Shown here piece by piece: positions 1-64,000 of a DNA stretch of 64,000 nucleotides; within the stretch, counting starts at the first letter, position 1; every line of letters starts with the position of its first letter. The translations under genes were made by a program, and so were the position numbers. The notes below the pieces were generated by a model. The model saw only the letters and a program-made list of their open reading frames with translations, had not been told where the DNA came from and ran no database searches. Where the stretch lies: the IMG/VR virus record IMGVR_UViG_3300033141_002573, positions 1-64,000 of that record, one strand, 5' to 3'. Source of the DNA: a virus.

Positions 1-50
1 AGGCGATGGATATGCAAGCGTTCAGGGATGTGGATAACCGATATGCGTAA
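1..50 (+). CDS. 3' end of a gene entering from the left edge (tentative)
   Basis: Frame 3 is open from the window edge to a TAA at 48-50 and ends in the residues AMDMQAFRDVDNRYA, which read like ordinary protein. Frame 1 is also open to a TAA at 100-102 but gives a Trp/Cys/Arg-rich peptide. Only about 15 codons are visible, so no function can be given and the frame choice is uncertain. Confidence 0.25.
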   Translation, partial: AMDMQAFRDVDNRYA

Positions 51-122
51 CGGTGTAAAACAGGCACGATGGTGTAGCTACTACGAGGACACAGGTAAGT
101 AAGCAGAGGGTTGGCAACGATA

Positions 123-353
123 ATGGAGAAAGACAGCCACTTCCCGTTGGAGCATATCAAGTATGGCTTCCGCTGGGGGCCGATGACCGTCGAGCGGGTG
201 ATAAGCGACCCTGAATGGGGTGTGGTGGTGCGCATTAGCACCCCAGACAGGGCGCTTGAGATACGAGCGTCGCCAGCGGGCCGGAAACTGGTTGCGACCC
301 CGATACCGGTATATAAGATACCGGACGAAAACCCTGAAGGGGAGGAAGATTGA
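123..353 (+). CDS. Small hypothetical protein, 76 aa
   Basis: No family is recognised. The protein is short, looks beta-rich (an early Trp, then alternating hydrophobics in the middle) and ends in an acidic tail, ENPEGEED. I chose ATG 123 rather than TTG 111, because the GAGGG at 106-110 abuts the TTG but lies 12 bases before the ATG. Its stop overlaps the next start, so it is translationally coupled to the membrane protein that follows. It belongs to the dense early accessory operon. Confidence 0.6.
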   Translation: MEKDSHFPLEHIKYGFRWGPMTVERVISDPEWGVVVRISTPDRALEIRASPAGRKLVATPIPVYKIPDENPEGEED

Positions 354-646
354 TGGAAGACATTGTTGGTGGTATTCTGTTTGGGCTGTTGATCGGCACG
401 GTTGTGTTTCTAGGTATTCAATCATGTCTGCATGGTGATGCCCTACCACCGGGTGCTGTGGTAGAGGTGACCTTTCCAGACGGTCATGTTCAGCAACTGG
501 TGGACCCCGGTTGGATGAACTATCAGCCGCCTTACTCGCAGGGCATCGCGTTCGGCACTAAAGACGAACGCAGAGTCTATGCGCTGGAGGACATCAGCGA
601 GTACCGCGTGATTCTGAAGAAGCAGAAGACGGAGGGGGAACAATGA
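353..646 (+). CDS. Small single-pass membrane protein, 97 aa
   Basis: Residues about 4-22 form a hydrophobic segment (GGILFGLLIGTVVFLGI) with an acidic N-terminus, consistent with one membrane span. A soluble domain of about 70 residues follows and ends in a basic helix. ATG 353 is preferred over the upstream TTG 350 because GGGGAGG lies about 8 bases before it. It overlaps its neighbours on both sides by 1-4 bases. The family is not recognised. Small early phage membrane proteins can act in superinfection exclusion, but nothing here proves that role. Confidence 0.65.
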   Translation: MEDIVGGILFGLLIGTVVFLGIQSCLHGDALPPGAVVEVTFPDGHVQQLVDPGWMNYQPPYSQGIAFGTKDERRVYALEDISEYRVILKKQKTEGEQ

Positions 647-801
647 CCGCAAATGTCAGATTGAGGCCGCACGAGATAGCACTGGTCGGCATCGCCTACG
701 GCATTCTGCGCTCGCTAACATTCGGCGGTGACTTCCCAGGCTGGGCTGCGGGCCGTTTAGCTGACTGGCTTGAGAGACGGGGATGTGGCGAAGCAGTATG
801 A
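643..801 (+). CDS. Very small hypothetical protein, 52 aa
   Basis: This short frame begins MTANVRLRPHEIALVGIAYG and ends at TGA 799-801. It is supported by a strong GGAGGGGG (631-638) just before the ATG, by an ATGA overlap with the preceding stop, and by an overlap with the next candidate start at 798. It contains a hydrophobic helix and a Trp-rich C-terminal half (FPGWAAGRLADWLERR). No function is recognised. Coupling on both sides makes it a better candidate than any competing frame. Confidence 0.6.
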   Translation: MTANVRLRPHEIALVGIAYGILRSLTFGGDFPGWAAGRLADWLERRGCGEAV

Positions 802-1229
802 AAATAGACGAACCCTTCGTGCGTTGCTTTGAAGCTGCCCTGCGTAGGCAGGTGTTACTTATGCCCTCACCACTTGTGGGCACTTGGGTGTCTCACCGCG
901 TTAATGCAGACATCAATGAAATCTGCGATTGTATCGCAGAGGCCTCAAGGAATGCCAGTCTACTTCGTCAGTATTTACAGGAGGAGGTGGCGTCAATGGA
1001 TAACTCTGCTATTCTACTGCGAGCACTTCATTTGGCATGTCGTGTTGCGGTAATGGAAAGGGCAGAGCGACTAGCAGTTGAAACCGGTACTGTTCCTAGT
1101 GAAGACGTTGTAGGGGCAGCAGTAGATGCTATGATGGAAGATGCTGTGGAAGTTGCTGGTGGAAGCCCAGAACTACTTGTTGGTTTTGATACAGATGATA
1201 CTTCGGTTGCCCTAACTATACAGTTGTAA
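798..1229 (+). CDS. Hypothetical helical protein with an in-frame internal start
   Basis: No family is recognised. The 143-residue product is mostly helical and ends in an acidic segment. The start is uncertain: ATG 798 overlaps the preceding TGA (ATGA), ATG 783 is also in frame, and a very strong AGGAGGAGGTGG at 979-990 sits about 8 bases before in-frame ATG 996. The locus could therefore produce a full-length protein plus a 77-residue C-terminal form, or only the short one. Confidence 0.5.
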   Translation: MKIDEPFVRCFEAALRRQVLLMPSPLVGTWVSHRVNADINEICDCIAEASRNASLLRQYLQEEVASMDNSAILLRALHLACRVAVMERAERLAVETGTVPSEDVVGAAVDAMMEDAVEVAGGSPELLVGFDTDDTSVALTIQL

Positions 1230-1267
1230 CCAACTATAAATGTACACAATGACTGGAGGTGATTTTC

Positions 1268-2611
1268 ATGCAGGCTAACCACCACATAATGTTCGGAAAC
1301 GTAGAAGATGTTCTTGGTTCACTAGAGACAGAAAGTGTGGACTGCTGTGTTACATCACCTCCTTATTGGCGACTCAGAGCGTACTCCGATGACCCTCGCG
1401 AGATTGGCAGGGAAGAAACACCGGAGGCCTATGTGGAGCGGCTGGTCGGTGTCTTCCGCGAGGTACGGCGTGTGCTCAAGCCGACGGGCACCGTCTGGCT
1501 GAACCTGGGAGACTCGTACGCGCGCGCAGGAGGTTGGTCTGACAACAGTGGGCTAGACGGCTTGCCGCGAGGCGAATCTGGACGGCCTATCTCGAACATT
1601 CCTAACAATGGAGGCATGTCGCAGAAGCTCGCGCCTGGCGTGAAATCGAAGGACCTTCTAGGAATCCCGTGGATGGCGGCTTTCGCGCTTCGGGCGGACG
1701 GCTGGTATCTCCGCCAGCGCATCGTGTGGGCGAAGGGCATATCCGGCGAAGCGTGCAGGCCTTGCCCCCAGTGCGGGCACAAGGCCTGGCACGGGAGCAA
1801 TATGCCCGAAAGCCCGAAGGACAGGCCTACGACCTCCTGCGAGGAGGTCTTCCTCCTGAGCAAGGAACCGCACTACTGGTATGACTACTGGGCGGTGCGC
1901 GAGGAGGGCGCGGAACCGGCAGGCACCAAGGGCGGTAAGGGTAGTGCCCGAAGGCTCGCCGAGGAGGGTGTCAATGCGAGACCACTGGAATACGCCGAGT
2001 ACGACGGCAAGCGCAACTGGCGGTCGGTATGGACTATCAGCCCAAAGGGTACTAAGTATGCGCATTTTGCAGTTTTCCCTCCGGCGTTGGCGGAGAACTG
2101 TATAAGGGCTGGGTGTCCACCACTGGTCTGTGCGGAGTGTGGGGCACCGTGGGAGCATCGGGTAAAGCGGACCGCGGCCAGGTCAAAGCTATGTCCTAAA
2201 ACCCAGGCGGCTCACGAGGCTCGCGGTGGTACTGGTAAACCTTCGGGCACGCTTGGGAAGTCAGGTGGCGGACGTGTAAACCCGACGATTATAGACCTCG
2301 GCTACCATCCCACTTGCTCTTGCGGCACTGAGCATCCCATACCGCAGGAGGAACTTGAGGCCGACCCGTCGCTCATAGATGACTTCGAGATAGAGCCTGC
2401 GCCGACCGTACCCGGTCTAGTTCTTGACCCCTTCTGTGGGTCGGGTACGGTCACCCAGGTCGCACGTAGGCTGGGCCGCCGTAGCATCGGTATTGAATTA
2501 CAGGGCAAGTATGAGCCTATAATACGACAACGTATTGTCGGTGGCTGTCTTTTTGACAGTCCGGGTGGACTGAGACGGTTGCCATCTAGGTTTGCCGCAG
2601 GGGAGCGGTGA
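1268..2611 (+). CDS. Beta-class site-specific DNA methyltransferase (N4-cytosine or N6-adenine)
   Basis: The protein transfers a methyl group from SAM to an exocyclic amino group of DNA. Catalytic motif IV, TSPPYWRLR, is at residues 29-37 and the SAM-binding motif LDPFCGSGT is near residue 390. This order, motif IV before motif I, defines the beta class. The TSPPYW form is common in N4-cytosine enzymes, but N6-adenine cannot be excluded. Cys pairs (CPQCG, CAECG, CSCG) in the central part suggest an inserted zinc-binding, possibly target-recognition, region. I chose ATG 1268 over GTG 1259 because GGAGGTG (1255-1261) covers the GTG. No partner restriction enzyme is nearby, so it is probably an orphan methylase protecting phage DNA. 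Confidence 0.9.
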   Translation: MQANHHIMFGNVEDVLGSLETESVDCCVTSPPYWRLRAYSDDPREIGREETPEAYVERLVGVFREVRRVLKPTGTVWLNLGDSYARAGGWSDNSGLDGLPRGESGRPISNIPNNGGMSQKLAPGVKSKDLLGIPWMAAFALRADGWYLRQRIVWAKGISGEACRPCPQCGHKAWHGSNMPESPKDRPTTSCEEVFLLSKEPHYWYDYWAVREEGAEPAGTKGGKGSARRLAEEGVNARPLEYAEYDGKRNWRSVWTISPKGTKYAHFAVFPPALAENCIRAGCPPLVCAECGAPWEHRVKRTAARSKLCPKTQAAHEARGGTGKPSGTLGKSGGGRVNPTIIDLGYHPTCSCGTEHPIPQEELEADPSLIDDFEIEPAPTVPGLVLDPFCGSGTVTQVARRLGRRSIGIELQGKYEPIIRQRIVGGCLFDSPGGLRRLPSRFAAGER

Positions 2612-2655
2612 CGTACAGTACTTCACATGTGGATATTGTGTTTAGGAGGCACAAA

Positions 2656-3246
2656 ATGAAACAGGAAGAGTTGCCGAAGGTTGTTAGAGTCGAACAAGTC
2701 CCGTTTTGTTACTTTGGGGAAGCTACTGGGAAAGTGCGTGCTGCTTATGCTGTACGCATCGACAACCTCCAAGATGGGACATGGCGGGAAAACGGGCTAT
2801 GGGGTCTCTCGCCAGAGATGTGCAGCCAGATAGTAGACGCACGGTTTGTTATTGATACCTACGGCAGGGTAGCATGTGCGCATCTCTGGCACGAGGGTCT
2901 CGGTTTGTGGAATGACCCCTTATTGAAGCCGTTCGACACGATGGTGCGCGATATGCTCTTAGCTCCGGCTGTCAGCGCAATATGGTCAGGCTTCTATTTG
3001 CTTGCCGATTACCTGTATGACCCGGCTACGGAATCCTACGACCGAAAACGCAAACAAATAATAGCACGAATTATGGCATACGCTTGGTGGTGGAAGAAGA
3101 CTGGCCGTGGCTGCGTTGCTGAACATGCGCGGCTAAACGATAAGCGGACCCCTGAAGTTGTTGAGTTGTACTCACAGGTTCGTTCTCGCGAAATAGCATT
3201 GGCAGCACAGAACCGTATCGAGGTTGAGGCGGAACCAGATATGTAG
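2656..3246 (+). CDS. Hypothetical protein, 196 aa
   Basis: The family is not recognised. The product is a globular, Trp/Tyr-rich protein, with helical stretches in the C-terminal half (RKRKQIIARIMAYAWWWKK) and no transmembrane segment. ATG 2656 is chosen over the in-frame GTG 2608 because AGGAGG (2644-2649) is six bases upstream. It follows the DNA methyltransferase in the same operon. A functional link between the two is possible but not shown. Confidence 0.6.
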   Translation: MKQEELPKVVRVEQVPFCYFGEATGKVRAAYAVRIDNLQDGTWRENGLWGLSPEMCSQIVDARFVIDTYGRVACAHLWHEGLGLWNDPLLKPFDTMVRDMLLAPAVSAIWSGFYLLADYLYDPATESYDRKRKQIIARIMAYAWWWKKTGRGCVAEHARLNDKRTPEVVELYSQVRSREIALAAQNRIEVEAEPDM

Positions 3247-3298
3247 GGTATGCCAAACAGACGGTTGCCCCCAACAGCAACTGAAAGGATAACGTGCT

Positions 3299-3538
3299 GT
3301 GGATGTAACACTCGAACAACAGTTGAGGCGGGATGCGATAGACTTTCTCGAAAGTGAACATCTCAATAATGTTGCTAAGATAGAACTGGAACGCAGGCTA
3401 AATGCTCGTGCGGAACGTGCTGCCAAACTAGAGGCTGCGCTTGCAGAGGCTGAGGCCCGACTTCGACACTACATGGCTGTGGCTAAGACCAAAGAGTCTC
3501 CTGAGTGCGGTTCCGGTAAGGAGAGTATTGTAAGATGA
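3299..3538 (+). CDS. Short 'TLEQQL'-module protein, 79 aa
   Basis: The N-terminal ~50 residues (VTLEQQLRRDAIDFLESEHL, then a helix rich in Arg, Ala and Glu) closely match the start of the 398-residue protein at 4770-5966, so the two are paralogs by module duplication. The rest is an amphipathic, probably coiled-coil helix. It uses a GTG start with AAAGGA about 10 bases upstream. Its stop overlaps the nucleotidyltransferase start. The function is unknown. Confidence 0.6.
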   Translation: MDVTLEQQLRRDAIDFLESEHLNNVAKIELERRLNARAERAAKLEAALAEAEARLRHYMAVAKTKESPECGSGKESIVR

Positions 3539-4323
3539 ATGGAATTGCTCAGTTGCGCGTTGAGGCGAAGGAGCAGTTTGGAAAAGAGCATGGTCTTCAG
3601 TTTTTGTCTTTTCGAGGAAGTGTTGCACACGGTACATACATTCCAAGTGACGACCCTTCTTCGGTTGATGATGTTGACCTTATTGGTTGGGTAACTGCCC
3701 CTTTGGATTGCTACTTCGGTCTTCGTGAATACGGTAGCCGAGGCACCAGAGAACTCAAGCACGGGCGGTGGGATGTTGTTCTGTATGAGGCAAGAAAACT
3801 CGTGAGCCTTTTGGCAAAAGGGAACCCAAATGTACTCTGTACTTTGTTTATGCCATCAGAGTTTGTGTTGGTACACAATTGGGCGCATGAACTGCTTGTG
3901 GTGAATCGTGACCTCTTTCTTACCCGTGAACTGTATACGTCGTTCATTGGTTATGCGTATAGCCAACTCAAACGAATGGAGCACCACGCATCTAAGGGGT
4001 ATATGGGTGCAAAGCGAAAGATTCTTTTGGAGAAACATGGATACGATACTAAGAATGCGTCGCATCTGATACGACTTCTGCGGATGGGTATTGAGTTGTT
4101 ACAAACCGGTAAGCTTAACGTGTGTAGGACAGGGCTCGATGCCGACGAGCTTATTGCTATCAAGCGGGGGGAGTGGACACTTAAACGTGTAAAGAAAGAG
4201 GCTGACAGGTTGTTTGAAGAATGCAATATGGCTTACGAACGTTCGCAGTTGCCTGACAGTATTGACAAAGAGGCCATCAATGAACTTTGCATTGATGTTT
4301 TAGAGACAGGAATATGGGGCTAA
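3535..4323 (+). CDS. COG3541-like predicted nucleotidyltransferase
   Basis: This 262-residue protein has the Pol-beta superfamily signature: a GS motif (RGSVAHGTY, residues 27-35) followed by DDVDLIG (45-51), with a later acidic strand DVVLYE that can supply the third metal ligand. The following KGNPNVLCTLF segment is characteristic of the predicted nucleotidyltransferases grouped with YcgL/COG3541, which occur in several phages. Family members are presumed to transfer NMP groups; the substrate (RNA end, protein or small molecule) is unknown. Its ATG overlaps the previous stop. The early position and the tRNA gene nearby leave RNA modification open, as inference only. Confidence 0.75.
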   Translation: MNGIAQLRVEAKEQFGKEHGLQFLSFRGSVAHGTYIPSDDPSSVDDVDLIGWVTAPLDCYFGLREYGSRGTRELKHGRWDVVLYEARKLVSLLAKGNPNVLCTLFMPSEFVLVHNWAHELLVVNRDLFLTRELYTSFIGYAYSQLKRMEHHASKGYMGAKRKILLEKHGYDTKNASHLIRLLRMGIELLQTGKLNVCRTGLDADELIAIKRGEWTLKRVKKEADRLFEECNMAYERSQLPDSIDKEAINELCIDVLETGIWG

Positions 4324-4362
4324 CAGTAGAGCAAAGGTACACCACAGAAAGGGTGAGTTGCT

Positions 4363-4740
4363 ATGACCGAATACGACGTGACATACCCAGACAGCCGCGA
4401 GCTATGTACAGAGTTACAAAAACTCGCCGACGACTGTGGTAAGTGGGGGGCAAGGCGTGCCCAGAGTCTTGTGGCAAGGGCACGAGCACGTATCATCGAC
4501 CTTTGGGCTGTCTTGGAGAATGGCGTTGAACTTGCGGACCTCGATGCAGCACAGTTCGTGGTGAACCAGCTAACTATGGAGTTGAAGCGCGAGCGCGAGA
4601 AGAGAGAGCAACTTGAACTTGAGATTTGGAGGTTGCAGGAGGCGCTGTCTGATAGTGATATTGAGGCTGATAGAAGAGAGGCGGCTGGTTATGACCGTGG
4701 ATTTAAAGCAGGAAGCAGGTGTGCATCCGAGCTTAAGTAG
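4363..4740 (+). CDS. Coiled-coil hypothetical protein, 125 aa
   Basis: About two thirds of the protein is a charged helix (KREREKREQLELEIWRLQEA) predicted to form a coiled coil. The C-terminus ends in RGFKAGSRCASELK. No catalytic motif is visible. A GGTGAG element sits before the ATG. It lies between the nucleotidyltransferase and the long TLEQQL protein and is probably co-transcribed with both. Confidence 0.6.
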   Translation: MTEYDVTYPDSRELCTELQKLADDCGKWGARRAQSLVARARARIIDLWAVLENGVELADLDAAQFVVNQLTMELKREREKREQLELEIWRLQEALSDSDIEADRREAAGYDRGFKAGSRCASELK

Positions 4741-4769
4741 GGGTGGTCGGGATTAAGGAGGGAAATAAC

Positions 4770-5966
4770 ATGGGCACGACGCTTGAGCAGCAGTTGCAGC
4801 AGGATGGGTTAGACTTTCTAGGGAGTAATCATCTCGATGACGTAGGTAAGCGAGAATTGGGGCGGAGGTTGAAGGCTCGCGCAAAGCGTGCCGCGAAATT
4901 GGAGGCCGAACTCGTTAGGGTTCGCGAGTGGGCGGAGCAAGGAGAGAGATTGCGGGAGGCCGTGACCGACCATGGCTTCTACAGTAGTTCCAACTGGCGG
5001 ACGCTGATGGTGTGGGCCAACAGGGAGGGCCGTGGGATACTCGCGAATCGCTGCGCCGCAATTGCCAATGCGCTCGAAGTGGAGGAGCAGGAGGCTCCCG
5101 CAGAGTCAGACCAGGGTACTGAGAACACGGAGGAAAGCGCAATGAGCGAAGGGGGGGAAGTGACTATGCAAGATGATCTCAAGCGAGGATCGGAGGTCGC
5201 ATCGGAGGAGGCTAGGCAAGAGTTGCTCAGCATGATTCGCCGCCACCTCGCGGAGGTCTGCTATAACGCGAATGCCCTTGCCGACGAGCTAGAGTATGCT
5301 CAAAGTGAACTCGTGGCAGAGTTGCTGGGGCGCGAGCCAAATAGAATTAGTGGGGATAGCGCCGTGAAGCAGTTCAAGCTGATAAGGTCGCGGCTTGGCC
5401 GCGCCCAGAGGAGAATCGCCGAGATGCGGAATCGCTGCGCGGCCATTGCGGACGCGCTCGAAGCGCAGGAGGCCGAGACTGGCACGGAAACCGAACCGCC
5501 AGAGGGGGAGGGCGACTCGACCGCCGACCTGGACGACGTGGCGAACGAGATTATGCTCTCGGATATGGAGCGGCGTGGCGTTATACCCCCCCTGGAGGTC
5601 CCATCCGAGCAGGAAGCCGATGCCAAGCAACCCTGCCCGCACGAGCAGGCAGAGTGGGACGATAGCCGGGCCGTATGGGTGTACGAGAGCCGGTCTCACG
5701 AGATAGAGTATGCGAGCGAGCCGAGTACACCTTGCCACGTCTGCGGCAAGCCGCTGCCGCCGAAGCCTGTTGAGTTTCTCACCTGGGAGGAGTGCTGGGA
5801 ACGGCTGCCCGCGTCAGTTTGTATTGACCGTCACCCTGATGGCTCATATTGGGCATACGGTCGGGATGATGATGACTGGTCAACCTATCAGGCAACCGGA
5901 CAGTCGGTACTCGCTGCCCTCCGCGCCCTCGTGGCCGTTATGGAGGAGGCTAAGCATGGCGACTAA
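4770..5966 (+). CDS. Multi-module helical protein with TLEQQL domain, 398 aa
   Basis: The product begins with a module shared with the 79-residue protein upstream (TLEQQLQQDGLDFLGSNHL). It then contains two copies of an NRCAAIA(N/D)ALE element near residues 93 and 220, separated by an acidic Glu-rich linker. The C-terminal third has Cys/His pairs (CPHE, CHVCGKPLPP) resembling a zinc ribbon and a Trp/Asp-rich end. ATG 4770 is supported by AGGAGG 4757-4762, whereas the GTG at 4743 has none. The internal repeat suggests growth by duplication. The function is unknown; no enzyme fold is recognised. Confidence 0.65.
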   Translation: MGTTLEQQLQQDGLDFLGSNHLDDVGKRELGRRLKARAKRAAKLEAELVRVREWAEQGERLREAVTDHGFYSSSNWRTLMVWANREGRGILANRCAAIANALEVEEQEAPAESDQGTENTEESAMSEGGEVTMQDDLKRGSEVASEEARQELLSMIRRHLAEVCYNANALADELEYAQSELVAELLGREPNRISGDSAVKQFKLIRSRLGRAQRRIAEMRNRCAAIADALEAQEAETGTETEPPEGEGDSTADLDDVANEIMLSDMERRGVIPPLEVPSEQEADAKQPCPHEQAEWDDSRAVWVYESRSHEIEYASEPSTPCHVCGKPLPPKPVEFLTWEECWERLPASVCIDRHPDGSYWAYGRDDDDWSTYQATGQSVLAALRALVAVMEEAKHGD

Positions 5967-6171
5967 CCCCAGCACAAAGGTCCGCAACCTGCAAGCCGAG
6001 ATAAAGTCGGCTTTGGGGGAGGCGGAAGGCACACGCGAGAGGGAGTTGGAAATCTCGCATGACGTGCTGGAAGATTGGATCTGGCGACTCGAAAGCATTC
6101 GCTGGGATTGTCTTCACCTGGAGAACGACGGCACGGTTCCTGAGAATTGGGAGGAGTTTAGCCAATGTTGA
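5956..6171 (+). CDS. Small hypothetical protein, 71 aa
   Basis: This short, mostly helical acidic protein begins MATNPSTKVRNLQAEIKSAL. Its start at 5956, with GGAGGAGG 7 bases upstream, overlaps the end of the preceding gene by 11 bases, and its stop overlaps the following start. No family is recognised. Confidence 0.6.
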   Translation: MATNPSTKVRNLQAEIKSALGEAEGTRERELEISHDVLEDWIWRLESIRWDCLHLENDGTVPENWEEFSQC

Positions 6172-6407
6172 TCCTAAGGATGGTAGCAACTAGCGGCAGC
6201 ATCGTATGTCCGTATCCGTACTTCGCCGTATCCGATAAGAATACATCATTCTGGCCGCTCTTGGAACTCAACGGGGGGGAGCAGCACCTCCGCATTCACA
6301 TCGCACCGTATCTTGTAGATGCGCTATACGCCGAGCTTGGGCAAATTCGTACGCGGCTAGAGGCTGCTGCGGAGAAGATGGCCGAGGAGGGACGTAAGAA
6401 TGGATAG
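6165..6407 (+). CDS. Small hypothetical protein, 80 aa
   Basis: The N-terminal half looks like beta strands (GSIVCPYPYFAVSDKN) and the C-terminal half is one helix (LYAELGQIRTRLEAAAEKMA). GGGAGGAG precedes the ATG, which overlaps the previous stop. No known motif is seen. Confidence 0.6.
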   Translation: MLILRMVATSGSIVCPYPYFAVSDKNTSFWPLLELNGGEQHLRIHIAPYLVDALYAELGQIRTRLEAAAEKMAEEGRKNG

Positions 6408-6612
6408 GTTTGAAATGGAGAAACTCCTGGCCGGAATGAGCGATACGGAAATACATGAGTTACGGTATCTTCTCGGATTGGAAACGCACAGGCGCTGGGT
6501 CATAAGAAATGCTTTTGATGTTACCGACTCTGGGACATTGCGCCCCATACCTAGACAGGTCAGAACCAAGTTGGAGGACATCGCAGAAGAGGATAGTACA
6601 AATGGAACGTAA
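6400..6612 (+). CDS. Small hypothetical protein, 70 aa
   Basis: The product has a helical N-terminus (MEKLLAGMSDTEIHELRYLL) and a short charged tail. It overlaps both neighbours by 8-11 bases, and GAGGAGG stands before the ATG. The function is unknown. Confidence 0.6.
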   Translation: MDRFEMEKLLAGMSDTEIHELRYLLGLETHRRWVIRNAFDVTDSGTLRPIPRQVRTKLEDIAEEDSTNGT

Positions 6613-6763
6613 CTATTTAGGATGTCGGAAGGATAATGTCGTGCAGATGCCGCCCAAGCGGACAATGCGCGTGTGGGTGCGTGTACGGTACGTGAGGAAG
6701 GCGAAGCCGTTAGTTGTAGAACCTATAACCGAGGAGGACGATGATAGCAATGAAGAGGCTTGA
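6602..6763 (+). CDS. Very small basic protein, 53 aa
   Basis: The peptide has a basic centre (PPKRTMRVWVRVRYVRKAK) followed by an acidic tail (EEDDDSNEEA). It begins at ATG 6602 with a weak GAAGAGGA upstream, inside the end of the previous gene. It ends inside the start of the first copy of the tandem triplication. The bipolar charge is unusual for its size. The coding call rests on coupling and spacing. Confidence 0.5.
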   Translation: MERNYLGCRKDNVVQMPPKRTMRVWVRVRYVRKAKPLVVEPITEEDDDSNEEA

Positions 6764-7037
6764 ACCGCAGGACGCGCCGTTGGGTATCGTTGCAATGAAG
6801 CCTGAGGGTCCGTGGCATGTGCTCTACGCCGAAGACGCCTCTACGCCTGCTGGTGATACATCTCACCATGATGGTGAACGCTGGTCATTCTGGGGCGACA
6901 TATTGTGCCGAGGGGACGATGCACCCTATCTCAACTTTCATTACCTACGCATCCCGGCCGACCTGCCGCCGGGAGCGCGATTGTGTAAGAAGTGTGAGAT
7001 GGTACTTAGAAGGAGGAAGAATACAAGTGGAAACTAG
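6741..7037 (+). CDS. Tandem paralog 1: 'DAPLGIVAM' protein with C-terminal CxxC
   Basis: This is the first of three consecutive related genes. They share the opening DAPLGIVAMKPEGPWHV, a central WSFW/WTFW/WVFW element with a lone Cys, and the ending PADLPPGARLCKKCE, where a CxxC could bind zinc or be redox active. It has 98 residues. ATG 6741 is only 3 bases from GAGGAGG, so ATG 6750 may be the true start. The family is unrecognised. The conserved frame across three copies strongly supports coding. Confidence 0.7.
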   Translation: MIAMKRLEPQDAPLGIVAMKPEGPWHVLYAEDASTPAGDTSHHDGERWSFWGDILCRGDDAPYLNFHYLRIPADLPPGARLCKKCEMVLRRRKNTSGN

Positions 7038-7323
7038 CAGGACACTCGATGCACCGTTGGGCATCGTAGCAATGCAACCTGAGGGTCCGTGGCATGTTGT
7101 AGCTATTCATGAGGAAAAGGCACTTCCTGCTGGTGAGGTCTGGCATGGCAATGGGATTGCCTGGACGTTTTGGGCGGACACTCTTTGCATAAACACCGGT
7201 ATGGACAGGGAGTGGGTCTTCTGGCCTTATTTTAGGTTCCCAGCCGACCTACCACCGGGAGCACGATTGTGTAAGAGGTGTGAGATGCTACTTAGAAAGG
7301 GGAAGCGAAAGAATGAAGACTGA
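7027..7323 (+). CDS. Tandem paralog 2: 'DAPLGIVAM' protein with C-terminal CxxC
   Basis: The second copy (98 residues) uses a GTG start at 7027 with AGGAGG at 7011-7016. It keeps LDAPLGIVAMQPEGPWHV at the start and PADLPPGARLCKRCEMLL at the end, while the middle (residues 30-65) has diverged. It overlaps the previous gene by 11 bases and the next by the same amount, so the whole cassette, overlap included, was duplicated. Confidence 0.7.
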   Translation: METSRTLDAPLGIVAMQPEGPWHVVAIHEEKALPAGEVWHGNGIAWTFWADTLCINTGMDREWVFWPYFRFPADLPPGARLCKRCEMLLRKGKRKNED

Positions 7324-7585
7324 CAAGAAACTCGATGCGCCGTTAGGTATAGTAGCAATGAAGCCAGGGGGGCCGTGGCATGTCGTTGAGGCTATCTCGC
7401 CCTATATGACAGCAGCGGAGGGCCATAAGTATAGCGGCGAATGGGTTTTCTGGGCTACCGCACGGTGTGGTCCGTATGGGGGCTTCAGGGGTTGGTGTTA
7501 CCTGCGCATCCCCGCAGACCTGCCGCCGGGGGCGCGGCTGTGCAAAAAGTGTGAGAAGGCGCTGAAAAAATGGGAGGAGGGATAG
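7313..7585 (+). CDS. Tandem paralog 3: 'DAPLGIVAM' protein with C-terminal CxxC
   Basis: The third copy (90 residues) begins MKTDKKLDAPLGIVAMKPGG and ends PADLPPGARLCKKCEKALKK. Its central part contains WVFWATARCG, aligning with WTFWADTLCI of copy 2. An AAAGGGG lies upstream of ATG 7313. The three copies may have different specificities because only the middle varies. The function is unknown. Confidence 0.7.
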   Translation: MKTDKKLDAPLGIVAMKPGGPWHVVEAISPYMTAAEGHKYSGEWVFWATARCGPYGGFRGWCYLRIPADLPPGARLCKKCEKALKKWEEG

Positions 7586-7588
7586 CAA

Positions 7589-7798
7589 ATGGGTATGCCA
7601 ATCTACACGGGTAGTGTACTGGATGTTGACCCAGACGCGGTGTACCAGGAGATTGCTCAGGTGCGTATAGCATTTGAGCACCTCGTACCGGCAGATGTGC
7701 TGGCAGAGGGCGACACCGTAGCCGTGATTCCGCTGGGGGACGGCAGGTACGAGGCATTGCTGGCGCTGGCCGCACAGGAGGATGAGGCAGATGACTGA
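7589..7798 (+). CDS. Small hypothetical protein, 69 aa
   Basis: The acidic small protein contains an AEGDTVAVIPLGDGRYEALL strand region like a small beta barrel. GGGAGGAGG precedes the ATG with ideal spacing. Its end overlaps the next gene. No family is recognised. Confidence 0.6.
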   Translation: MGMPIYTGSVLDVDPDAVYQEIAQVRIAFEHLVPADVLAEGDTVAVIPLGDGRYEALLALAAQEDEADD

Positions 7799-8060
7799 GA
7801 AACGGAAGTGGAAGCTTGTAGAGTGCGAGTACCTGGAAGATAGCTACCGCGAATTGTATGTACACAAGAGGACAGGTATATTGCGGGAGATAACAGAGCC
7901 TTGGGCTACGCCAGCAGTATGGTACTGGCACCCACAAGATAAGAGCAACGGCGCACCCTACGTAGCCTTTGCAGATGCCTTACAGCAAGCGGTAGACTTG
8001 GGGCTAGTGCCGGAGGAGATAGAGCTAGAGGAATTGGGAAAGGGGCCTACGGGTGACTAA
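7791..8060 (+). CDS. Small hypothetical protein, 89 aa
   Basis: The protein reads KWKLVECEYLEDSYRELYVH at its start and has an acidic C-terminal helix. ATG 7791 has AGGAGG (7776-7781) 9 bases upstream; the in-frame ATG 7782 directly abuts that element and is disfavoured. It overlaps both neighbours. The function is unknown. Confidence 0.6.
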   Translation: MTEKRKWKLVECEYLEDSYRELYVHKRTGILREITEPWATPAVWYWHPQDKSNGAPYVAFADALQQAVDLGLVPEEIELEELGKGPTGD

Positions 8061-8316
8061 CAGCAGGCGCTACACAGTCAAGAGTACAAGGTACTACCGC
8101 CGCGACCTCATGCGCGTCTTGGAGGGCAAGCGGCCAGACCGCCTGGCCGTAGCAGAGTTCGCCCTGCTCTATTTCGGCGGGGGCACCTGCATTGCCCTCT
8201 GGCGGGGTCTTCGCCGACTGGCGCGGAGGGCCTGGAGCGCGTTGCAGACGCTTGGAGTGCTGGCGGCCTGCTGGTGGTGGGTCTTGTGGGAGAGGAAGCG
8301 CGTTAGTCGGAGGTAG
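8053..8316 (+). CDS. Basic protein with hydrophobic C-terminal segment, 87 aa
   Basis: A GTG start at 8053 overlaps the preceding stop. The N-terminus is Arg-rich, followed by a moderately hydrophobic stretch (FALLYFGGGTCIALW). A second stretch, TLGVLAACWWWVLW, is flanked by arginines and may insert in the membrane. No family is recognised. Confidence 0.5.
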   Translation: MTNSRRYTVKSTRYYRRDLMRVLEGKRPDRLAVAEFALLYFGGGTCIALWRGLRRLARRAWSALQTLGVLAACWWWVLWERKRVSRR

Positions 8317-8322
8317 AGCACG

Positions 8323-8520
8323 ATGCCTGCGGACGGATGCGCCGTAAGCAGTCGGCCTGATGCGGAGTTCGTATGCAGGTTTTGCGGGCATAAGCTGGTG
8401 CCTGATATGGCAGGTAGCCATTACCCAGGCCTGTACTTTTACGTTTGCCTCAGGTGCCAGAACTGGGTGCGCGACGGAATGCACATGCGTGACGAGGAAA
8501 AGGCGAACGATGAAAATTAA
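8323..8520 (+). CDS. Zinc-ribbon miniprotein, 65 aa
   Basis: Two CxxC knuckles, CRFCGHKL and CLRCQNW, about 25 residues apart fit a classic zinc ribbon. GGAGGT precedes ATG 8323. It is the first of several zinc-ribbon miniproteins around the tRNA gene. It probably binds zinc; nucleic-acid or protein binding is inference. Confidence 0.65.
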   Translation: MPADGCAVSSRPDAEFVCRFCGHKLVPDMAGSHYPGLYFYVCLRCQNWVRDGMHMRDEEKANDEN

Positions 8521-8540
8521 GAAACGTGTCACGAAGGATC

Positions 8541-8626
8541 GGAGAGGTATGCAAGTGGCAAAGCAAGCGGTCTGTAAAACCGCTGGCCTGAGGTCTTCGC
8601 AGGTTCGAGTCCTGCCCTCTCCACCA
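8541..8626 (+). tRNA. tRNA-Tyr (GTA anticodon), CCA encoded
   Basis: The acceptor stem pairs GGAGAGG (8541-8547) with CCTCTCC (8616-8622), followed by discriminator A and an encoded CCA. The anticodon stem GCGGT/ACCGC encloses the loop CTGTAAA, giving anticodon GTA (Tyr). The T arm is GCAGG-TTCGAGT-CCTGC. The long variable arm between the anticodon and T arms is expected for bacterial class II tRNA-Tyr. It sits between two small early genes and is read with them. Phage tRNAs usually supplement codon supply or replace tRNAs cleaved by host defences. Confidence 0.93.
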
Positions 8627-8645
8627 GACGAGCAGGAGGCCGAAG

Positions 8646-8960
8646 ATGAGCGATGAGCGGATATTCTGCGGGGGGATACTACCCGATGGGAGCACGTGTC
8701 ACGCTACTGAGTTCCGCGAACGTCTTCCCCAAGGGAGCACCAAGCGGCCTCAACAACGGCGTATGGGCTGGTACTACATCGAGGGCAACTGTTGGGTAGA
8801 TTACTGCCCCAAGTGTGGAACGAAGCTCGGTGTCATAGATGGGTGGGAACCTATTACGGATGCGATGGTGCCGAAGAATGAGTCCGATCAACTAAAAGCT
8901 GCATTGGCGCAAATGGTTATGGACTACTTGGAGGGCTTACTCAATGGAGGAGAGCGATAG
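8646..8960 (+). CDS. Zinc-ribbon-like small protein, 104 aa
   Basis: The Cys residues in CGGILPDGSTCHA and CPKCGTKLG are arranged like a zinc ribbon, followed by an acidic C-terminal helix. AGGAGG lies before ATG 8646. It directly follows the tRNA. The function is unknown; zinc binding is inferred from Cys spacing. Confidence 0.6.
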   Translation: MSDERIFCGGILPDGSTCHATEFRERLPQGSTKRPQQRRMGWYYIEGNCWVDYCPKCGTKLGVIDGWEPITDAMVPKNESDQLKAALAQMVMDYLEGLLNGGER

Positions 8961-8962
8961 GG

Positions 8963-9439
8963 ATGCCTAAGAAGGTTGTTGTACCCGGTACGTGGGGAAA
9001 ATGTACCTGTCAGGGCTGCGCCTGGAATATCGGCGACGAGGTGTGGCAGTGTTGTTATCTCAGCAAACCTATATCTGAAACAGGTTTTAGTTGGTTGTAT
9101 TGCCCTTGGTGCGGCGACCTCTGCGGCGAGGGCGGTCACATTCGTCCGAACCTGAGACGGTTGGTAGAGGCAGACGTGCTAGAGTTTGCAGACGAACTGC
9201 TATCCCACGAGCTTGACTGGCGGACGGAGGTAGATTTCCGCGACTACCTGGCCCGCTTGCGGGGTTTGCTGGCGGTCGGGTGTCCAACGTGTGGCGGTAC
9301 GGGGTACATTCAGCAGGAGGGCATGAAGGACTTTGAGTCCGGCAGCGTGATAGACGACATCTTCACGCAGTATGAGTTGCCTTGCCCGGACTGCCAGCCG
9401 GATGGAAGGGAGGCCGAAGATAATGAGGGACGTGGTTGA
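8963..9439 (+). CDS. Multi-zinc-finger protein with a DnaJ-like CxxCxGxGx repeat, 158 aa
   Basis: The N-terminal half has Cys pairs (CTCQGC, CPWCGDLC). The C-terminal half carries CPTCGGTGYI, a good match to one DnaJ-type zinc repeat, paired with CPDC about 35 residues later. Between them is a helical acidic segment. It overlaps the next gene by 17 bases. Phage proteins with single DnaJ-like zinc repeats are common and mostly uncharacterised. Confidence 0.65.
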   Translation: MPKKVVVPGTWGKCTCQGCAWNIGDEVWQCCYLSKPISETGFSWLYCPWCGDLCGEGGHIRPNLRRLVEADVLEFADELLSHELDWRTEVDFRDYLARLRGLLAVGCPTCGGTGYIQQEGMKDFESGSVIDDIFTQYELPCPDCQPDGREAEDNEGRG

Positions 9440-9758
9440 GGGGAAGTGCGGCTGTGGCTACGCCAAGTGGCATAGTGATAGGCAACAGTGGTACACAACA
9501 CACCAAGTTTGGCACTCCGAGGTATCTAGCAACCCCTTGTGTTTTGAAAGCATTGCTATAACTGTCTACCTCGATGGGGGCTATTGCCCACGTTGTGGGT
9601 ATCGCCTCGACCCTGATGGCTTCGCCCGGCGCATGGTGGACATTACCGTAGAGGAACTGCGGGAGAGGGTTGGTGTTCTAGAAGAGAACTCGAAGTTGTA
9701 TACATTTCTGACCGATGCGATGAGCCATGTTGCTAAACCAAAACACTTGATGGCCTGA
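9423..9758 (+). CDS. Zinc-ribbon-like protein, 111 aa
   Basis: CGCGYAKW near the start and CPRCGYRLD near residue 55 form the likely zinc ribbon. A helix that looks like a short coiled coil (VEELRERVGVLEENSKLYTF) follows. ATG 9423 lies inside the end of the previous gene. The opening resembles the other Cys-rich miniproteins of this region, which suggests a shared ancestor. Confidence 0.6.
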   Translation: MRDVVEGKCGCGYAKWHSDRQQWYTTHQVWHSEVSSNPLCFESIAITVYLDGGYCPRCGYRLDPDGFARRMVDITVEELRERVGVLEENSKLYTFLTDAMSHVAKPKHLMA

Positions 9759-9769
9759 GGAGAAGACCC

Positions 9770-10075
9770 GTGCGAACCGATTACGCCGCTGAGGATTTCC
9801 CATTGTGCCTGCCCTGGGGCGGGTGTGGCCCGTTTATAGGTGCCATGCAGGATGCTGCACACCTAGCGGGTATAGAACTCACTATTCTCAGCAAGACCGC
9901 AGATTGGAGTGTATTTGCAACACACTATCAAGTGCGGATACGAGGGCCTGCGGTGAACCGCAATCAATTCAAGCGTTGGCTCATAGCGGCTATTGCCGCA
10001 GCGAACGACGCGATGGAGCATGGGCGTAACACAGTCCATCAGGGAGGTGCAGACAATGGAAGACCTATTCGATAG
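9770..10075 (+). CDS. Hypothetical protein, 101 aa
   Basis: The product begins MRTDYAAEDFPLCLPWGGCG from a GTG codon with GAGGAGAAG upstream. Alternating strand and helix patterns suggest a small globular fold, with no recognisable motif. Its 3' end overlaps the next coding region by about 20 bases. Confidence 0.5.
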   Translation: MRTDYAAEDFPLCLPWGGCGPFIGAMQDAAHLAGIELTILSKTADWSVFATHYQVRIRGPAVNRNQFKRWLIAAIAAANDAMEHGRNTVHQGGADNGRPIR

Positions 10076-10298
10076 CCCCGAACAGGCGATGGACACGTTG
10101 ATGGAGGAGGCCAGCCTTGCGGTCACAGATGCCGCCCGCGCTTACCTACTCAAGTGGGCGAACTATGGCCTGAGGTGCTCAAGGGAAGCGAAGGCCATAG
10201 AGAAGAGGGTGCGTGAGCGCAATGCTTGGTTGGCGAAGATGGAGGAAGACCTTAAGAGGGAATGGGCCGAGAAGGAGGTGGAGGAGCACGGACAGTGA
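10056..10298 (+). CDS. Helical hypothetical protein, 80 aa
   Basis: Start ATG 10056 has GGGAGGTG 7 bases upstream. The product is nearly all helical with a charged coiled-coil end (KMEEDLKREWAEKEVEEHG). No domain is recognised. Confidence 0.6.
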   Translation: MEDLFDSPEQAMDTLMEEASLAVTDAARAYLLKWANYGLRCSREAKAIEKRVRERNAWLAKMEEDLKREWAEKEVEEHGQ

Positions 10299-10320
10299 GT
10301 ATGAGTCCAAGGCTGTTGAA

Positions 10321-10494
10321 ATGGTCAATCGGTTCTGGGAGATAGCATGGTGGTCTGGGTACAAGCATGAGAAGCGGTCGGCCTTGGATGAATATGACAA
10401 GGAGGATTACGAGATTATGGAGAATGCGCTTGCCTATGCTCTTGAACACGGATGGGAGCCTACCGAGAACGCCGAACGGGAGGTGAAAGCCTAA
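10321..10494 (+). CDS. Short acidic protein, start uncertain
   Basis: The frame ending at 10494 reads MVNRFWEIAWWSGYKHEKRS from ATG 10321, which has only AAGG at 10309-10312. Upstream in-frame ATGs at 10213 and 10222 lie deep in the previous gene and give an Arg/Trp-rich peptide that looks like a shadow. Residues just upstream of 10321 (DSEYESKAVE) also look genuine, so the true start may be non-canonical. Its stop overlaps the next ATG (TAATG). Confidence 0.45.
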   Translation: MVNRFWEIAWWSGYKHEKRSALDEYDKEDYEIMENALAYALEHGWEPTENAEREVKA

Positions 10495-10775
10495 TGCCAT
10501 TCTACACCACGGCGCAAGACCGCGACCGTGCCGTACTCTCCTGCGATTGCGCGGGCGAGTGTACCCAGATTCTGCTTATGTGGGACGAGGAATACGGGGT
10601 ACTGTACCTTAGCCCTCGGCCAGAGAAGCTATGCTGGCGGGAACGGTTGCGGCGGGCATGGCACCTGCTCGTTGCGGGCGAACCGTGGCCCGATTCGATG
10701 ATATTGGGGCGCGAGACGGTGCGGGCGCTTACCGAGTGGATAGCCGAACGGGAGGCAAGCAGGGGTAAGGGTTAA
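10494..10775 (+). CDS. Hypothetical protein, 93 aa
   Basis: The ATG overlaps the previous TAA, with GGGAGGTGA upstream. The N-terminal half looks like strands with a CDCAGEC cluster (MWDEEYGVLYLSPRP follows). The C-terminal half is helical and basic. No family is recognised. It is the penultimate gene before the intergenic space holding an 18-bp palindrome. Confidence 0.6.
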   Translation: MPFYTTAQDRDRAVLSCDCAGECTQILLMWDEEYGVLYLSPRPEKLCWRERLRRAWHLLVAGEPWPDSMILGRETVRALTEWIAEREASRGKG

Positions 10776-10787
10776 GGCACTGTCGTG

Positions 10788-10805
10788 TGGCCCATATATG
10801 GGCCA
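10788..10805. promoter_or_regulatory. 18-bp perfect palindrome in an intergenic gap
   Basis: The sequence TGGCCCATATATGGGCCA is a perfect 18-bp dyad. It lies in the 74-base gap between two early genes and is not followed by a T-run. It could be an operator for a dimeric regulator, a processing hairpin or a methylation target. Nothing else in the gap is recognisable. Confidence 0.5.
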
Positions 10806-10849
10806 AACAAACAATGCCGGTAGGCCAGCTACCGAGGAGGTTACAAGAC

Positions 10850-11161
10850 ATGACCGAAGTTTTGGCGGACCATATCGCAGGAGCGCTGAGGGGCGTCGGG
10901 ATAGACCCTGCGAGTCGGGAAGCGAATCCCTACACAGTCTGGTATGATAGGCCTGGTATGGAGACACCTGTGCCGATGCTGAGACAAGTATATCTGGACT
11001 CGGTGAGTCTATGGCGTTGGTGGGACCGAGCGAGACGGATGGAGGAGCAAATGGAAATTGACAAGGCGCGGGTGAAGGCACTGTACGAGGAGGTCTGCGA
11101 GTTGCGGGCGTTGCTTGTGGGAACACCCTTACCTGATTGGGCCTCCTGTAATCCAAATTGA
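10850..11161 (+). CDS. Hypothetical protein, 103 aa
   Basis: ATG 10850 with AGGAGG at 10835-10840 is chosen over an in-frame GTG at 10787 that lies within the palindrome region. The protein (MTEVLADHIAGALRGVGIDP) has helices at both ends (RARRMEEQMEIDKARVKALY). It is the last gene before the promoter of the replication module. The function is unknown. Confidence 0.6.
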   Translation: MTEVLADHIAGALRGVGIDPASREANPYTVWYDRPGMETPVPMLRQVYLDSVSLWRWWDRARRMEEQMEIDKARVKALYEEVCELRALLVGTPLPDWASCNPN

Positions 11162-11224
11162 GGTGAGCCACAATATCAAACAGGTTATGTGTTAGAGCAC
11201 GTGGACGGTTATTTGTAATCACCC

Positions 11225-11253
11225 TTGACTCCGAAGCTAATATGTGGTATGAT
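11225..11253 (+). promoter_or_regulatory. Sigma70-type promoter of the replication operon
   Basis: The -35 TTGACT (11225-11230), a 17-bp spacer and the -10 TATGAT (11248-11253) match the consensus well. Transcription would start near 11260, about 45 bases before ATG 11304. It is the only strong plus-strand promoter I found and would read the 11.3-24.0 kb operon. The 142-base gap around it holds nothing else recognisable. Confidence 0.8.
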
Positions 11254-11303
11254 GATGGGGTCAGAGATACAAGTGTATCCAAACAGACATAAGGAGGTAA
11301 GCA

Positions 11304-12266
11304 ATGGCAGACCAAGAAGTTGTTCCGTACAAGACGGAGGAGGTAGTAGTTTCCCCTCAGAGTACCCCATCAGGGACGTTCATCCTTAACGCCGATCGCA
11401 CAGCCATCATCAGGGTGGATGGGTGGAACGTTGATGGCACCGAGATTGGTGTGTCCGTATGGGTAACGAGCGATCTTGACACCGTAAGGTCGACGGACCC
11501 TGCTGTTACTATGGAGATAGGTAGCGGTATGGCTGATGGGATAGTGGGTGCCAAGGCATACAAGATACTTCTCCCACAGGAGAACGAGGTGGAGGCAGAT
11601 GAAGCACAGGGTCTTTCCATTGATGCCATCATGGCAGGAATGGACAAAGCAGAACCTCATGTGGAGGAGAAACCTCAAACTATAATTCCTCCTGCCCAAC
11701 CGCAGCCTGTAGCTACACCTGTGACTGAGCCTAAGGTAGAACCTGAGCAAGAATCTCCACCAGAACAGAAAGTTTCACCACCGACACCTGATGATGTAAT
11801 ATCAGGCGAATCAGATGATGGAATGAAAACCGGACCCTATGATGGTAATCTGGAGACAAAACGTGCGTGGATGTACACAACTGTATGGGAATCTGATGAC
11901 CACTTCATTACGTTCGATGGGCTTGCTGAGCGGGCTGTTAGTGAGGGCAAGTGGGAAGATAAAGAATCGTTCTACAAGATACTGCCTGCGATGGTGGGAG
12001 GCCTGCGGAGTGCTGGTTGGGACATACGGGGGAGCGAAGATCCTCCCGGCCTACGTGTAGGTGGGCCTCCGATTAGGCCAGGGGAGAACCCAGGAGCTAT
12101 TCGACATCTACTTCCTGGATCACCAGGTAGCCACGGTCCGACCACCACCCCACTGCCGGTTCAGGTGGATAATCCCTCAGATACACTAAAGGAGTCACTG
12201 GTCTCTCTTGCCGATAATCTCATTGATGCGCTAACATCGTTCGAAGAATCAATCAAACAGGGATAA
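11304..12266 (+). CDS. Two-domain protein with Pro/Glu-rich linker, 320 aa
   Basis: This is the first gene after the strong promoter, with AAGGAGG upstream. Residues 1-90 look like a beta-rich domain, 105-165 are a Pro/Glu/Gln-rich disordered linker, and 175-240 (AWMYTTVWESDDHFITFDGL onward) look like a small helical, winged-helix-like domain. A Pro/Gly-rich stretch and a final helix follow. The family is not recognised. Its place at the head of the replication operon suggests a DNA-binding or loader role, as inference only. Confidence 0.65.
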   Translation: MADQEVVPYKTEEVVVSPQSTPSGTFILNADRTAIIRVDGWNVDGTEIGVSVWVTSDLDTVRSTDPAVTMEIGSGMADGIVGAKAYKILLPQENEVEADEAQGLSIDAIMAGMDKAEPHVEEKPQTIIPPAQPQPVATPVTEPKVEPEQESPPEQKVSPPTPDDVISGESDDGMKTGPYDGNLETKRAWMYTTVWESDDHFITFDGLAERAVSEGKWEDKESFYKILPAMVGGLRSAGWDIRGSEDPPGLRVGGPPIRPGENPGAIRHLLPGSPGSHGPTTTPLPVQVDNPSDTLKESLVSLADNLIDALTSFEESIKQG

Positions 12267-12268
12267 AG

Positions 12269-12598
12269 ATGAATAAGGTGGTATTTCGTGTAAGGGGTAC
12301 GTCCTCTTGCGCCGACGTACTTCCCCATGTTTGTGTTGGTCAGGATGTGTGCCTCGAACCCTCAGGCACTGAGGATCTTCCCGATGCAGTAGAGGTGTGG
12401 GTGAGAATAAAGGGCCAGATGGTCCGCGTTGGGTACGTTCCAGCCAATCTATGCGCACATGTACGGGAACTACTCGATAACCGTTGCGGCGCTGGGATAT
12501 GGAACACACGTGTGGTGTCTGTAGATTCTGGACTCCATGTCGCCTACGAGTATAATGATGCCTATGGAAACAGTAGTGAATACAGAGGCTACAGGTAA
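12269..12598 (+). CDS. HIRAN-like small protein, 109 aa
   Basis: The pattern VFRVRGTSSC, then LEPSG near residue 32, VWVRIKGQMVRVGYVPANLC and VRELLDN resembles the HIRAN fold, which recognises 3' DNA ends or damaged DNA in helicase-associated proteins. The match is by eye and moderate. The gene lies immediately upstream of, and overlaps, the UDG-polymerase gene, which fits a DNA repair or replication role. Confidence 0.5.
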   Translation: MNKVVFRVRGTSSCADVLPHVCVGQDVCLEPSGTEDLPDAVEVWVRIKGQMVRVGYVPANLCAHVRELLDNRCGAGIWNTRVVSVDSGLHVAYEYNDAYGNSSEYRGYR

Positions 12599-15134
12599 GC
12601 CAGACGCCAACCCTTTTCCTATTTCACGGGATGAAAGTGTGTGCAAGGATTGTCCATGGTACACACCAGAATCTGTGATGATAAGCCACAGAGGCCCCAT
12701 CGACGCCGAGGTGGTTGTTATCGGCCAATGCCCTGGGGCAGAAGAGGCCCATAGAGGTGTGCCGTTTGTAGGCCCATCTGGCAGGCTTCTTGTCCAAGCC
12801 TTGGGGGATGCTGGTTTTGATACTAACAAGATACTGTTCACTAACGCTGTGTGGTGCGCAGGACAGGAGAAGCCTCCAAAGGAGACCCTTGATAGATGTA
12901 AAACCTATGTTCAGCGTCTTCTTAAGCTGTCAAAAAGAAGGCTTCTCATCCTTCTTGGAAATGAAGCGCATTACGCCATACATGGGGGCAGTGTCTCTGG
13001 TGTTCTTCAGAACCAGGGTAGGGTAGAGCAGGTTGGTGATGCTCTGTCTGTGTGGTTGCTTCATCCCGCTTACATCCTGCGGAATCTTGCTGCCAAAGGC
13101 AGATGGGTATCCGAGCTTCAACGCGCCTTTGCGCTGATAGAAGGGAAACTTGTCCAACCGGAGTTCGAGTTAGAAATAGTTGGTCCTGGCTTCATGGACG
13201 CTTCTGTGCTCACCGATGAGCATTGGATTAGAAACGCAGATACTATAGCAATGGATATTGAAACAACCGGACTTGATTGGACAAAGGATAAGATACTGGG
13301 GGTTGGGCTGTCTAGTGGGAAAAGGGCTATCTACCTGGTATTTAGACATTCGCTTCATGCTTTTCCTGGTCTTGAGTCGCTCGGTACACTTGGCCTCAAG
13401 GACAACCCTGACCTCCCTCAGATAGTGGAATGGCTTCGTTCCACTATTGGCCCCGATAGAAGACCTGGTGTGTCCATAGTAGGCCACAATTTGAAGTTCG
13501 ACAATAAGTACCTTTATCATGAGGTCGGCTTTACCGCACAGCCTACGGCCATCGATACCATGGTGCTTCACCACCTTGTTGATGAAAACGAACCGCATGG
13601 TCTTAAGGCCTTGGCTCGGACGTGGCTGATGGTTGATGATTGGGACCGTGACACTAGAGAGGTTATGATAAGCAAGACAGGTCACCTGGGTCATCTTCCC
13701 ATTGCAGATGTTGCCAATTACTGTGCATCTGACTGTGTAGCAACGGAGGCGTTGTCTGACCTCTTCAGGCAACGTGCGATTGATGAGGGCTACTGGTCTC
13801 TCTACAAGGACCTTGTTGGTCCACTATCGGATGAGTTGCTTTGGATTGAGGTACGTGGGCTTCTGGTTGACATAGATGCCTACAATGAACTCGACAGGCG
13901 GCTGAGTGAGCATGTAACACGTCTCAGGGAACGGGTGCGGGATATTAGCGGGTATGGGACTGGAACTACCTGTCCTTGGCGTAAAGACAAGCAGGATGGG
14001 ATGAATCCAGATAGCAATAGCCAGGACCTTCCGGCGCTTCTCTTTAGCCATGAGTACGGTTGGGGTATTGAACCCCCATTCAGCACAGAGACAGGGCGTC
14101 CGTCCGTCGATGCAAAAGCTCTTGCAGCCATTCTGGAAGGGAACATACCAACTAAGGCAAAGAGGTTTATCAACGCACTTTTGGACTACAAGCATGTGCG
14201 TACATGGTACACCACGTTTGTTAAGGGGTTGCGTGATCACATACACGAGGATGGGACTGTCCACACTACCTATATGTTTGATCCTGTTAAACACGAACAG
14301 GCACCCCGTACCGGGCGGCTATGTAGTAGCCGCCCGAACGTTCAGAACGTGCCGCCTGAAATCAGACCTGTCTACAAGGCACGTGACGGTTATGTCTTCG
14401 TGGAGTCCGACTATTCCCAACTTGAGGCAAGGGTATGGGCGCATCTATCTGGCGACCCACTGTTGATCAAGATATTCGAACGAGCAAATGTTGACCCCGA
14501 GTTCGACTTCCATAGGATAATTGCTAGTGTCGCATTCGGTGTTCCACCTGACGAGGTTACCAAGGACCAGAGAAATGCTGCTAAGGTGATACTCTTTGGA
14601 GGAGTAATGTACGGTGGTGGTGAGTACATCGTCTCAGAACAACTTCATAAGCCAGTTTCCGAGGTAGAGGATCTGATGCGGCGTTTGTTCTCGTACTTCC
14701 CCACAGGTCAGGCATGGCTTCACAGACAGGTAATGGAGGCCCACAGAAATGGCTTCGTTAGAAGTACAATAGGAAGACGGAGGAGGCTGCCGGACATTCA
14801 AAGCTCAGACCGACGTATCCGCAGTGGGGCTGAGCGGCAGGCCAGGAACAGTGTCATACAAGGACTGGCATCTGACATCAACAACATGTCTCTCATTAGA
14901 ATAAACCGATGGCTTAGAGGTGACGGTTCTAATTTCGATGCCAAAGCGGTTAATCTTGTCCATGACAGCCTTCTCTACGAGGTGAGAGACGACCAGGTTG
15001 ATGATTACCTACCGAACCACGAGGCGCTTATGACAGTTGAGCCGTTTGAGGGATTTGGGGTTCCTCTTCAGGTTAAGTCTAAGGTTTCAACACACTGGGG
15101 AGGCAAACTAGACATTGATGCCATCTGCGATTAA
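12537..15134 (+). CDS. UDG family 4 / DNA polymerase I (family A) fusion
   Basis: The N-terminal domain (about residues 30-200) carries family-4 uracil-DNA glycosylase features: GQCPG (63-67), GVPFVGPSG (74-82), HPAYI (176-180) and four Cys (36, 39, 107, 121) placed to bind a [4Fe-4S] cluster. A 3'-5' exonuclease follows, with DIE 240-242, GHNLKFD 316-322 and YCASD 395-399. The polymerase domain has RTGRLCSSRPNVQNVP, motif A DYSQLEAR (625-632), motif B R679/K683/FGGVMYG and motif C HDS (809-811), where the usual Glu of HDE is Ser. A UDG-like N-terminus is known in phage SPO1-type polymerases. The start is uncertain: ATG 12537, 12555, 12558 and 12564 are in frame without a good ribosome site, so coupling to the overlapped upstream gene is likely. 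Confidence 0.93.
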   Translation: MSPTSIMMPMETVVNTEATGKPDANPFPISRDESVCKDCPWYTPESVMISHRGPIDAEVVVIGQCPGAEEAHRGVPFVGPSGRLLVQALGDAGFDTNKILFTNAVWCAGQEKPPKETLDRCKTYVQRLLKLSKRRLLILLGNEAHYAIHGGSVSGVLQNQGRVEQVGDALSVWLLHPAYILRNLAAKGRWVSELQRAFALIEGKLVQPEFELEIVGPGFMDASVLTDEHWIRNADTIAMDIETTGLDWTKDKILGVGLSSGKRAIYLVFRHSLHAFPGLESLGTLGLKDNPDLPQIVEWLRSTIGPDRRPGVSIVGHNLKFDNKYLYHEVGFTAQPTAIDTMVLHHLVDENEPHGLKALARTWLMVDDWDRDTREVMISKTGHLGHLPIADVANYCASDCVATEALSDLFRQRAIDEGYWSLYKDLVGPLSDELLWIEVRGLLVDIDAYNELDRRLSEHVTRLRERVRDISGYGTGTTCPWRKDKQDGMNPDSNSQDLPALLFSHEYGWGIEPPFSTETGRPSVDAKALAAILEGNIPTKAKRFINALLDYKHVRTWYTTFVKGLRDHIHEDGTVHTTYMFDPVKHEQAPRTGRLCSSRPNVQNVPPEIRPVYKARDGYVFVESDYSQLEARVWAHLSGDPLLIKIFERANVDPEFDFHRIIASVAFGVPPDEVTKDQRNAAKVILFGGVMYGGGEYIVSEQLHKPVSEVEDLMRRLFSYFPTGQAWLHRQVMEAHRNGFVRSTIGRRRRLPDIQSSDRRIRSGAERQARNSVIQGLASDINNMSLIRINRWLRGDGSNFDAKAVNLVHDSLLYEVRDDQVDDYLPNHEALMTVEPFEGFGVPLQVKSKVSTHWGGKLDIDAICD

Positions 15135-15393
15135 CGATGATTTCGAGCGGTTGGTAGAGGAGCATATGGAGTACATTCATCTTACGGAGTACGACATACT
15201 CCATACACTCTCTGACCTTGAGTTGGCCGTCTGGGTGCCATGGGCTATAGGGGGGTTGTCGGTTGAGGAGATAGCATTAAAGGTAGAGAGGGATGTGAAT
15301 GTCGTATCTCAAGTGCTATCCAGGGCTAGGGGAAAACTCAGGAAAACTGTACTTGAGCGCCCACGTCGACTAGACATTAGTGAGGAGCAGTAG
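15118..15393 (+). CDS. Sigma-70 region 4-like helix-turn-helix protein, 91 aa
   Basis: Residues 33-80 (LSDLELAVWVPWAIGGLSVE, then IALKV and QVLSRARGKLRK) match the region 4 / LuxR-type HTH of RNA polymerase sigma factors. No region 2 is present, so it is not a complete sigma factor. It could bind -35 elements, act as a sigma appropriator, or be a small DNA-binding subunit. ATG 15118 overlaps the polymerase stop. GGGGAGG lies 14 bases upstream. Confidence 0.65.
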   Translation: MPSAINDDFERLVEEHMEYIHLTEYDILHTLSDLELAVWVPWAIGGLSVEEIALKVERDVNVVSQVLSRARGKLRKTVLERPRRLDISEEQ

Positions 15394-15394
15394 G

Positions 15395-16009
15395 ATGCTG
15401 GGGCCACACCAGTTAACAGATCTCGGCGAACTACGTGCCCTTGAGCTTCTAACCCCGTCACAGCGCGGACCAGACGACAATGCCCGTATTGTAGCGCTTC
15501 GGGAGAGGGTTACGCGGAACGCGCTTGATAAGTTTCTACATATCGTACGTGAAAGAATGGGTGAATTGGCGCTTTTGCCACCTATCAACTACAGAGAACG
15601 GGAACGACTGGTGGATGATCTCCAAGTCAAACTTGATACCGATTATGTTGGGTCCTACATTGATCCTGTAAGAGGCCAGAAATTACTAATACAGGCCAGC
15701 GGGAATCGTGTAGCTATCAACGCTATGTACCGGCAAGCGCAGCGACGCGCCGATACCCTAACCGATGCCTTGGACGAGATGGAATTGCTGTGGGCAGGAA
15801 TGGGGCCTGAGCAGGTTGAATGGCGTAATAGGGCGTTGGCTGAACCACTGCTGTGCAGTATGCGTAGGATGGTCAATGAGGCGGTACGCCACGCTAAGTA
15901 CTGCGAAAACGCTTTTTGGACCATACAAAATACGTGCAACGAGATAGTTGAGTTGGTCAAAATGTATGACCGTGCAGCCCAATTAGGGCCACCAGTAGGC
16001 CCTGACTAA
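15395..16009 (+). CDS. Helical hypothetical protein, 204 aa
   Basis: The family is not recognised. The protein is almost entirely helical and charged, without Cys clusters until YCENAFWTIQNTCNE near residue 170. GAGGAG (15382-15387) supports ATG 15395. It lies between the region-4-like protein and the proline-rich protein in the replication operon. Confidence 0.6.
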   Translation: MLGPHQLTDLGELRALELLTPSQRGPDDNARIVALRERVTRNALDKFLHIVRERMGELALLPPINYRERERLVDDLQVKLDTDYVGSYIDPVRGQKLLIQASGNRVAINAMYRQAQRRADTLTDALDEMELLWAGMGPEQVEWRNRALAEPLLCSMRRMVNEAVRHAKYCENAFWTIQNTCNEIVELVKMYDRAAQLGPPVGPD

Positions 16010-16022
16010 AGGAGGAGCATCT

Positions 16023-17042
16023 ATGCTTAAGTTCTCGCGTCACAAGTCGTCGTGGTATCTACAAGGACCCACACCGGAGGTCCACGAAACGTGGAGGCAC
16101 AAAGTTCAGTTTGTGCAGCCCCAGGACCCATGGCTTTACACACAGCATACGTTTCCTGTTAAGGATGGACGTGCCTTTGTGTATTGCCTAGGGTCACCAG
16201 CCGACGGACATCGTATGAAGGACGATCCCTATGTCCTATCTGAGGAGGGTGTCGCAGCGTGTAGAAGCATCACCATAGGAACCACGCCGTTGCATGACAT
16301 CGACGATGGTGGTCAGTTGCAAGCCCACTTTCTCGTCTGGGTATGGGAATCGTGGGAGGATGGAGGATGGAGGCCTGTTAATGCCCTTCGTGTCATCAAC
16401 ACCAAAGCAGATGGTACATGGTATGAGGCCATATACAGTCTCTATCAGAACAACGGGGCATTTACTGGTTACGATGTGGTTCTGGACACAGTTTCCTTGG
16501 GGTCGGCTTTCAGGTACGTAATCCAGCCTCTCCAGTCGCCTTGTGGGAACATACAGGACTGGCAGGAGAAGATACAGTCAGATTGGAATGGAACAGCGGA
16601 CGAACCCGGATGTGGTGCAGCTTACGATCCTACACGTACACGTCAGCAGATTGAGGAATATCTAGCTACACTCCAGCCTGCGGGTCTAATGTCGGCTGCG
16701 CCTGGAGGCAGGCAGGCATCGTCGGTGGCACCACCTCCTGTTCTGAATGTGGGTAGTGCCCAAGCAACCCCAGCACCCACACCCACACCAACACCTACCC
16801 CAGTACCCGCACCAGCACCTACACCTACCCCAGCACCCACACCGCAGGTAGTGCCGCCATCGACACCAGCCCCGCCTGCCCCGGCCCCTTCTACTCAAGG
16901 AGTGCCCGATTTCGAATCCGGCATCAGTGCTCCCAATGAGACACCACCTCAACAACTTCAGGTTGAAGAGAACGCAGCGCCTACGCAGCCAGGGCCAACG
17001 GCAGAGGACATCATTGCACAGATAACAGGGAACAAGGGGTAG
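16023..17042 (+). CDS. Proline/threonine-rich protein of the replication module, 339 aa
   Basis: Residues 1-210 form a globular Trp-rich domain (SWYLQGPTPEVHETWRHKVQ at the start). Residues 230-300 are a disordered Ala-Pro-Thr-Pro repeat tract. The last ~20 residues (QPGPTAEDIIAQITGNKG) are a small C-terminal element. A folded domain, disordered linker and short tip also describe single-stranded DNA-binding proteins, which no other gene here supplies. No OB-fold signature can be claimed by eye, so this is a hypothesis. AGGAGG precedes the ATG. Confidence 0.6.
   Translation: MLKFSRHKSSWYLQGPTPEVHETWRHKVQFVQPQDPWLYTQHTFPVKDGRAFVYCLGSPADGHRMKDDPYVLSEEGVAACRSITIGTTPLHDIDDGGQLQAHFLVWVWESWEDGGWRPVNALRVINTKADGTWYEAIYSLYQNNGAFTGYDVVLDTVSLGSAFRYVIQPLQSPCGNIQDWQEKIQSDWNGTADEPGCGAAYDPTRTRQQIEEYLATLQPAGLMSAAPGGRQASSVAPPPVLNVGSAQATPAPTPTPTPTPVPAPAPTPTPAPTPQVVPPSTPAPPAPAPSTQGVPDFESGISAPNETPPQQLQVEENAAPTQPGPTAEDIIAQITGNKG
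16765..16890 (+). repeat. Low-complexity Ala-Pro-Thr-Pro coding repeat
   Basis: Imperfect repeats of CCAGCACCCACACC-like units encode alternating Ala/Thr/Val and Pro in the linker of the gene at 16023-17042. The strand asymmetry (C-rich plus strand) produces a long Gly-rich shadow frame on the minus strand. Confidence 0.8.
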
Positions 17043-17048
17043 CGGAAA

Positions 17049-17693
17049 ATGGTGTTTAAGACAGGAACGGCAATCGACGAGCAGAAGGACTTCGATGGCC
17101 TTACGATTGGAGGCCTTCGATGCGGGTTGGTTGGTGTCTACGATGAATCACCAAGCCAAGTGGCAGCCACAGAGTTCGTTGCTAGAGTGGCAAATGCTAA
17201 CCCTGATGCGTCTGTGTGGTGGGTGGATGGGATTTCGGCATTTGGTGGTTACCTCCCGTTTTACGTTACAGAGCCGTTCCCGTCAATAGAGGAGAGGTCA
17301 CTCATCGTCTCATCGAAGGGGGTGGGTGACCTCTACGACTTTATACGTGTAATAGAACACCCAGGTAGTGTGGTTGCAGTTCTCAGCCTGATGGCGTTTC
17401 GCGACGTTGACGAGCAGTCATCTATGATAGGGCCGATTTTCACAGAGATGGCATCCAAGGGTGAGGAACTTGATATGCTTTTCCTTGTGACTACATATGC
17501 GGTAGGAGGGCGAGCAATGGGGAGGTGGCGGCCAAGGGCATATGGTGGGAGGGAACTGAATGAGAGAGGCCACACCATACTTACCGTAACATACAGGAAA
17601 GGTCGTTTCGGTATCCGGGTTCCAATCTCGCGGTTTATGCCACCGTTGCTGGAATGGATATGGGACGATGGTTGCTGCACAGTCGGCCAGTAG
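17049..17693 (+). CDS. RecA-superfamily-like protein lacking a Walker A motif
   Basis: The strand-helix pattern (LRCGLVGVYDESPSQVAATE, then SVWWVDG; VVAVLSLMAF; MLFLVTTY; RAYGGREL) follows the RecA/RadA core order. It includes a strand where Walker B lies and a QSSMIGPIFTEMASKG helix. The P-loop position reads GVYDESPSQ with no GK[T/S], so ATP hydrolysis is unlikely. A degenerate RecA paralog or mediator is the best guess. It sits before the primase and overlaps its start by 26 bases. Confidence 0.45.
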   Translation: MVFKTGTAIDEQKDFDGLTIGGLRCGLVGVYDESPSQVAATEFVARVANANPDASVWWVDGISAFGGYLPFYVTEPFPSIEERSLIVSSKGVGDLYDFIRVIEHPGSVVAVLSLMAFRDVDEQSSMIGPIFTEMASKGEELDMLFLVTTYAVGGRAMGRWRPRAYGGRELNERGHTILTVTYRKGRFGIRVPISRFMPPLLEWIWDDGCCTVGQ

Positions 17694-18387
17694 CCTATGG
17701 GATATTGCTCGACTCGCCGAGTGTAGGATCGGTCACTATCCAGAGGTGTTGGGTTACCTGAGAGCAAGAGGGTTGACAACCGAGGACATCCAGGTATGGC
17801 ACATAGGCTATCTAGACAAAATCAAGCGCGGAGTTGGAGGACTGTATGGACGTATTACATTTCCTGTGTTCGGACACTCTACGGATAGGGTAATAACCAT
17901 TTCAGGGAGATCCTTCTGGGGCGATACACCAAAGTACTGGCACCCGTCGTTTGAGAAAGGAAGATGGCTGTACGGTCTGTGGCAGCCAATGGTGAGCATT
18001 CCTATTATCGTAGAAGGTATGTTCGACTGTATTGCCCTACGGCGGTTGGGCTACTTTGCGTTGGGCACGATGGGAACGGCCTTACGGTCATGGCAGGCAG
18101 CCCATGTTGCCCTGTACTCGGACCAGGCTGTCGTTCTGCCTCATGCAGATGCGTGGTACACGGTTCCGCGTTGGAAAAGTGCTCTTGAATCTGTTGGCAT
18201 TGAAACTGCCGCTCCTGTGGGCCTTTACCCTAAGGATGCGCCACCAGATGCTGATCCAGATTGGCTTGCCATTCACTACCCCGAACATTTGATACGTATT
18301 ATCAACGGGGTGATAGAAAGCCTCAGTCCTAAATCCAGTCCGTATGCTGGTCTGGAGGCTAAGTTGGAAGAAATGGTAGAGGGGTAA
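17668..18387 (+). CDS. DnaG-like primase catalytic core (no zinc-binding domain)
   Basis: The N-terminal part has GRITFPVFGHSTDRVITISG (61-80) and TPKYWHP (87-93), like the RNA-polymerase-binding basic subdomain of bacterial primases. A TOPRIM follows, with VEGMFDC (115-121). The later acidic TOPRIM element appears as PHADAW (158-163), a weaker form of DxD. The DnaG zinc-binding N-terminus and helicase-binding C-terminus are absent, as in minimal phage primases. It would make RNA primers, or it may be a TOPRIM nuclease-like relative. The start is inside the preceding gene with no clear ribosome site. Confidence 0.65.
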   Translation: MVAAQSASSLWDIARLAECRIGHYPEVLGYLRARGLTTEDIQVWHIGYLDKIKRGVGGLYGRITFPVFGHSTDRVITISGRSFWGDTPKYWHPSFEKGRWLYGLWQPMVSIPIIVEGMFDCIALRRLGYFALGTMGTALRSWQAAHVALYSDQAVVLPHADAWYTVPRWKSALESVGIETAAPVGLYPKDAPPDADPDWLAIHYPEHLIRIINGVIESLSPKSSPYAGLEAKLEEMVEG

Positions 18388-18392
18388 CACTA

Positions 18393-19571
18393 TTGATAAC
18401 CAGGGTAGACATAAACGGGTTCATGTCGTATGACAAGGCGTCACTGGATCTCGCCGATGGCGTTAATCTTGTTGCTGGTGAAAACAGATCTGGAAAGACG
18501 AATCTCCTAAGGGCTATCAAGTGGGTACTGCTGAATGTGGGTCCACCCTATAATGATGACCCTGAACTTGATCGTCTAAGGCATGGTGTGGGGGAAGCGA
18601 AGGCTGGTGAGGCTGTAGTCCGTGTAACGTTCGGTGACGGGGGGTGGGTAGAAAGGCGGAGGTCCAAGGGGGAAAACGCATACATACTCCACTTCCCCGA
18701 TGGGCGGGAGGAACGACACGATGGTCCTGGAACTGGTTTCTACGAGCCTGTGTCTCTTGTAACCCGTTTCTTTCCTGTTGATGTCGGGGGGACTGAAACA
18801 CTTATAGGATGGCAGGGTGTCCACGATGCCCATATGCTTGTTACCGACACACCGACACAACTGGACAAGCGTATAACCAGGCTTGTGGGAAGCAATACGA
18901 TAGAGGATGCTGTTTCTATCGGTGAGGCATCATATAGAAAGTTGTCGCAGGAAGCAGCACGTTTGAGAGCAGAGGCTGAAGAGAAGGAAGCGGAGGCTGA
19001 AGGTTACGAGGGGATTGACGATGCCCTTGATGCTGCCATGGCAGCCAGAGACGCGGAGTCAAAGCTTAAGGACGCTGCGTCATCATTAACCCAAGCGAAG
19101 ACCGTGGTGGAGGGATTTGGGAAAGCCAGAGTGCTACTCACATCCCTTGGGGCATCTGTAGCTGATGCGGAGTCGAAACTGTCCAAGGCGAGGGAATCCG
19201 TCGACAATGCACTAGGTTTCTACGAGACCATTCGAAAGGCAGACGACCTCGCCAACCAATACATAGCGCAGCGCGTCCTGGCAGACCGTGGTGGTTCTGT
19301 GATAGACTCTGCTGTATCTACTCTCAGGGAAGCATCCGTTGCAAGGGACGCGCTCAAGGATGTGTCTGACAACCTGAATGCAGTGACACGGGTTGCATCG
19401 GCGTATACCCAGGCTAAAGAACTCCTTGTAACGGAAACTACCAACTTGGACGCTGTTGAACAAAAAGTGTCGAGTGTGAAGTCTAAAAGGAAACATTTGA
19501 TGGATGAGCTCGATATTTGTCCTCACTGCGGAAGACCTGCCATATGCCCACATTGTGGACATAAACTGTAA
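18393..19571 (+). CDS. Rad50/SbcC N-terminal half (Walker A, coiled coil, Cys-ribbon end)
   Basis: SbcC/Rad50 are ABC-type ATPases that work with an Mre11/SbcD nuclease on DNA ends. This 392-residue protein has Walker A GENRSGKTN (29-37) and Rad50-like N-lobe strands. A long coiled coil (about 175-370) follows, and it ends in two knuckles, CPHC (376-379) and CPHC (385-388). It lacks the signature motif, Walker B and return coil, which are encoded separately at 22951-23595. The TTG start has GAGGGG 8 bases upstream. The two-gene arrangement is unusual: phage and cellular Rad50 are normally one chain. Confidence 0.85.
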   Translation: MITRVDINGFMSYDKASLDLADGVNLVAGENRSGKTNLLRAIKWVLLNVGPPYNDDPELDRLRHGVGEAKAGEAVVRVTFGDGGWVERRRSKGENAYILHFPDGREERHDGPGTGFYEPVSLVTRFFPVDVGGTETLIGWQGVHDAHMLVTDTPTQLDKRITRLVGSNTIEDAVSIGEASYRKLSQEAARLRAEAEEKEAEAEGYEGIDDALDAAMAARDAESKLKDAASSLTQAKTVVEGFGKARVLLTSLGASVADAESKLSKARESVDNALGFYETIRKADDLANQYIAQRVLADRGGSVIDSAVSTLREASVARDALKDVSDNLNAVTRVASAYTQAKELLVTETTNLDAVEQKVSSVKSKRKHLMDELDICPHCGRPAICPHCGHKL

Positions 19572-19588
19572 AGAAAGGAGATGCCGGT

Positions 19589-19792
19589 ATGCTTACTAGA
19601 AGAGGTCAAGGAAGGATGGGTGGTCCATATGCAGCAGGCCCAGGAGGAACATGCGTGTGCCCTAAATGTGGGGCCACAGTTGCGAAAATAACTGGTCGCC
19701 CTTGCACAGACATAAGGTGTCCTCGTTGCGGAGCAGCTATGCTCCGAGAAGGTACACCCCCTGCTAGTCAGGTAACAACTGAATGGAGATAG
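19589..19792 (+). CDS. Zinc-ribbon protein, 67 aa
   Basis: The Gly-rich start (RMGGPYAAGPGGTC) leads into CVCPKCGATVAKITGRPCTD and CPRCGAAM, a two-knuckle zinc ribbon with an extra Cys. Proteins with this GGPYAAGPGG-CPKCG layout occur in bacteria but have no assigned function that I know. It lies between the Rad50 N-half, itself ending in CPHC knuckles, and the radical SAM gene. AAAGGAGATG precedes the start. Confidence 0.7.
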   Translation: MLTRRGQGRMGGPYAAGPGGTCVCPKCGATVAKITGRPCTDIRCPRCGAAMLREGTPPASQVTTEWR

Positions 19793-19795
19793 AAA

Positions 19796-20803
19796 ATGCG
19801 TCTAATGCGTTTGGACAATAGTGAGCAAGAGGCAGACATTCGGTCGGGAAAGGCCCCATCCGATGTCTACGGGGGAATCGGGCGTGTCAAAACGTACGTA
19901 AAACTCCAGGATGTAAACGGATGTTTTGATAGCCCTAGAGTTCTCGAATTTGATCAACCCTATCAGGTTGCAGCAGATGCTCTAGGGTGTACTTGGAATG
20001 AGACAAACCCTGTGTTCGTGATTGAGTTGGCTGGATGCAACCTTAAGTGTCCTTACTGCTTTATCGGGGACTACACCACTGTCGACGTCGATGTGGAAAC
20101 TGTCATAAGTGTCTGGATGAACTACAGGCTTGATGGTAATCCATCTAAGGTGTTCCGTATTAGTGGTGGGGAGCCGATGATGCAGGAGAACGCAGTGTCG
20201 GATCTGGTATCCGTTTTGGGAAAGTCTCAGGATCCTAAGAACCCCCACACATATATCTGGGTGGATACAAATCTGACACTACTGCCCAGCACCGATACAC
20301 TATCTGTGCTGTCTCAAACCCCTCACCTGTCTGTGTGTGGATGTTTCAAACCACTATCAGGGCTTCTGTCTGAACAGCTATCCAACGCGAAGGCGTACAT
20401 CGATGCGGGGGTTGACATGTTTTTCTACTGGCCTACCGCGTTAACCGACAGAGACGTGGAAGCCTCCTTATCGTTGGATAGTAACGCACCACATCTACAC
20501 TCATATGACAACAAATCGACAGTATGGCGTAGAGCAGCAGCCAGTGCCTGTGAGATAATAGCAAACGAGGTTCACCCGCTTGCTCCGCTAAGGACTACGT
20601 TCATTAGGATCAAGTACCACTACAACGTGGTAGTAAACCGGATGGGGCTATCAGAGGAGGATGTGGATAACGTGGACATGGTAGCACAGATGAAATGGCG
20701 GGTCATGCAAGACGCCCATCTTGAGTATTTGTCGCATAAGTATGATCCCAAAATCTGGTGGCTTCCTAGTCATAAGGTCGAGCTTAACGGAGCACAGACA
20801 TGA
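19796..20803 (+). CDS. Radical SAM enzyme
   Basis: The CxxxCxxC motif CNLKCPYC (Cys 81, 85, 88) binds the [4Fe-4S] cluster that cleaves SAM. GGEP (124-127) is the usual SAM-amino-group contact. The 335-residue protein has an 80-residue extension before the cluster and a Cys pair (CGC) near residue 180, but no clear SPASM domain. It resembles organic-radical-activating or QueE-like enzymes only in general motifs, so the substrate is unknown. Its stop overlaps the Mre11-like start (ATGA), placing it physically within the Rad50-Mre11 locus. Confidence 0.85.
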   Translation: MRLMRLDNSEQEADIRSGKAPSDVYGGIGRVKTYVKLQDVNGCFDSPRVLEFDQPYQVAADALGCTWNETNPVFVIELAGCNLKCPYCFIGDYTTVDVDVETVISVWMNYRLDGNPSKVFRISGGEPMMQENAVSDLVSVLGKSQDPKNPHTYIWVDTNLTLLPSTDTLSVLSQTPHLSVCGCFKPLSGLLSEQLSNAKAYIDAGVDMFFYWPTALTDRDVEASLSLDSNAPHLHSYDNKSTVWRRAAASACEIIANEVHPLAPLRTTFIRIKYHYNVVVNRMGLSEEDVDNVDMVAQMKWRVMQDAHLEYLSHKYDPKIWWLPSHKVELNGAQT

Positions 20804-21744
20804 AGATAATTCACGTCACGGATACCCACCTGGCCCCTGTAGGCACTCGCTACAGACAGGATAACTACGAAGATGCGATTTTTGCAAAGTTGTCACAGGT
20901 AGCGGCAGCCGCTAGGGAACTCGAGGCCCTCGTCATCCACACGGGTGATGTTTTCGACCTTCAAAACCCACAAGGAGTGCCCAGGGAACTCATCTACCGA
21001 TTCTCGGAGTTCATTGCTGAGTCGGGTGTAGGCTGGGTCCTCTTGGCAGGCCAGCATGACTTCCGTGGGAGAGACCCTAGCGGTGGAAGGTACTCCCCCC
21101 TTGGTCTGCTTAAGCACCACAGAAACGTAGTGTTTTCAGATCCCACACTCCCTGTTGCACGGTTTTGCTTCTCGTGGGGTAGCCTCATATGTGTCCAGTA
21201 CCATAACGGAATAATGGGAACATTGCAGCGGCTTGGGGAGGCCATAGACGAGCGTGTGTCTATAATAGCAGTACATGCTATGCTAACGGATATGCCAGTG
21301 CCGTGGGACCACCTACTGCTTGATGATCTCACAGACCTTCCTGCCCAGATGGTTCTTAGTGGTGATTACCATGCAGGATTTGCGTTTACCACACGCGAAG
21401 GACCCGCAGGACCCATTCACTTCTGTAATCCTGGTGGGCTAGGGCGTGTAGACAGAAACGAGGCGGAACGCACCCCCCAGTACGCTATAGTGGACCCCTT
21501 GGAGGGGACAGCTACGTATGTCAAGGTAAACGCCTCCCCAGGTGCGGAGGCGTTCGATCTGATAAAGGCAGAAGATGACGTGGCGAAGACCAACACACGG
21601 TCCGCGTTCGCTGAGAGAATCGGATCGCTGGACATTGGGCTAGAGATGTCGTTTGACCGCCTAGTACAGCAGTTACCGAAGGAGGATGAAAGAATTGTCG
21701 AACGAGCAAGGGAGTTCTATCAGCAGGCCTCCGTACCGTCCTGA
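20800..21744 (+). CDS. Mre11/SbcD-like metallophosphoesterase nuclease
   Basis: The calcineurin-fold metal ligands appear in order: DTH (8-10), GDVFD (49-53), GQHD (84-87, GNHD in most members), VHAML (158-162) and GDYHAGF (188-194, normally GHxH). This identifies an Mre11/SbcD-type nuclease. The Asn-to-Gln and GHxH-to-GDYH changes touch the active site and could alter activity. The C-terminal ~60 residues likely form a Rad50-binding helical region. It lies between the two Rad50 half genes, as expected for a complex. Confidence 0.85.
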   Translation: MKIIHVTDTHLAPVGTRYRQDNYEDAIFAKLSQVAAAARELEALVIHTGDVFDLQNPQGVPRELIYRFSEFIAESGVGWVLLAGQHDFRGRDPSGGRYSPLGLLKHHRNVVFSDPTLPVARFCFSWGSLICVQYHNGIMGTLQRLGEAIDERVSIIAVHAMLTDMPVPWDHLLLDDLTDLPAQMVLSGDYHAGFAFTTREGPAGPIHFCNPGGLGRVDRNEAERTPQYAIVDPLEGTATYVKVNASPGAEAFDLIKAEDDVAKTNTRSAFAERIGSLDIGLEMSFDRLVQQLPKEDERIVERAREFYQQASVPS

Positions 21745-22342
21745 TCTTGTTATGGGAGGGAGGGATAGCATAGGTGCCGAAGTTGCGGCGCTTGGGATAC
21801 GCCCCAGCAGCCCACTATTTGACGCCACAGTAAGTGTTATCGTGGCGCTAGAGGGGGACCATCTGGTAGCGTGGTGCGGGAATGGAGGTAGTGCATCCCA
21901 AGCGAGCCATTTCTCTGCTGAACTGATGGGAAGGTTTCGTTTGAATCGTCCACCCCTGCGCTCAGTTTCACTTGCTGCATGTCCTGTGGTGCTCACAAGC
22001 ATAGCTAATGACTACGGGTACGATTGGGTCTTCGCTAGGCAGGTTCAGGGGCTAATGCGTCAGGGCGATGTGCTGATAGGACTTACGACAAGCGGTACAA
22101 GTCGTAGTGTTGTCAATGCAATGAAGGTAGGGGGTGCAATAGGTGTAACTCGTATAGTATTCACCGGGGATGTTGACCCTACAACTGTGGCTGGCATGGG
22201 ATTTCCCGATGTAGTTGTGCCCGTACCTGGTAATAGTTCCATTGCCCATATACAGGAAGAGCATACTAAAATGTGCCACACTCTTTGTGCTGTTGTTGAG
22301 GATGTGTTGTTTCGACCCAAGAATGAAGGTGAGACCAAATGA
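21695..22342 (+). CDS. gmhA-like: GmhA-like phosphoheptose isomerase (SIS domain)
   Basis: GmhA converts sedoheptulose 7-phosphate to D-glycero-D-manno-heptose 7-phosphate, the first step to nucleotide-activated heptose. The motifs CGNGGSASQASHFSAELMG, LTSIANDYGYDWVFARQV, GLTTSGTSRSVVNAM and IQEEHTKMCHTLC match GmhA closely, including the Glu/His region of the active site. TTG 21695 is preferred because AAGGAGG (21679-21685) directly abuts ATG 21686; both are in frame. The gene overlaps the Mre11-like gene, so a sugar enzyme is expressed with the recombination genes. The kinase-like partner lies in the late cassette (32737-33615). Confidence 0.85.
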   Translation: MSNEQGSSISRPPYRPDLVMGGRDSIGAEVAALGIRPSSPLFDATVSVIVALEGDHLVAWCGNGGSASQASHFSAELMGRFRLNRPPLRSVSLAACPVVLTSIANDYGYDWVFARQVQGLMRQGDVLIGLTTSGTSRSVVNAMKVGGAIGVTRIVFTGDVDPTTVAGMGFPDVVVPVPGNSSIAHIQEEHTKMCHTLCAVVEDVLFRPKNEGETK

Positions 22343-22608
22343 CGGGAAAGGGTATTGAGGAAATAGACGCGGAACTGTCCTACCTGGAAACCCAGGTACT
22401 TCCTGCCCAGCGTCAGAAACTTGAACAAGCCCGCGCTGCCGTCCAGGTGGCTGAGCAGCAGCTTAAGGGTCTTGGGTGGGATGGAAAGGCTGACATTGAT
22501 GCGTGGTTGAAAGCATTGAGGGATAAGTACGATACGCTTCGTGCCGATGCAGAAGCGAAACTCACAAGTGCAAAGGCAGCAATAGATGCCATAGCCAATA
22601 CTGAGTAG
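22339..22608 (+). CDS. Small coiled-coil protein, 89 aa
   Basis: The ATG overlaps the GmhA-like stop (ATGA). The product has two long amphipathic helices (LEQARAAVQVAEQQLKGLG and DKYDTLRADAEAKLTSAKAA) joined by a GWDG turn, a helical hairpin. Since it lies just before the Rad50 C-half, it could supply part of the missing coiled coil, but that is speculation. Confidence 0.6.
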   Translation: MTGKGIEEIDAELSYLETQVLPAQRQKLEQARAAVQVAEQQLKGLGWDGKADIDAWLKALRDKYDTLRADAEAKLTSAKAAIDAIANTE

Positions 22609-22615
22609 CTTTCCT

Positions 22616-22969
22616 GTGGAGGTGGTAATCATAAACGAGTGGTCGGAGTACGACGAGTCTGACAGGAACGCCGAACTGGAGAGAAAACGTGAGCTTGGAG
22701 GTCCTCATTACCCACCAGATCCTGTTGACCCTGTAAGTCTACGATGCGATGAGTGTGGAAGGGTTGTCAACATCGAACGGGATGTTGTCGAGTACCGGAA
22801 ATCCAGAGGTTACAGGTTCCATCTATGTAGACTCTGTGCTGCTCGGAAAGGCGAAAACCCATGGGTGTTGACAGATGCAGAACGTGCGCGTTTGGCTGCT
22901 GAGGGTGCAAATTACATAGAGGAACTTAGAAGGGAGCGAAGGGAGAGGTTATGGACGCAGACGAGTTAG
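22616..22969 (+). CDS. Zinc-knuckle protein, 117 aa
   Basis: A CDECGRVV ... CRLCAARKG pair of knuckles about 35 residues apart is embedded in charged helices. The end is a basic helix (ELRRERRERLWTQTS). The GTG start is the only in-frame candidate and has a poor ribosome site, so the true start is uncertain. Its 3' end overlaps the Rad50 C-half gene by 19 bases. Confidence 0.55.
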   Translation: MEVVIINEWSEYDESDRNAELERKRELGGPHYPPDPVDPVSLRCDECGRVVNIERDVVEYRKSRGYRFHLCRLCAARKGENPWVLTDAERARLAAEGANYIEELRRERRERLWTQTS

Positions 22970-23595
22970 TGGTGAAAGCAACACGTCTTAAGGCACAAAG
23001 GGACCTCCTTTTGGATCAAGCAAGAAGCGCAAGGATGGCTGCCGACAAACAGGAGGCTGCTGCTGAGGTAGACAAATTGGCTACCCAGTTGCTTAGGTCT
23101 CTTGGGGAAAACCTTCGCGGTCGTCTGAAGTCGCTCTTAGAACCTCTATGCACAGATGCGCTACGTGACATATACGGCCCAACCGCACGTTTCGAGATTA
23201 ACTTCCGCCAAACAGCCTCTGGCAAGCACCGTGCTGAGATACTTACAGCAGGGGAGGATGGATTCCTTGGACCTCCGGCTACAACAGATGGCGGTTCTGT
23301 GTGCGAGGTTCTGTCACTTGTGTTGAGGGTATCCATGCTTATGATACACTACCCTCGTCTTCGGCCCGTGATTATTCTTGATGAGCCACTTTCTACGCTC
23401 GACGAAAACAAGATACCTGCTCTGGGTGGATTCATAAGGTCTGTGGTGGACAGGTTAAGCGAAACCGGTATTCGGTTACAGATGATAATGACAGCACACC
23501 ACTTAGCTCGCGAGTTAGCTCCCTACGCCGATAATTGCTGCCTAACGCGGATGGTAAATGGGAGGACCGTTATTGTAGAAGAGAAAGGTGGTTAA
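22951..23595 (+). CDS. Rad50/SbcC C-terminal half (signature motif, Walker B)
   Basis: The 214-residue protein starts with about 60 residues of return-type coiled coil. It then carries the ABC signature-like DGGSVCEVLSL (113-123), Walker B VIILDEP (140-146), D-loop STLDE (148-152) and an H-loop-like TAHH (181-184). It has no Walker A, so it must pair with the protein from 18393-19571 to form a composite ATPase site. GGGAGAGG precedes ATG 22951. The two half genes are separated by 3.4 kb and six genes. Confidence 0.85.
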   Translation: MDADELVVKATRLKAQRDLLLDQARSARMAADKQEAAAEVDKLATQLLRSLGENLRGRLKSLLEPLCTDALRDIYGPTARFEINFRQTASGKHRAEILTAGEDGFLGPPATTDGGSVCEVLSLVLRVSMLMIHYPRLRPVIILDEPLSTLDENKIPALGGFIRSVVDRLSETGIRLQMIMTAHHLARELAPYADNCCLTRMVNGRTVIVEEKGG

Positions 23596-23600
23596 GTCGA

Positions 23601-24044
23601 GTGGCAAAGAAGCACAAACAGGCAGAAACGGAGGTTGTAAAGTACCTCTGGCCGGACCACCCTTGTGATGAGACAGGTTCAATCAGGGATTGGAAGGAAC
23701 TCCATGACGCCTCAGGCCCTGGCCGTGGCGATCTTACCACCTACTTTTTGGAGATCAAGTCACAGAGACTACCTCCAAACCTAAAGGCAATGCGTAGGGT
23801 ACTTGCGAGCGCATTGGACCAGCTTCGACATGCCAGGTCTGTCACCTCTCCAAAGAACATGGGGATAGAGCATTTAGTGGTTGTTTGGCGTCCAACAGGA
23901 TTACGGGGCATCGAAAACGCCCTTGCGTACTGGGAGGAGGACTCTCATCCTGTAATGCAGTTTCTCTCAGACTTCAGGAGCAGGTACATCGAGGGCTACG
24001 ATATGGAAAGGTGGATAGATAAGTACTGGACAACCCGTGAGTGA
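23601..24044 (+). CDS. PD-(D/E)XK-like nuclease, 147 aa
   Basis: The segment GPGRGDLTTYFLEIKSQ, an Asp strand followed by ExK, matches the PD-(D/E)XK core; the upstream Glu/His helix (KHKQAETEVVKYLWP) fits the first helix of the fold. The small size suggests a Holliday-junction-resolvase- or VRR-NUC-like enzyme. GTG 23601 has AAAGGTGG 9 bases upstream; the longer frame from 23535 overlaps the Rad50 C-half and is rejected. It is the last gene of the operon, just before the bidirectional terminator. Confidence 0.6.
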   Translation: MAKKHKQAETEVVKYLWPDHPCDETGSIRDWKELHDASGPGRGDLTTYFLEIKSQRLPPNLKAMRRVLASALDQLRHARSVTSPKNMGIEHLVVVWRPTGLRGIENALAYWEEDSHPVMQFLSDFRSRYIEGYDMERWIDKYWTTRE

Positions 24045-24064
24045 CAGCCTTGGTGGTAGGGATT

Positions 24065-24100
24065 GAAAAAGAGACCGGCGTAGGTGCCGGTCTCTTTTTC
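24065..24100. terminator. Bidirectional intrinsic terminator between convergent operons
   Basis: A 15-bp perfect stem (24065-24079 with 24086-24100; core AGAGACCGGC/GCCGGTCTCT) with a 6-base loop is flanked by an A-run on the left and a T-run on the right. It therefore works for both strands. It lies between the stops of the plus-strand replication operon (24044) and the minus-strand late operon (24133). Confidence 0.92.
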
Positions 24101-24132
24101 TGGCGGCATGGGAGCAGAGGGTTTGTAACCTC

Positions 24133-24606
24133 TTAGTGGCAATACATTCCTGCATCGGGCACCAACCAGTGCCAGGAGGCACGTACCACCCCATCTGGGT
24201 CCAATCGATAGCACGCAGTAACACGCACAAGTTGTCGATACACAACGCCGTCCTTTGGATACCACATCGGGCCTGTTCCATACGGGACCGCATAGAGAGT
24301 GGTACTGGTAACCCTTGTAGCGGTAGTTTCCCCGTTTACAACCGTGCAAGAACAGGTCTGACGCTGAAGAAGGTAACCTCGCTCGACACTACCTCCTTTG
24401 ATTTCCACTAGGCTCTCAGTTGGGGGAGGTGACGTTGCTGGGCCTATTACCTGGCCGTTTTCCCCGACCCAGTAGTCATGTGAGCACATCCACGTTCCGT
24501 TTGCACCGAGAACGTACTGGCTGTTGGGCAGGGCCATGTTACCCGCTGCAACAGCCACCCCCAGTGAAAGGAACGCTACCACAAATACAACTCCGATTCT
24601 CTTCAT
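24133..24606 (-). CDS. Secreted or periplasmic protein, 157 aa
   Basis: Residues 1-21 (MKRIGVVFVVAFLSLGVAVA) form a signal peptide with a basic start, hydrophobic core and likely cleavage after VAA. The mature part has several Cys (C41, a TCSC pair, ACYR, YCH), suggesting disulphides, and is beta-rich. It is the last late gene, downstream of the holin-like gene, so a lysis or envelope-modifying role is possible. No lysozyme, amidase or peptidase motif is visible. AAAGGAGA precedes the ATG. Confidence 0.65.
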   Translation of the reverse strand: MKRIGVVFVVAFLSLGVAVAAGNMALPNSQYVLGANGTWMCSHDYWVGENGQVIGPATSPPPTESLVEIKGGSVERGYLLQRQTCSCTVVNGETTATRVTSTTLYAVPYGTGPMWYPKDGVVYRQLVRVTACYRLDPDGVVRASWHWLVPDAGMYCH

Positions 24607-24645
24607 TACAACCGTCTCCTTTCTGCCTACACTGTGTGGTGTGGC

Positions 24646-24957
24646 TTATTGGGTGTTAGTAAGGGCCATCACAAGCTTAACTATTACAGCCACCTCTCCA
24701 AGTACCATAGCAGCTAACCCGTAGATGGCACGGACTATCATTGTTTCCATCTTAGACTGGAACTCCTGACGTTCCATTTTGCTGTCAAGTACTGCCTTGT
24801 CCACCTTTGAGTGGAGGTTGTTGAGACACTCTGTCTGGGCATTGTTACTGTCTACTAACTCAGCAAAGCGTTCAGCAATGGCCTGACTGAACTCCCCTTG
24901 TTCCCTGGCCGCATTAATAAGGGCCTCGATGTCACGGGCATTTATGGTATCCGACAT
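24646..24957 (-). CDS. Holin-like or XhlA-like small membrane protein, 103 aa
   Basis: Residues 1-70 are helical and charged, with a coiled-coil look. Residues 73-98 (IVRAIYGLAAMVLGEVAVIV and on) form one membrane span near the C-terminus. This resembles haemolysin XhlA-like or single-span holin proteins at the end of late operons, but the assignment is by layout only. It starts right after the previous stop. Confidence 0.5.
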   Translation of the reverse strand: MSDTINARDIEALINAAREQGEFSQAIAERFAELVDSNNAQTECLNNLHSKVDKAVLDSKMERQEFQSKMETMIVRAIYGLAAMVLGEVAVIVKLVMALTNTQ

Positions 24958-24959
24958 GT

Positions 24960-25172
24960 TTAGTCAACCCCCACAGGAACCAATGGTGGGACGTTATCTA
25001 ATGTCTGTTGGGCCAGTCGAATCTGTGTTACCAATCGTCCGATAGCAGCGGTGGGTGATTCGTCTATTGGGTTTTGGACAGTTTCTGGTTGTGCTTTGCT
25101 TCTTATTACCCGACAATAAGCAGGGAACTCGATTTCTCTAGCAAGGATATGTTCCATCTGGAGGTCGTTCAT
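24960..25172 (-). CDS. Small hypothetical protein, 70 aa
   Basis: The product (MNDLQMEHILAREIEFPAYC) is short, with no membrane segment or motif. The ATG at 25172 has GGTGGGG six bases upstream and is preferred over the ATG at 25202. It lies between tail and possible lysis genes. Confidence 0.5.
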   Translation of the reverse strand: MNDLQMEHILAREIEFPAYCRVIRSKAQPETVQNPIDESPTAAIGRLVTQIRLAQQTLDNVPPLVPVGVD

Positions 25173-25235
25173 CCGGTTTCCCCACCTGTTACCCCGTAGC
25201 ATATGGAATTACGTTGTTGTTTCCTTTCATTACCT

Positions 25236-26984
25236 TTAATCCTGAAGGTCTTGTCCTACATCATAGGTGTCTGCGTCTGGGACAGCGATGTCCCTGTAGA
25301 CAGTGCGCCCTCCTTGTGGTTTACCTGTCCACGTAGCCTTTACTCGGACCTTCGCTCCTCGGACAATATCTACGTACACGTATCCGTTGGCATCTGTTTC
25401 CCTGGCAGCTACACCGTCGCCAAAAACCACATTGGTGTCACTTGGTCGTGATAGCACATTTACAACATCAAGACTTCCATCCCCAACACCGAGACTCTGG
25501 CCGCCAGCAATTTCCTTGAGGAAAGCGTACACTCGACAGAGAGATGGATCATCTGGCGCGGAAGGCCCAGATGTTCTCACGAGGGTAATAATGTTCGTGC
25601 TATTCCCACTAACCGTGATCTCTGTGTTGCTGCCCTCATAATTCACTGTGCTTGGTGTCACCAGGTGATAGGTGCCGCTATCGAGGTTGAATGTTACACT
25701 CCCACTACTATCAGTACTCCGTGTTGCAATAATTGCACTTTCATCGGAGTCCTTACAGGTGACCTTTAGATTTGCTACTGTGTTCCCTTCTTCATCCTTA
25801 AAGATGCGCGTGACGGTGTAACTACCACTACCAAATATATCGGCCTGTCTTAACGCAGGGTCGATAGCGTACCCAGACCACGCATTGCTGTCGCCGTTGT
25901 CCACCGCTTCTCCGTCAGAACCGCCGCTTGAACAGAATGCAAACGTGTTCTGGTCGGCACCGTTTACTATCTCAAAACCAGCGGTCGTATTGCCTATACT
26001 CGTACAGTTGAGTAACTGATTGAAATCGGCACCTGAGTTGCTTAAGTAAAAACCCCTCACAGCAGCCCCCGCTCCAACCGCCTTGCACCTGTCGATACGG
26101 TTGTAAGGACCCAATACGTCAAAACCAGTTTCTGTGTGTTCGATGCTCCTGGAGTTCTTAATCCAGCCCGCATTCCCATCGATACTGAAGCCTACGGAGC
26201 ACTGACAGGCGCAGCACCCATCCACAATAACGTAGTGTGCCCCAGCCCGAACATCCAGCCCGACACTTGGGCTACTTGGGTGAAATACAGCCCCCTTTAT
26301 CTCACAGGACGATGCGCTAATTGTAAAACAAGCAGACGCACCAGTACCGTCGATGATGGTTCCTGGTTCGCAGATAACTATTACCCCTGAGGTGTCCAAA
26401 TCAAGGTTACTTTCACTGTAGGTTCCTGGGGCTACAACAACATGATCACCCGAAACAGCCGACGATAATGCCTTTGCAATACTAGCAAATGGTACATCAG
26501 GCGCATCCCCATCGTTGCTGTCATCGCCTGTAGCTTTATTAACGTAGTATGTGGTGAAGAATGGGTCCATGTTTACCTGGCGCAACCTCCTACCAGCAGA
26601 CGTGGGGATGTTGTGAGTAGCCCCCGTAAGGCGTTCATCCCACACCCCGTCTGCTATTTCTTCCGCCAGAGTACCACCCACGTTGAGCTTGTCGAGGTAA
26701 CCAGCACGCGCTGGCGTGTAGTCTGCCTCCGTATAGAAGACCTGCACCTGGTCTTCAAGGTTGTCCGAAGCAATCTTCACCGCACCGTAATCACAGTCAG
26801 CCTCCGTTGGCGTTAGGTCCAGGGTAACAAGACCACTGCCTACAACTGTGGGCGTATTGGTGGCCCCAGCAAAGGCTCCACCATCTTTGCTTATCGTTGC
26901 TACAGGATTCGTAGGGTTTGTGGGTACACCACCGTTGTAGCAGACGATTTCGATGGTCTGGGCAATACCTTTTGGGAAGACCAC
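25236..26984 (-). CDS. Tail protein with beta-helix and Ig/transthyretin-like domains, 582 aa
   Basis: The first ~120 residues resemble a baseplate or tail attachment domain. Residues 140-370 (TYYVNKATGDDSNDGD, repeated short strands, TIIDGTGASACFTI) match a right-handed parallel beta-helix of the DUF1565/pectate-lyase type. The C-terminal part has two small beta domains (TVTRIFKDEEGNTVANLKVT; CRVYAFLKEIAGG) like carboxypeptidase-regulatory or tail-fibre beta sandwiches. Such proteins serve as receptor-binding or polysaccharide-degrading tail spikes. It uses a GTG start. Confidence 0.75.
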   Translation of the reverse strand: MVFPKGIAQTIEIVCYNGGVPTNPTNPVATISKDGGAFAGATNTPTVVGSGLVTLDLTPTEADCDYGAVKIASDNLEDQVQVFYTEADYTPARAGYLDKLNVGGTLAEEIADGVWDERLTGATHNIPTSAGRRLRQVNMDPFFTTYYVNKATGDDSNDGDAPDVPFASIAKALSSAVSGDHVVVAPGTYSESNLDLDTSGVIVICEPGTIIDGTGASACFTISASSCEIKGAVFHPSSPSVGLDVRAGAHYVIVDGCCACQCSVGFSIDGNAGWIKNSRSIEHTETGFDVLGPYNRIDRCKAVGAGAAVRGFYLSNSGADFNQLLNCTSIGNTTAGFEIVNGADQNTFAFCSSGGSDGEAVDNGDSNAWSGYAIDPALRQADIFGSGSYTVTRIFKDEEGNTVANLKVTCKDSDESAIIATRSTDSSGSVTFNLDSGTYHLVTPSTVNYEGSNTEITVSGNSTNIITLVRTSGPSAPDDPSLCRVYAFLKEIAGGQSLGVGDGSLDVVNVLSRPSDTNVVFGDGVAARETDANGYVYVDIVRGAKVRVKATWTGKPQGGRTVYRDIAVPDADTYDVGQDLQD

Positions 26985-27041
26985 ATCACATCACTCCCAT
27001 TGCCACAAGTATGAGACCACGCCACATTCCTATTGTCGTAT

Positions 27042-27404
27042 TTATGTAGCAGACGGTGTGGCAGATGGTACAACGGTTACCTTTCCTCCGATGGGGAAAT
27101 CATCCAGTCTGTTTCCATCCCCATCCTCTGCCAGTTTCACGTGCATGTCCCACACGTAGTCCCCCTCATCCAAATCAACATCACCAAGTCGGATTCTAAC
27201 CTTGTTGTTGTCAGGTGTGTCAACAATTGTAAATGTTGCACTGACTACGGTGCTGCCCCATGCAGGTCGGATCTGCGCCTTAATGTCAGCACCTGTTAGG
27301 TCAACTGGGTTTCCCTCTGAGTCCACCAGTGTGGATGTTGTGTAGTCGATGTCCCCACCAATACCCACAACGAAGTTAACGATACGACCCACATGCTCAG
27401 ACAC
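27042..27404 (-). CDS. Small tail/baseplate accessory protein, 120 aa
   Basis: This beta-rich protein (VDLTGADIKAQIRPAWGSTV; GDYVWDMHVKLAEDG) resembles the small Ig-like N-terminal domain of phage baseplate upper proteins. GTG 27404 lies 6 bases after AAAGGAGGAGG. It lies between two adhesin-like genes. Confidence 0.6.
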   Translation of the reverse strand: MSEHVGRIVNFVVGIGGDIDYTTSTLVDSEGNPVDLTGADIKAQIRPAWGSTVVSATFTIVDTPDNNKVRIRLGDVDLDEGDYVWDMHVKLAEDGDGNRLDDFPIGGKVTVVPSATPSAT

Positions 27405-28629
27405 CGATCCTCCTCCTTTCTCCGTCACCCGATGCAGTTATTCCTGTACGGGTTTGACCCGTACAGATGATTCTATTCTGTGTTCCATCCCCTGTAAGGT
27501 GTAGTGGTGGTATGGTGGCGTGCAACTCCTCTAAGTTCCCCACCGTCCAGAAGCCGTCGTTGTCGGACTGGCAGTTGAACATAGTGGAAATCCTGTCGGC
27601 TGACCACGCCACCTTCCATTGATGGGTCTCGTCTTGATGCCCGTAAAGGCCAGCAACATTTTTCCACCGTCCATGACCTGCCGGAGACATATGGTAGCTG
27701 GTGCTCGGAGTAACATCACCAGTTGGGGACAACGACCTACCGAGCGGCACACCGTCAACGTATATCAGTACCTCGGTGCCGTCGTACACGAACCCAAACT
27801 GGTGCCAAAGACCGTCACCCAGGTCGGCATAGTACGCGTCCGTCGTGAAGTCGCCCGCCGTAGTTGCCAGATGCACCCCGACTCCATAAGGGTCGTCTCT
27901 GCCACTCACCCACATGTCCCAACCCCCGTGGCCTCCTTCACGCCAGTTGCCAAACAGCCATTGCCAGCCATTGTGGTCGTCAACACGTTGGTCAACTCTG
28001 GCCCACGTAAATGCGCTCAGCGCAGCACTCATTGCGCCATAGTCCAAAGGCCATCGGCTACCGTAGATGTAGTCTCCGTCGTCCCTATTACGCTCCACTC
28101 CACAGCCTACCTGGCCTGTTTGGTCAACCTTGTCTATGTAGTCATTGCCGTGGTCGTGGAGTGCGCACCAGTCCTTGTAGACCTGTGGTGTGCCCGTTCC
28201 TGGGGCACTCTCCTCCAGCGGCCAGTAACCAATACATCCGTCGCTTATCGGCACCACGCCTTCTCGGTTCTCAAACGGCCCACCAGTGCATCCCCTATAG
28301 AGTCGGTAGGTAGTGGGCGCACTGGCCGACAGCGCGGGCAGGCCCAGGCCCAGCACGAGCTTGCGGCTCCCAGAAGTCTGCGAGAATTGCTTCAGTCCCC
28401 ATGCCACCTCGGTGCTGTCGTCGGCTGTGAATACCCGCAGGTCGCTCAGGTCTGCTGCCAGCCCGTTAATGAAGCTCTGCGCTCCGCCCTCCCAGTTGGT
28501 CCCCAGGGCTTCGTCAATCACCAGGTCGGCGGCGAACACGGACGAGCCGTCGTCCGGCATATCCGCAGGGACTTTCTCTGGATTACTGTGGATAGTTAGG
28601 CGGTGTGTAGCACCAGATGGTTCAGCCAA
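27397..28629 (-). CDS. DUF2341/LamG-type lectin-fold tail adhesin, 410 aa
   Basis: Residues 25-110 resemble the DUF2341 domain that commonly precedes LamG domains. Residues about 135-360 (GYWPLEES; WHQFGFVYDGTEVLIYVDGV; WSADRISTMFN) match a concanavalin-A/LamG fold that binds glycans. This fits a receptor-binding or head/tail decoration protein. The TTG start has AGGGGAGG upstream and lies directly downstream of the promoter at 28664-28692. Confidence 0.8.
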   Translation of the reverse strand: MAEPSGATHRLTIHSNPEKVPADMPDDGSSVFAADLVIDEALGTNWEGGAQSFINGLAADLSDLRVFTADDSTEVAWGLKQFSQTSGSRKLVLGLGLPALSASAPTTYRLYRGCTGGPFENREGVVPISDGCIGYWPLEESAPGTGTPQVYKDWCALHDHGNDYIDKVDQTGQVGCGVERNRDDGDYIYGSRWPLDYGAMSAALSAFTWARVDQRVDDHNGWQWLFGNWREGGHGGWDMWVSGRDDPYGVGVHLATTAGDFTTDAYYADLGDGLWHQFGFVYDGTEVLIYVDGVPLGRSLSPTGDVTPSTSYHMSPAGHGRWKNVAGLYGHQDETHQWKVAWSADRISTMFNCQSDNDGFWTVGNLEELHATIPPLHLTGDGTQNRIICTGQTRTGITASGDGERRRIGV

Positions 28630-28663
28630 GATATACCTCCCCTATCCCATGTATCGTGAAAAG

Positions 28664-28692
28664 AGTATATCACACTTTTCAAGCATAGTCAA
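28664..28692 (-). promoter_or_regulatory. Late minus-strand promoter for the adhesin/lysis genes
   Basis: Reading the minus strand, the -35 TTGACT (28692-28687), a 17-bp spacer and -10 TATACT (28669-28664) are near consensus. It lies in the 85-base gap between the glycosyltransferase cassette and the LamG adhesin, about 30 bases before its TTG start. It allows adhesin and lysis-type genes to be transcribed independently of the sugar cassette. Confidence 0.82.
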
Positions 28693-28714
28693 CAAGTGTC
28701 GCCACAGCAACGTC

Positions 28715-30454
28715 TTAGGGTTCTGCTCCCGTTTTGGTCATCACGTAGTACGGTTCAACAAGGCCACGGCTGGCGTGTTTCGCACCCATGAAGTGTTCAG
28801 CACAGTTAGGATCAATCGTGCGCATAACAGCGCGTACATCTCTGAGAGGCTCCAGTCTGACAATTTCCCCGTGCGGACCACGGTTATGTATGCGTTCACC
28901 TTCAGCTACCGCTCGCTGGTGAACAACAAGCCAGCGCCTTGTCACGCGCCATAGTTCCTGCAAGGCTGGTTCACTCTCAGGAAGATGATGCAGCACGTTC
29001 GTACAGAAAACCAAGTCGAAACTCCCATTGTCAAATGGTAAACGTGCCCCATCCATGCTATCGAGCGGCAGGCGAGCTCGATAAATTGTAGCACCTGGCG
29101 CATACTCACGTGCAAGCCTAACCATCTCCTGGGAGTTGTCACAGCCTGTGTAGACCATCCCCCGTACTTCCATAAAGTAACGATAGTAGTTGGCGTTGCC
29201 GCAGCCTACGTCGAGTACACTTTGCCCCGGTTCACCAGGTAACCAGTCCACGTTTCTCCATTGCTCTATCCGTGTTTCATGTCGGCTCCATGGCTTGTTT
29301 GCTATGTGTTCCGCCACGGACTTACCAGCATAGTCGCCGAAGGTACAGGTCGTATCCCAGATTTGCCCGTCCGCCCTTAGTTGTGCATCATCGTCATTGT
29401 GCGTCACGCCCAACTCTGCTACCTGATCGTTAATCTCACTATGATCTCCCATCTTTTCAGCCCTCCCGGCTAAACGTCTATAGGTATTAGCGTACGTCGC
29501 GGCCATCCTGTCATTGTCCCACGTAGCGATTGCACGGTCTGCTATCTGCCGCCGCTTACCTCTGAGATTGTTGTCTGTGAGTGCCCTCTGCACTGCATCA
29601 GCCACCGCTTCCGGGTTTGGTGCGGTCATCACGCCTAGTTTCCCGTTGGCTGCCAACTGTGGCCCGTAGTGGCTATTGGGGACCACAGGAATTAGGCCCG
29701 CAGTTAGTGCCTCAGCCACACCAGTTCCCGAACCCTCAGGCCAGGGGGCACAAATCACGTCCCCCTCAGCAATAAGTGCCATGGCCTTCGGATGGGGCAC
29801 TGTACCGAGTGCCTCGGCGATGCCAATCAGTCCACGGCGGTGAAGTTCTTTGTGTATCTGGATGTGGCCTGAGGGGGAGCCGCCGATAATGCGCAGTGAG
29901 AACTTCTCCCCCCGCTTGTGCAGTATTTCCATTGCCTCCAGAAACAGAAGAGGGTTACGGTCAGGGTCGAGCCTACCAAGCCAGACCACTAACCCCTCCC
30001 GCCTCTCCTCCGCCCATGGCACAGGGTCAACACCGAACAGGTTTATAGGTGCGTCGCCGGGGACCGCAGGTGACACACGGAAGGTTACGTCTGCCCATTC
30101 ACTCCCATTTGCTTCTATCCCTTCGAGACTGCCTGACTTTGTGACCGAAGGTATACCCAACTCCTTTGCAACCTTTGCTGCGTACTTGGTGTTTGCCTGC
30201 ACTACGTCAGGTTCCAAGGTAATCATCGCTGCCCGCAGTCCGGCAATGTGTTGCTCAATAGGCTTCCCCTTGGGAACCTGGACGACCTCCCCCCATTGTT
30301 CCATCTCCGCGAGACCACTCGGTTTCGCATTAATGTAGGTGCAGCAACACTCAAACTCCTCAGGTGGCAACCTCCGAATGACCGCCAGGGCATTGACCAT
30401 CCCTCCACCCCACCAGAGGTTCGGCACATTGAAAAGTATCTTGATTCGGTTCAA
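28715..30454 (-). CDS. GT4-type glycosyltransferase fused to a SAM methyltransferase, 579 aa
   Basis: Residues 1-335 form a GT-B glycosyltransferase: N-lobe NVPNLWWGGGMVNALAVIRR, C-lobe VVWLGRLDPDRNPLLF and the nucleotide-sugar site PWPEGSGTGVAEAL with the conserved Glu. Residues 400-575 form a class I methyltransferase: SVLDVGCGNANYYRYF (motif I), FDLVFCTNVLHHLPE (post-II). It could add a sugar and methylate it. It overlaps the next upstream gene by 4 bases (ATGA) and is a close paralog of that protein's C-terminal GT4 module. Confidence 0.85.
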   Translation of the reverse strand: MNRIKILFNVPNLWWGGGMVNALAVIRRLPPEEFECCCTYINAKPSGLAEMEQWGEVVQVPKGKPIEQHIAGLRAAMITLEPDVVQANTKYAAKVAKELGIPSVTKSGSLEGIEANGSEWADVTFRVSPAVPGDAPINLFGVDPVPWAEERREGLVVWLGRLDPDRNPLLFLEAMEILHKRGEKFSLRIIGGSPSGHIQIHKELHRRGLIGIAEALGTVPHPKAMALIAEGDVICAPWPEGSGTGVAEALTAGLIPVVPNSHYGPQLAANGKLGVMTAPNPEAVADAVQRALTDNNLRGKRRQIADRAIATWDNDRMAATYANTYRRLAGRAEKMGDHSEINDQVAELGVTHNDDDAQLRADGQIWDTTCTFGDYAGKSVAEHIANKPWSRHETRIEQWRNVDWLPGEPGQSVLDVGCGNANYYRYFMEVRGMVYTGCDNSQEMVRLAREYAPGATIYRARLPLDSMDGARLPFDNGSFDLVFCTNVLHHLPESEPALQELWRVTRRWLVVHQRAVAEGERIHNRGPHGEIVRLEPLRDVRAVMRTIDPNCAEHFMGAKHASRGLVEPYYVMTKTGAEP

Positions 30455-32721
30455 CGTGTAAGCTCCCTATAGACCTTAGCGTACTCGGCGCTGAAACGTT
30501 TTGCATCGTACCGTTGTCCCGCCCACTCCTTCATCGTGGTGCGTTTACCACGCAGTTCGGTGTTGTCGAGCGCCTGTGAGAGGCCATCTGCAATCTTCTC
30601 AGGTTCACTCCCAACGGTGACACCGTACTCCCCCACCAGTCCCGGTCCGAAGCCACCTGTTGAGACAACAGGTATAGCTCCCCCACGCATCCCCTCGGCG
30701 ACACCGAGGCCAAATCCCTCCGGCCACGGCGCGGTTACCACATCAGCCTCAGCTACCAGTTCAAGCGCCTTGGTGTGGGGCACAAGTCCGCTTAGTTCGA
30801 CTCGCTCCTTAAGACCATCCACCCAGGGAAACTGCTTGGGGTCGAAGCTGCCATCCATGTTGGCACCGATGATGCGTACTCTGAAGTCCTGCCGTCGCCT
30901 CCAGAGTACATTAAGGGCGTTGAAGAAGACTTGTGGGTTCCTGTCGTGGTCGAGGCGTCCAAGGTAGGTGATAAGGTGGTCCACTCGGTCCCGAACAGGA
31001 GGCGCATCCACACCATTGAGTATCATAGGTTGGTCTCCCGGAATAGCGGGGGAAACACGGAACACACAATCAGCGAACTCAGCGCCATTTGCCTTCGCAC
31101 CGAGCATACTGTGGCCTGTTGTGACACAGAGGATACCCATATCGTGGGCCACACAGGCCATCTCAACCGTATTCGCCTGGACCACATCCGGCTTGGTCTC
31201 TGACAGCACCTCACGAATTGCTTCAGGCAATTCCTCCTCTGTATTTGGCGTAATCCGGTGTACAACGCCATACTCACGGAGGGCTTCATCAGCGCCTTGC
31301 CTTACGCGACGTATTAAGAAATGTACGTCGAATTCGTTGCGCGGTAGGTACTTCACCAGGTAATTCGTCCAGTTGTGTAAACCTCCCCACCAGGCATTTG
31401 GAACGAAGAAGAGGATTCGAGGCACATTCCTTTTGGGCGAAGGGGCCTTCACACGCCGAATGCCCGCTTTTGTCCATTTGCGAGCAAAGGCCGCATCCGC
31501 CCGGCGCATCCCGTCGGTGTCGCCTACTCGCCGCGTGAGACCCTGCGGCATATCACCATGTAGTGGGCCTCCCAGGTGTCGCAACTGTACAGTGCCGTCA
31601 ATCCAGAGTGTGTATCCTGCCTCTTTAATCCGCCAGAGGAGGTCGCGATCACTCTGACCCTGCAAACTGCGGAACGGTTCGGGGTGTAGTTGACCAGGTT
31701 CCTCCTCGGCATTGCGTACAGCCTCCATGCGGAAGAGGTTGTTGCTACCCGTAATGTCGAATGGCTTCGCGGGTTGGCCGCGCAAGCTCGGCCAGTATAT
31801 GTCTGTCCAAGGTGCAATTGCACCGATGCGGGCATCCGTGTGCATCCGTTGCACAAGCGGTCCTAGCCAACCAGGCGGGGTAAGCATATCGTTGTCTATC
31901 CACGCAAAGTATTTGCTTGTTGTGTGGTCATACGCTAACTGCCGCCCACCAGGGCAGCCAAGGTTCTTGTCGGACTCTAGTACCAGGCAACGGTCGTCAC
32001 CAAGCATCTGCCGCACCGAATAGAAAAACTTCCCAACCGGCTCTGTGCTGCCGTTGTCCACCAAGATCAGCCTGTATGGTGCCCAAGTATTGGCAATAAC
32101 CTGTGCCACGCAGGAACGGGTGACCTCGAGCTCGTTGTGAGCAAGTATAACAATGTCTGTAACAGGCCACATGACCTTATGGTAGCGCACCAGGTAGTTC
32201 TCTACTGCTTGGTTCCCATCCGCTTCCATGTGGATACACGGGAGGCCTGCCCTTGCAGCGAACCGTGCGCAGCGATCACTGTCCGTATGGACAATGTGAG
32301 GCCGGAAGTCGAGAACAACCCTGAGGAATGCCCACCATTCATCATCTTGAGGGAGAAATCTAACTCCTCCATGTTTACACATTTCTGTAGCGTCAGTTGC
32401 TGGATTGCCTTCCTCAACAATGAAGTACCACTCAACAGTATTGGAGGGCATACCTTTGGCTAGATAACTCGCAAATGTTTCTTGGTCTCCTCCACGGGCC
32501 ACACGTGTGCAAAATAGAACACGAATAGGTTCACCATTAGCAGGGGGATAAGCGGGGCCTGGGTAACCATACCACGTGTCAGGGGGTGTGGCCGGACGGG
32601 CATTCCGAGGACTCTGAGGTGGCTCCTGGGGCACAATGCTGATTAACCTCCGTTTCCCCTCCAGCCTCTCGGTTTTGATTACCCTACCTCGCTCGTCCAC
32701 TACCTCGTGAACAACAGCCAT
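30451..32721 (-). CDS. Multidomain glycosyltransferase GT4-half / GT2 / GT4, 756 aa
   Basis: After a Pro-rich start (1-60), residues 65-180 resemble a GT4 N-lobe (IRVLFCTRVARGGDQETFAS). Residues 185-420 form a GT-A/GT2 transferase: DIVILAHNELEVTRSCVAQV, LVDNGS, the metal site WIDNDM and SDRDLLWR. Residues 435-750 are a complete GT4: VPNAWWGGLHNWTNYLVKYL, ITYLGRLDHDRNPQVF, PWPEGFGLGVAEGM. At least two sugar-transfer activities are implied. ATG 32721 is preferred over GTG 32730 given AGGAGG 11 bases upstream. Confidence 0.85.
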   Translation of the reverse strand: MAVVHEVVDERGRVIKTERLEGKRRLISIVPQEPPQSPRNARPATPPDTWYGYPGPAYPPANGEPIRVLFCTRVARGGDQETFASYLAKGMPSNTVEWYFIVEEGNPATDATEMCKHGGVRFLPQDDEWWAFLRVVLDFRPHIVHTDSDRCARFAARAGLPCIHMEADGNQAVENYLVRYHKVMWPVTDIVILAHNELEVTRSCVAQVIANTWAPYRLILVDNGSTEPVGKFFYSVRQMLGDDRCLVLESDKNLGCPGGRQLAYDHTTSKYFAWIDNDMLTPPGWLGPLVQRMHTDARIGAIAPWTDIYWPSLRGQPAKPFDITGSNNLFRMEAVRNAEEEPGQLHPEPFRSLQGQSDRDLLWRIKEAGYTLWIDGTVQLRHLGGPLHGDMPQGLTRRVGDTDGMRRADAAFARKWTKAGIRRVKAPSPKRNVPRILFFVPNAWWGGLHNWTNYLVKYLPRNEFDVHFLIRRVRQGADEALREYGVVHRITPNTEEELPEAIREVLSETKPDVVQANTVEMACVAHDMGILCVTTGHSMLGAKANGAEFADCVFRVSPAIPGDQPMILNGVDAPPVRDRVDHLITYLGRLDHDRNPQVFFNALNVLWRRRQDFRVRIIGANMDGSFDPKQFPWVDGLKERVELSGLVPHTKALELVAEADVVTAPWPEGFGLGVAEGMRGGAIPVVSTGGFGPGLVGEYGVTVGSEPEKIADGLSQALDNTELRGKRTTMKEWAGQRYDAKRFSAEYAKVYRELTR

Positions 32722-32736
32722 GGAAACCACACCCTC

Positions 32737-33615
32737 CTACATACGCGGTGATCGAACATAGGATGAAGCAAACTGTAAGGCATCACTTACAGCCTTACGG
32801 CTGTAACCGCAAGTAGCCCATGCCTTTGCCAGTCCAACAAGAAATGCGTCACCTGCTCCAATAACCTGTGGCTTATCGACTCTGGGGGGTTCCACATGCC
32901 ACATACCGTCCATATCGGAGGCCTCAATATGCTTGTCTGCATTTGTTACAACAGCCAGTGTAACATTGAGAGACGAACGTATCTCTGATGCCAAGGACTT
33001 TCCATCTAGGCCGAGCACATTTGCTATTCCCGCAGCTTCAGACCAATTACACACAAGCGCATCTACCCCCGAAAACATACCTACTATCTTTGACGGTTTT
33101 GTGTTAACTATTACAGGACAGTCAACTTGGTGTAACGTTTTCATCAGCGGCTCAATTGTGTGTTCACTGACTACACCCTTATTGTAGTCGCTAACCACGA
33201 AAATGTCAAGGTCACCAGAAATCATTAATGCTGGTGACAACACGTTGTTACCCAAAAACGTTTCCTCCACATCAGTTCTTGAAACACAGTCAGTTTCCGA
33301 CGTGAAAGACCTAAACTTCAATGTTGTAACAGAAAGTTCACGAGAAAGGAAATATGAGATATGCTCGCGTCTGCACACATCCTCTATTAGCGACCCCCAC
33401 ACATCATCCTTTCCAATAGCACCCCACAACGTCACATCGAAACCTTCCCGTGCTGCAAGGGCTGCAACGTTACCAGCACCACCAAGCCGGTATGTCAGAT
33501 TGTTACCCCGCAGAATAAGTATCTCGTCATTCTCTGGGGAATAACGCTCGAACCTTCCATACACTGATACGTCAAGCATGACATCTCCGACTACACCCAT
33601 TCTAACCTTATCCAT
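32737..33615 (-). CDS. hldE-like (kinase domain): PfkB-family sugar kinase, HldE N-domain-like
   Basis: HldE's N-domain phosphorylates D-glycero-D-manno-heptose 7-phosphate at C1. The motifs GDVMLDVSVYGRFERYSPE, LGGAGNVAALAA, VSDYNKGVV and GAGDAFLVGLA (with the catalytic Asp) follow the RfaE/HldE domain I pattern rather than ribokinase or fructokinase. The 292-residue length matches domain I alone; the C-terminal cytidylyltransferase-like domain is absent. ATG 33615 has GAAGGAGAG upstream. With the GmhA-like gene in the early operon, it supplies two consecutive heptose steps. Confidence 0.8.
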   Translation of the reverse strand: MDKVRMGVVGDVMLDVSVYGRFERYSPENDEILILRGNNLTYRLGGAGNVAALAAREGFDVTLWGAIGKDDVWGSLIEDVCRREHISYFLSRELSVTTLKFRSFTSETDCVSRTDVEETFLGNNVLSPALMISGDLDIFVVSDYNKGVVSEHTIEPLMKTLHQVDCPVIVNTKPSKIVGMFSGVDALVCNWSEAAGIANVLGLDGKSLASEIRSSLNVTLAVVTNADKHIEASDMDGMWHVEPPRVDKPQVIGAGDAFLVGLAKAWATCGYSRKAVSDALQFASSYVRSPRM

Positions 33616-35368
33616 TACTCTCCTTCTCCATAGTAGTGATGAGTGGTGTGAAGTAAGGTATACGCCCTCCCTCAAATCTTTCCCTAAGATGATGTGGTAA
33701 GGCATCAGCAAGTGTGGTGCTACCCTCACGGGTTGTCCAGTCACACCCCCCGACAAACCTCAAGCCACATTGGGCCGCCATGTCCTCCAGTGATCTTCTT
33801 CCAACAGTAGTAAGTTTCAACTCAGGTATGTGTTCCTCACCACCTGGGCTGTATTCTACTGTCATTACCAGACGCCCACCGGGCCTAATAGCTTTAGCGA
33901 ACGCCTCCATAAAGGCTCTTCTGTTAGGAACATGTTCCAGAACAGAGATACTTACACCTATATCAAACGATTCGGGTGTAAGTTGCGCACGTTGAATATC
34001 TGAACATATGTAACACGGACCATCCGGCCACGTGGTGACCAGACCATTTGGCGGATCGTTGACAATAGTTTTGGATGGGCTTTCGAACCACCACGCTTCA
34101 GTAAATCCAATAGGATCAACACAGGTCACATTTTCACCAAAGGTTCTACAGAGAGACAGCGCAAGAAGATCGTTGTTCGCTCCTACAACAAGAATCTTAG
34201 CGGTATCTATGTCGATGTTTGTATTGCTCATTTCTACAAGTGCCGCAGGATATTCCCAATCCCGAAAGAAACCTTTACCCTTGAGCATCCACTCCCCCCT
34301 TAGGGTGCTGTATAGTGGGGAGTTCATCTCCTTCTTACTGAGACACCGTGTCCTCGCGGGGTTGCCTCCATACCAAGTTCTCACTGACGTGTAGTGAAGT
34401 GGGGCAGAAAGTTCCCTGTATACAGATGAGTACCTGGCGGCAATGTTGCGCCAGGTAAATGGAAGAGACATAGTTCTACTGCTCGCAATCTGAGGCTTCG
34501 ACCCCCACCAACCACCGTCGGCTATGTCATTGAGGGCCGAAACCGCACCCTTAGGATCATTAAACCTGTAGAATATTCCAGTGCTCCCATCCACAACCAT
34601 GTCCTTCGCCATACCTGTAGGTGTGGTAACAACAGGGAGACCTGATGCCATTGCCTCAAGGAGGCTTGCGGGTCCTCCCTCCGACCTACTTGTAATAAGA
34701 TAGACATCACAACTACGGTAGACTTGAGGGTAATCCTCGTATGCCAAGTCCATTACTGTACAAACGAGTCCATTAGATTCTGCAACAGATGTTTCAACCT
34801 CCCATGTGTCATCACCACCAGCAAGAAGAACCACCTCAAATCTTTCTGGGTCCAGTAGCTCTATTATCTCACAGAATGTAGCTGCTCCTTTGTTTTCCAT
34901 GGAGAATGGCGTATCCCGCGTACCATTTGGAAGGTATCTCTTGCCGACACGTAGGACACGACACCTTTTATGTTTGACCTCTAGTGGGGCTGGGTAAAAT
35001 CTTTCTATGTCTACACCATGAGGGATGTACCTACACTTATCACAGTCAACACCCGCTTGGGCAAGCTCCCCAATGTCGCTTGTGTTCAAAACAGCAATAA
35101 TGTCAGCATCTCTGAACACATCCATGGTGGCATTACCATACATCAGGTTTCCGTTACGTATGCCCTGACCATGATGGCTTACAACACAGGGGTGAGGAAT
35201 TGAAAGTCCACGCTCTGCTGCCCAGTTAGGTCTAAGGATATGGTAAACGTCTGCGTCTACAGGAAGTTCACTGCGCACAAAGTCCATGTTGGAATGGTTT
35301 GCTATCTGGGATGCTATATCTCCCAGAACCCAACCTTGGTGCCCGTAGAACACAAAGTTTACTAACAC
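33608..35368 (-). CDS. GT4 glycosyltransferase fused to a methyltransferase, 586 aa
   Basis: Residues 1-320 form a GT4 enzyme: SHHGQGIRNGNLMYGN, RYIPHGVDIERFYPAP, LITSRSEGGPASLLEAMASG and LPVVTT. Residues 375-570 form a methyltransferase: ILVVGANNDLLALSL (glycine-rich loop), FDIGVSISVLEHVPNRRAF and IRPGGRLVMTVEYS. It is less similar to the other GT4 modules of the cassette, so it is probably an independent acquisition. GTG 35368 lies 6 bases after AGGAGG; a longer ATG version at 35398 overlaps the previous gene. Confidence 0.85.
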   Translation of the reverse strand: MLVNFVFYGHQGWVLGDIASQIANHSNMDFVRSELPVDADVYHILRPNWAAERGLSIPHPCVVSHHGQGIRNGNLMYGNATMDVFRDADIIAVLNTSDIGELAQAGVDCDKCRYIPHGVDIERFYPAPLEVKHKRCRVLRVGKRYLPNGTRDTPFSMENKGAATFCEIIELLDPERFEVVLLAGGDDTWEVETSVAESNGLVCTVMDLAYEDYPQVYRSCDVYLITSRSEGGPASLLEAMASGLPVVTTPTGMAKDMVVDGSTGIFYRFNDPKGAVSALNDIADGGWWGSKPQIASSRTMSLPFTWRNIAARYSSVYRELSAPLHYTSVRTWYGGNPARTRCLSKKEMNSPLYSTLRGEWMLKGKGFFRDWEYPAALVEMSNTNIDIDTAKILVVGANNDLLALSLCRTFGENVTCVDPIGFTEAWWFESPSKTIVNDPPNGLVTTWPDGPCYICSDIQRAQLTPESFDIGVSISVLEHVPNRRAFMEAFAKAIRPGGRLVMTVEYSPGGEEHIPELKLTTVGRRSLEDMAAQCGLRFVGGCDWTTREGSTTLADALPHHLRERFEGGRIPYFTPLITTMEKESNG

Positions 35369-35378
35369 AACCTGCCTC

Positions 35379-36575
35379 CTATGCGGCGTAAGCCTCATTA
35401 TAGGCTATAGCAATACGTGCAGATAACCTTGGCTCTGACCTGTCGGCTAGATAGATAAACACTATCCAATACAGAAACCTCAAAAGTCTCTCCCAATCAT
35501 AACCCTCAATCCGAGGGTTAGCCTCCAAAGACCTGAGGCCATTCCGCAACCCCTTAGGTGACCTAACGTCGATTGTCCAACCTTCCCCCGAATAAAAGGA
35601 CTCCCCCAGCGTCAGAACTCTTCTTCCGAGAGCGAGAGATTCGATACCTACAGTGCTGTTTATCGTCACGACACCATCGCTATTCCCAATAAGGTCGTGG
35701 ATGTTAGCAGATGTAACAATGGCATAGCTATTGGGGTCGGCATCGCACATGTAGGACTCTACGGGTGTCCTGTCACGTGGGTGACGCTTGAACACAGGAA
35801 ACCATTCAGGTGTGGCCTCATGGACAACAAGTTCTACTAGATCCTTAGGTCGGTTTACTACCGTTTCCGGCCACCACATCGTACCGTCCGATGGTGTCTG
35901 TAAAGGAACAAACAACATAGGCTTACCATGGGTATTCGGCAAAGGTTCCCATCCCTGGTCATACTTACTAGTACGTCTGCGTGACCATTGCTGGATGAAT
36001 GCAGTAATACTTAACATTGCACGGTCCGAAAGTGGGTGGTCCCTTCGTACCATCCACCCACTTTTTAGCCATGATCTACCCTGGAAGTACAGCCCAATTG
36101 GGTCAATGATGTGCATGTGATACCATGTTCTTGGGCTACAGAAAAAGGCCCCCTCGAAGTACAACACAGGAATATTGAGACGTTTAGCTATAATGGATGC
36201 CGCACGGCATTGGGGTGTAGTATTGCTCCAGATACAAAGAAGTGCTGGACCATCCTTTCTTATCATCTGCTCCAAATAACCAATGGTGGACCACACCCGA
36301 TGGTCAACCTGCCCAACCTTGATGTATCGTACACCGTCACCACCATTACCGCGCCACTTAGCGAATGCAACTATGTCGTAAATGTCATAATCACCCGATG
36401 GCATCGGGCCGCGAGGAAAGGCATTCGCCCAGTCGGTGCCCAGACTGTGCCATTTCGAATCTATCCCCCATTTCTGGAATATCGGAATCCACTGCGACGG
36501 CCAGTCGCGCTTGATAGAATCCACGCCAAGAAACAGCACATGCTGGCTGGTAGGGATCATAGTTTTTCTATTCAT
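35379..36575 (-). CDS. Capsule-synthesis (KpsS/Kdo-transferase-like) protein, 398 aa
   Basis: The C-terminal half has SDGVVTINSTVGIESLALGR, characteristic of capsule polysaccharide biosynthesis proteins of the KpsS/KpsC/LipB type, which transfer beta-Kdo. WFPVFKRHPRDR upstream of it fits the same fold. The N-terminal half carries YFEGAFF and a GT-B-like first lobe. Its presence in a virus suggests that Kdo or a related acid sugar is part of the modification, or that host capsule is remodelled. It overlaps both neighbouring genes. Confidence 0.7.
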   Translation of the reverse strand: MNRKTMIPTSQHVLFLGVDSIKRDWPSQWIPIFQKWGIDSKWHSLGTDWANAFPRGPMPSGDYDIYDIVAFAKWRGNGGDGVRYIKVGQVDHRVWSTIGYLEQMIRKDGPALLCIWSNTTPQCRAASIIAKRLNIPVLYFEGAFFCSPRTWYHMHIIDPIGLYFQGRSWLKSGWMVRRDHPLSDRAMLSITAFIQQWSRRRTSKYDQGWEPLPNTHGKPMLFVPLQTPSDGTMWWPETVVNRPKDLVELVVHEATPEWFPVFKRHPRDRTPVESYMCDADPNSYAIVTSANIHDLIGNSDGVVTINSTVGIESLALGRRVLTLGESFYSGEGWTIDVRSPKGLRNGLRSLEANPRIEGYDWERLLRFLYWIVFIYLADRSEPRLSARIAIAYNEAYAA

Positions 36576-37770
36576 TTTCGTTAGGATTACTACGCGGAGC
36601 CATAAGCATCAGAGGCCATGCCATCCGCTTTGCGTCCATTGCCTTCATACATTCACGTCCGCATCTACCTGTAAACGTAGGGTCATCTCCACAAGGACAA
36701 CATTCTATCTCACTTGCAATCATAGCACATGAGTTCTTATACCACTTCATTCGTAGTTCAGGAGCAATGACAGAAAAGACCACTCCAATGAATGGTCTAC
36801 CATTCTTCTGAACACCAGCAGCTAAGTGGTACAGCCCGCTGTCCGTAGAGAGTAGAGCATTACATAGAGAAAGAATTGCAGCTACCTGACGGATCTTCAA
36901 CCCTATTGCAAGGTGGACCCCTTTTAAGCCCCCAAAGAGTGGCTCAGCGGCATCCCCGGAGTCGAATACAATACAGTCCCATCCCTCAGACACTCTGTCC
37001 CGTATGAAGTCTGAAACATTATCTGGCTCCAACGTCCTACGTGGGTCAGTCGCAAACGGAGCAATGCCTATCCTATTATCCCCTATACCTCTGTCCTCCA
37101 TCCACCTCTTTGCCCAGGCTACTTCATCGTTACGGAGGAAATAGTCCACAGAACCATCCTCGATGTTCAGCCCAAATGCCTTTCCAAAAAGACTAGTCCT
37201 GTCCACATCGTTACGGAGCGGGCTTCGTTCAACGTAGTGGTTAACATCAAGTTCAACATCAAATGCCCACTCAACGTAATCCTCCATAGGCGCGGCCTTA
37301 TGAACATAGGGGTTCCCATCGAAAATGGGGACAAGGTGTCTTGCAACATAGAGGTATATGTCGAGATGATCATACTCCTTCTTGAGGGCACGTATGGAGG
37401 CGGTTAACATGAGCAGATCGCCCAGCCCTCCACTACGAAGAATGGCAACAGAGCGAGCCATCCTAAGATCCTGCTCGCTCATTATCTTTGTAGAGAACGG
37501 TTTGCGGTATTGCCGAAGCAACTCTACAGAACGCCCAACACCATCAACCTGAGATACATGGATAACAGGACGAGAAAGACGCTTTGGTTGCAACGCAGCA
37601 ACAGTATCACTTGTACGGACATGGGCACGCTGATCTCTAATACCACTATGCCCTGTGTCAGCAGGTCTTGGGAGTCTACTAGGTTTCTCAGGGAGAACAG
37701 CACTTGGTATTTGTTGTTTGTTGTCTCCTACATCCATCTGTGGCATTGCCTCCTTGCTGGTTTGGTTCAT
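36568..37770 (-). CDS. GT9 heptosyltransferase-like protein, 400 aa
   Basis: The GT9 hallmarks are RSGGLGDLLMLTASIRALKK (residues ~111-130) and LSTDSGLYHLAAGV, which binds the ADP-sugar in WaaC/WaaF-type enzymes. An N-terminal extension of about 100 residues, and a C-terminal Cys cluster (ECCPCGDD, RCGRECM) that may bind zinc, are extras. ATG 37770 overlaps the stop of the adjacent tail gene (TGATG), so the first sugar gene is translationally coupled to a structural gene. Confidence 0.82.
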   Translation of the reverse strand: MNQTSKEAMPQMDVGDNKQQIPSAVLPEKPSRLPRPADTGHSGIRDQRAHVRTSDTVAALQPKRLSRPVIHVSQVDGVGRSVELLRQYRKPFSTKIMSEQDLRMARSVAILRSGGLGDLLMLTASIRALKKEYDHLDIYLYVARHLVPIFDGNPYVHKAAPMEDYVEWAFDVELDVNHYVERSPLRNDVDRTSLFGKAFGLNIEDGSVDYFLRNDEVAWAKRWMEDRGIGDNRIGIAPFATDPRRTLEPDNVSDFIRDRVSEGWDCIVFDSGDAAEPLFGGLKGVHLAIGLKIRQVAAILSLCNALLSTDSGLYHLAAGVQKNGRPFIGVVFSVIAPELRMKWYKNSCAMIASEIECCPCGDDPTFTGRCGRECMKAMDAKRMAWPLMLMAPRSNPNENE

Positions 37771-38747
37771 CACAGATATACCCACTTGCGACCCATACGA
37801 TAACCGCTGTAACTTACCGTGCCTGCGTAGTTACCATCATTCGTCACACGCACCTTAATGCTTTCAGCATCATGTGTCTCAAGGATAGAGTAACTGAAAA
37901 GCTCGCTGTCTAACGTCAGCGATATTGGTCCGAAGAGGATAAGTTTTGTGTGGGGAATAGTAATATCAACAAACGCCCCAGACTCAAGACCACTAATAGT
38001 GCCGCTGAACCTTACGGTATGAACCGCACCAGCACCTGTCCACAAGTTTCGGTCGTGTCCATATGGAGCATTGTTGGCAGAGGTAACGTTTCCTGCGGCG
38101 TCTAACACCATGCTGGCTACAAGAATATCTCCCTCTGCGGGCGAAGATGATGTACTCGCAACCCATTGGATTATCCCATCTCTGGTAGTCCTACCCATTG
38201 TGCGCCCGAAAACATAGTTGGTGGTCCCATTAGTAAGACCCTGTATGTAAAAGAAACTTACAACAAACTTGTCTCCAGACGTAATGGCACTTCCAAGAGG
38301 AGCAGACCATTCTATCCTACCCTGAGTTTGATCATACGCCGTTACCTCCCGCACAGCGCCGTTGTTTGCCCCAGATGTAATGATAACCCATGCCGATACC
38401 CAAAAGTCATCCTCCTCTGACAGCGAGGATGATGTTAGATACGTTGTCCCTCCTCCATTTGCAGTCCCAGAAACCTCAAGCCCCGATGACATAGAAAACC
38501 CACGACCGCGTATAACACCAACAATGGGTTCACCCGCATCGGGACGAGCAATACGGCCCGTAGATGTATCTATGACACACTGATCTGGATCTCGGTTGAT
38601 TAGCCCATCCTCAACCAACTTACCCAAAAGCACGTTACCAATTGTGTGCTCGAGGTAGTGGGCAACCGTGTTATGGTCTGATGGGAGTACAGGGTCGGCT
38701 TCTACCCTCTCCCACGGGATACCAAGTATAGGACTTGTATCTGACAT
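37770..38747 (-). CDS. Minor tail/structural protein, 325 aa
   Basis: The beta-rich protein contains repeated Gly/Ser/Thr segments (GGGTTYLTSSSLSEEDDFWV; TNGTTNYVFGRTMG) typical of tail-fibre shafts. It ends in a compact beta domain. It overlaps the small gene before it and the GT9 gene after it. No enzymatic motif is visible. Confidence 0.65.
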   Translation of the reverse strand: MSDTSPILGIPWERVEADPVLPSDHNTVAHYLEHTIGNVLLGKLVEDGLINRDPDQCVIDTSTGRIARPDAGEPIVGVIRGRGFSMSSGLEVSGTANGGGTTYLTSSSLSEEDDFWVSAWVIITSGANNGAVREVTAYDQTQGRIEWSAPLGSAITSGDKFVVSFFYIQGLTNGTTNYVFGRTMGRTTRDGIIQWVASTSSSPAEGDILVASMVLDAAGNVTSANNAPYGHDRNLWTGAGAVHTVRFSGTISGLESGAFVDITIPHTKLILFGPISLTLDSELFSYSILETHDAESIKVRVTNDGNYAGTVSYSGYRMGRKWVYL

Positions 38748-39001
38748 TATGAATCCTCCGCGTACACGTCATCCCCACCGTAAGTGGAGATGCCATAGAG
38801 TGCGTAATTCGTCTGAACAGGAAGCCCATCGTCGCCCAAACTATAGGTACTCCAAAACCACGGCAGGGACTTGGTGAGAGCCGCCCGTGTAAGGAATACG
38901 TGCCCAACCGTGGCTTGTGATTCGCGCCCAGGTCTTCCAATGGCATCAATATGGAACTGTCTTGCCCTGTGCAAATTACGGCGCTCGATGTCCCTGTCCA
39001 T
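38747..39001 (-). CDS. Small structural protein, 84 aa
   Basis: The product (MDRDIERRNLHRARQFHIDA) has a basic helix then an aromatic beta-like part. It is coupled by 1-base overlaps to the large tail gene upstream and the tail gene downstream, so it is probably a tail component. Confidence 0.6.
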   Translation of the reverse strand: MDRDIERRNLHRARQFHIDAIGRPGRESQATVGHVFLTRAALTKSLPWFWSTYSLGDDGLPVQTNYALYGISTYGGDDVYAEDS

Positions 39002-41718
39002 TACGATCCTACTCCTCCTATGTAGCGACAGCGAAGTGTTGTAGCCGCAGGACCTGTTGCCTGACTTATGTTATGGGTTATCCCAACAACACGCCACCTT
39101 TTACCGTTGCCGTATATGAAGCTGGGAGCATTCCCGTATATCGCCATCACGTCTCCCATCAAAATGTTTGGTGCGAACGGGATGGTAACATTGATATAGA
39201 TAGGCGCACAAATGCTCCTTTTGAAAAGAGCATATCCAATGCGGTTCAGCGTAGGCCTTGTGTTCGCCCATTCATACGTCTTTGTTAACGTCTTCTTGTA
39301 CCCTAAAGCGTAAGGGACCGACGGGTCACCATGAACGGATGCCCACCAGGTAAACTCCGACGAGATGGGGTCCTCCTCCCCCATACGCTTCGCCCCGGTC
39401 ACCACCACATGGTTAAAAAACTCCTCCTCAATAGCAATGTCCTCGAGCGACCAACTGGTAACCTCGTAGGACATCGATTCCGCCACCCCGCCCATCACCT
39501 CAAACATAGCCTCCGCATTAAGGGCAAGCCAGCGATGGACACCCCATTCATTCCCCGCATTTATCTTGTCCTGTTCATAGCAGGCTGTACCGTACCAACC
39601 TCCGTTCACGTGCAAGGGTGCATAATCGGGAGAGTCAGGGTCCTTGGACCGGAGAGTAGAGCAATAAGGGCACGACTTATAGACAACCCCGTCGGGACCT
39701 ATACGGATTGCCGCCAGGTAGTCGTAGGTGCATATCTCCTTTAGCATGTCGCTCCAGGATCTTCCCTTTTCGGCATACCAGTAAGGGTGACTTGTCATCG
39801 GAGCAACGCTAAGGTGGAGGCCGGTGTCCTCGATAGTGGTCTCGTCGGCGTAAACACCAAGGTGGTCGAGTATCCAGAAAACAGCATCTCTTACAAGCCA
39901 CCCATCAAACGGAGGAACCTGCCCATCACTTTTTGCCTCAAGCAACCTTAATGTATTGTCCTGGAACTCACTTGTTAATCTAATGGATGAATTGGGGGTT
40001 ACATCCATTTGAGGAATACCAAGTTGGCCGGTATAGAGATAGCCTGAGGTCCCATCCACACTGCTACCCGTCTCATCGCACCAGTCTCCAAGCATTACAA
40101 CATGAGGAGGTTGGGTTGTCTTGAAAAAGTCCTCCTTGTGCTGGGCTACCATGTTGTCGAGAACTATGTTGCCACGAAGGCTCATATCCCCATCCGTCTG
40201 GTTGGCTGACACAGAAACTCCCGTATCGATTGCCTTCGGGTTTGTGAGGGTTATTCGCTTGTCGGTAGGCCAGTTCCAATAACGCACACCAACGACCTCT
40301 GGTGTCATACCATGTATGTACATCAGGTACTCATTTTCCACGGTTCTCCTTTGTAGCACAGACATTCTCTTAAGAACAAAGAAAGTGTCAGTGTGGTATT
40401 TTGGATACAGTGTAAGTCGCCACTCAAAACCGCGTCCGCTGTCAGGCACTCTGCTGTATGGTTGACCGTTGGTTGGCCCAACATCCCAGAGTTTAACATC
40501 CTCAGGGTCATTGGTGTCGATAGGTATTGGGTTTTGATCTCTATCCCGCATTACATGACCTTTAACCTGTATCCTTACTCCTCCCCCGTATCTAGGAGTA
40601 CCACCACTACAATCAGCATACTCGTCCCACTTGTACGGTAGCGAAAGCACAGGACCATCCAAATGAACAAAATCCGGGTAGATAATGGGTATCCACGAAA
40701 CTGCCCATTGGCCTGCATTGTGGAGGAACTCAACCTTACCAGACAGAATATGTGCGGCCTCCCCCTCGGAATACTCAGACGGTTCTGTAACCGTTGTCGG
40801 CCAGAAGAAAGTGCTTCCCTGGAACCCATCCCCCGAAACAGCGATTCCGTTTCCAGTAAACATAACCCAGATGTAGTTGTACCTCACATCCGCACCTGCA
40901 CGGTACTGTTGGGTCCTTAGATCCATCGTCCTTAGACTACCGCTGGTGCTTGCTCTAAGCTTTTTCCATCGATTACCTGTGTACTGCTCATCCCTCCAGT
41001 AAAGGGAGGGGTGCCCATTGTATGGGATGTCCAAGGAGAACGCACGTTCAGCACGGATACCGAAACTAAATCTTGTGCTGTAACTTATAGGCACATCAGA
41101 CCCAGTTATACCTGCATCGGAAAGCATCTCCGTATCCGGTGGATCAGTACGCCATAGTGCAAAGCACATTACAGGGTTATGAGGGAGAGTAAACCTACTT
41201 TGAAGACCAGTATACTCACCGCGCTTAAGAGGAGAACCGTTTGTCATATAGAGAATAGGCTGAGGGAGACCTGGGAGATCGAGTACGTCCGTCCAATAGT
41301 CATTCGTTGGAAAGAACGCATCGTCGGAGGTCCACTTCCCCAATGGTTTGAAGTAGTTAAGGTCAACATCGTAATACGTCCAGAAAAGGGGAGTTAGAAT
41401 TACCTGACCCCAGGGCTTCGGTATGTACATCGCACCATCTGGAAGAGTTTCAGACGTATCCCCAACTGTTGGACCCCCAAACGGCCATATGACATCATCG
41501 TTGTATTCGATGTCGACCTTACTTACACGAAGAACACCACTACCCTTTTTGTTCTCAGTTTCTTCCCCGCCTTCTCCAGGTTTACCCCGCTGGTCCCAAA
41601 GTTGCTTCATGCTGTCCTCTCTACCGAAACCCTGGTACACGTTTTTATACCAGGGTCCTTGGCCTGTATATAAGTAGGCGGACACACGAGGTCGTTGTGG
41701 CGTACCTGAACCTGGCAT
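39001..41718 (-). CDS. Large tail-tip/baseplate hub-like protein, 905 aa
   Basis: The C-terminal ~200 residues (FFNHVVVTGAKRMG; MGDVMAIYG; WRVVGITHNIS) resemble phage hub or late-control-D type tail proteins that cap the tail tube. The N-terminal two thirds are beta-rich and aromatic. A CPYC...C group near residue 690 may bind metal. The start at 41718 overlaps the previous stop (TAATG) with GGAGGG upstream; ATG 41736 is the alternative. Confidence 0.65.
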   Translation of the reverse strand: MPGSGTPQRPRVSAYLYTGQGPWYKNVYQGFGREDSMKQLWDQRGKPGEGGEETENKKGSGVLRVSKVDIEYNDDVIWPFGGPTVGDTSETLPDGAMYIPKPWGQVILTPLFWTYYDVDLNYFKPLGKWTSDDAFFPTNDYWTDVLDLPGLPQPILYMTNGSPLKRGEYTGLQSRFTLPHNPVMCFALWRTDPPDTEMLSDAGITGSDVPISYSTRFSFGIRAERAFSLDIPYNGHPSLYWRDEQYTGNRWKKLRASTSGSLRTMDLRTQQYRAGADVRYNYIWVMFTGNGIAVSGDGFQGSTFFWPTTVTEPSEYSEGEAAHILSGKVEFLHNAGQWAVSWIPIIYPDFVHLDGPVLSLPYKWDEYADCSGGTPRYGGGVRIQVKGHVMRDRDQNPIPIDTNDPEDVKLWDVGPTNGQPYSRVPDSGRGFEWRLTLYPKYHTDTFFVLKRMSVLQRRTVENEYLMYIHGMTPEVVGVRYWNWPTDKRITLTNPKAIDTGVSVSANQTDGDMSLRGNIVLDNMVAQHKEDFFKTTQPPHVVMLGDWCDETGSSVDGTSGYLYTGQLGIPQMDVTPNSSIRLTSEFQDNTLRLLEAKSDGQVPPFDGWLVRDAVFWILDHLGVYADETTIEDTGLHLSVAPMTSHPYWYAEKGRSWSDMLKEICTYDYLAAIRIGPDGVVYKSCPYCSTLRSKDPDSPDYAPLHVNGGWYGTACYEQDKINAGNEWGVHRWLALNAEAMFEVMGGVAESMSYEVTSWSLEDIAIEEEFFNHVVVTGAKRMGEEDPISSEFTWWASVHGDPSVPYALGYKKTLTKTYEWANTRPTLNRIGYALFKRSICAPIYINVTIPFAPNILMGDVMAIYGNAPSFIYGNGKRWRVVGITHNISQATGPAATTLRCRYIGGVGS

Positions 41719-44048
41719 TACGTCAAATCCCTCCATGTAACACCAAGGTTATCGCTGTATCTAACGGCGAAATCACCATTGTGAGGTATTGTAACTACCT
41801 GAACTTCGCGCCCATCTATATCGAAACCGATGTCGCCGTTAAACTTACTCCCAACATCAGTCGGGCCAATCAACCAGGTAATATCCCCTTCCGAAGACCG
41901 ATACCCATGAACAAATTGCCATACGTTATCATTCAGCCCCACAAGCCCAAACCTATCCCCCTTGGTCCTACCTCTTATGTTGGACCAGCCTTGCTCATCG
42001 CAATGGCCCGCATACTCCCAACTTGACCCCCAGTCATAAGAGATATAAACACTATCATCGCCTATGATAATAAGCCTATGGTATCGGTCGCTCAGGAAAA
42101 CGGCATCGTTAGATTGACCAAGATCCTCGATAACAACCTCCGTAGGATCGTCCTCTCCCTTCATACTAGGGAACTGGAGCCAATTGAACGTCTTATCGTC
42201 CGCAAGCCTGACCTTAAGACGCCATGCGTCATCGTAATAGCCAAGCGTAAACCAAAATCGCGATGCGACAACATGACGAACTGTAGACCACTTCATATCT
42301 GCGGTATAATGGGCACCGATTGTTACCCCCAAATCCTCTGTCCAAGCAAAGTGAACTACATCACCACATCTCCAAGACATGTAAAGCCTTGGGGTTCCAT
42401 GTCTACCACCAAGAAACAAGTCGTCAGCGCCACTAGCAGCACATATCCTAACAGGATCGCTCCACGATAATCTCGGCCAGGGGAGCCATCGCAGCAATAT
42501 GTCATCATCGTCCAAATACAACTGGTGAAGAAGCCCAAACGACCCAAACCATATTGTTTGATGCACTGCACCATAGGTGTATCCTACAACATACTCTCTA
42601 GTGGCAAAATGCCCAACGTCATTTACGTCATTCACCGACCACCCTACACCGTAGTCCCAATAGAACGCTCTGTCGAAGAGATAACTACGAAAAATCATCT
42701 TGCTGGAACTGTGAAAGTGACCATGGACATCACTACTTAGATCCTCCACAAACTCCCAGTCAGGTTTGAGCGTAGCCCTGCGATAGAGACGAGAAACACA
42801 CGTACTATTTCTGACACGCGACCCGTTCTCCCCTGACCACCCATGGACCTGACCTCCAACGATTTTCTCTGCCGTAAAGTCATAGTGCAAACCTGGCGCG
42901 GTTGTCCATTGCCCAACCCGTACCGCCACATCCATGTTGTCACTGGTCCACCGGTTGACAGGCCTCAGATCGAAGCAATGAGGCGTTTTTAGCCAGTTGT
43001 CCTCATCATCCTTAAAGGCTGCCTCAACAGCAGATGTGTTGTAAGTAGCCTCCCAGGCATCGCAGCATCTCTCTATGAAACTCAGATAGCCAGCCAAACT
43101 CCATGCGGTGGTGAAATCGATCCCGCTCTTTGCCCCAACACGGTAATCAAAGTGACCCCCTGTAGGTTCAAACGTGTTCTTATGAGAACTATCAGGCCAG
43201 GCAATCCCCTCCAAGTATTGCCCATCCACACATGCGGATATTCCGCCACGTTTGTACTCCCAGTGCTCAAACTCCTTAAGGTAAACGTGAGGATGACCAG
43301 GTTCACGGTCCTCCTGGTCGCTTCCGCTGTCGAGGCGGAGTCTCGGTTCCCATATCCTGTAATGACCTGCCTTACTAAACAACAACCTGATAGAGTGTAC
43401 TATACGCAAAGGAACAGTCGCAGCGAGATCAACACACAACTCCTGTAGGAAATCGGTCGTCCTTATCTTCCGTTCGATAGTGGTCAATTCTCCCAAAGTA
43501 TATTTATACTCTGTCTGCCTAGTTGAATCCGTAAAGTGGTTATCCGAATGCCAGTCACTACCATAGTAGCTAATAGTAACTGTCACATCCACTTCCTTGT
43601 AATCTGCAAACAATGGGATATACAAGTATCCCCATCCCAACCATGAGTAAACAGGCTCATGGTGCCTCTCTGGATTAGATGGCGCATTGTAGTAGTAATC
43701 ATGCTGGCGTGTCATATAAGCCTGGGGAACGGGTTCAGGCGCTGTCTGCTGAGGAACATGAGTACTGAGCCTATCCACATAGTTATTAGGTAAGGTAAGA
43801 ATAATGCCCCCATTTGGCTCAGTTACCTCAAACTCGCCATCCTCATTAGGCCATGTTGCTCCAGTAACCACAGTCCAACTTGCATTAGACAGAGCAAGTC
43901 CGTATATGCCCACCTCGGTCTTGTGGACAATACTCGCAATGTCGGAAACATAGGGTGAGCAGTCACGTGACGGTTTGTCGAGCGTCCATCCCGATATGCA
44001 AATCCTCCCATCATGGTCATAGGATACTGTGCTCGTGTCTACACTCAC
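41718..44048 (-). CDS. Asp-box (sialidase-like beta-propeller) tail protein, 776 aa
   Basis: Several Asp-box repeats (S/T-x-D-x-G-x-x-W) are visible near the C-terminus: SYDWGSSWEYAG and RYSDNLGVTWRDL, with a weaker TEDLGVTIG earlier. They mark a six-bladed sialidase/BNR-type propeller. The N-terminal half is beta-rich with a coiled tryptophan-rich region. Propellers of this kind bind or cleave glycans in tail proteins. The catalytic Arg triad of true sialidases cannot be confirmed by eye. Confidence 0.7.
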   Translation of the reverse strand: MSVDTSTVSYDHDGRICISGWTLDKPSRDCSPYVSDIASIVHKTEVGIYGLALSNASWTVVTGATWPNEDGEFEVTEPNGGIILTLPNNYVDRLSTHVPQQTAPEPVPQAYMTRQHDYYYNAPSNPERHHEPVYSWLGWGYLYIPLFADYKEVDVTVTISYYGSDWHSDNHFTDSTRQTEYKYTLGELTTIERKIRTTDFLQELCVDLAATVPLRIVHSIRLLFSKAGHYRIWEPRLRLDSGSDQEDREPGHPHVYLKEFEHWEYKRGGISACVDGQYLEGIAWPDSSHKNTFEPTGGHFDYRVGAKSGIDFTTAWSLAGYLSFIERCCDAWEATYNTSAVEAAFKDDEDNWLKTPHCFDLRPVNRWTSDNMDVAVRVGQWTTAPGLHYDFTAEKIVGGQVHGWSGENGSRVRNSTCVSRLYRRATLKPDWEFVEDLSSDVHGHFHSSSKMIFRSYLFDRAFYWDYGVGWSVNDVNDVGHFATREYVVGYTYGAVHQTIWFGSFGLLHQLYLDDDDILLRWLPWPRLSWSDPVRICAASGADDLFLGGRHGTPRLYMSWRCGDVVHFAWTEDLGVTIGAHYTADMKWSTVRHVVASRFWFTLGYYDDAWRLKVRLADDKTFNWLQFPSMKGEDDPTEVVIEDLGQSNDAVFLSDRYHRLIIIGDDSVYISYDWGSSWEYAGHCDEQGWSNIRGRTKGDRFGLVGLNDNVWQFVHGYRSSEGDITWLIGPTDVGSKFNGDIGFDIDGREVQVVTIPHNGDFAVRYSDNLGVTWRDLT

Positions 44049-44299
44049 AACTTACCACTCCGCTCTACTGTGCTGTCCCGATATCGCTGCGCAAAGTGGA
44101 GAGGTTCCCACATGCCACCAATCGTCTCGCGAATATTTCGCACAGTCGTTTCCTCAAGTGGGCGCAACTTCTCCCTTAGATACAGTATTCGCCTCTGGCG
44201 TCGCCACATATACCATTCATACACAACCGACCACACAATTAAAGTTACCTCTATGACAACAATAGCCTTTAGGAACAACTGTATCTGCATCCCATACAC
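44045..44299 (-). CDS. Small membrane protein, 84 aa
   Basis: Residues 5-27 (IQLFLKAIVVIEVTLIVWSV) form one transmembrane helix, followed by a basic helix (WRRQRRILYLREKLRP). TAGGGGTGT precedes the start. It overlaps the Asp-box gene (ATGA). A membrane protein inside the tail genes could be involved in genome ejection or assembly at the membrane, which is inference. Confidence 0.6.
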   Translation of the reverse strand: MYGMQIQLFLKAIVVIEVTLIVWSVVYEWYMWRRQRRILYLREKLRPLEETTVRNIRETIGGMWEPLHFAQRYRDSTVERSGKL

Positions 44300-44301
44300 C
44301 C

Positions 44302-45546
44302 CTAGAATCCCTCAAGCTTGTGGCTACGCGCACTAGCACGGTCTATATAAAAAGCCACATCTGGTAGCAACCTACATGCCCCATCAGGTGGAGGGTCTTC
44401 ATCCCAACTATAAATCCCCCATGTGGGACGCACAGTCAAACTTTGCCACTCAGCCAATGTATGCTTGACAGTCGCCCATGCCCCGTCCGTGTATTCTTGG
44501 ACCCCGGTACAATAGATTTCGAGGTCGTTCAGGTCGGCCCCGTCCATGTCCCTGACATGAAGACCACTGAATGAGTATTCGCGGGGGGCATGTATTCTAC
44601 CCTGCCAGGCAAATCCTGCTGTATGCAACTCATCGGGTGCATACAGGCGTATCGTGGAACCCGACCCGATAACCTCCATCTTCGTTCCTAGCCACGATTC
44701 GCCTGTGCATGTCGGGTTAAGCACCTTGTGGAGTCTGCTTGCGTCTATCGGGCACTCTGTCCATGTAACATCCTCCGCCCGAACGTGGTCACCTGCTGTC
44801 GCCGAGTAATGTCCCCCAGACACCAACGTAACCGTAAGCAACGCAGAAATATTAATAGGCGTATCCGGGGTACAAGTATACTGATATGCCCCTTGTTCGG
44901 TGACAACCCTTACCGTAACAGTCTGCTCCTCCTCCATTACCCACTCGTCCTTCCCGCGCATCTCCTTAGCGTGAGTAACACCAGTCTTCTCCCCTATTGG
45001 GTGTTCGCTCACGCTTTCCTCAACGGTAGCATCTACGTCTATAGTCACTTCCCAATCATGAAAAGCGTCATCCAACTCATACCATTCGTCAATTAGCGGA
45101 GTTTCATGCCACCCACGTGCGTGTACCATCAACTTCCCATTGTGGATTTCGGGCCATAACTGAGGACCAATACCATAGTTATCAAGATGTAAGTACACAC
45201 CTGCCCCACCCCCACACCCTGTGTATCCATCTGCCGTGCTACTGCACAGGAACCTCAGCGTCGCGCTCGCACCGAAATGCCCCGGTATCTGTGTCTTCGC
45301 TGCCATCGGCCCTTCTCCGTCCTCCCACCTAAGCTCTATGCGTTCACCGTCGCTTGTCCTGAGCACCGGCCTCTCGCCGGTCGGGTCTATCGTCGCCGAG
45401 AACGTGAAAGCCGCCCCGTCCTCCTCGCCCCTCGGCACCCCGATAAGCCACTCCTGCATCCGCCGCTCGCCCGCTGGAGTCCGCGCTGCAATGATAATGC
45501 CCGTCCCCACCACCAGCACAACCAACAACGGCCACGTCTTGTTCAT
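44302..45546 (-). CDS. Membrane-anchored or secreted beta-rich protein, 414 aa
   Basis: The N-terminus (MNKTWPLLVVLVVGTGIII) is a signal anchor; the rest is beta-rich with several Cys (CSSTADGYTGCGGGAG, CTPDTP, CPID, CTGE, CTGV) suitable for disulphides. Residues 85-150 and 270-370 look like two jelly-roll domains. ATG 45546 with GGAGGAAG upstream is chosen over longer TTG/ATG options. It directly follows the promoter at 45580-45608. An extracytoplasmic place in infected cells is likely. Confidence 0.65.
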   Translation of the reverse strand: MNKTWPLLVVLVVGTGIIIAARTPAGERRMQEWLIGVPRGEEDGAAFTFSATIDPTGERPVLRTSDGERIELRWEDGEGPMAAKTQIPGHFGASATLRFLCSSTADGYTGCGGGAGVYLHLDNYGIGPQLWPEIHNGKLMVHARGWHETPLIDEWYELDDAFHDWEVTIDVDATVEESVSEHPIGEKTGVTHAKEMRGKDEWVMEEEQTVTVRVVTEQGAYQYTCTPDTPINISALLTVTLVSGGHYSATAGDHVRAEDVTWTECPIDASRLHKVLNPTCTGESWLGTKMEVIGSGSTIRLYAPDELHTAGFAWQGRIHAPREYSFSGLHVRDMDGADLNDLEIYCTGVQEYTDGAWATVKHTLAEWQSLTVRPTWGIYSWDEDPPPDGACRLLPDVAFYIDRASARSHKLEGF

Positions 45547-45579
45547 TTTTATCTTCCTCCACATACATGTTGTGAAGGA

Positions 45580-45608
45580 AGTATACCACAACAACTGCTA
45601 TTATTCAA
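45580..45608 (-). promoter_or_regulatory. Minus-strand promoter after the tape measure gene
   Basis: On the minus strand, the -35 TTGAAT (45608-45603), a 17-bp spacer and an extended -10 TGGTATACT (core 45585-45580) form a good promoter in the gap between the tape measure stop and ATG 45546. It would drive the anchored protein, tail-tip genes and sugar cassette. Confidence 0.75.
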
Positions 45609-45618
45609 GCACCATGGG

Positions 45619-48600
45619 CTACGGCCTGTGTATTGCCCGTCGCTCCGCACGTCCCTCATTGTCGAGTCGAGTTTTCACCTCAGCCTCGATGCCTTTCTCT
45701 GTGTGGACATCAACATCGATAGCCAAGCGATGTCCAGCCGCTATTGCACCAGCCGCTCCAAGGCCGGTAGCAACTGGTTCCACCCCTCTCGTAACCGTTG
45801 TAGAAAGACCGCGCCTTAACACCCATCCCATCGACCTATAACCAGCTTCCTCCCAGAGCCAATCCTCAATGGTCTTCCTCCCCAACTTCTGGACCACTCC
45901 CTTCGACACAGCCCCTGTAACCACTGTTTCACCAGCCAACCCCAACCCCGCTGTACCTAGAGATCCTGCCAACAAGGCGATGTCCGCCACCAGCTTAGCC
46001 TGTCGGGCGTCTCTCATAGCATCCTCTAATTTCCCGTGCCCAGTACGTACATTGTAAAGTGCAGTAGGGCCTGGTATCCCCGTAAAACTCTCATACGCGT
46101 ACTCCCAAATGGGCGGCTGCCTCCAAGGGCCTGTAGGGAAGGTAATCTGTGCCACTTCTTTCTCTAATTCAATATCCCTACGTCTGCGTGCCTCATCTTC
46201 CTTCTCCCATTTTGCATGAAGAACAGCTATTGCACGTTCAGCACTAGCCTCACGTTCCCCTCGTATCTGGGCCATCTCAGCACGAGCCTTTATTGTACGC
46301 TGACGCTTTGCAGCAGCCCTAAGCATTGCAAGCGTAACCGGATCCAGTTGAGGCGGACGCTTTACAGTCCAAGGAAGTTCCCGAAGATTTACGTTCTTCT
46401 CCCCGGCTGCTATCCTTAACTCTTGTTGAACACGCTCTTGAGCAAAACTAAAAGCATCCTCCGGTCTCATCCCCGATCTGATTCCACCAAGCGCGTATGC
46501 TTGGTATCTAGCAATATCAAAGGCACCTGCCCCCTTCCCAAGGGCCTTCGTAATGGATTCGCCCATCACAGCAGCCCCTCTTTCGGAGGCTCCTTCTATT
46601 TCCTCCCTCATACGACCAGCACCCGTTTCCGCTGCCTTCTCTTGCCCCTCCCAAAAAGCCCTAATGGTATCCTCGTAGCTAGGCGCTGCTCCCATTTTCC
46701 CAAGTTGGGTCTGCAATATCTTTGCGTACTCAGGACTTATCGCTTGCGCAACAGCAATCAGCCCCCCTGTCCCACCGGCAGCGGACCTCTGGCCCTTACC
46801 AGTTGCTGCCTTCCCCGCAGTCTCTATCCTATCACCAACACCCCGTAGGCTCTCACTAAACGCACGTGCGTCTTCGACCATCTTATCCTGGGCATCGTAC
46901 CAATTCTTTCTCCGTTGGTGGGCCTCGTAGAGGTCTTGCACATATTTTCGTACAGCCCTGTCAAACTCCTCATCGCTTACACCTGGACGCTTCCGAATCT
47001 GGTGTTTTACACCCTCTACGATACGACCCAGATCCTCCTTCTTCGTTCCAAATGGGATACCGGGAAACTCCCCCTCAAACATAGGCCATCCGTATTTCCT
47101 CATCCTCCGCCGTGCGGCAGCAACATCCCCCTTCCACACCTCTCTCCTAGTTAGCCATCCAGCAGCTCTGCCGATAGCAACAAGGACCTCCAATATATGG
47201 GCAGTAAGATGAAGAAGTCTAGGCATCCACTCAAAAAACTTAGCCTTCAACTTCTCCATAATACCAGGTATGCCACCCATGCTTTCAACCCAAGCCAGAA
47301 TCTTGTTCCCAATGAAAACAACAGTAGCTGTAAACGCAGCAATTATTGTTGGGAGCCTTTCGGTTATCCACTTTGCCAACTGACCCACGACATCCCATAC
47401 ACGTTTTATCATATCCGTTAGCGATGCAGCCCATGGCGCAACCTGTCTGGTCCCACCAGGCCCCTTTGGAAGAAATAGATCCCTCAGAGCAACCAGCGGA
47501 ACCTTCAAGGGATTGATAACAGCGTAGCGTATCTCGTACACCATACGCGCCCAGAGGTCCTCAATGTCGGCAGTTACAGCCGCCCACGTGTAGGACATGG
47601 CCTCCGCTGCCCCACCTACCCGCGCTTCTATCATGTTCATGATGCCACGCAGGTTCTGTGTCAGATTCTCCGCAAGCGGACTAACACGGGTTCCCGCCTT
47701 TATCCCAACAGCGCCGTACTTTATGGCCTCTTGAGGTTGGAACCCAAAACTTCTTCGGAGAACCCTAAACTGACCCCTTGCAGCGAGCATGATACCATAG
47801 ACAGCATCCTCAAGAGGACGCTTAAACGCAATGGCTAGGTCCTCGGCCACCCTCATAACTTCCCACATGACCCTTCGGTCCCTTATACCCATCACCATTG
47901 CCTTTGTAACACCCTGTCCTATTTCAACCCACGTGAACGGAAGACCCACCGCCTCCTCCATAATACGGCGCATTACCTGGGGGGCAGCCTCCTTGAAAAG
48001 CACATCCATTCTTGCCCCAAGGCTCTCCATCTCAGCGGCTGCCTCAACTATGACCTTAGTGAAACGAACGAATAGGCCTATTAGTTGCTTCACCAAACGT
48101 ATCACACGATGAACAGACTCAGTGATAAAGCGCATAATGTTCCGCGCCATGTAGAAGAACGAAACAGCCAACCAATATGCCCCAATAAACATGCTGGACA
48201 ACTTACCAATAACAGCCAGTGCCCTCCCTCCAGTTGACACAATTCCCTGAAGGAACTGGGCACCACCAGCGATTATCCCTCCGCCACGAGTACCTGATGC
48301 CTTTGCCTGCTTTGCTATACTACCGAAGAAACCAAGTCTCTTACGAAGTTCCTCGTTGTATTTCTTGTTATCCTTCAACGCTCGGTGATGTATCAGGACC
48401 ATTCTCCGCTCGTCCTCACCAATGCGTTGTGTCCGCCTTTGGTTGTCCATCAACGCACGTTGATGGATAGCGGCCATCTTCCGCTCGTCCTCCACAGCGC
48501 GTCGCGTGCGTGCCTCTTCCTCCCTCGAAGCGCGAATCCGTGCTCTTTGTATCATTTCCTCACGAGTACGCACCCGCCTAAATCTCTCGGCCTCCATAGC

Positions 48601-49071
48601 CTCGATGGCCTTCTCTGTTTCCTTGCGTATCTGCAATTCACGCTTGGCAGCCTCGCGGATGGCCCTTACACGAGCACGGTGAACCTCTTCCTCATGGCTA
48701 CGAACACGCCGGAACCTGCGGTTTTCCTCCGCCTTTTGCTCCCTTGCGATACGCTCCTCCAGCTTGTAACGAGCATCGAGGGCCTTTATCCGCTGAGTGT
48801 AGAACTCCCTCTCCCGCTTCGTCCTTTCGCGGAGAGCCTGACCATGCGCTCTGGTGATCTGCTCCTCCAAACTCCGTACTCTCTTAGCCTTTAACCTCTC
48901 AGCAGCTAAGGCTTCCTTTGCAATCCGCGCAGATGTAGACTTACCACCAGCCCTAGAAGACCTACTACCGCCACCAAGCGCGTTCTCCAATGACTGTAGC
49001 GTCCGCTTAGTTCTACGGCTCAGGTGGATGTCAATCTCGCCCCTAAGGGTTTTGACTGGACCATCAGGCAT
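45619..49071 (-). CDS. Tail tape measure protein, 1150 aa
   Basis: It sets tail length and is expelled with the genome. Residues 1-270 are a long charged coiled coil with internal repeats. Residues ~270-330 hold hydrophobic helices (MFIGAYWLAVSFFYMARNIM), further hydrophobic segments lie around 530-640, and the rest is helical with Arg-rich repeats. ATG 49071 has GGAGG 9 bases upstream and overlaps the previous gene by 8 bases. By the usual residue-to-length relation, 1150 residues imply a tail of roughly 150-200 nm, an estimate only. Confidence 0.9.
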   Translation of the reverse strand: MPDGPVKTLRGEIDIHLSRRTKRTLQSLENALGGGSRSSRAGGKSTSARIAKEALAAERLKAKRVRSLEEQITRAHGQALRERTKREREFYTQRIKALDARYKLEERIAREQKAEENRRFRRVRSHEEEVHRARVRAIREAAKRELQIRKETEKAIEAMEAERFRRVRTREEMIQRARIRASREEEARTRRAVEDERKMAAIHQRALMDNQRRTQRIGEDERRMVLIHHRALKDNKKYNEELRKRLGFFGSIAKQAKASGTRGGGIIAGGAQFLQGIVSTGGRALAVIGKLSSMFIGAYWLAVSFFYMARNIMRFITESVHRVIRLVKQLIGLFVRFTKVIVEAAAEMESLGARMDVLFKEAAPQVMRRIMEEAVGLPFTWVEIGQGVTKAMVMGIRDRRVMWEVMRVAEDLAIAFKRPLEDAVYGIMLAARGQFRVLRRSFGFQPQEAIKYGAVGIKAGTRVSPLAENLTQNLRGIMNMIEARVGGAAEAMSYTWAAVTADIEDLWARMVYEIRYAVINPLKVPLVALRDLFLPKGPGGTRQVAPWAASLTDMIKRVWDVVGQLAKWITERLPTIIAAFTATVVFIGNKILAWVESMGGIPGIMEKLKAKFFEWMPRLLHLTAHILEVLVAIGRAAGWLTRREVWKGDVAAARRRMRKYGWPMFEGEFPGIPFGTKKEDLGRIVEGVKHQIRKRPGVSDEEFDRAVRKYVQDLYEAHQRRKNWYDAQDKMVEDARAFSESLRGVGDRIETAGKAATGKGQRSAAGGTGGLIAVAQAISPEYAKILQTQLGKMGAAPSYEDTIRAFWEGQEKAAETGAGRMREEIEGASERGAAVMGESITKALGKGAGAFDIARYQAYALGGIRSGMRPEDAFSFAQERVQQELRIAAGEKNVNLRELPWTVKRPPQLDPVTLAMLRAAAKRQRTIKARAEMAQIRGEREASAERAIAVLHAKWEKEDEARRRRDIELEKEVAQITFPTGPWRQPPIWEYAYESFTGIPGPTALYNVRTGHGKLEDAMRDARQAKLVADIALLAGSLGTAGLGLAGETVVTGAVSKGVVQKLGRKTIEDWLWEEAGYRSMGWVLRRGLSTTVTRGVEPVATGLGAAGAIAAGHRLAIDVDVHTEKGIEAEVKTRLDNEGRAERRAIHRP
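48365..48890 (-). repeat. Internal coding repeats of the tape measure coiled coil
   Basis: Three copies of an RVR[S/T]xEExxxRAxxxAxRE unit (KRVRSLEEQITRAHGQALRE, RRVRSHEEEVHRARVRAIRE, RRVRTREEMIQRARIRASRE) are spaced about 50-60 residues apart. They are followed by two copies of an EDER(K/R)MxxIHxRALxDN unit. They show growth of the coiled coil by duplication. Confidence 0.75.
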
Positions 49072-49651
49072 ACCAGACCGCCTCCACAGAACGCCAGGCA
49101 ACGTTTTCGAACTCCCTGTCCATCCTACCGTAGGTCTCACTCATAAAGCGACGATGACGCGGGCTTACAAACACCCAGGGAGACCTCTCCCCAATCATGT
49201 CCATCAACCTTGATTTGCCCTCGTAGGTCCTACTTACATTAAGACTTCCAACATCGATACCTGTAGCCCACCGTATCAACTTACGCCTAGCCCAACCGGT
49301 ACGAGGGTTCCATAAGAGAACAGCGTGTGGGGTTATTCCATCATGCTTTCCCCACGGGTAGTGGAAAGGCCGTGGCCCATTCAACGACTCCTCAGGATCC
49401 ATTATCGTTGACGTGTCATCTGTATAGCCCAATACCACACGAACGCCATCGGACTCCTTCACCGTATCGAGGATACGAAAATCCCGCCGCATATCACCCT
49501 CGAACTCAGGCATCATGCCAACCATTACCCTGTACATCTGGGACCCCAGATCAACAAGTGCAGGGTATAGCTCATCAACAATCCTAGAGGGAGCGGTTGG
49601 GAGTGTCGCTATCCAATGAGCAGTTGGCGCATCCCAAATCAGGTTATCCAT
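49064..49651 (-). CDS. Tail protein between chaperones and tape measure, 195 aa
   Basis: The protein (MDNLIWDAPTAHWIATLPTA at the start) has helical and beta parts, with WVFVSPRHRRFMSETYGRMD near its end, reminiscent of minor tail or neck proteins of the HK97 gp10 type. Its stop lies inside the tape measure start. No definite family is claimed. Confidence 0.55.
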   Translation of the reverse strand: MDNLIWDAPTAHWIATLPTAPSRIVDELYPALVDLGSQMYRVMVGMMPEFEGDMRRDFRILDTVKESDGVRVVLGYTDDTSTIMDPEESLNGPRPFHYPWGKHDGITPHAVLLWNPRTGWARRKLIRWATGIDVGSLNVSRTYEGKSRLMDMIGERSPWVFVSPRHRRFMSETYGRMDREFENVAWRSVEAVWYA

Positions 49652-49916
49652 ACTTTGACCTCAGCCCCTTAGCGTCACCTTGCCAGTAGGCATTCCATAT
49701 TGCCATCTTCCACCACGGCTGTCGATTCCATGGAATGTCATCTGGGAAAACATGAAGGGCTTGTGCAACCTGTGCCTCCTCGACTCGCCTGGCAACAAAG
49801 ACAGCCATCTCCCTGTCGTATAAGGTTGGCCCATTTAACTTAGCATCGTTTGCCTTCTCTTCCGCCTCCAAAAACGCCTTCAGAGCAGCAATATCCAGTT
49901 TCCCGGTCTCGTCCAC
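49644..49916 (-). CDS. Tail assembly chaperone, downstream (frameshift) part
   Basis: The 90-residue frame from GTG 49916 (VDETGKLDIAALKAFLEAEE) has no ribosome site. Its reading frame stays open upstream to 50053, where it lies -1 to the preceding chaperone frame. This matches the gpG/gpGT layout in which the second part is made only as a frameshift fusion. The Trp-rich end (WNRQPWWKMAIWNAYWQG) resembles GT-type domains. It precedes the tape measure module, as expected. Confidence 0.7.
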   Translation of the reverse strand: MDETGKLDIAALKAFLEAEEKANDAKLNGPTLYDREMAVFVARRVEEAQVAQALHVFPDDIPWNRQPWWKMAIWNAYWQGDAKGLRSKYG

Positions 49917-49999
49917 GAAGTCCGAGTGCCTACGTTTCTGTGCAGGCTCTGGTGGTTCGCTACCCCGAAGGCGTATCTCTACAGTTAACGACAGAAAGT

Positions 50000-50557
50000 C
50001 TACACTGTCTCCTCTGCCAAGCCGGATTCCTGCTGCTCTAGCGATTCCCCCGCTTCATCAACTACCTCTTCACCCTCACCAAGCCACTCCATCGCCTTAA
50101 GCACAAACCAGGAAAGAAGAGCATAGCTGGTTCGTGGATCCTTGAAGAAGGCAATGTTTTCCGAATCTTCCTTTTTCCATTTCCAAGGCTGAAACTGGGG
50201 TGTACCATCAGAACTCGCTTGCTCTACAGGGAAACATGCGTCATTGACAACGTGCTGCCTGATCATCTCCTCAACCATCGGCATCAGACGGAACGTTCTA
50301 ACTGTTTCCTCAGTAACATCTGCTGCCCCACGCCCGCCTCGAACCTCCGTCTTAACAACATCCTGACGACCAGCACTCATTATGGCGTCCTTCTGGGCAC
50401 CACCAACCTCATTGAACCGAACGAAGTACTTCCCTCCGTCACTGATGTCCACATCCTCCCCTGTGTCTTCGTCGTAGACGGTAAGAGGATAGGGGTCAGA
50501 AACAGATACAGCAGCACGCCTAGCCATTACTCGCAACAGTTTCAGCTTGTCTGCCAT
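50000..50557 (-). CDS. Tail assembly chaperone, upstream part (gpG-like), 185 aa
   Basis: It lies between the tail tube and tape measure genes and ends in an acidic helix (EGEEVVDEAGESLEQQESG). Residues 45-100 look like a compact core. By position and frame relation, it is the first of two chaperones that coat the tape measure during tail assembly. A GGGGG run at 50051-50047 about 15 codons before its stop is the probable slip site. Confidence 0.7.
   Translation of the reverse strand: MADKLKLLRVMARRAAVSVSDPYPLTVYDEDTGEDVDISDGGKYFVRFNEVGGAQKDAIMSAGRQDVVKTEVRGGRGAADVTEETVRTFRLMPMVEEMIRQHVVNDACFPVEQASSDGTPQFQPWKWKKEDSENIAFFKDPRTSYALLSWFVLKAMEWLGEGEEVVDEAGESLEQQESGLAEETV
50047..50051 (-). other. 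Candidate -1 programmed frameshift site
   Basis: In the zero frame the codons are GCG GGG GAA. A glycyl-tRNA on GGG can slip back one base onto GGG without mismatch, after which translation continues GGA ATC GCT in the -1 frame. TGA TGA stops in that frame sit directly upstream, and it then stays open for about 45 codons into the 49644-49916 frame. Confidence 0.6.
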
Positions 50558-50580
50558 GTCAAGTCTCCTCCTTTTTGATA

Positions 50581-50928
50581 CTAAGACCGCTGACGCTGCA
50601 TCAACTCTGCACGCGCCAATCGCATCCCGTCCACAAGTTGACGCTTGCAGCGATCGTATTCCTTAGTATTGCTAACACCTAGACTGTCATCAGCCAAAGC
50701 ATTGATAGCATCGATGACTGTCGATTCAGCCCCATCATCCACGGACAGAACAAAATAACACTTTGGCTTCCCATTCATTAGCAACTCCCCAGGTGCCTTT
50801 ACTTGAAAGAGATCCACCCCTGGATAGTCGGAACACATTAGAGTGGTAGCCAGCGTCATGTCATCCGTGGTGAATATCCCAACCTCAAGTTGTTGAACAA
50901 GATCCGTATGAGCTTCGTTAGCAGCCAT
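50581..50928 (-). CDS. Small tail-region protein, DUF5659-like, 115 aa
   Basis: The pattern FTTDDMTLATTLMCSDYPGV, then a KCYFVLSV strand and a final helix resembles small phage proteins grouped as DUF5659. Its role is unknown. It sits between the tail tube and the chaperones and is presumably structural or an assembly factor. Confidence 0.6.
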   Translation of the reverse strand: MAANEAHTDLVQQLEVGIFTTDDMTLATTLMCSDYPGVDLFQVKAPGELLMNGKPKCYFVLSVDDGAESTVIDAINALADDSLGVSNTKEYDRCKRQLVDGMRLARAELMQRQRS

Positions 50929-50960
50929 ATTTGGTCTTCCTCTCTATCAATTTTGTAGTA

Positions 50961-51899
50961 CTACGATAGGGTAACAGGTCCGGTGGTGCCATCATCAGAC
51001 CCAAGCCCTATCCACTCAAGAGACTCAGGGATACGACCCTCGTTGGTCCCACCAGGGTCACCTGTATGAGTGGTCCACTGCATTCGATTGACAAGCACGG
51101 TAGCGGTTATACCACCCCTCGACATCACAAACTGAATACTGGCATCGTAATCCGTCGAGAAGTTGTTATCCGCCAGACTTTCGAAAACATCGTAAATGGA
51201 CGAGTCAACAAAGTCTCGGCTGAGACTTCCAGTACAACTCTCACCCGCAACGTTGTAAAGCTTCTGGGGGTACTGACCATTCGTTGCAGTGATCCGCAAC
51301 CCCTCAGCCGCGTCCTCAACATGCTCATCCAGTCTTACTTCTGCACTCTCTATGTCCACAGTTGAGGACAAACTCCCAACACCCCCAACGTCTATGGTAA
51401 CTGCTGTTTCCTTCCACAAATAGGGGCCTACCCTGGTGTGCATACTCACCTCAGGAGTAGCACTACCCGGCCTCTTCCCCAGCAAACTAAGTTCCAGAGT
51501 AACCGGACCACCCTTTTCAAACGCAATAGCGGCCTCCCTGACCTTCACATCCACAACCGATCGGATACCGCGAACCGGGTCGTACATGTAGACCGACGCA
51601 AACTTCCCCTGGTTGTAGCTATCCCTATCCTGTATCCAAGACATAAGCGACGACCACAATGTAGCATCAGGAACAAGGGTAATAGGAGCACCACCCTCAA
51701 ACCATACGCCAGAGGAATAGAGGAGATGGAGGTAATCGTTGTAGTCGGCCTGCCTGTACTCCTCCTTGTTGATCTGAAGCTTAAAGTCCAGAGTATCCCT
51801 AAAGGGGACCCAGAGAACATTATCAGACTTCTCCGTTCCCTCTACGTCCTGGATCTGAAATCCAAATGCACAATGCTTTTCAAGGACTGTCCAAGACAC
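50961..51899 (-). CDS. Major tail (tube) protein, 312 aa
   Basis: The size, the beta-rich composition and the position before the chaperone and tape measure genes support a tail tube protein. The end (RMQWTTHTGDPGGTNEGRIP onward) resembles the C-terminal strand region of siphophage tube proteins. It uses a GTG start with GAGG upstream. It would be the most abundant tail protein and thus a possible glycosylation target. Confidence 0.7.
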   Translation of the reverse strand: MSWTVLEKHCAFGFQIQDVEGTEKSDNVLWVPFRDTLDFKLQINKEEYRQADYNDYLHLLYSSGVWFEGGAPITLVPDATLWSSLMSWIQDRDSYNQGKFASVYMYDPVRGIRSVVDVKVREAAIAFEKGGPVTLELSLLGKRPGSATPEVSMHTRVGPYLWKETAVTIDVGGVGSLSSTVDIESAEVRLDEHVEDAAEGLRITATNGQYPQKLYNVAGESCTGSLSRDFVDSSIYDVFESLADNNFSTDYDASIQFVMSRGGITATVLVNRMQWTTHTGDPGGTNEGRIPESLEWIGLGSDDGTTGPVTLS

Positions 51900-51938
51900 C
51901 CTTATCGCCTCACTCAGACAGACTTGTACGGTGGCTTA

Positions 51939-52736
51939 CTATATCCCAGTTATCTTATCGTAGGCACGAACACGTATCCCGTAAACAGCAATGTCAGCCC
52001 AGTCGATGTTATACTGATTTTTCAGCCGCACCAGACCTCCCCTAGCGTTAACACCCTGATGGCCTCCGTAGTGGGCAACATCTGCAAGAGAATCAAGAGC
52101 AGTACCGCCCAGCGTATGATCCTGAAGAATCATATCTGCAATGGAATCCACTGTGTCCTTAAAGGCCTGCCTGTCATAGTTACTGTCCATAACCTCATAG
52201 TACCTAACCACAAACCTCCAACGCTCGTCCCACGTAACATTTGTATGTGGCGTTCGCCTTCTATCAAGTTCAATAACACACACCCCAGGAAACCATTTCT
52301 CCTCAGGTTCTGTAAGGCCACTATCAGCAAAGTCCTCCTCCACAACCTGAAGATCAGACACGTAGCTCGGCAAGTCAGCATCCCGATAACGGACGTAAGC
52401 ACCACGCGCCGTGGTGTAGTCATGGTCAAGCGTACCAGCTATCTTAAGGTGGAGATCCGCATCCGACAAACCAGCAATCGTAACATCTTCACTGTACTCA
52501 ACGTCATTCGGGGTATCCGTCGCACCGGGTTGAACAATGGTGATGTCGTTTGTAACCCCATAGAATGCCATAGTACCTGGAATGTTTGCAAGCGCCCAGG
52601 GATGCTCAAACTCACAACCTACCTTTATGGTAGTATCACCAGCACTGGCATCCTCCTTCAACAACACACGCCCCCAAATGAGGTTCCTTATTCCTCTTCC
52701 CATAGTCACAGGATAGGCGTTCACGGACAAAGACAT
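51939..52736 (-). CDS. Tail terminator / completion protein candidate, 265 aa
   Basis: The protein contains repeated small beta motifs (ASAGDTTIKVG, like the turn in the protein before it) and an internal RWRFVVRYYEVMDSNYDRQA segment. Its place between the connector and tail tube genes suggests tail termination. It shares one base with the upstream gene. The assignment is positional. Confidence 0.55.
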   Translation of the reverse strand: MSLSVNAYPVTMGRGIRNLIWGRVLLKEDASAGDTTIKVGCEFEHPWALANIPGTMAFYGVTNDITIVQPGATDTPNDVEYSEDVTIAGLSDADLHLKIAGTLDHDYTTARGAYVRYRDADLPSYVSDLQVVEEDFADSGLTEPEEKWFPGVCVIELDRRRTPHTNVTWDERWRFVVRYYEVMDSNYDRQAFKDTVDSIADMILQDHTLGGTALDSLADVAHYGGHQGVNARGGLVRLKNQYNIDWADIAVYGIRVRAYDKITGI

Positions 52737-53317
52737 CAGGAAGATACCACCTTCATTGTTTCAACAACCTCAAAGGTGCGATAACCGGCAATCTGATGCG
52801 GCCACCGCTCGGTAACCACCTGAAAGAACCTACTGGACCTAACAGTAGCACCAGACTCATAATCCCGAATAAGGGCCACGTCACCATAGAGTGTTAGTGA
52901 ATCATCCCCAACAGACTTAACAAGTGACAACTCCTCTCCGTTAGCATCCTTAATCAGCAGTTGATCGCCAGCCTCGAACCCAATGGTACTGACTACAGGT
53001 ATCTCTGTGTCCCCAGCGGACAATGCAGAACTTGCCGTTGTAGCCACAGCGCACCATCTACCATCAAGCACCATGGGCTTCTTTACCTCAATGTAATAGT
53101 TGGGACGCACATCAATACCCCTTGGGAGCAACATCTTCGCAGGATGAGTACTGATACCCATTTCGTCCATCGAGGTTATCATTTCCGAATCGCTCTCGAT
53201 AAACGTGGCGGCAGTATCAACACCCAGCGTATCCTCCAAACTCAACACAGTATGTAAATCGTGCTTAACAGCACGACTGTTTCGGTAGATACGAATAGGA
53301 TGCGTTGCCCCAAACAT
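52736..53317 (-). CDS. Head-tail connector/closure protein candidate, 193 aa
   Basis: The beta-rich protein has an SSALSAGDTEIPVVSTIGFE turn region found in head-closure-type proteins, with a stopper-like C-terminus (RFFQVVTERWPHQIAGYRTF). It abuts the adaptor gene and overlaps the following gene. The assignment is by context. Confidence 0.55.
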   Translation of the reverse strand: MFGATHPIRIYRNSRAVKHDLHTVLSLEDTLGVDTAATFIESDSEMITSMDEMGISTHPAKMLLPRGIDVRPNYYIEVKKPMVLDGRWCAVATTASSALSAGDTEIPVVSTIGFEAGDQLLIKDANGEELSLVKSVGDDSLTLYGDVALIRDYESGATVRSSRFFQVVTERWPHQIAGYRTFEVVETMKVVSS

Positions 53318-54079
53318 CTATTCACCAAACTTTCGATAGTAGGCAAGGCGCGTCCCTGGCGTTAGCCCATAAACAGCGGGATGGCTGTGGGAAACCAGAA
53401 CATTTCGGTACTTGGCTATGACACGCTTGATGTCTTCCTTCCACTCCTTAATGGTAGGAGCATACCTACCCTCACGGTACTGACTAAATGTAAGTTCACC
53501 AAACTGGACCCTCTGGTAACCACCACCCACTCCAGGCTCAGCAACCTGTGCCGCACGGATAACTGAAAGAATGTGAATCGCGACCATCTTAGCCTGGGCA
53601 TCAACAACATCCGCAGGAGGGCTTTCCCATCCCCATGTGAGCGTCAACTCAATGTTCTTGTTACCACGTGCCCATACAGGATAACCACCGTAGTAATCCA
53701 CAGGAGTTATCAGACCAGACTCATCCCACACATAATCGGTTAATGTCTGGTCGCTGTCACTTATAGTTATGGAAGTAACATCAAGCAGAGGCACAAAACC
53801 CCATTGGGCAAGAGAAAGTCGCTCAGTGCCTGGGCCGTCCAGAGCTACATCAACGTTTTCATGGTAGCCAAAGTCCGTCCCTACGGCATCATCGAGACGC
53901 ATACGTGTCGGGGTAAGTTGGCTTGCTATCACACTACTGACATTTTCACCAGTTGTCCATGCCTCCAACGCATCCCCTTCAGCGTCAGGGGCAACTCCAA
54001 CCAGAAGCAACCTGACATCATCCGCATCACAATAGGATGCCAGCGAACATGGGTCCTGTTCAGCCCTGCTGATGGACAT
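53318..54079 (-). CDS. Head-tail adaptor (gp6-like), 253 aa
   Basis: The start (CSLASYCDADDVRLLLVGV) and the helical bundle pattern (VVDAQAKMVAIHILSVIRAA) match phage adaptor proteins of the gp6/gp15 type. They also carry LLDVTSITI and a TDYVW-like strand before the helices. It follows the glycosyltransferase gene directly. Confidence 0.7.
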   Translation of the reverse strand: MSISRAEQDPCSLASYCDADDVRLLLVGVAPDAEGDALEAWTTGENVSSVIASQLTPTRMRLDDAVGTDFGYHENVDVALDGPGTERLSLAQWGFVPLLDVTSITISDSDQTLTDYVWDESGLITPVDYYGGYPVWARGNKNIELTLTWGWESPPADVVDAQAKMVAIHILSVIRAAQVAEPGVGGGYQRVQFGELTFSQYREGRYAPTIKEWKEDIKRVIAKYRNVLVSHSHPAVYGLTPGTRLAYYRKFGE

Positions 54080-54080
54080 A

Positions 54081-55298
54081 CTATCTCACCCCCAGGGCAA
54101 TATCAAGCACCTCTTCCCTGTCTATCATCTCTAGACACGGAGGATGCTCAATGTCGCACCTCTTTATTTGCCAATCGTTACATGGTGAGCATTTTGCATT
54201 AGCATTACCTGACACCGTAGTACACCTTGGGAAACCCCTCACACGAAGATCTGGATCCACAGGTCCAAACAACCCAACACAAGGGACGCCCAAAGCATTA
54301 GCGGCGTGAAGAATACCCGAATCCCCCGCTATTACAACATCACACATTTCCAAAACAGCAAACATCTCAGCAACACTTGTTTTCCCCGACAGATTTACAC
54401 ACCCATCTATGTCCCATAAACCACGGGACCTACCGCCCAGCAGAATTGGAACATAACCAGCCCGGACAACCCCAGCAGCCAACTTCCGTACCCACGATGG
54501 CGATGGCAAACGCCTCGGAATGCTCCCCTCTACCTGGATACCAACAAATGGCCCATCTCTACCGACTAAAGACCTCGCAGCATTCCGATCCACATCGTCA
54601 ACCTCGTAATCAAACTCGTAAGAATCAACCCCACCAAGCCCAAAGCCATGTGCAAAGAGGTCACTACGATGGATATGGTCTCTTCCAGGTGCCGTTTCCA
54701 CCCACCAACCCAAGTCGACAACAAGTCCAAATGGGCCGTTATCATACGCATCAAACCCACCGTAGACAGATGAAATGTAAGGCTTCCCCTTCAGAAGTCT
54801 TGTATTCTGACGCGAGGTGCTATACGAGATGTCAGCAAACGGAAACCTTGCTTTCAATGTACGCACCGCAGGACACGACAGCAACACATCACCCAGACCC
54901 CCACTCCGTGTTATCAGCACACGGAGCGGCTCCCCAACCGAGAGCACTTCAGCGGCACTCACCCTATCGAATCCGGTGGCCCGTTTTAATACCCTATGGA
55001 GCGCACCATCGGCCACTACAACAGAACCCGGCGGGAAAGTCCGTATAGCAGGCTGAAGCCAAGGTAGCGAAAGCCTTACAGACTTGTTGCTGGAGCATCG
55101 ATAATAATAGTACCCGAGGCTGCGCTCCTCACAAACGATGGGGCCGGGTTGATTCAGAAGATACTCCAAATCTCCATCGTTTGAAACCTCCGTCCAAACA
55201 CCGTCACCCAACATGTAGTCCTGACTAAGGCGACCTTGCCCCATAACCCGATAGCTCTTCGGCCCATGAACAGTTACACAAATGCTATGTCGGCTCAT
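54081..55298 (-). CDS. GT9 heptosyltransferase-like enzyme inside the head module, 405 aa
   Basis: GT9 motifs RSGGLGDVLLSCPAVRTLK and AGDSGILHAANALGVPCVG are intact. Residues 1-85 form an extension (including EVSNDGDLEYLLNQPGPIVC) that resembles a segment of the neighbouring 138-residue protein (CEVDDADADIILNQVRLFD). The C-terminus has CSPCND and RCDIEHPPC, like the Cys cluster of the GT9 enzyme at 36568. ATG 55298 overlaps the previous gene by 14 bases, so it is translated with head genes. It may glycosylate capsid or connector proteins. Confidence 0.82.
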   Translation of the reverse strand: MSRHSICVTVHGPKSYRVMGQGRLSQDYMLGDGVWTEVSNDGDLEYLLNQPGPIVCEERSLGYYYYRCSSNKSVRLSLPWLQPAIRTFPPGSVVVADGALHRVLKRATGFDRVSAAEVLSVGEPLRVLITRSGGLGDVLLSCPAVRTLKARFPFADISYSTSRQNTRLLKGKPYISSVYGGFDAYDNGPFGLVVDLGWWVETAPGRDHIHRSDLFAHGFGLGGVDSYEFDYEVDDVDRNAARSLVGRDGPFVGIQVEGSIPRRLPSPSWVRKLAAGVVRAGYVPILLGGRSRGLWDIDGCVNLSGKTSVAEMFAVLEMCDVVIAGDSGILHAANALGVPCVGLFGPVDPDLRVRGFPRCTTVSGNANAKCSPCNDWQIKRCDIEHPPCLEMIDREEVLDIALGVR

Positions 55299-55701
55299 CG
55301 GAAGCAGGCTGGGCAAGCCCGTCCAACACGGCCTTCACGTCGGACGGTAGTTCCTCGTCCCCGTTACCGCCTGAACCAGCACCAGAACCCAGCAACTTAG
55401 TAACCAGTGCCTTAAGCTCAGCTATCTGCTGGGCTTGAGATTCAACCTGCACCCGAACACGGTCCTCGGTGTCGAGGTCCTCAGGCGGCGGCTCCTTGCT
55501 AAACGGGTTGTAAGGCATGTTATTCCTGTCAAACAGACGAACCTGATTGAGAATTATATCGGCATCCGCATCATCCACCTCACAATACCCATTCCGTTCC
55601 CACCGATAGACAATAGGGTAACCCTCAGGACTCGTCCTGCCTGTGTTCCAACTCCAAGTACGCGGGCATCCGCGCTCATTTAGAATCATCCATATCTTCA
55701 C
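55285..55701 (-). CDS. Small head-associated protein, 138 aa
   Basis: The N-terminal ~65 residues look like a compact domain (PIVYRWERNGYCEVDDADAD). The middle is a Pro/Glu stretch and the end a coiled coil (VESQAQQIAELKALVTKLLG) with Gly/Ser linker. It directly follows the capsid gene and precedes the GT9 gene. A decoration or linker protein is plausible. GTG start with AAGGAGGG 9 bases upstream. Confidence 0.55.
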   Translation of the reverse strand: MKIWMILNERGCPRTWSWNTGRTSPEGYPIVYRWERNGYCEVDDADADIILNQVRLFDRNNMPYNPFSKEPPPEDLDTEDRVRVQVESQAQQIAELKALVTKLLGSGAGSGGNGDEELPSDVKAVLDGLAQPASDEPT

Positions 55702-55736
55702 TAACCAGTTCCCTCCTTAAAGTATTGGTTGTTTCA

Positions 55737-55774
55737 GCAGGTGGGACCCAGCCATCCAGCCAAGCCCCACCTGC
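55737..55774 (-). other. Inverted repeat downstream of the capsid gene
   Basis: GCAGGTGGG (55737-55745) pairs with CCCACCTGC (55766-55774), a 9-bp perfect stem with a 20-base loop, in the 105-base gap after the capsid stop. No T-run follows on the minus strand, so it is more likely a partial attenuator or an RNA-stabilising hairpin than a full terminator. Nothing else is seen in the gap. Confidence 0.5.
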
Positions 55775-55806
55775 ACTCCAGCCCCGTATCCAACAACACC
55801 CACCCG

Positions 55807-56844
55807 CTAACTAGCAGTCGTGGCCGCAAGCGGAAGGATATTGATGCCAACTACAACCCTGTCAACGTTTATGAAGTCATAATCGTACTGACCCCACGCA
55901 TTGATATAGGCAACCTTCCCATCGTCGCGCATACCAACGTAGTTACGCATCTCAGGATTGTGGCCAAGAACCTTGTTCTCAGGAGCAGTCAACAGAACCC
56001 TGGTATAGCCGGTTGTCGAACCGGAAAGGGCATTAAGGCCCTCATAGTCATCCCGGATCTTAGGAACAGGAACAACCGGAATACCACGGAAGCGAGCAAC
56101 ACCATCATCGGTGATACTCACGTCACCGAGATTGGTAGCCCTTACAAGCTCCAAGTAGTGACCCCACTCCAGAACCGAGTTCGATGAGCAACTAAACTCC
56201 TCACCCTTATTCCGCCACTTAGTGGGCATCGCCTTCAGAAGTTCACGGAGCACAGCAGACGACAGCCTAGCACCGTTGAAATCAACAACATGTCCCGCCT
56301 GAATTGCAGTCTGGAACCAGCCATCAACGGTCGTGAGTGCGCCAGTCCCGTAACCAGCGCGGCCAGGCCCGCCAGCAGCGGCATTCCACGCCTCATCCTC
56401 CAGCGTGTTCCCGATGTAGGTAGCCATCATTTCATCGGCAGTCTGCTGGATATTGTCACGCTCGATGTTCCACCGCTTCAACCTCGTCTGGCTAATAGGC
56501 AGACGGAAATCATAGGTCTCAGGCGAGAGAATACGCCGGTCGAATGCCGGGGTGACCTCATCGGCCTCATCGATTCGGTCAGTCCCACCAAGACCTACAG
56601 CATACTGACCGTCAGCGATGTCCATGTTCGTAATATCCAGTTGAGGACCATCCACAGCCATCACGGTGCAGTTTTTCAGACCCAACGTTTCATCTACAAC
56701 CATCCGAATGAAACGCGAAGTCTGATCGGGAGAAAGCCACTGCGCAGCCGTCAGTGGCGTTGTGGAAGTAAGCGCCTTAGCAACCAGTTCCTCGACGCTA
56801 CCCTTTCCAACGCTGTAGGACGCTCCCTTGCTCAGGTCAATCAT
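55807..56844 (-). CDS. Major capsid protein (HK97-fold), 345 aa
   Basis: The size, the position after the protease/scaffold gene and the C-terminal block (VLGHNPEMRNYVGMRDDGKV, then WGQYDYDFINVDRVVVG) are typical of HK97-fold major capsid proteins of the family with KVLGHNPEM-like P-domain strands. ATG 56844 sits 8 bases after GAGGTGA; ATG 56850 is too close. The mature form may lose its N-terminus through the upstream protease. Confidence 0.85.
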   Translation of the reverse strand: MIDLSKGASYSVGKGSVEELVAKALTSTTPLTAAQWLSPDQTSRFIRMVVDETLGLKNCTVMAVDGPQLDITNMDIADGQYAVGLGGTDRIDEADEVTPAFDRRILSPETYDFRLPISQTRLKRWNIERDNIQQTADEMMATYIGNTLEDEAWNAAAGGPGRAGYGTGALTTVDGWFQTAIQAGHVVDFNGARLSSAVLRELLKAMPTKWRNKGEEFSCSSNSVLEWGHYLELVRATNLGDVSITDDGVARFRGIPVVPVPKIRDDYEGLNALSGSTTGYTRVLLTAPENKVLGHNPEMRNYVGMRDDGKVAYINAWGQYDYDFINVDRVVVGINILPLAATTAS

Positions 56845-56884
56845 CAACATTCACCTCAACGAAGAAGACAGCCACAACGGTTCG

Positions 56885-58699
56885 CTATGCACCCATTGCG
56901 CCAAGCAGACTCATAACCTGGTCGTGGATAGGATGCTCGCTCTCCGCAGCGGCGACCGAATTTGCCTCTCGCGTGTCATTATCACTAATCTGCAAGGAGA
57001 AGGGAGAAGCCTTCTCCAACAGATCAAACTTTTCCGTTTGAACCTTCTGCGTCTTCTGTATCTCCTCTGTAAGTTCCTGCAACTCCTGAACAGCCTTAAC
57101 AACCCGTTCCATGTCACTAACCAAGCCAAGCACCGTCTTGACAACATCAGCATCGCTCTCGTCATCAGTCGACTCTTCCCTACCATCGCCATCCCCATCA
57201 TCGCCAGCAGACTTAGCATCACCCTCGGTCGACCCTGCGGCCTCAGCCTTTGCAGTATCCTCTTCCTGGTCACTGGAACTAGCATCTGCCTTCTCTGCGA
57301 TGAACGCCGAAACGGCAGAGGTAAGCCCAGCAACAATATCAGTCAACTTGTCAAGCCGCTCCTCCACAGGAGATGTAGACTTCTCCACCTCGACCTCCTC
57401 CTCATTCTCAGAAGGAGTATCGGAACCATCCCCACCCTCCGCATCAGACCATTCGTCGGGTTCCGCCTCCTCACCAGTAGAGCCAAGGTTCTCATCTGCA
57501 ACGTCCTGGCCCGCATCGGCCTTCGCAGTCAAGAGACCCGTTAGGCCCTTTACAGCCTCGGCAAGCGTCTCAAGTGCTGCCATATCCTCACTTCCCTCTT
57601 GAACATCCTCTTGCACGATGGCTTCTTCCGTTGTGACTGCCTTCTTTACCTGCTCCAAAAGCTTCCTAGCCCTCTCTTGAAGTTGGCGTGCTTTGGCTTC
57701 AGAAATACGAGTACCATCCTTCAGTTTTATCTGAGAAGCCCTAGAAATGGCGTTACGTATACGGGCCTCATCCAAGTTACCATTCTTGTCTTTGAACGGA
57801 AGGTGGCGGAGAGTACGCGGGACTGTCTTCCCCTCAGCATCCTTTTTGCCTCCAGGCTCCACAAAAAGGAAATAGCTATCAGGCAGATCATTGAAGTACG
57901 CCGTATCACGGGCAGCCTTTTCAACTTCATCATCCTGCTCCCCGTCAACGTCGTCAAGTTCAGCCGCCGCCTTGAAGACAGCATCCGCCCAGTCGTCAGT
58001 CCCCTTTGCAGCAACAATACCAGTATCCTGGTTCACCGCCGCATCCGGCCTAGTAAGCAAAACATGATCCAACTTTAGGGCGTCTATCTCACGAATAGTA
58101 CCCTTCCCAAGTGGGTCATGAACAATACGCTTAGCACCTGGCGGGACACGACCAGCAACCGATACCTTCAATGCCCCATCATGGGTCCCAAGCCTGTTGT
58201 ACACCCAGGCAGCAAAGGGCCACTCAGGATAGATGTAGCCCTTCATACACAGTTCTCCATCCTTCACTACCACATCGGTAAACTCCCCCGCCTCAGACAA
58301 CGGGTTAATCAGCGCCGCCTCGTGGCTATCAGCCACAGCCAGCACAATTGGTGCCTGCTCAGCCATGGACGCTAGAGCCTTCTCAGTGAACCTGTCATTC
58401 TGACGATCAATACTGTCAGAAGCAGCAGTAGCAACAATAGGGTACTCATGTGGAGACTCGCCGTCCAATGCTCTAACAGACGCCCCAAACTTGAAATCCC
58501 CAACCATTCGATAGTCGCCTCCAGCCTTAAGTTCGAATTCCTTCTTTAGCTGTTTTAGAACCGTGGCGATGAGAACCCCCTCATCTATGTCGGGGTTTTC
58601 ACGCAGAATCGCATTCAGACGCCTTCTGGCCCACTCCTTCTGCTTCGGAGTAAACCCACGAAACGCGGGAGGCAAGTCTGAGATGGTAGACCAAGGCAA
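56885..58699 (-). CDS. Capsid protease/scaffold fusion with N-terminal ChaB-like domain, 604 aa
   Basis: Residues 1-60 (SDLPPAFRGFTPKQKEWARR) resemble the ChaB fold. Residues 75-230 look like a serine prohead protease of the S78/HK97-like type, with His in VADSHEAALIN and Ser in LKVSVAGRVPPGA. Residues 230-370 contain a second basic block (YFNDLPDSYFLFV). Residues 370-600 are an acidic, coiled-coil scaffold-like tail (EEEVEVEK; ELTEEIQKTQKVQTEKFDL). The protein thus combines protease and scaffold. TTG start without a clear ribosome site; the promoter at 58760-58788 is upstream. Confidence 0.8.
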   Translation of the reverse strand: MPWSTISDLPPAFRGFTPKQKEWARRRLNAILRENPDIDEGVLIATVLKQLKKEFELKAGGDYRMVGDFKFGASVRALDGESPHEYPIVATAASDSIDRQNDRFTEKALASMAEQAPIVLAVADSHEAALINPLSEAGEFTDVVVKDGELCMKGYIYPEWPFAAWVYNRLGTHDGALKVSVAGRVPPGAKRIVHDPLGKGTIREIDALKLDHVLLTRPDAAVNQDTGIVAAKGTDDWADAVFKAAAELDDVDGEQDDEVEKAARDTAYFNDLPDSYFLFVEPGGKKDAEGKTVPRTLRHLPFKDKNGNLDEARIRNAISRASQIKLKDGTRISEAKARQLQERARKLLEQVKKAVTTEEAIVQEDVQEGSEDMAALETLAEAVKGLTGLLTAKADAGQDVADENLGSTGEEAEPDEWSDAEGGDGSDTPSENEEEVEVEKSTSPVEERLDKLTDIVAGLTSAVSAFIAEKADASSSDQEEDTAKAEAAGSTEGDAKSAGDDGDGDGREESTDDESDADVVKTVLGLVSDMERVVKAVQELQELTEEIQKTQKVQTEKFDLLEKASPFSLQISDNDTREANSVAAAESEHPIHDQVMSLLGAMGA

Positions 58700-58759
58700 A
58701 CCGGAAACACATCCCCCATGCTAAGAACTTGTAAGAACATTACTATCCTTATCATGTAC

Positions 58760-58788
58760 ATTGTAACACATATAACACATTATGTCAA
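58760..58788 (-). promoter_or_regulatory. Minus-strand promoter before the protease/capsid genes
   Basis: On the minus strand, the -35 TTGACA (58788-58783), a 17-bp spacer and -10 TACAAT (58765-58760) are close to consensus. The -35 lies inside the end of the portal gene. It would give the high expression that capsid genes need. Confidence 0.85.
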
Positions 58789-60669
58789 GGTTACCACCTC
58801 CGTCTCCTCCGAAGCGCCATTATTATCCACCGCAGGTGTAAATGCCTCAGGAAATGCCTTCTGTATGTCATCGGGGTTTGCCACACCCAGATCCTCAAGG
58901 ATAGTAGCCATTGTTTGCTGCGCATCTGGAGGAAGAGTCGACGGCTTCTCAGCAACCACAACAGCAGCCTTCTCTGTAGGTACACCCCGTGGCGGCGTCT
59001 TCATGTTACCAGACACCATCTGCTTCCTACTAGACTCTATGGTCTCCTTAACCTTTTGAGGGCTAACAAATGCAGAAAGTGGCGTGTACCCCTGACCCGC
59101 AATGTAGAGGATAGGCTCGTCACCACCGGGGAGCCGTGGCATGTGCAACTCCGCCCGTATCTCATTTATCGACGCAGCCCCTCTCGACAGGAGCATATCC
59201 CAAAGTTCCCGCTTCTCCTGAAGATCAAGAAGGTCTGGCACCTCAAGGTCAAGCACCCAATCACGGGTCCCGAACTCCCGCTCAAAGATGTAATTAAACC
59301 TTTGTTCGATAACACGCTGTTCGGGTCTGACAACATACTCAAGGAACCGCCTGTCCATCTCCTGGCTCGTAGCACGATTCAGATCCCTGGTGTTAAACAC
59401 AACAGGCGGAGGCACACGGTATGCTCTTAGCACACCCCTATCGGCATCCTCCCTAAACTGGAGGTAACCACCACTATCACTTAAGTGTTCAGAACTCAAA
59501 CGCTCTATCTGGATATCTGTCTCCTCTCCGATCTCAAGGACGAGAACCTGGTTTAGCGCATCAAGCTTGTTCTGCGTCTTTATCCACTCATCAATCGTAG
59601 ACAGCACCTTACGGTTGAGACCACCCTCGCCTTTGATGAAAATAGCCAGCCTGGGCACCGTTGCATTGTCAAAGTAAGACAGCATAAACAAACGAGCATT
59701 CTGGGCACCAAGATAGTCCTCAATGGCAGAGATAATAGGTGGCTCCCCATACACAGTATCCCTTGGGGATCTAATAGCAAAGTGCATCATTTCATGCACC
59801 GGAACCTGTATCTCATCCCCATCCTTTTGTGCCTTCTTCATCCAATCAAAAATGGAACCATACCAGTAGCCATCACGGATGTCAGCCTTGGCAATAAAGG
59901 CACCCTCCCCATCTTCCGCAGGAATAAACACAGGAAGCCTGGGCATAACAGCCTTACCATCAAGTTGAAAATCCGCAGTATCCCTCCGCACCAACCTAAT
60001 GGCCCTAGCGTCCTCGACACCATACTTCACAAACCATTGCTTCCTTGACCCCTTCACCTGAACAAAACCAGGTACGTTCTTCGCAATCCTCATTGTTACA
60101 GATTTGGCATCCGCCATCTTTGCCAGCCTACCCTGGGCATCACGCATTAACTCCATGTAAGCGTTTCCAGTACAGTAGTAGTCCTGGAACATAGCTGCTA
60201 ACATTTCACTAAAACTATACTCAGGAAGACCAGCCTCGAGCACAGCTACAATCTCGTCCCGCTTCGATTCATCCGGGTGTGGCGAGGACGCCTTCGACGG
60301 CGTTCTTCCTGCCGTGGAAACAGGCCATATCTCCTGCCTTGGCCGAATATGCCACCCCTGCTTAACTACTGCCTCTACAAGAGCGTCAACTGAGGCACGC
60401 ATGGTAGCATCCCTCAGGTATAATGCTGTGTAGAAATGGGGAAGTACTGGCGGTTCCACAACCGCGTTCATGTCGTAGTAATCACGCATCCCATCAATAG
60501 CATCTATCTGCGAACTTACCACTCGCCCCACACTATCGGTCTTGTTTGCCTTCCCCATCCGCCCCATAATGTACAGAAAACGTTGTGCAGCGCTTCCGGT
60601 TGGATCAGAAATAACAGCAGCCTTAACAAGGTTACCATCCTTGTCCTCAAGATCCATTGTACGGATCAT
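58780..60669 (-). CDS. Portal protein, 629 aa
   Basis: The portal ring is the DNA-entry vertex. Typical portal features are visible: MFQDYYCTGNAYMELMRDAQG, MMHFAIRSPRDTVYGEPPII and SYFDNATVPRLAIFIKGEGG. A helical C-terminal domain (RDLNRATSQEMDRRFLEYVV, RPEQRVIEQRFNYIFEREFG) follows. It is coupled by ATGA to the terminase gene. The C-terminal 90 residues are a low-complexity tail. Confidence 0.9.
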   Translation of the reverse strand: MIRTMDLEDKDGNLVKAAVISDPTGSAAQRFLYIMGRMGKANKTDSVGRVVSSQIDAIDGMRDYYDMNAVVEPPVLPHFYTALYLRDATMRASVDALVEAVVKQGWHIRPRQEIWPVSTAGRTPSKASSPHPDESKRDEIVAVLEAGLPEYSFSEMLAAMFQDYYCTGNAYMELMRDAQGRLAKMADAKSVTMRIAKNVPGFVQVKGSRKQWFVKYGVEDARAIRLVRRDTADFQLDGKAVMPRLPVFIPAEDGEGAFIAKADIRDGYWYGSIFDWMKKAQKDGDEIQVPVHEMMHFAIRSPRDTVYGEPPIISAIEDYLGAQNARLFMLSYFDNATVPRLAIFIKGEGGLNRKVLSTIDEWIKTQNKLDALNQVLVLEIGEETDIQIERLSSEHLSDSGGYLQFREDADRGVLRAYRVPPPVVFNTRDLNRATSQEMDRRFLEYVVRPEQRVIEQRFNYIFEREFGTRDWVLDLEVPDLLDLQEKRELWDMLLSRGAASINEIRAELHMPRLPGGDEPILYIAGQGYTPLSAFVSPQKVKETIESSRKQMVSGNMKTPPRGVPTEKAAVVVAEKPSTLPPDAQQTMATILEDLGVANPDDIQKAFPEAFTPAVDNNGASEETEVVTLT

Positions 60670-62648
60670 GCTGACCCCACCTTTCTATGGCGCTCAAACA
60701 ATTCTTTTCGCTTCTTAAACCAGCCGCCATCATCACTAGCATCGTAGCCAGTATCAGCCAAACGAAGTCTCCTCCCGAACCACTCGTCGAGAACAGGTGT
60801 ATTCTCATCATTGCCAGTGGCCTCCTCATCACCCCCATCGGGTGACGGAAATGCACTTCCAAATACATGCACACGAACCCCGTCTAACTCCCCCATCTGT
60901 AACTTACTGTAAGCATGAATAGCCGCCATTAATGTGTCATCATGCTCAGCCTCATCAGGGTAACCCTCAAGCTCCTCCTCGAATGGCTGCATTTTCCTTC
61001 TCGTATAACCATCCTGCGCCCAGGGGTACAAAAGCAACCCACTCTCAGCGAGTTCAACAAACCGCTGAATCTCCTCCAACTTCGAGGGGCCAAGCGCACG
61101 TTTGGTTACAGGGATACCCAAACTCTCCTCTATACTTACAGCCGTCCATAGGGCCATTGCATTGCTTTCAAACACAACAAAGTGAGGCCTGTACGCAAGA
61201 ATCCATTCCCTTAGCCTCCCAATAAACCGTTTGGGGGAACTCGTCTGAAAGCGAAGGAGATCCAATAGTATTCTGCTTTTCGAACGTTTATCCATACCCC
61301 AAAGTTCGATAACGGTGTAGTCCCTCTTAGCCCCAGGCTTCGAAACCTTACTAGCAGGGTCAATAGAAATAACACGCCTTCCTATTTCAATACCAGCAGC
61401 AGCGTACTGGTCGTAGAGTTGAGTCCCAAGACTAGGAATACCTATACGGCAATCCCACGCAGAGAGAAGAGGCTTAAGTGATCCATCAGGCCTTAACTGC
61501 CCATCAGCCCTACAGTAATGCTCAAGCAATTCATGAGGAAAGAGCTTCTCCTCTGGCGCTCTCGGTCTGTTTTGACGTGTCCTAGCAAATGCGGTTCTAT
61601 CTCCGATGTAGTCCTCAACCACCTTGCGAGGCGTCCAAAACTCAGGCCAAAGAAGATAGTCGCTCAAGTTATCAGGCACAACAACATTATCGACAGTCCA
61701 TGGCTTGCTCTCATCTATTCGCTTAGGAGGCCATGGGCAATCGGGCTTGGTATCGTCCACCATCCTATAGACCTTTACGTCCCAGTTGCCCTTCTGCTTG
61801 GCATCATCGGCAATACGGCTGTGGGCATCCGTAGCATGGTGAATTGTCCCGATGTTGATCCACATTCGCCTATCTGGGTGAAGACGCGAATGGAAGGCAG
61901 TGGTCATCCAATTGTACACCGCAAGTCGTGACGACTCCGTTTTTGAGTTCTCTATAGTGACAACATCATCCGTAACCCCAACATCAAACCTAACACCCTC
62001 AACAGCACCTCCATAACCAAAAACCTCGACGTTACCGGAACTTTCATCCAGCTTACCGTCTACGCATATCTTATCCGCCCTCCACACCCTTGGTGACCTG
62101 ACATCATGCTGGATGCCAACAAGACCAAGGTATATCTCATTCATAGTAAGATGGAATTGGTGGTTCGCAACATGACGCTCACCCAACGTCTTGGTAGACG
62201 TGCCCAACAAACAGGTGAGATTCGGATCAATGAAGATAAGGTAAAGAGGAAACGCACGAACAAGAATAAGGCTTTTCCCAGTAGACGTGGGCCAGATACG
62301 TGACATCCGATAAACACCATCGTTCCTGGTAAAAGCCTTATCAAATGGACAAATAGCAGGGGGGAGCGTCCGCATAATGTCATCGCAGACCTCCCCCCAA
62401 TGGCGAGGTAGTTCCTTAGGCCAAACCTCTCTGTCTACACGCGATTGTACCGGTAGGTACACATAGTGGAAAAAGTAACGGAACGAAACAGTGGCATTGA
62501 CCACCATGTTCCGTGCGTCAAGCGACAGAGCCTCCCATCTCTCGCGCCCAGCCTTCCCATTGTAAAGAGGAGGCAGGGCAACACGTCTGCCGTCACTGAG
62601 CTTGACAATAGTGCGCTCTGGGTAACGCTCCTCCAACGGTCTCAACAA
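60666..62648 (-). CDS. Terminase large subunit, 660 aa
   Basis: It packages DNA. The ATPase P-loop is WPTSTGKSLILVR (residues 119-131), and the ATPase acidic strand is probably FDVGVTDDVVTIE. The RNase H-like nuclease part carries SIDPASKVSKPGAKRDYTVI with the first Asp, FVVFESNAMALW with the second acidic residue, and EHDDTLMAAIHAY. TTG start with AGGTAAG upstream. It lies just after the promoter at 62691-62719. Confidence 0.9.
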   Translation of the reverse strand: MLRPLEERYPERTIVKLSDGRRVALPPLYNGKAGRERWEALSLDARNMVVNATVSFRYFFHYVYLPVQSRVDREVWPKELPRHWGEVCDDIMRTLPPAICPFDKAFTRNDGVYRMSRIWPTSTGKSLILVRAFPLYLIFIDPNLTCLLGTSTKTLGERHVANHQFHLTMNEIYLGLVGIQHDVRSPRVWRADKICVDGKLDESSGNVEVFGYGGAVEGVRFDVGVTDDVVTIENSKTESSRLAVYNWMTTAFHSRLHPDRRMWINIGTIHHATDAHSRIADDAKQKGNWDVKVYRMVDDTKPDCPWPPKRIDESKPWTVDNVVVPDNLSDYLLWPEFWTPRKVVEDYIGDRTAFARTRQNRPRAPEEKLFPHELLEHYCRADGQLRPDGSLKPLLSAWDCRIGIPSLGTQLYDQYAAAGIEIGRRVISIDPASKVSKPGAKRDYTVIELWGMDKRSKSRILLDLLRFQTSSPKRFIGRLREWILAYRPHFVVFESNAMALWTAVSIEESLGIPVTKRALGPSKLEEIQRFVELAESGLLLYPWAQDGYTRRKMQPFEEELEGYPDEAEHDDTLMAAIHAYSKLQMGELDGVRVHVFGSAFPSPDGGDEEATGNDENTPVLDEWFGRRLRLADTGYDASDDGGWFKKRKELFERHRKVGSA

Positions 62649-62690
62649 GTGACTTACCTACCGGACGATTTTTCACACTTCCTTCTTTGT

Positions 62691-62719
62691 ATGGTAGCAT
62701 ACGTTACAAATAAAGTCAA
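62691..62719 (-). promoter_or_regulatory. Minus-strand promoter before the large terminase
   Basis: On the minus strand, the -35 TTGACT (62719-62714), a 17-bp spacer and an extended -10 TGCTACCAT (core 62696-62691) are found in the 109-base gap between the two terminase genes. It gives packaging genes their own start. Confidence 0.75.
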
Positions 62720-62757
62720 ACCCATGGTATTCTACCCACAACTCCGAACCCAAACTA

Positions 62758-63480
62758 TCATTTCTCCCCATCAACAGACTCGAACTCAGCATCTATTACC
62801 TCAACATCAAACGCTTCCACAGCCCCAACGGGTGCCGCATTAAGCAACCCAGCACTGTGAACGGCGGCGTCCGCTTCTCTCTCCTTCGCAGCCACCTCAC
62901 GGAGACGTATCTCCATTTCAGCCTCCCACCGAGCACGAAGTTCAGGCTCTTCAGTCAATGCCCGCATCTCCCTAAGCAACTTCACCTGAAGACCAGGCTC
63001 CTTGGAGGTACGAAGCAAGTGGTCTACAAGACGTATCATAAGGGAACGGTACTCCTCATAAGACCGTTCCCTCCAGTGCATAACGACATCACGGAAGTCC
63101 TTCGTGGACATAGCCTCGAGATCAGCAGGACGTATCCCAAGGAATGTGGCAGCCTCCGCGTAGGTTAGGCCTCTCCCTATCAGGTACGCCGCCTGGAACG
63201 CAGTAGGATCGAGGTTCTTGGGAGGCGCAAGCCCAAATATCTCACCGAACCTCTCCTCGGCCAGCCTTCTTCTCGCATCGTCCTGGTCGAACGGGAGTTC
63301 ATCAAGCTGCGCACGAAGGGACTCCATCCGCTCTACCATCTCAGCCGACTGCTTCAACTTCTCCTTTACCCAGTCCGCGTCTGCCACAGACGGAGGTGTC
63401 CTGTCGTCTATAACATCGTTGGACGCCGCTGACATACCTGCAATAAGTTCCAGCGCTTTCTGCTTCTCATCGTTTCCCAA
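62758..63480 (-). CDS. Terminase small subunit candidate, 240 aa
   Basis: The helical protein holds an HTH-like segment (GRGLTYAEAATFLGIRPADL) in the middle, a coiled-coil region (LLREMRALTEEPELRARWEA) and an acidic C-terminus. It directly precedes the large terminase, as small subunits normally do. It overlaps the preceding gene by 14 bases. The function is inferred from context and HTH. Confidence 0.6.
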   Translation of the reverse strand: MGNDEKQKALELIAGMSAASNDVIDDRTPPSVADADWVKEKLKQSAEMVERMESLRAQLDELPFDQDDARRRLAEERFGEIFGLAPPKNLDPTAFQAAYLIGRGLTYAEAATFLGIRPADLEAMSTKDFRDVVMHWRERSYEEYRSLMIRLVDHLLRTSKEPGLQVKLLREMRALTEEPELRARWEAEMEIRLREVAAKEREADAAVHSAGLLNAAPVGAVEAFDVEVIDAEFESVDGEK

Positions 63481-64000
63481 GGTTCTTAACCCCCTGGCGT
63501 GCCGCTTCTAGTTTAACAGCATCAGGCCCCAATGCCACCCATGCCCACACAGTCTTCCACGGTAGACCCCTCCATGCCTTGGGCCTTATCAAACGTCTCA
63601 CACGGAACCACAGTTTCATCCGCAAGACATCCTCGTAGGGCACGAAGAAGTCAGACATGGAATTGACATATCGCCTGCCACGGATGGCACCTATACGAAC
63701 CAAGTGCTTGACACTCCTATCGGATATACCCAACCACCGAATCACATCCTCAGAACTACACCACCTCGCCACTTCCCAAAGTTCCGCAATATGAAAACGT
63801 CCATTGTGCATGTGAAACGCAGCACGATACTCAGGTGCTGTTTCCATCTTACGAAGCAGTTTAGTGTGGCTAATCCCAAGGATGCGGGCAGCGTCTTTAC
63901 TACTTACCCATGGCGAGCCGCCCTTCACCCACTTCACCAGGATACCGTATGCTATCTCGGCCCCAGCAACTGTCCCGGTGAAAGCAGCGGGGCGTCTGGA
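63467..64000 (-). CDS. HTH DNA-binding protein, 5' end beyond the window
   Basis: Two MerR/excisionase-like HTH motifs are visible: SSKDAARILGISHTKLLRKM and CSSEDVIRWLGISDRSVKHL. The frame stays open from the first internal GTG (63937) through all 21 codons to the window edge and reads as normal protein (AAFTGTVAGAEIAYGILVKW), so the gene probably starts outside. It could act in packaging initiation or regulation. Confidence 0.6.
   Translation of the reverse strand, partial: SRRPAAFTGTVAGAEIAYGILVKWVKGGSPWVSSKDAARILGISHTKLLRKMETAPEYRAAFHMHNGRFHIAELWEVARWCSSEDVIRWLGISDRSVKHLVRIGAIRGRRYVNSMSDFFVPYEDVLRMKLWFRVRRLIRPKAWRGLPWKTVWAWVALGPDAVKLEAARQGVKNLGKR

What the first reader, a model, noticed from the sequence alone, without database searches (positions are those of the whole stretch)
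28715..37770. Six-gene glycan cassette embedded in the tail operon
GT9, KpsS-like, GT4+methyltransferase, HldE-type kinase, GT4/GT2/GT4 and GT4+methyltransferase genes are packed with overlaps between tail genes, and the first is coupled to a tail gene by TGATG. At least six transferase modules and two methyltransferases imply a multi-sugar, methylated glycan. Late co-expression with tail genes points to decoration of virion proteins. Glycosylated virions are known from some actinobacteriophages, but a heptose/Kdo-flavoured cassette of this form is, to my knowledge, not described.
Basis: partly seen in the sequence, partly recalled or inferred. Interest (0 to 1): 0.8.

Follow-up and report, generated by a model that had tools for sequence, protein, structure and literature searches.

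The report
Phage sugar-coating genes beside tail genes
An uncultured bacterial virus carries, among the genes for its particle, a set of sugar-attaching enzymes plus two early steps for making the sugar heptose, which probably decorate the virus particle itself, although changing the host's surface cannot yet be excluded.

Summary
Six genes (28715-37770, minus strand) carry GT9, KpsS/KpsC-like, GT4+methyltransferase, PfkB heptose-kinase-like, GT2+GT4 and GT4+methyltransferase domains. They lie between a conserved tail gene and fibre-like genes, joined to the tail gene by TGATG. Tools added four things. (1) A second GT9 gene (54081-55316) sits between the major capsid protein and the head-tail adaptor, conserved there in two related contigs, down to 36% identity. 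(2) A phosphoheptose isomerase, GmhA (21686-22342), lies in the other operon, so the phage encodes heptose steps 1 and 2; GmhB, the nucleotidyltransferase and an epimerase were not found in the 108.5-kb contig. (3) In one relative the same tail gene is followed 18 nt later by another ORF, so the cassette is accessory there. (4) No membrane protein in the cassette and no thymidylate-synthase-type hydroxymethylase in the contig. Best reading: cytoplasmic glycosylation of virion proteins using heptose, with a conserved capsid-linked GT9 and an optional tail-linked cassette (0.55). Main rival: alteration of host surface glycan (0.25). "Not described" is too strong: pelagimyophages carry glycosyltransferases and rfaE with tail-fibre genes, and Caulobacter phage Cr30 has gmhA plus a heptose kinase. 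New variant of a known kind.

The parts
36568..37770 (-). GT9 (heptosyltransferase family) gene, cassette gene 1; ATG overlaps the stop of the tail gene (TGATG)
   Evidence: PF01075 E 6.6e-9 over cut-off; GLGD and DSG motifs; ATG at 37770
35379..36575 (-). KpsS/KpsC-like glycosyltransferase, cassette gene 2
   Evidence: PF05159 E 9e-15; KpsC structure 6mgd E 3.5e-11; KRHP motif
33608..35398 (-). GT4 glycosyltransferase fused to a weak methyltransferase domain, cassette gene 3
   Evidence: Glyco_trans_1_4 5e-19, Methyltransf_11 1.4e-8
32737..33615 (-). PfkB kinase closest to HldE N-terminal domain (heptose-7-phosphate kinase), cassette gene 4
   Evidence: TIGR02198 E 3.2e-32 (below its cut-off), ribokinase only 2e-10; PDB 4e84 E 3e-10; GDVMLD and GAGD
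30451..32730 (-). GT2 + GT4 two-domain glycosyltransferase, cassette gene 5
   Evidence: PF00535 3e-21, PF13692 1.9e-13
28715..30454 (-). GT4 + methyltransferase, cassette gene 6; its GT4 is a paralogue (41-42%) of that in gene 5
   Evidence: PF08241 2.6e-19, PF00534 2.4e-16
54081..55316 (-). Second GT9 gene between major capsid protein and head-tail adaptor, with a ~125-aa N-terminal extension; conserved in L005 and L009
   Evidence: PF01075 2.9e-15; synteny; alignment A4
21686..22342 (+). GmhA-like phosphoheptose isomerase in the opposite (replication-side) operon
   Evidence: SIS_2 7e-17; NF010546 2e-41; PDB 5i01 1.6e-32 with HFxAE and IQExH kept
37770..38747 (-). Conserved tail-region gene immediately upstream of the cassette (49% in L011)
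   Evidence: fold search of a low-confidence model gives weak tail-fibre/baseplate-type hits
27397..28629 (-). Laminin-G/ConA-like, fibre-like gene downstream of the cassette
   Evidence: PF13385 E 1.8e-4, below cut-off
25236..26984 (-). Beta-helix, spike- or fibre-like gene
   Evidence: DUF1565 2.2e-6, Beta_helix 1.4e-4, phrog_32409 tail fibre 7e-4
55807..56850 (-). Major capsid protein candidate, 63% in L005, 36% in L009
   Evidence: phrog_1623 8.7e-38

Best explanation
This is a phage-encoded, cytoplasmic virion-glycosylation system with a heptose donor. GmhA and the HldE-type kinase would turn sedoheptulose-7-phosphate into D,D-heptose-1,7-bisphosphate; host phosphatase and nucleotidyltransferase would finish the NDP-heptose. 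A lineage-conserved GT9 made with the capsid gene would put a sugar on a head protein, while the optional six-gene cassette, made with the tail genes, would build a longer, partly methylated oligosaccharide on tail or fibre proteins. Shown: gene content, order, overlaps, conservation of the capsid-linked GT9, absence of the cassette from the same junction in one relative. Inferred: late co-expression, heptose as donor, virion proteins as acceptors, host completion of the donor pathway.
For: GT9 beside the capsid gene in three contigs, down to 36% capsid identity. Cassette coupled to a tail gene. GmhA and kinase both present. None of the cassette proteins has a predicted membrane helix (best 19-residue hydropathy 1.51) and no flippase or Gtr-like family is in the cassette. 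Bacterial GT9 relatives sit beside HAD hydrolase or rfaE2 genes, consistent with an ADP-heptose donor. Precedents: phage glycosyltransferases that glycosylate capsid and tail tube in mycobacteriophages (Freeman 2023, as cited in PMC12619734 and PMC12363180), and TibC, a heptosyltransferase that acts on a protein (PMC4358343).
Against: No protein chemistry exists and no acceptor is identified. The enzyme families are those of LPS and capsule synthesis. Three of five donor-pathway functions are missing from the contig, so the host must supply them (the epimerase may not be needed), and the host is unknown. A GT9 next to a capsid gene could be a hitch-hiker. Cassette absence rests on one relative. 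The two structure models are low confidence (mean pLDDT 49 and 44).
Confidence: 0.55

Rival explanations
1. The enzymes remodel host LPS, O-chain or capsule during infection, to block co-infecting phages or stop progeny re-adsorbing to debris. The genes are near tail-fibre genes because host-recognition genes cluster and exchange together.
For: All families are LPS/capsule families. The methyltransferase domain of 28715-30454 weakly resembles the WbdD O-antigen methyltransferase (E 2e-4). Pelagimyophages with glycosyltransferases and rfaE in the tail-fibre cluster were read this way (PMC7029224), and jumbo phage clusters likewise (PMC7824862). The cassette is accessory at a junction with a fibre-like gene.
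Against: No membrane protein, flippase, polymerase or Gtr-like protein is in the cassette. Tail-operon position suggests late expression, poor timing for exclusion. It does not explain a GT9 kept beside the capsid gene.
Confidence: 0.25
2. The transferases glycosylate phage DNA bases.
For: Phage glycosyltransferases are known to modify DNA, and the genome is rich in N4/N6-type DNA methyltransferase genes.
Against: No thymidylate-synthase-family hydroxymethylase in the contig; no hypermodification family in the Pfam-scanned proteins (the right-hand part of the contig was only partly scanned). The families are GT9/GT4/KpsS-type rather than DNA glucosyltransferases.
Confidence: 0.04
3. The cassette is a recently acquired moron or mosaic insert with no fixed role for this phage.
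For: Absent at the same junction in G003; two composition classes inside the cassette (GC3 0.42-0.51 against 0.57); one methyltransferase domain weak or degenerate.
Against: Six long intact frames with overlapping junctions and kept motifs; a matching GmhA elsewhere in the genome.
Confidence: 0.11

Closest known systems
Virion glycosylation of mycobacteriophages Che8, Corndog, Myrna (Freeman et al. 2023, read only through PMC12619734 and PMC12363180)
   Same: Phage-encoded transferases act on capsid and tail tube proteins.
   Different: No heptose genes described there in the passages read; here GT9 plus GmhA/kinase and a six-gene cassette, in an uncultured phage with almost no detectable relatives among cultured phages.
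Glycosyltransferase and rfaE genes in the host recognition cluster of pelagimyophages (PMC7029224)
   Same: Glycosyltransferases and rfaE placed with tail-fibre genes in a variable region.
   Different: Mostly GT8 there, read as host O-chain modification; here GT9/GT4/GT2/KpsS-like with overlaps to a tail gene and a separate capsid-linked GT9.
Caulobacter phage Cr30 gmhA - heptose kinase - glycosyltransferase - epimerase cluster (KF301602)
   Same: Phage gmhA with heptose-7-phosphate kinase and a glycosyltransferase.
   Different: Cr30 kinase is a GHMP kinase, as in the GDP-heptose route; here it is a PfkB/HldE-like kinase, and the genes are split between two operons.
TibC/BAHT protein heptosyltransferases (PMC4358343)
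   Same: GT9-like GT-B fold, N-terminal extension and four-cysteine cluster; acts on protein.
   Different: No BAHT model matched in NCBIfam; a similar cysteine cluster also occurs in ordinary bacterial GT9; the phage N-terminal extension is not shown to be a beta-barrel.

Membership tests
GT9 glycosyltransferases | PF01075 above gathering score; GxGD and DSG motifs | tested here: met
   Both phage genes over cut-off; GLGD and DSG in all four phage GT9s
GT9 heptosyltransferases | NDP-heptose as donor | not testable with these tools
   LPS heptosyltransferase models are the best NCBIfam hits but all below curated cut-offs
HldE / RfaE | Kinase domain TIGR02198 above curated score | tested here: not met
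   111.9 bits against a cut-off of 345, though best family by far
HldE / RfaE | C-terminal nucleotidyltransferase domain | tested here: not met
   No TIGR02199 match in the contig
GmhA | Isomerase rather than DiaA: catalytic Glu and His positions kept | tested here: met
   HFSAEL and IQEEH aligned to GmhA structures; the role of these Glu/His residues is from memory
GmhA | Score above the curated equivalog cut-off | tested here: not met
   NF010546 141.7 bits against 276; TIGR00441 130.5 against 209
Phage virion glycosylation systems | Transferase genes placed with head or tail genes | tested here: met
Phage virion glycosylation systems | Sugar on virion proteins | not testable with these tools
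   Needs virions and mass spectrometry
Gtr-type O-antigen conversion | Membrane proteins (GtrA flippase, GtrB, Gtr) | tested here: not met
   No such Pfam family and no predicted membrane helix in the cassette
Phage DNA hypermodification | Thymidylate-synthase-family hydroxymethylase | tested here: not met
   PF00303 no match
BAHT (TibC-like) protein heptosyltransferases | BAHT profile match | tested here: not met
   No BAHT model among NCBIfam hits at E up to 10; TibC only a secondary fold hit of a low-confidence model
LPS-type gene clusters in pelagimyophages | rfaE-like gene and glycosyltransferases beside tail-fibre genes | tested here: met
   and PMC7029224; fibre identity of the neighbours rests on weak matches

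The most novel reading that the evidence does not exclude
The capsid-linked GT9 is a phage protein heptosyltransferase, fixed in a lineage of uncultured phages, that uses NDP-heptose partly made by phage enzymes to coat the head, while a swappable cassette builds a methylated oligosaccharide on the tail or fibre: a two-tier heptose-based virion coat.
Probability: 0.3. Interest if true: 0.75.

Novelty: new variant of a known kind. Interest (0 to 1): 0.5.

Why it matters
If true, phages outside the actinobacteriophages coat their particles with sugars by dedicated enzymes, with heptose as a building block and separate head-linked and tail-linked modules. It would also give a concrete test for the many glycosyltransferase and rfaE genes found near phage tail genes, whose role (host surface or virion) is now mostly assumed.

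Tried and rejected
Single-protein scans of IMG/VR with the cassette GT9 and a tail protein found nothing. An alignment of the two paralogous GT4 domains found no relatives in viral or genome collections, so the source of the cassette and the host stay unknown. A capsid scan of bacterial genomes found no prophage. I considered TibC-type (BAHT) membership because the fold search returned TibC, the phage GT9s have an N-terminal extension and a CxxC...C...C cluster, and a beta-helix protein lies nearby. I rejected it because no BAHT model is matched and an ordinary Caballeronia GT9 has the same cluster, with a similar one in Streptomyces and Nonomuraea. Two AlphaFold models were poor; their fold matches are used only as weak support. 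The plus-strand ORF 51438-52784 is spurious: two tail genes lie on the minus strand there. Further hits of the tail-protein scan (L016-L028) share only one short domain and no window transferase. Sigma-70-like sites are not more frequent than in shuffled sequence.

Full report
Setting. The window is bases 1-64000 of a 108.5-kb uncultivated virus contig. Replication-type genes run on the plus strand up to about 24 kb (PolA fused to a uracil-DNA glycosylase domain, primase, SbcD-like). From about 24 kb the structural genes run on the minus strand: terminase 60666-62648, portal 58780-60669, capsid 55807-56850, adaptor 53318-54079, tail tube 50961-51899, tape measure 45619-49140, tail proteins to 37770, then the cassette, then fibre-like genes. 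Nucleotide search of 50,697 phage records finds nothing, and the terminase has one distant hit.

The cassette. One search gives the domains: GT9; PF05159 (KpsS/KpsC type, best structure KpsC 6mgd); GT4 plus weak methyltransferase; PfkB kinase; GT2+GT4; GT4+methyltransferase. The kinase is closest to the HldE N-terminal domain (TIGR02198 E 3e-32 against ribokinase 2e-10) and keeps GDVMLD and GAGD, but scores far below the curated cut-off and lacks the second HldE domain. Genes overlap or nearly abut, and the first is joined to the tail gene by TGATG at 37770. The GT4 domains of genes 5 and 6 are paralogues (41-42%). Base composition splits the cassette: GC3 0.42-0.51 for the four genes next to the tail gene, 0.57 for genes 5 and 6, next to the fibre-like gene at 0.64. 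It may have been assembled in two steps (inference).

Beyond the cited interval. First, a second GT9 gene lies between the capsid and adaptor genes. The same order, capsid - small gene - GT9 - adaptor, occurs in L005 (GT9 47%, capsid 63%) and L009 (GT9 36%, capsid 36%). L009 was found by searching with the GT9 itself, so it is not an unbiased sample; L005 was found by terminase. In L009 the shared neighbourhood from terminase to tail shows that it is a true relative. A more distant contig with a 27% capsid match (L006) has no GT9 in its 106 kb. Second, GmhA is encoded at 21686-22342. With the kinase this gives steps 1 and 2 of NDP-heptose synthesis; the HldE nucleotidyltransferase, an NAD-dependent epimerase and GmhB give no match in the contig. 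If the contig is incomplete these could be missing from the record only.

Accessory status. In G003 (contig of L009) the protein homologous to 37770-38747 (49%) is followed 18 nt later by an ORF of at least 487 aa with no family match, placed like a fibre gene. The cassette is absent from that junction. This is one comparison, and the contig ends inside that ORF, so a cassette further on cannot be excluded.

Mechanism. The best reading is cytoplasmic glycosylation of virion proteins. The arguments are position (capsid-linked and tail-coupled), lack of any membrane component, lack of a hydroxymethylase for DNA glycosylation, and the heptose genes. The LPS-family nature of the enzymes and published readings of similar phage clusters as host O-chain modifiers (PMC7029224; PMC7824862) keep the host-surface rival at 0.25. 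Late expression is inferred from gene order, not shown. A sigma-70-like site with extended -10 lies in the 85-bp gap before the fibre-like gene (28692-28664), but such sites are not enriched over shuffles.

Known relatives. Virion glycosylation by phage enzymes is established in mycobacteriophages (Freeman 2023, via PMC12619734 and PMC12363180; the paper itself is not held). Phage gmhA plus heptose kinase exists in Cr30, with a GHMP-type kinase instead of PfkB. Cyanophage LPS clusters have long been known (PMC3037559). What is new here is the combination: a conserved capsid-linked GT9, a tail-coupled cassette and a GmhA plus PfkB-type heptose kinase in one phage. Hence a new variant of a known kind, interest 0.5.

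Limits. No host, no virions, two low-confidence structure models, one relative for the cassette junction, two for the capsid-linked GT9. Donor sugar and acceptor are inferred.

Noticed in passing
54081-55316, residues 1-125: The capsid-linked GT9s carry a ~125-aa N-terminal extension with no Pfam or PHROG match, conserved in L005 and L009 and predicted mostly beta with low confidence; possibly a targeting domain.
   Followed up: partly
12537-15134: Family A DNA polymerase fused at its N-terminus to a uracil-DNA glycosylase domain.
   Followed up: no
28692-28664: Sigma-70-like site TTGACT-17-TATACT with TG before the second hexamer, in the 85-bp gap between the cassette and the fibre-like gene; fibre genes may have their own promoter.
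   Followed up: partly
L003:17110-17910 (contig 99110-99910): PAPS-reductase-family gene on the right part of the contig.
   Followed up: no
1259-2611; contig 65008-66030, 96674-98395, 102490-103281, 103563-104321: Several N4/N6-type DNA methyltransferase-like genes (first by Pfam; others by reading the translations).
   Followed up: no
3535-4323: RlaP-family RNA-repair nucleotidyltransferase-like gene.
   Followed up: no
contig 67313-67816 (L002:4313-4816): ORF with long proline-leucine-glutamine repeats, probably a simple DNA repeat rather than a gene.
   Followed up: no
19796-20803: Radical SAM protein of unknown subtype just upstream of SbcD-like and GmhA genes.
   Followed up: no
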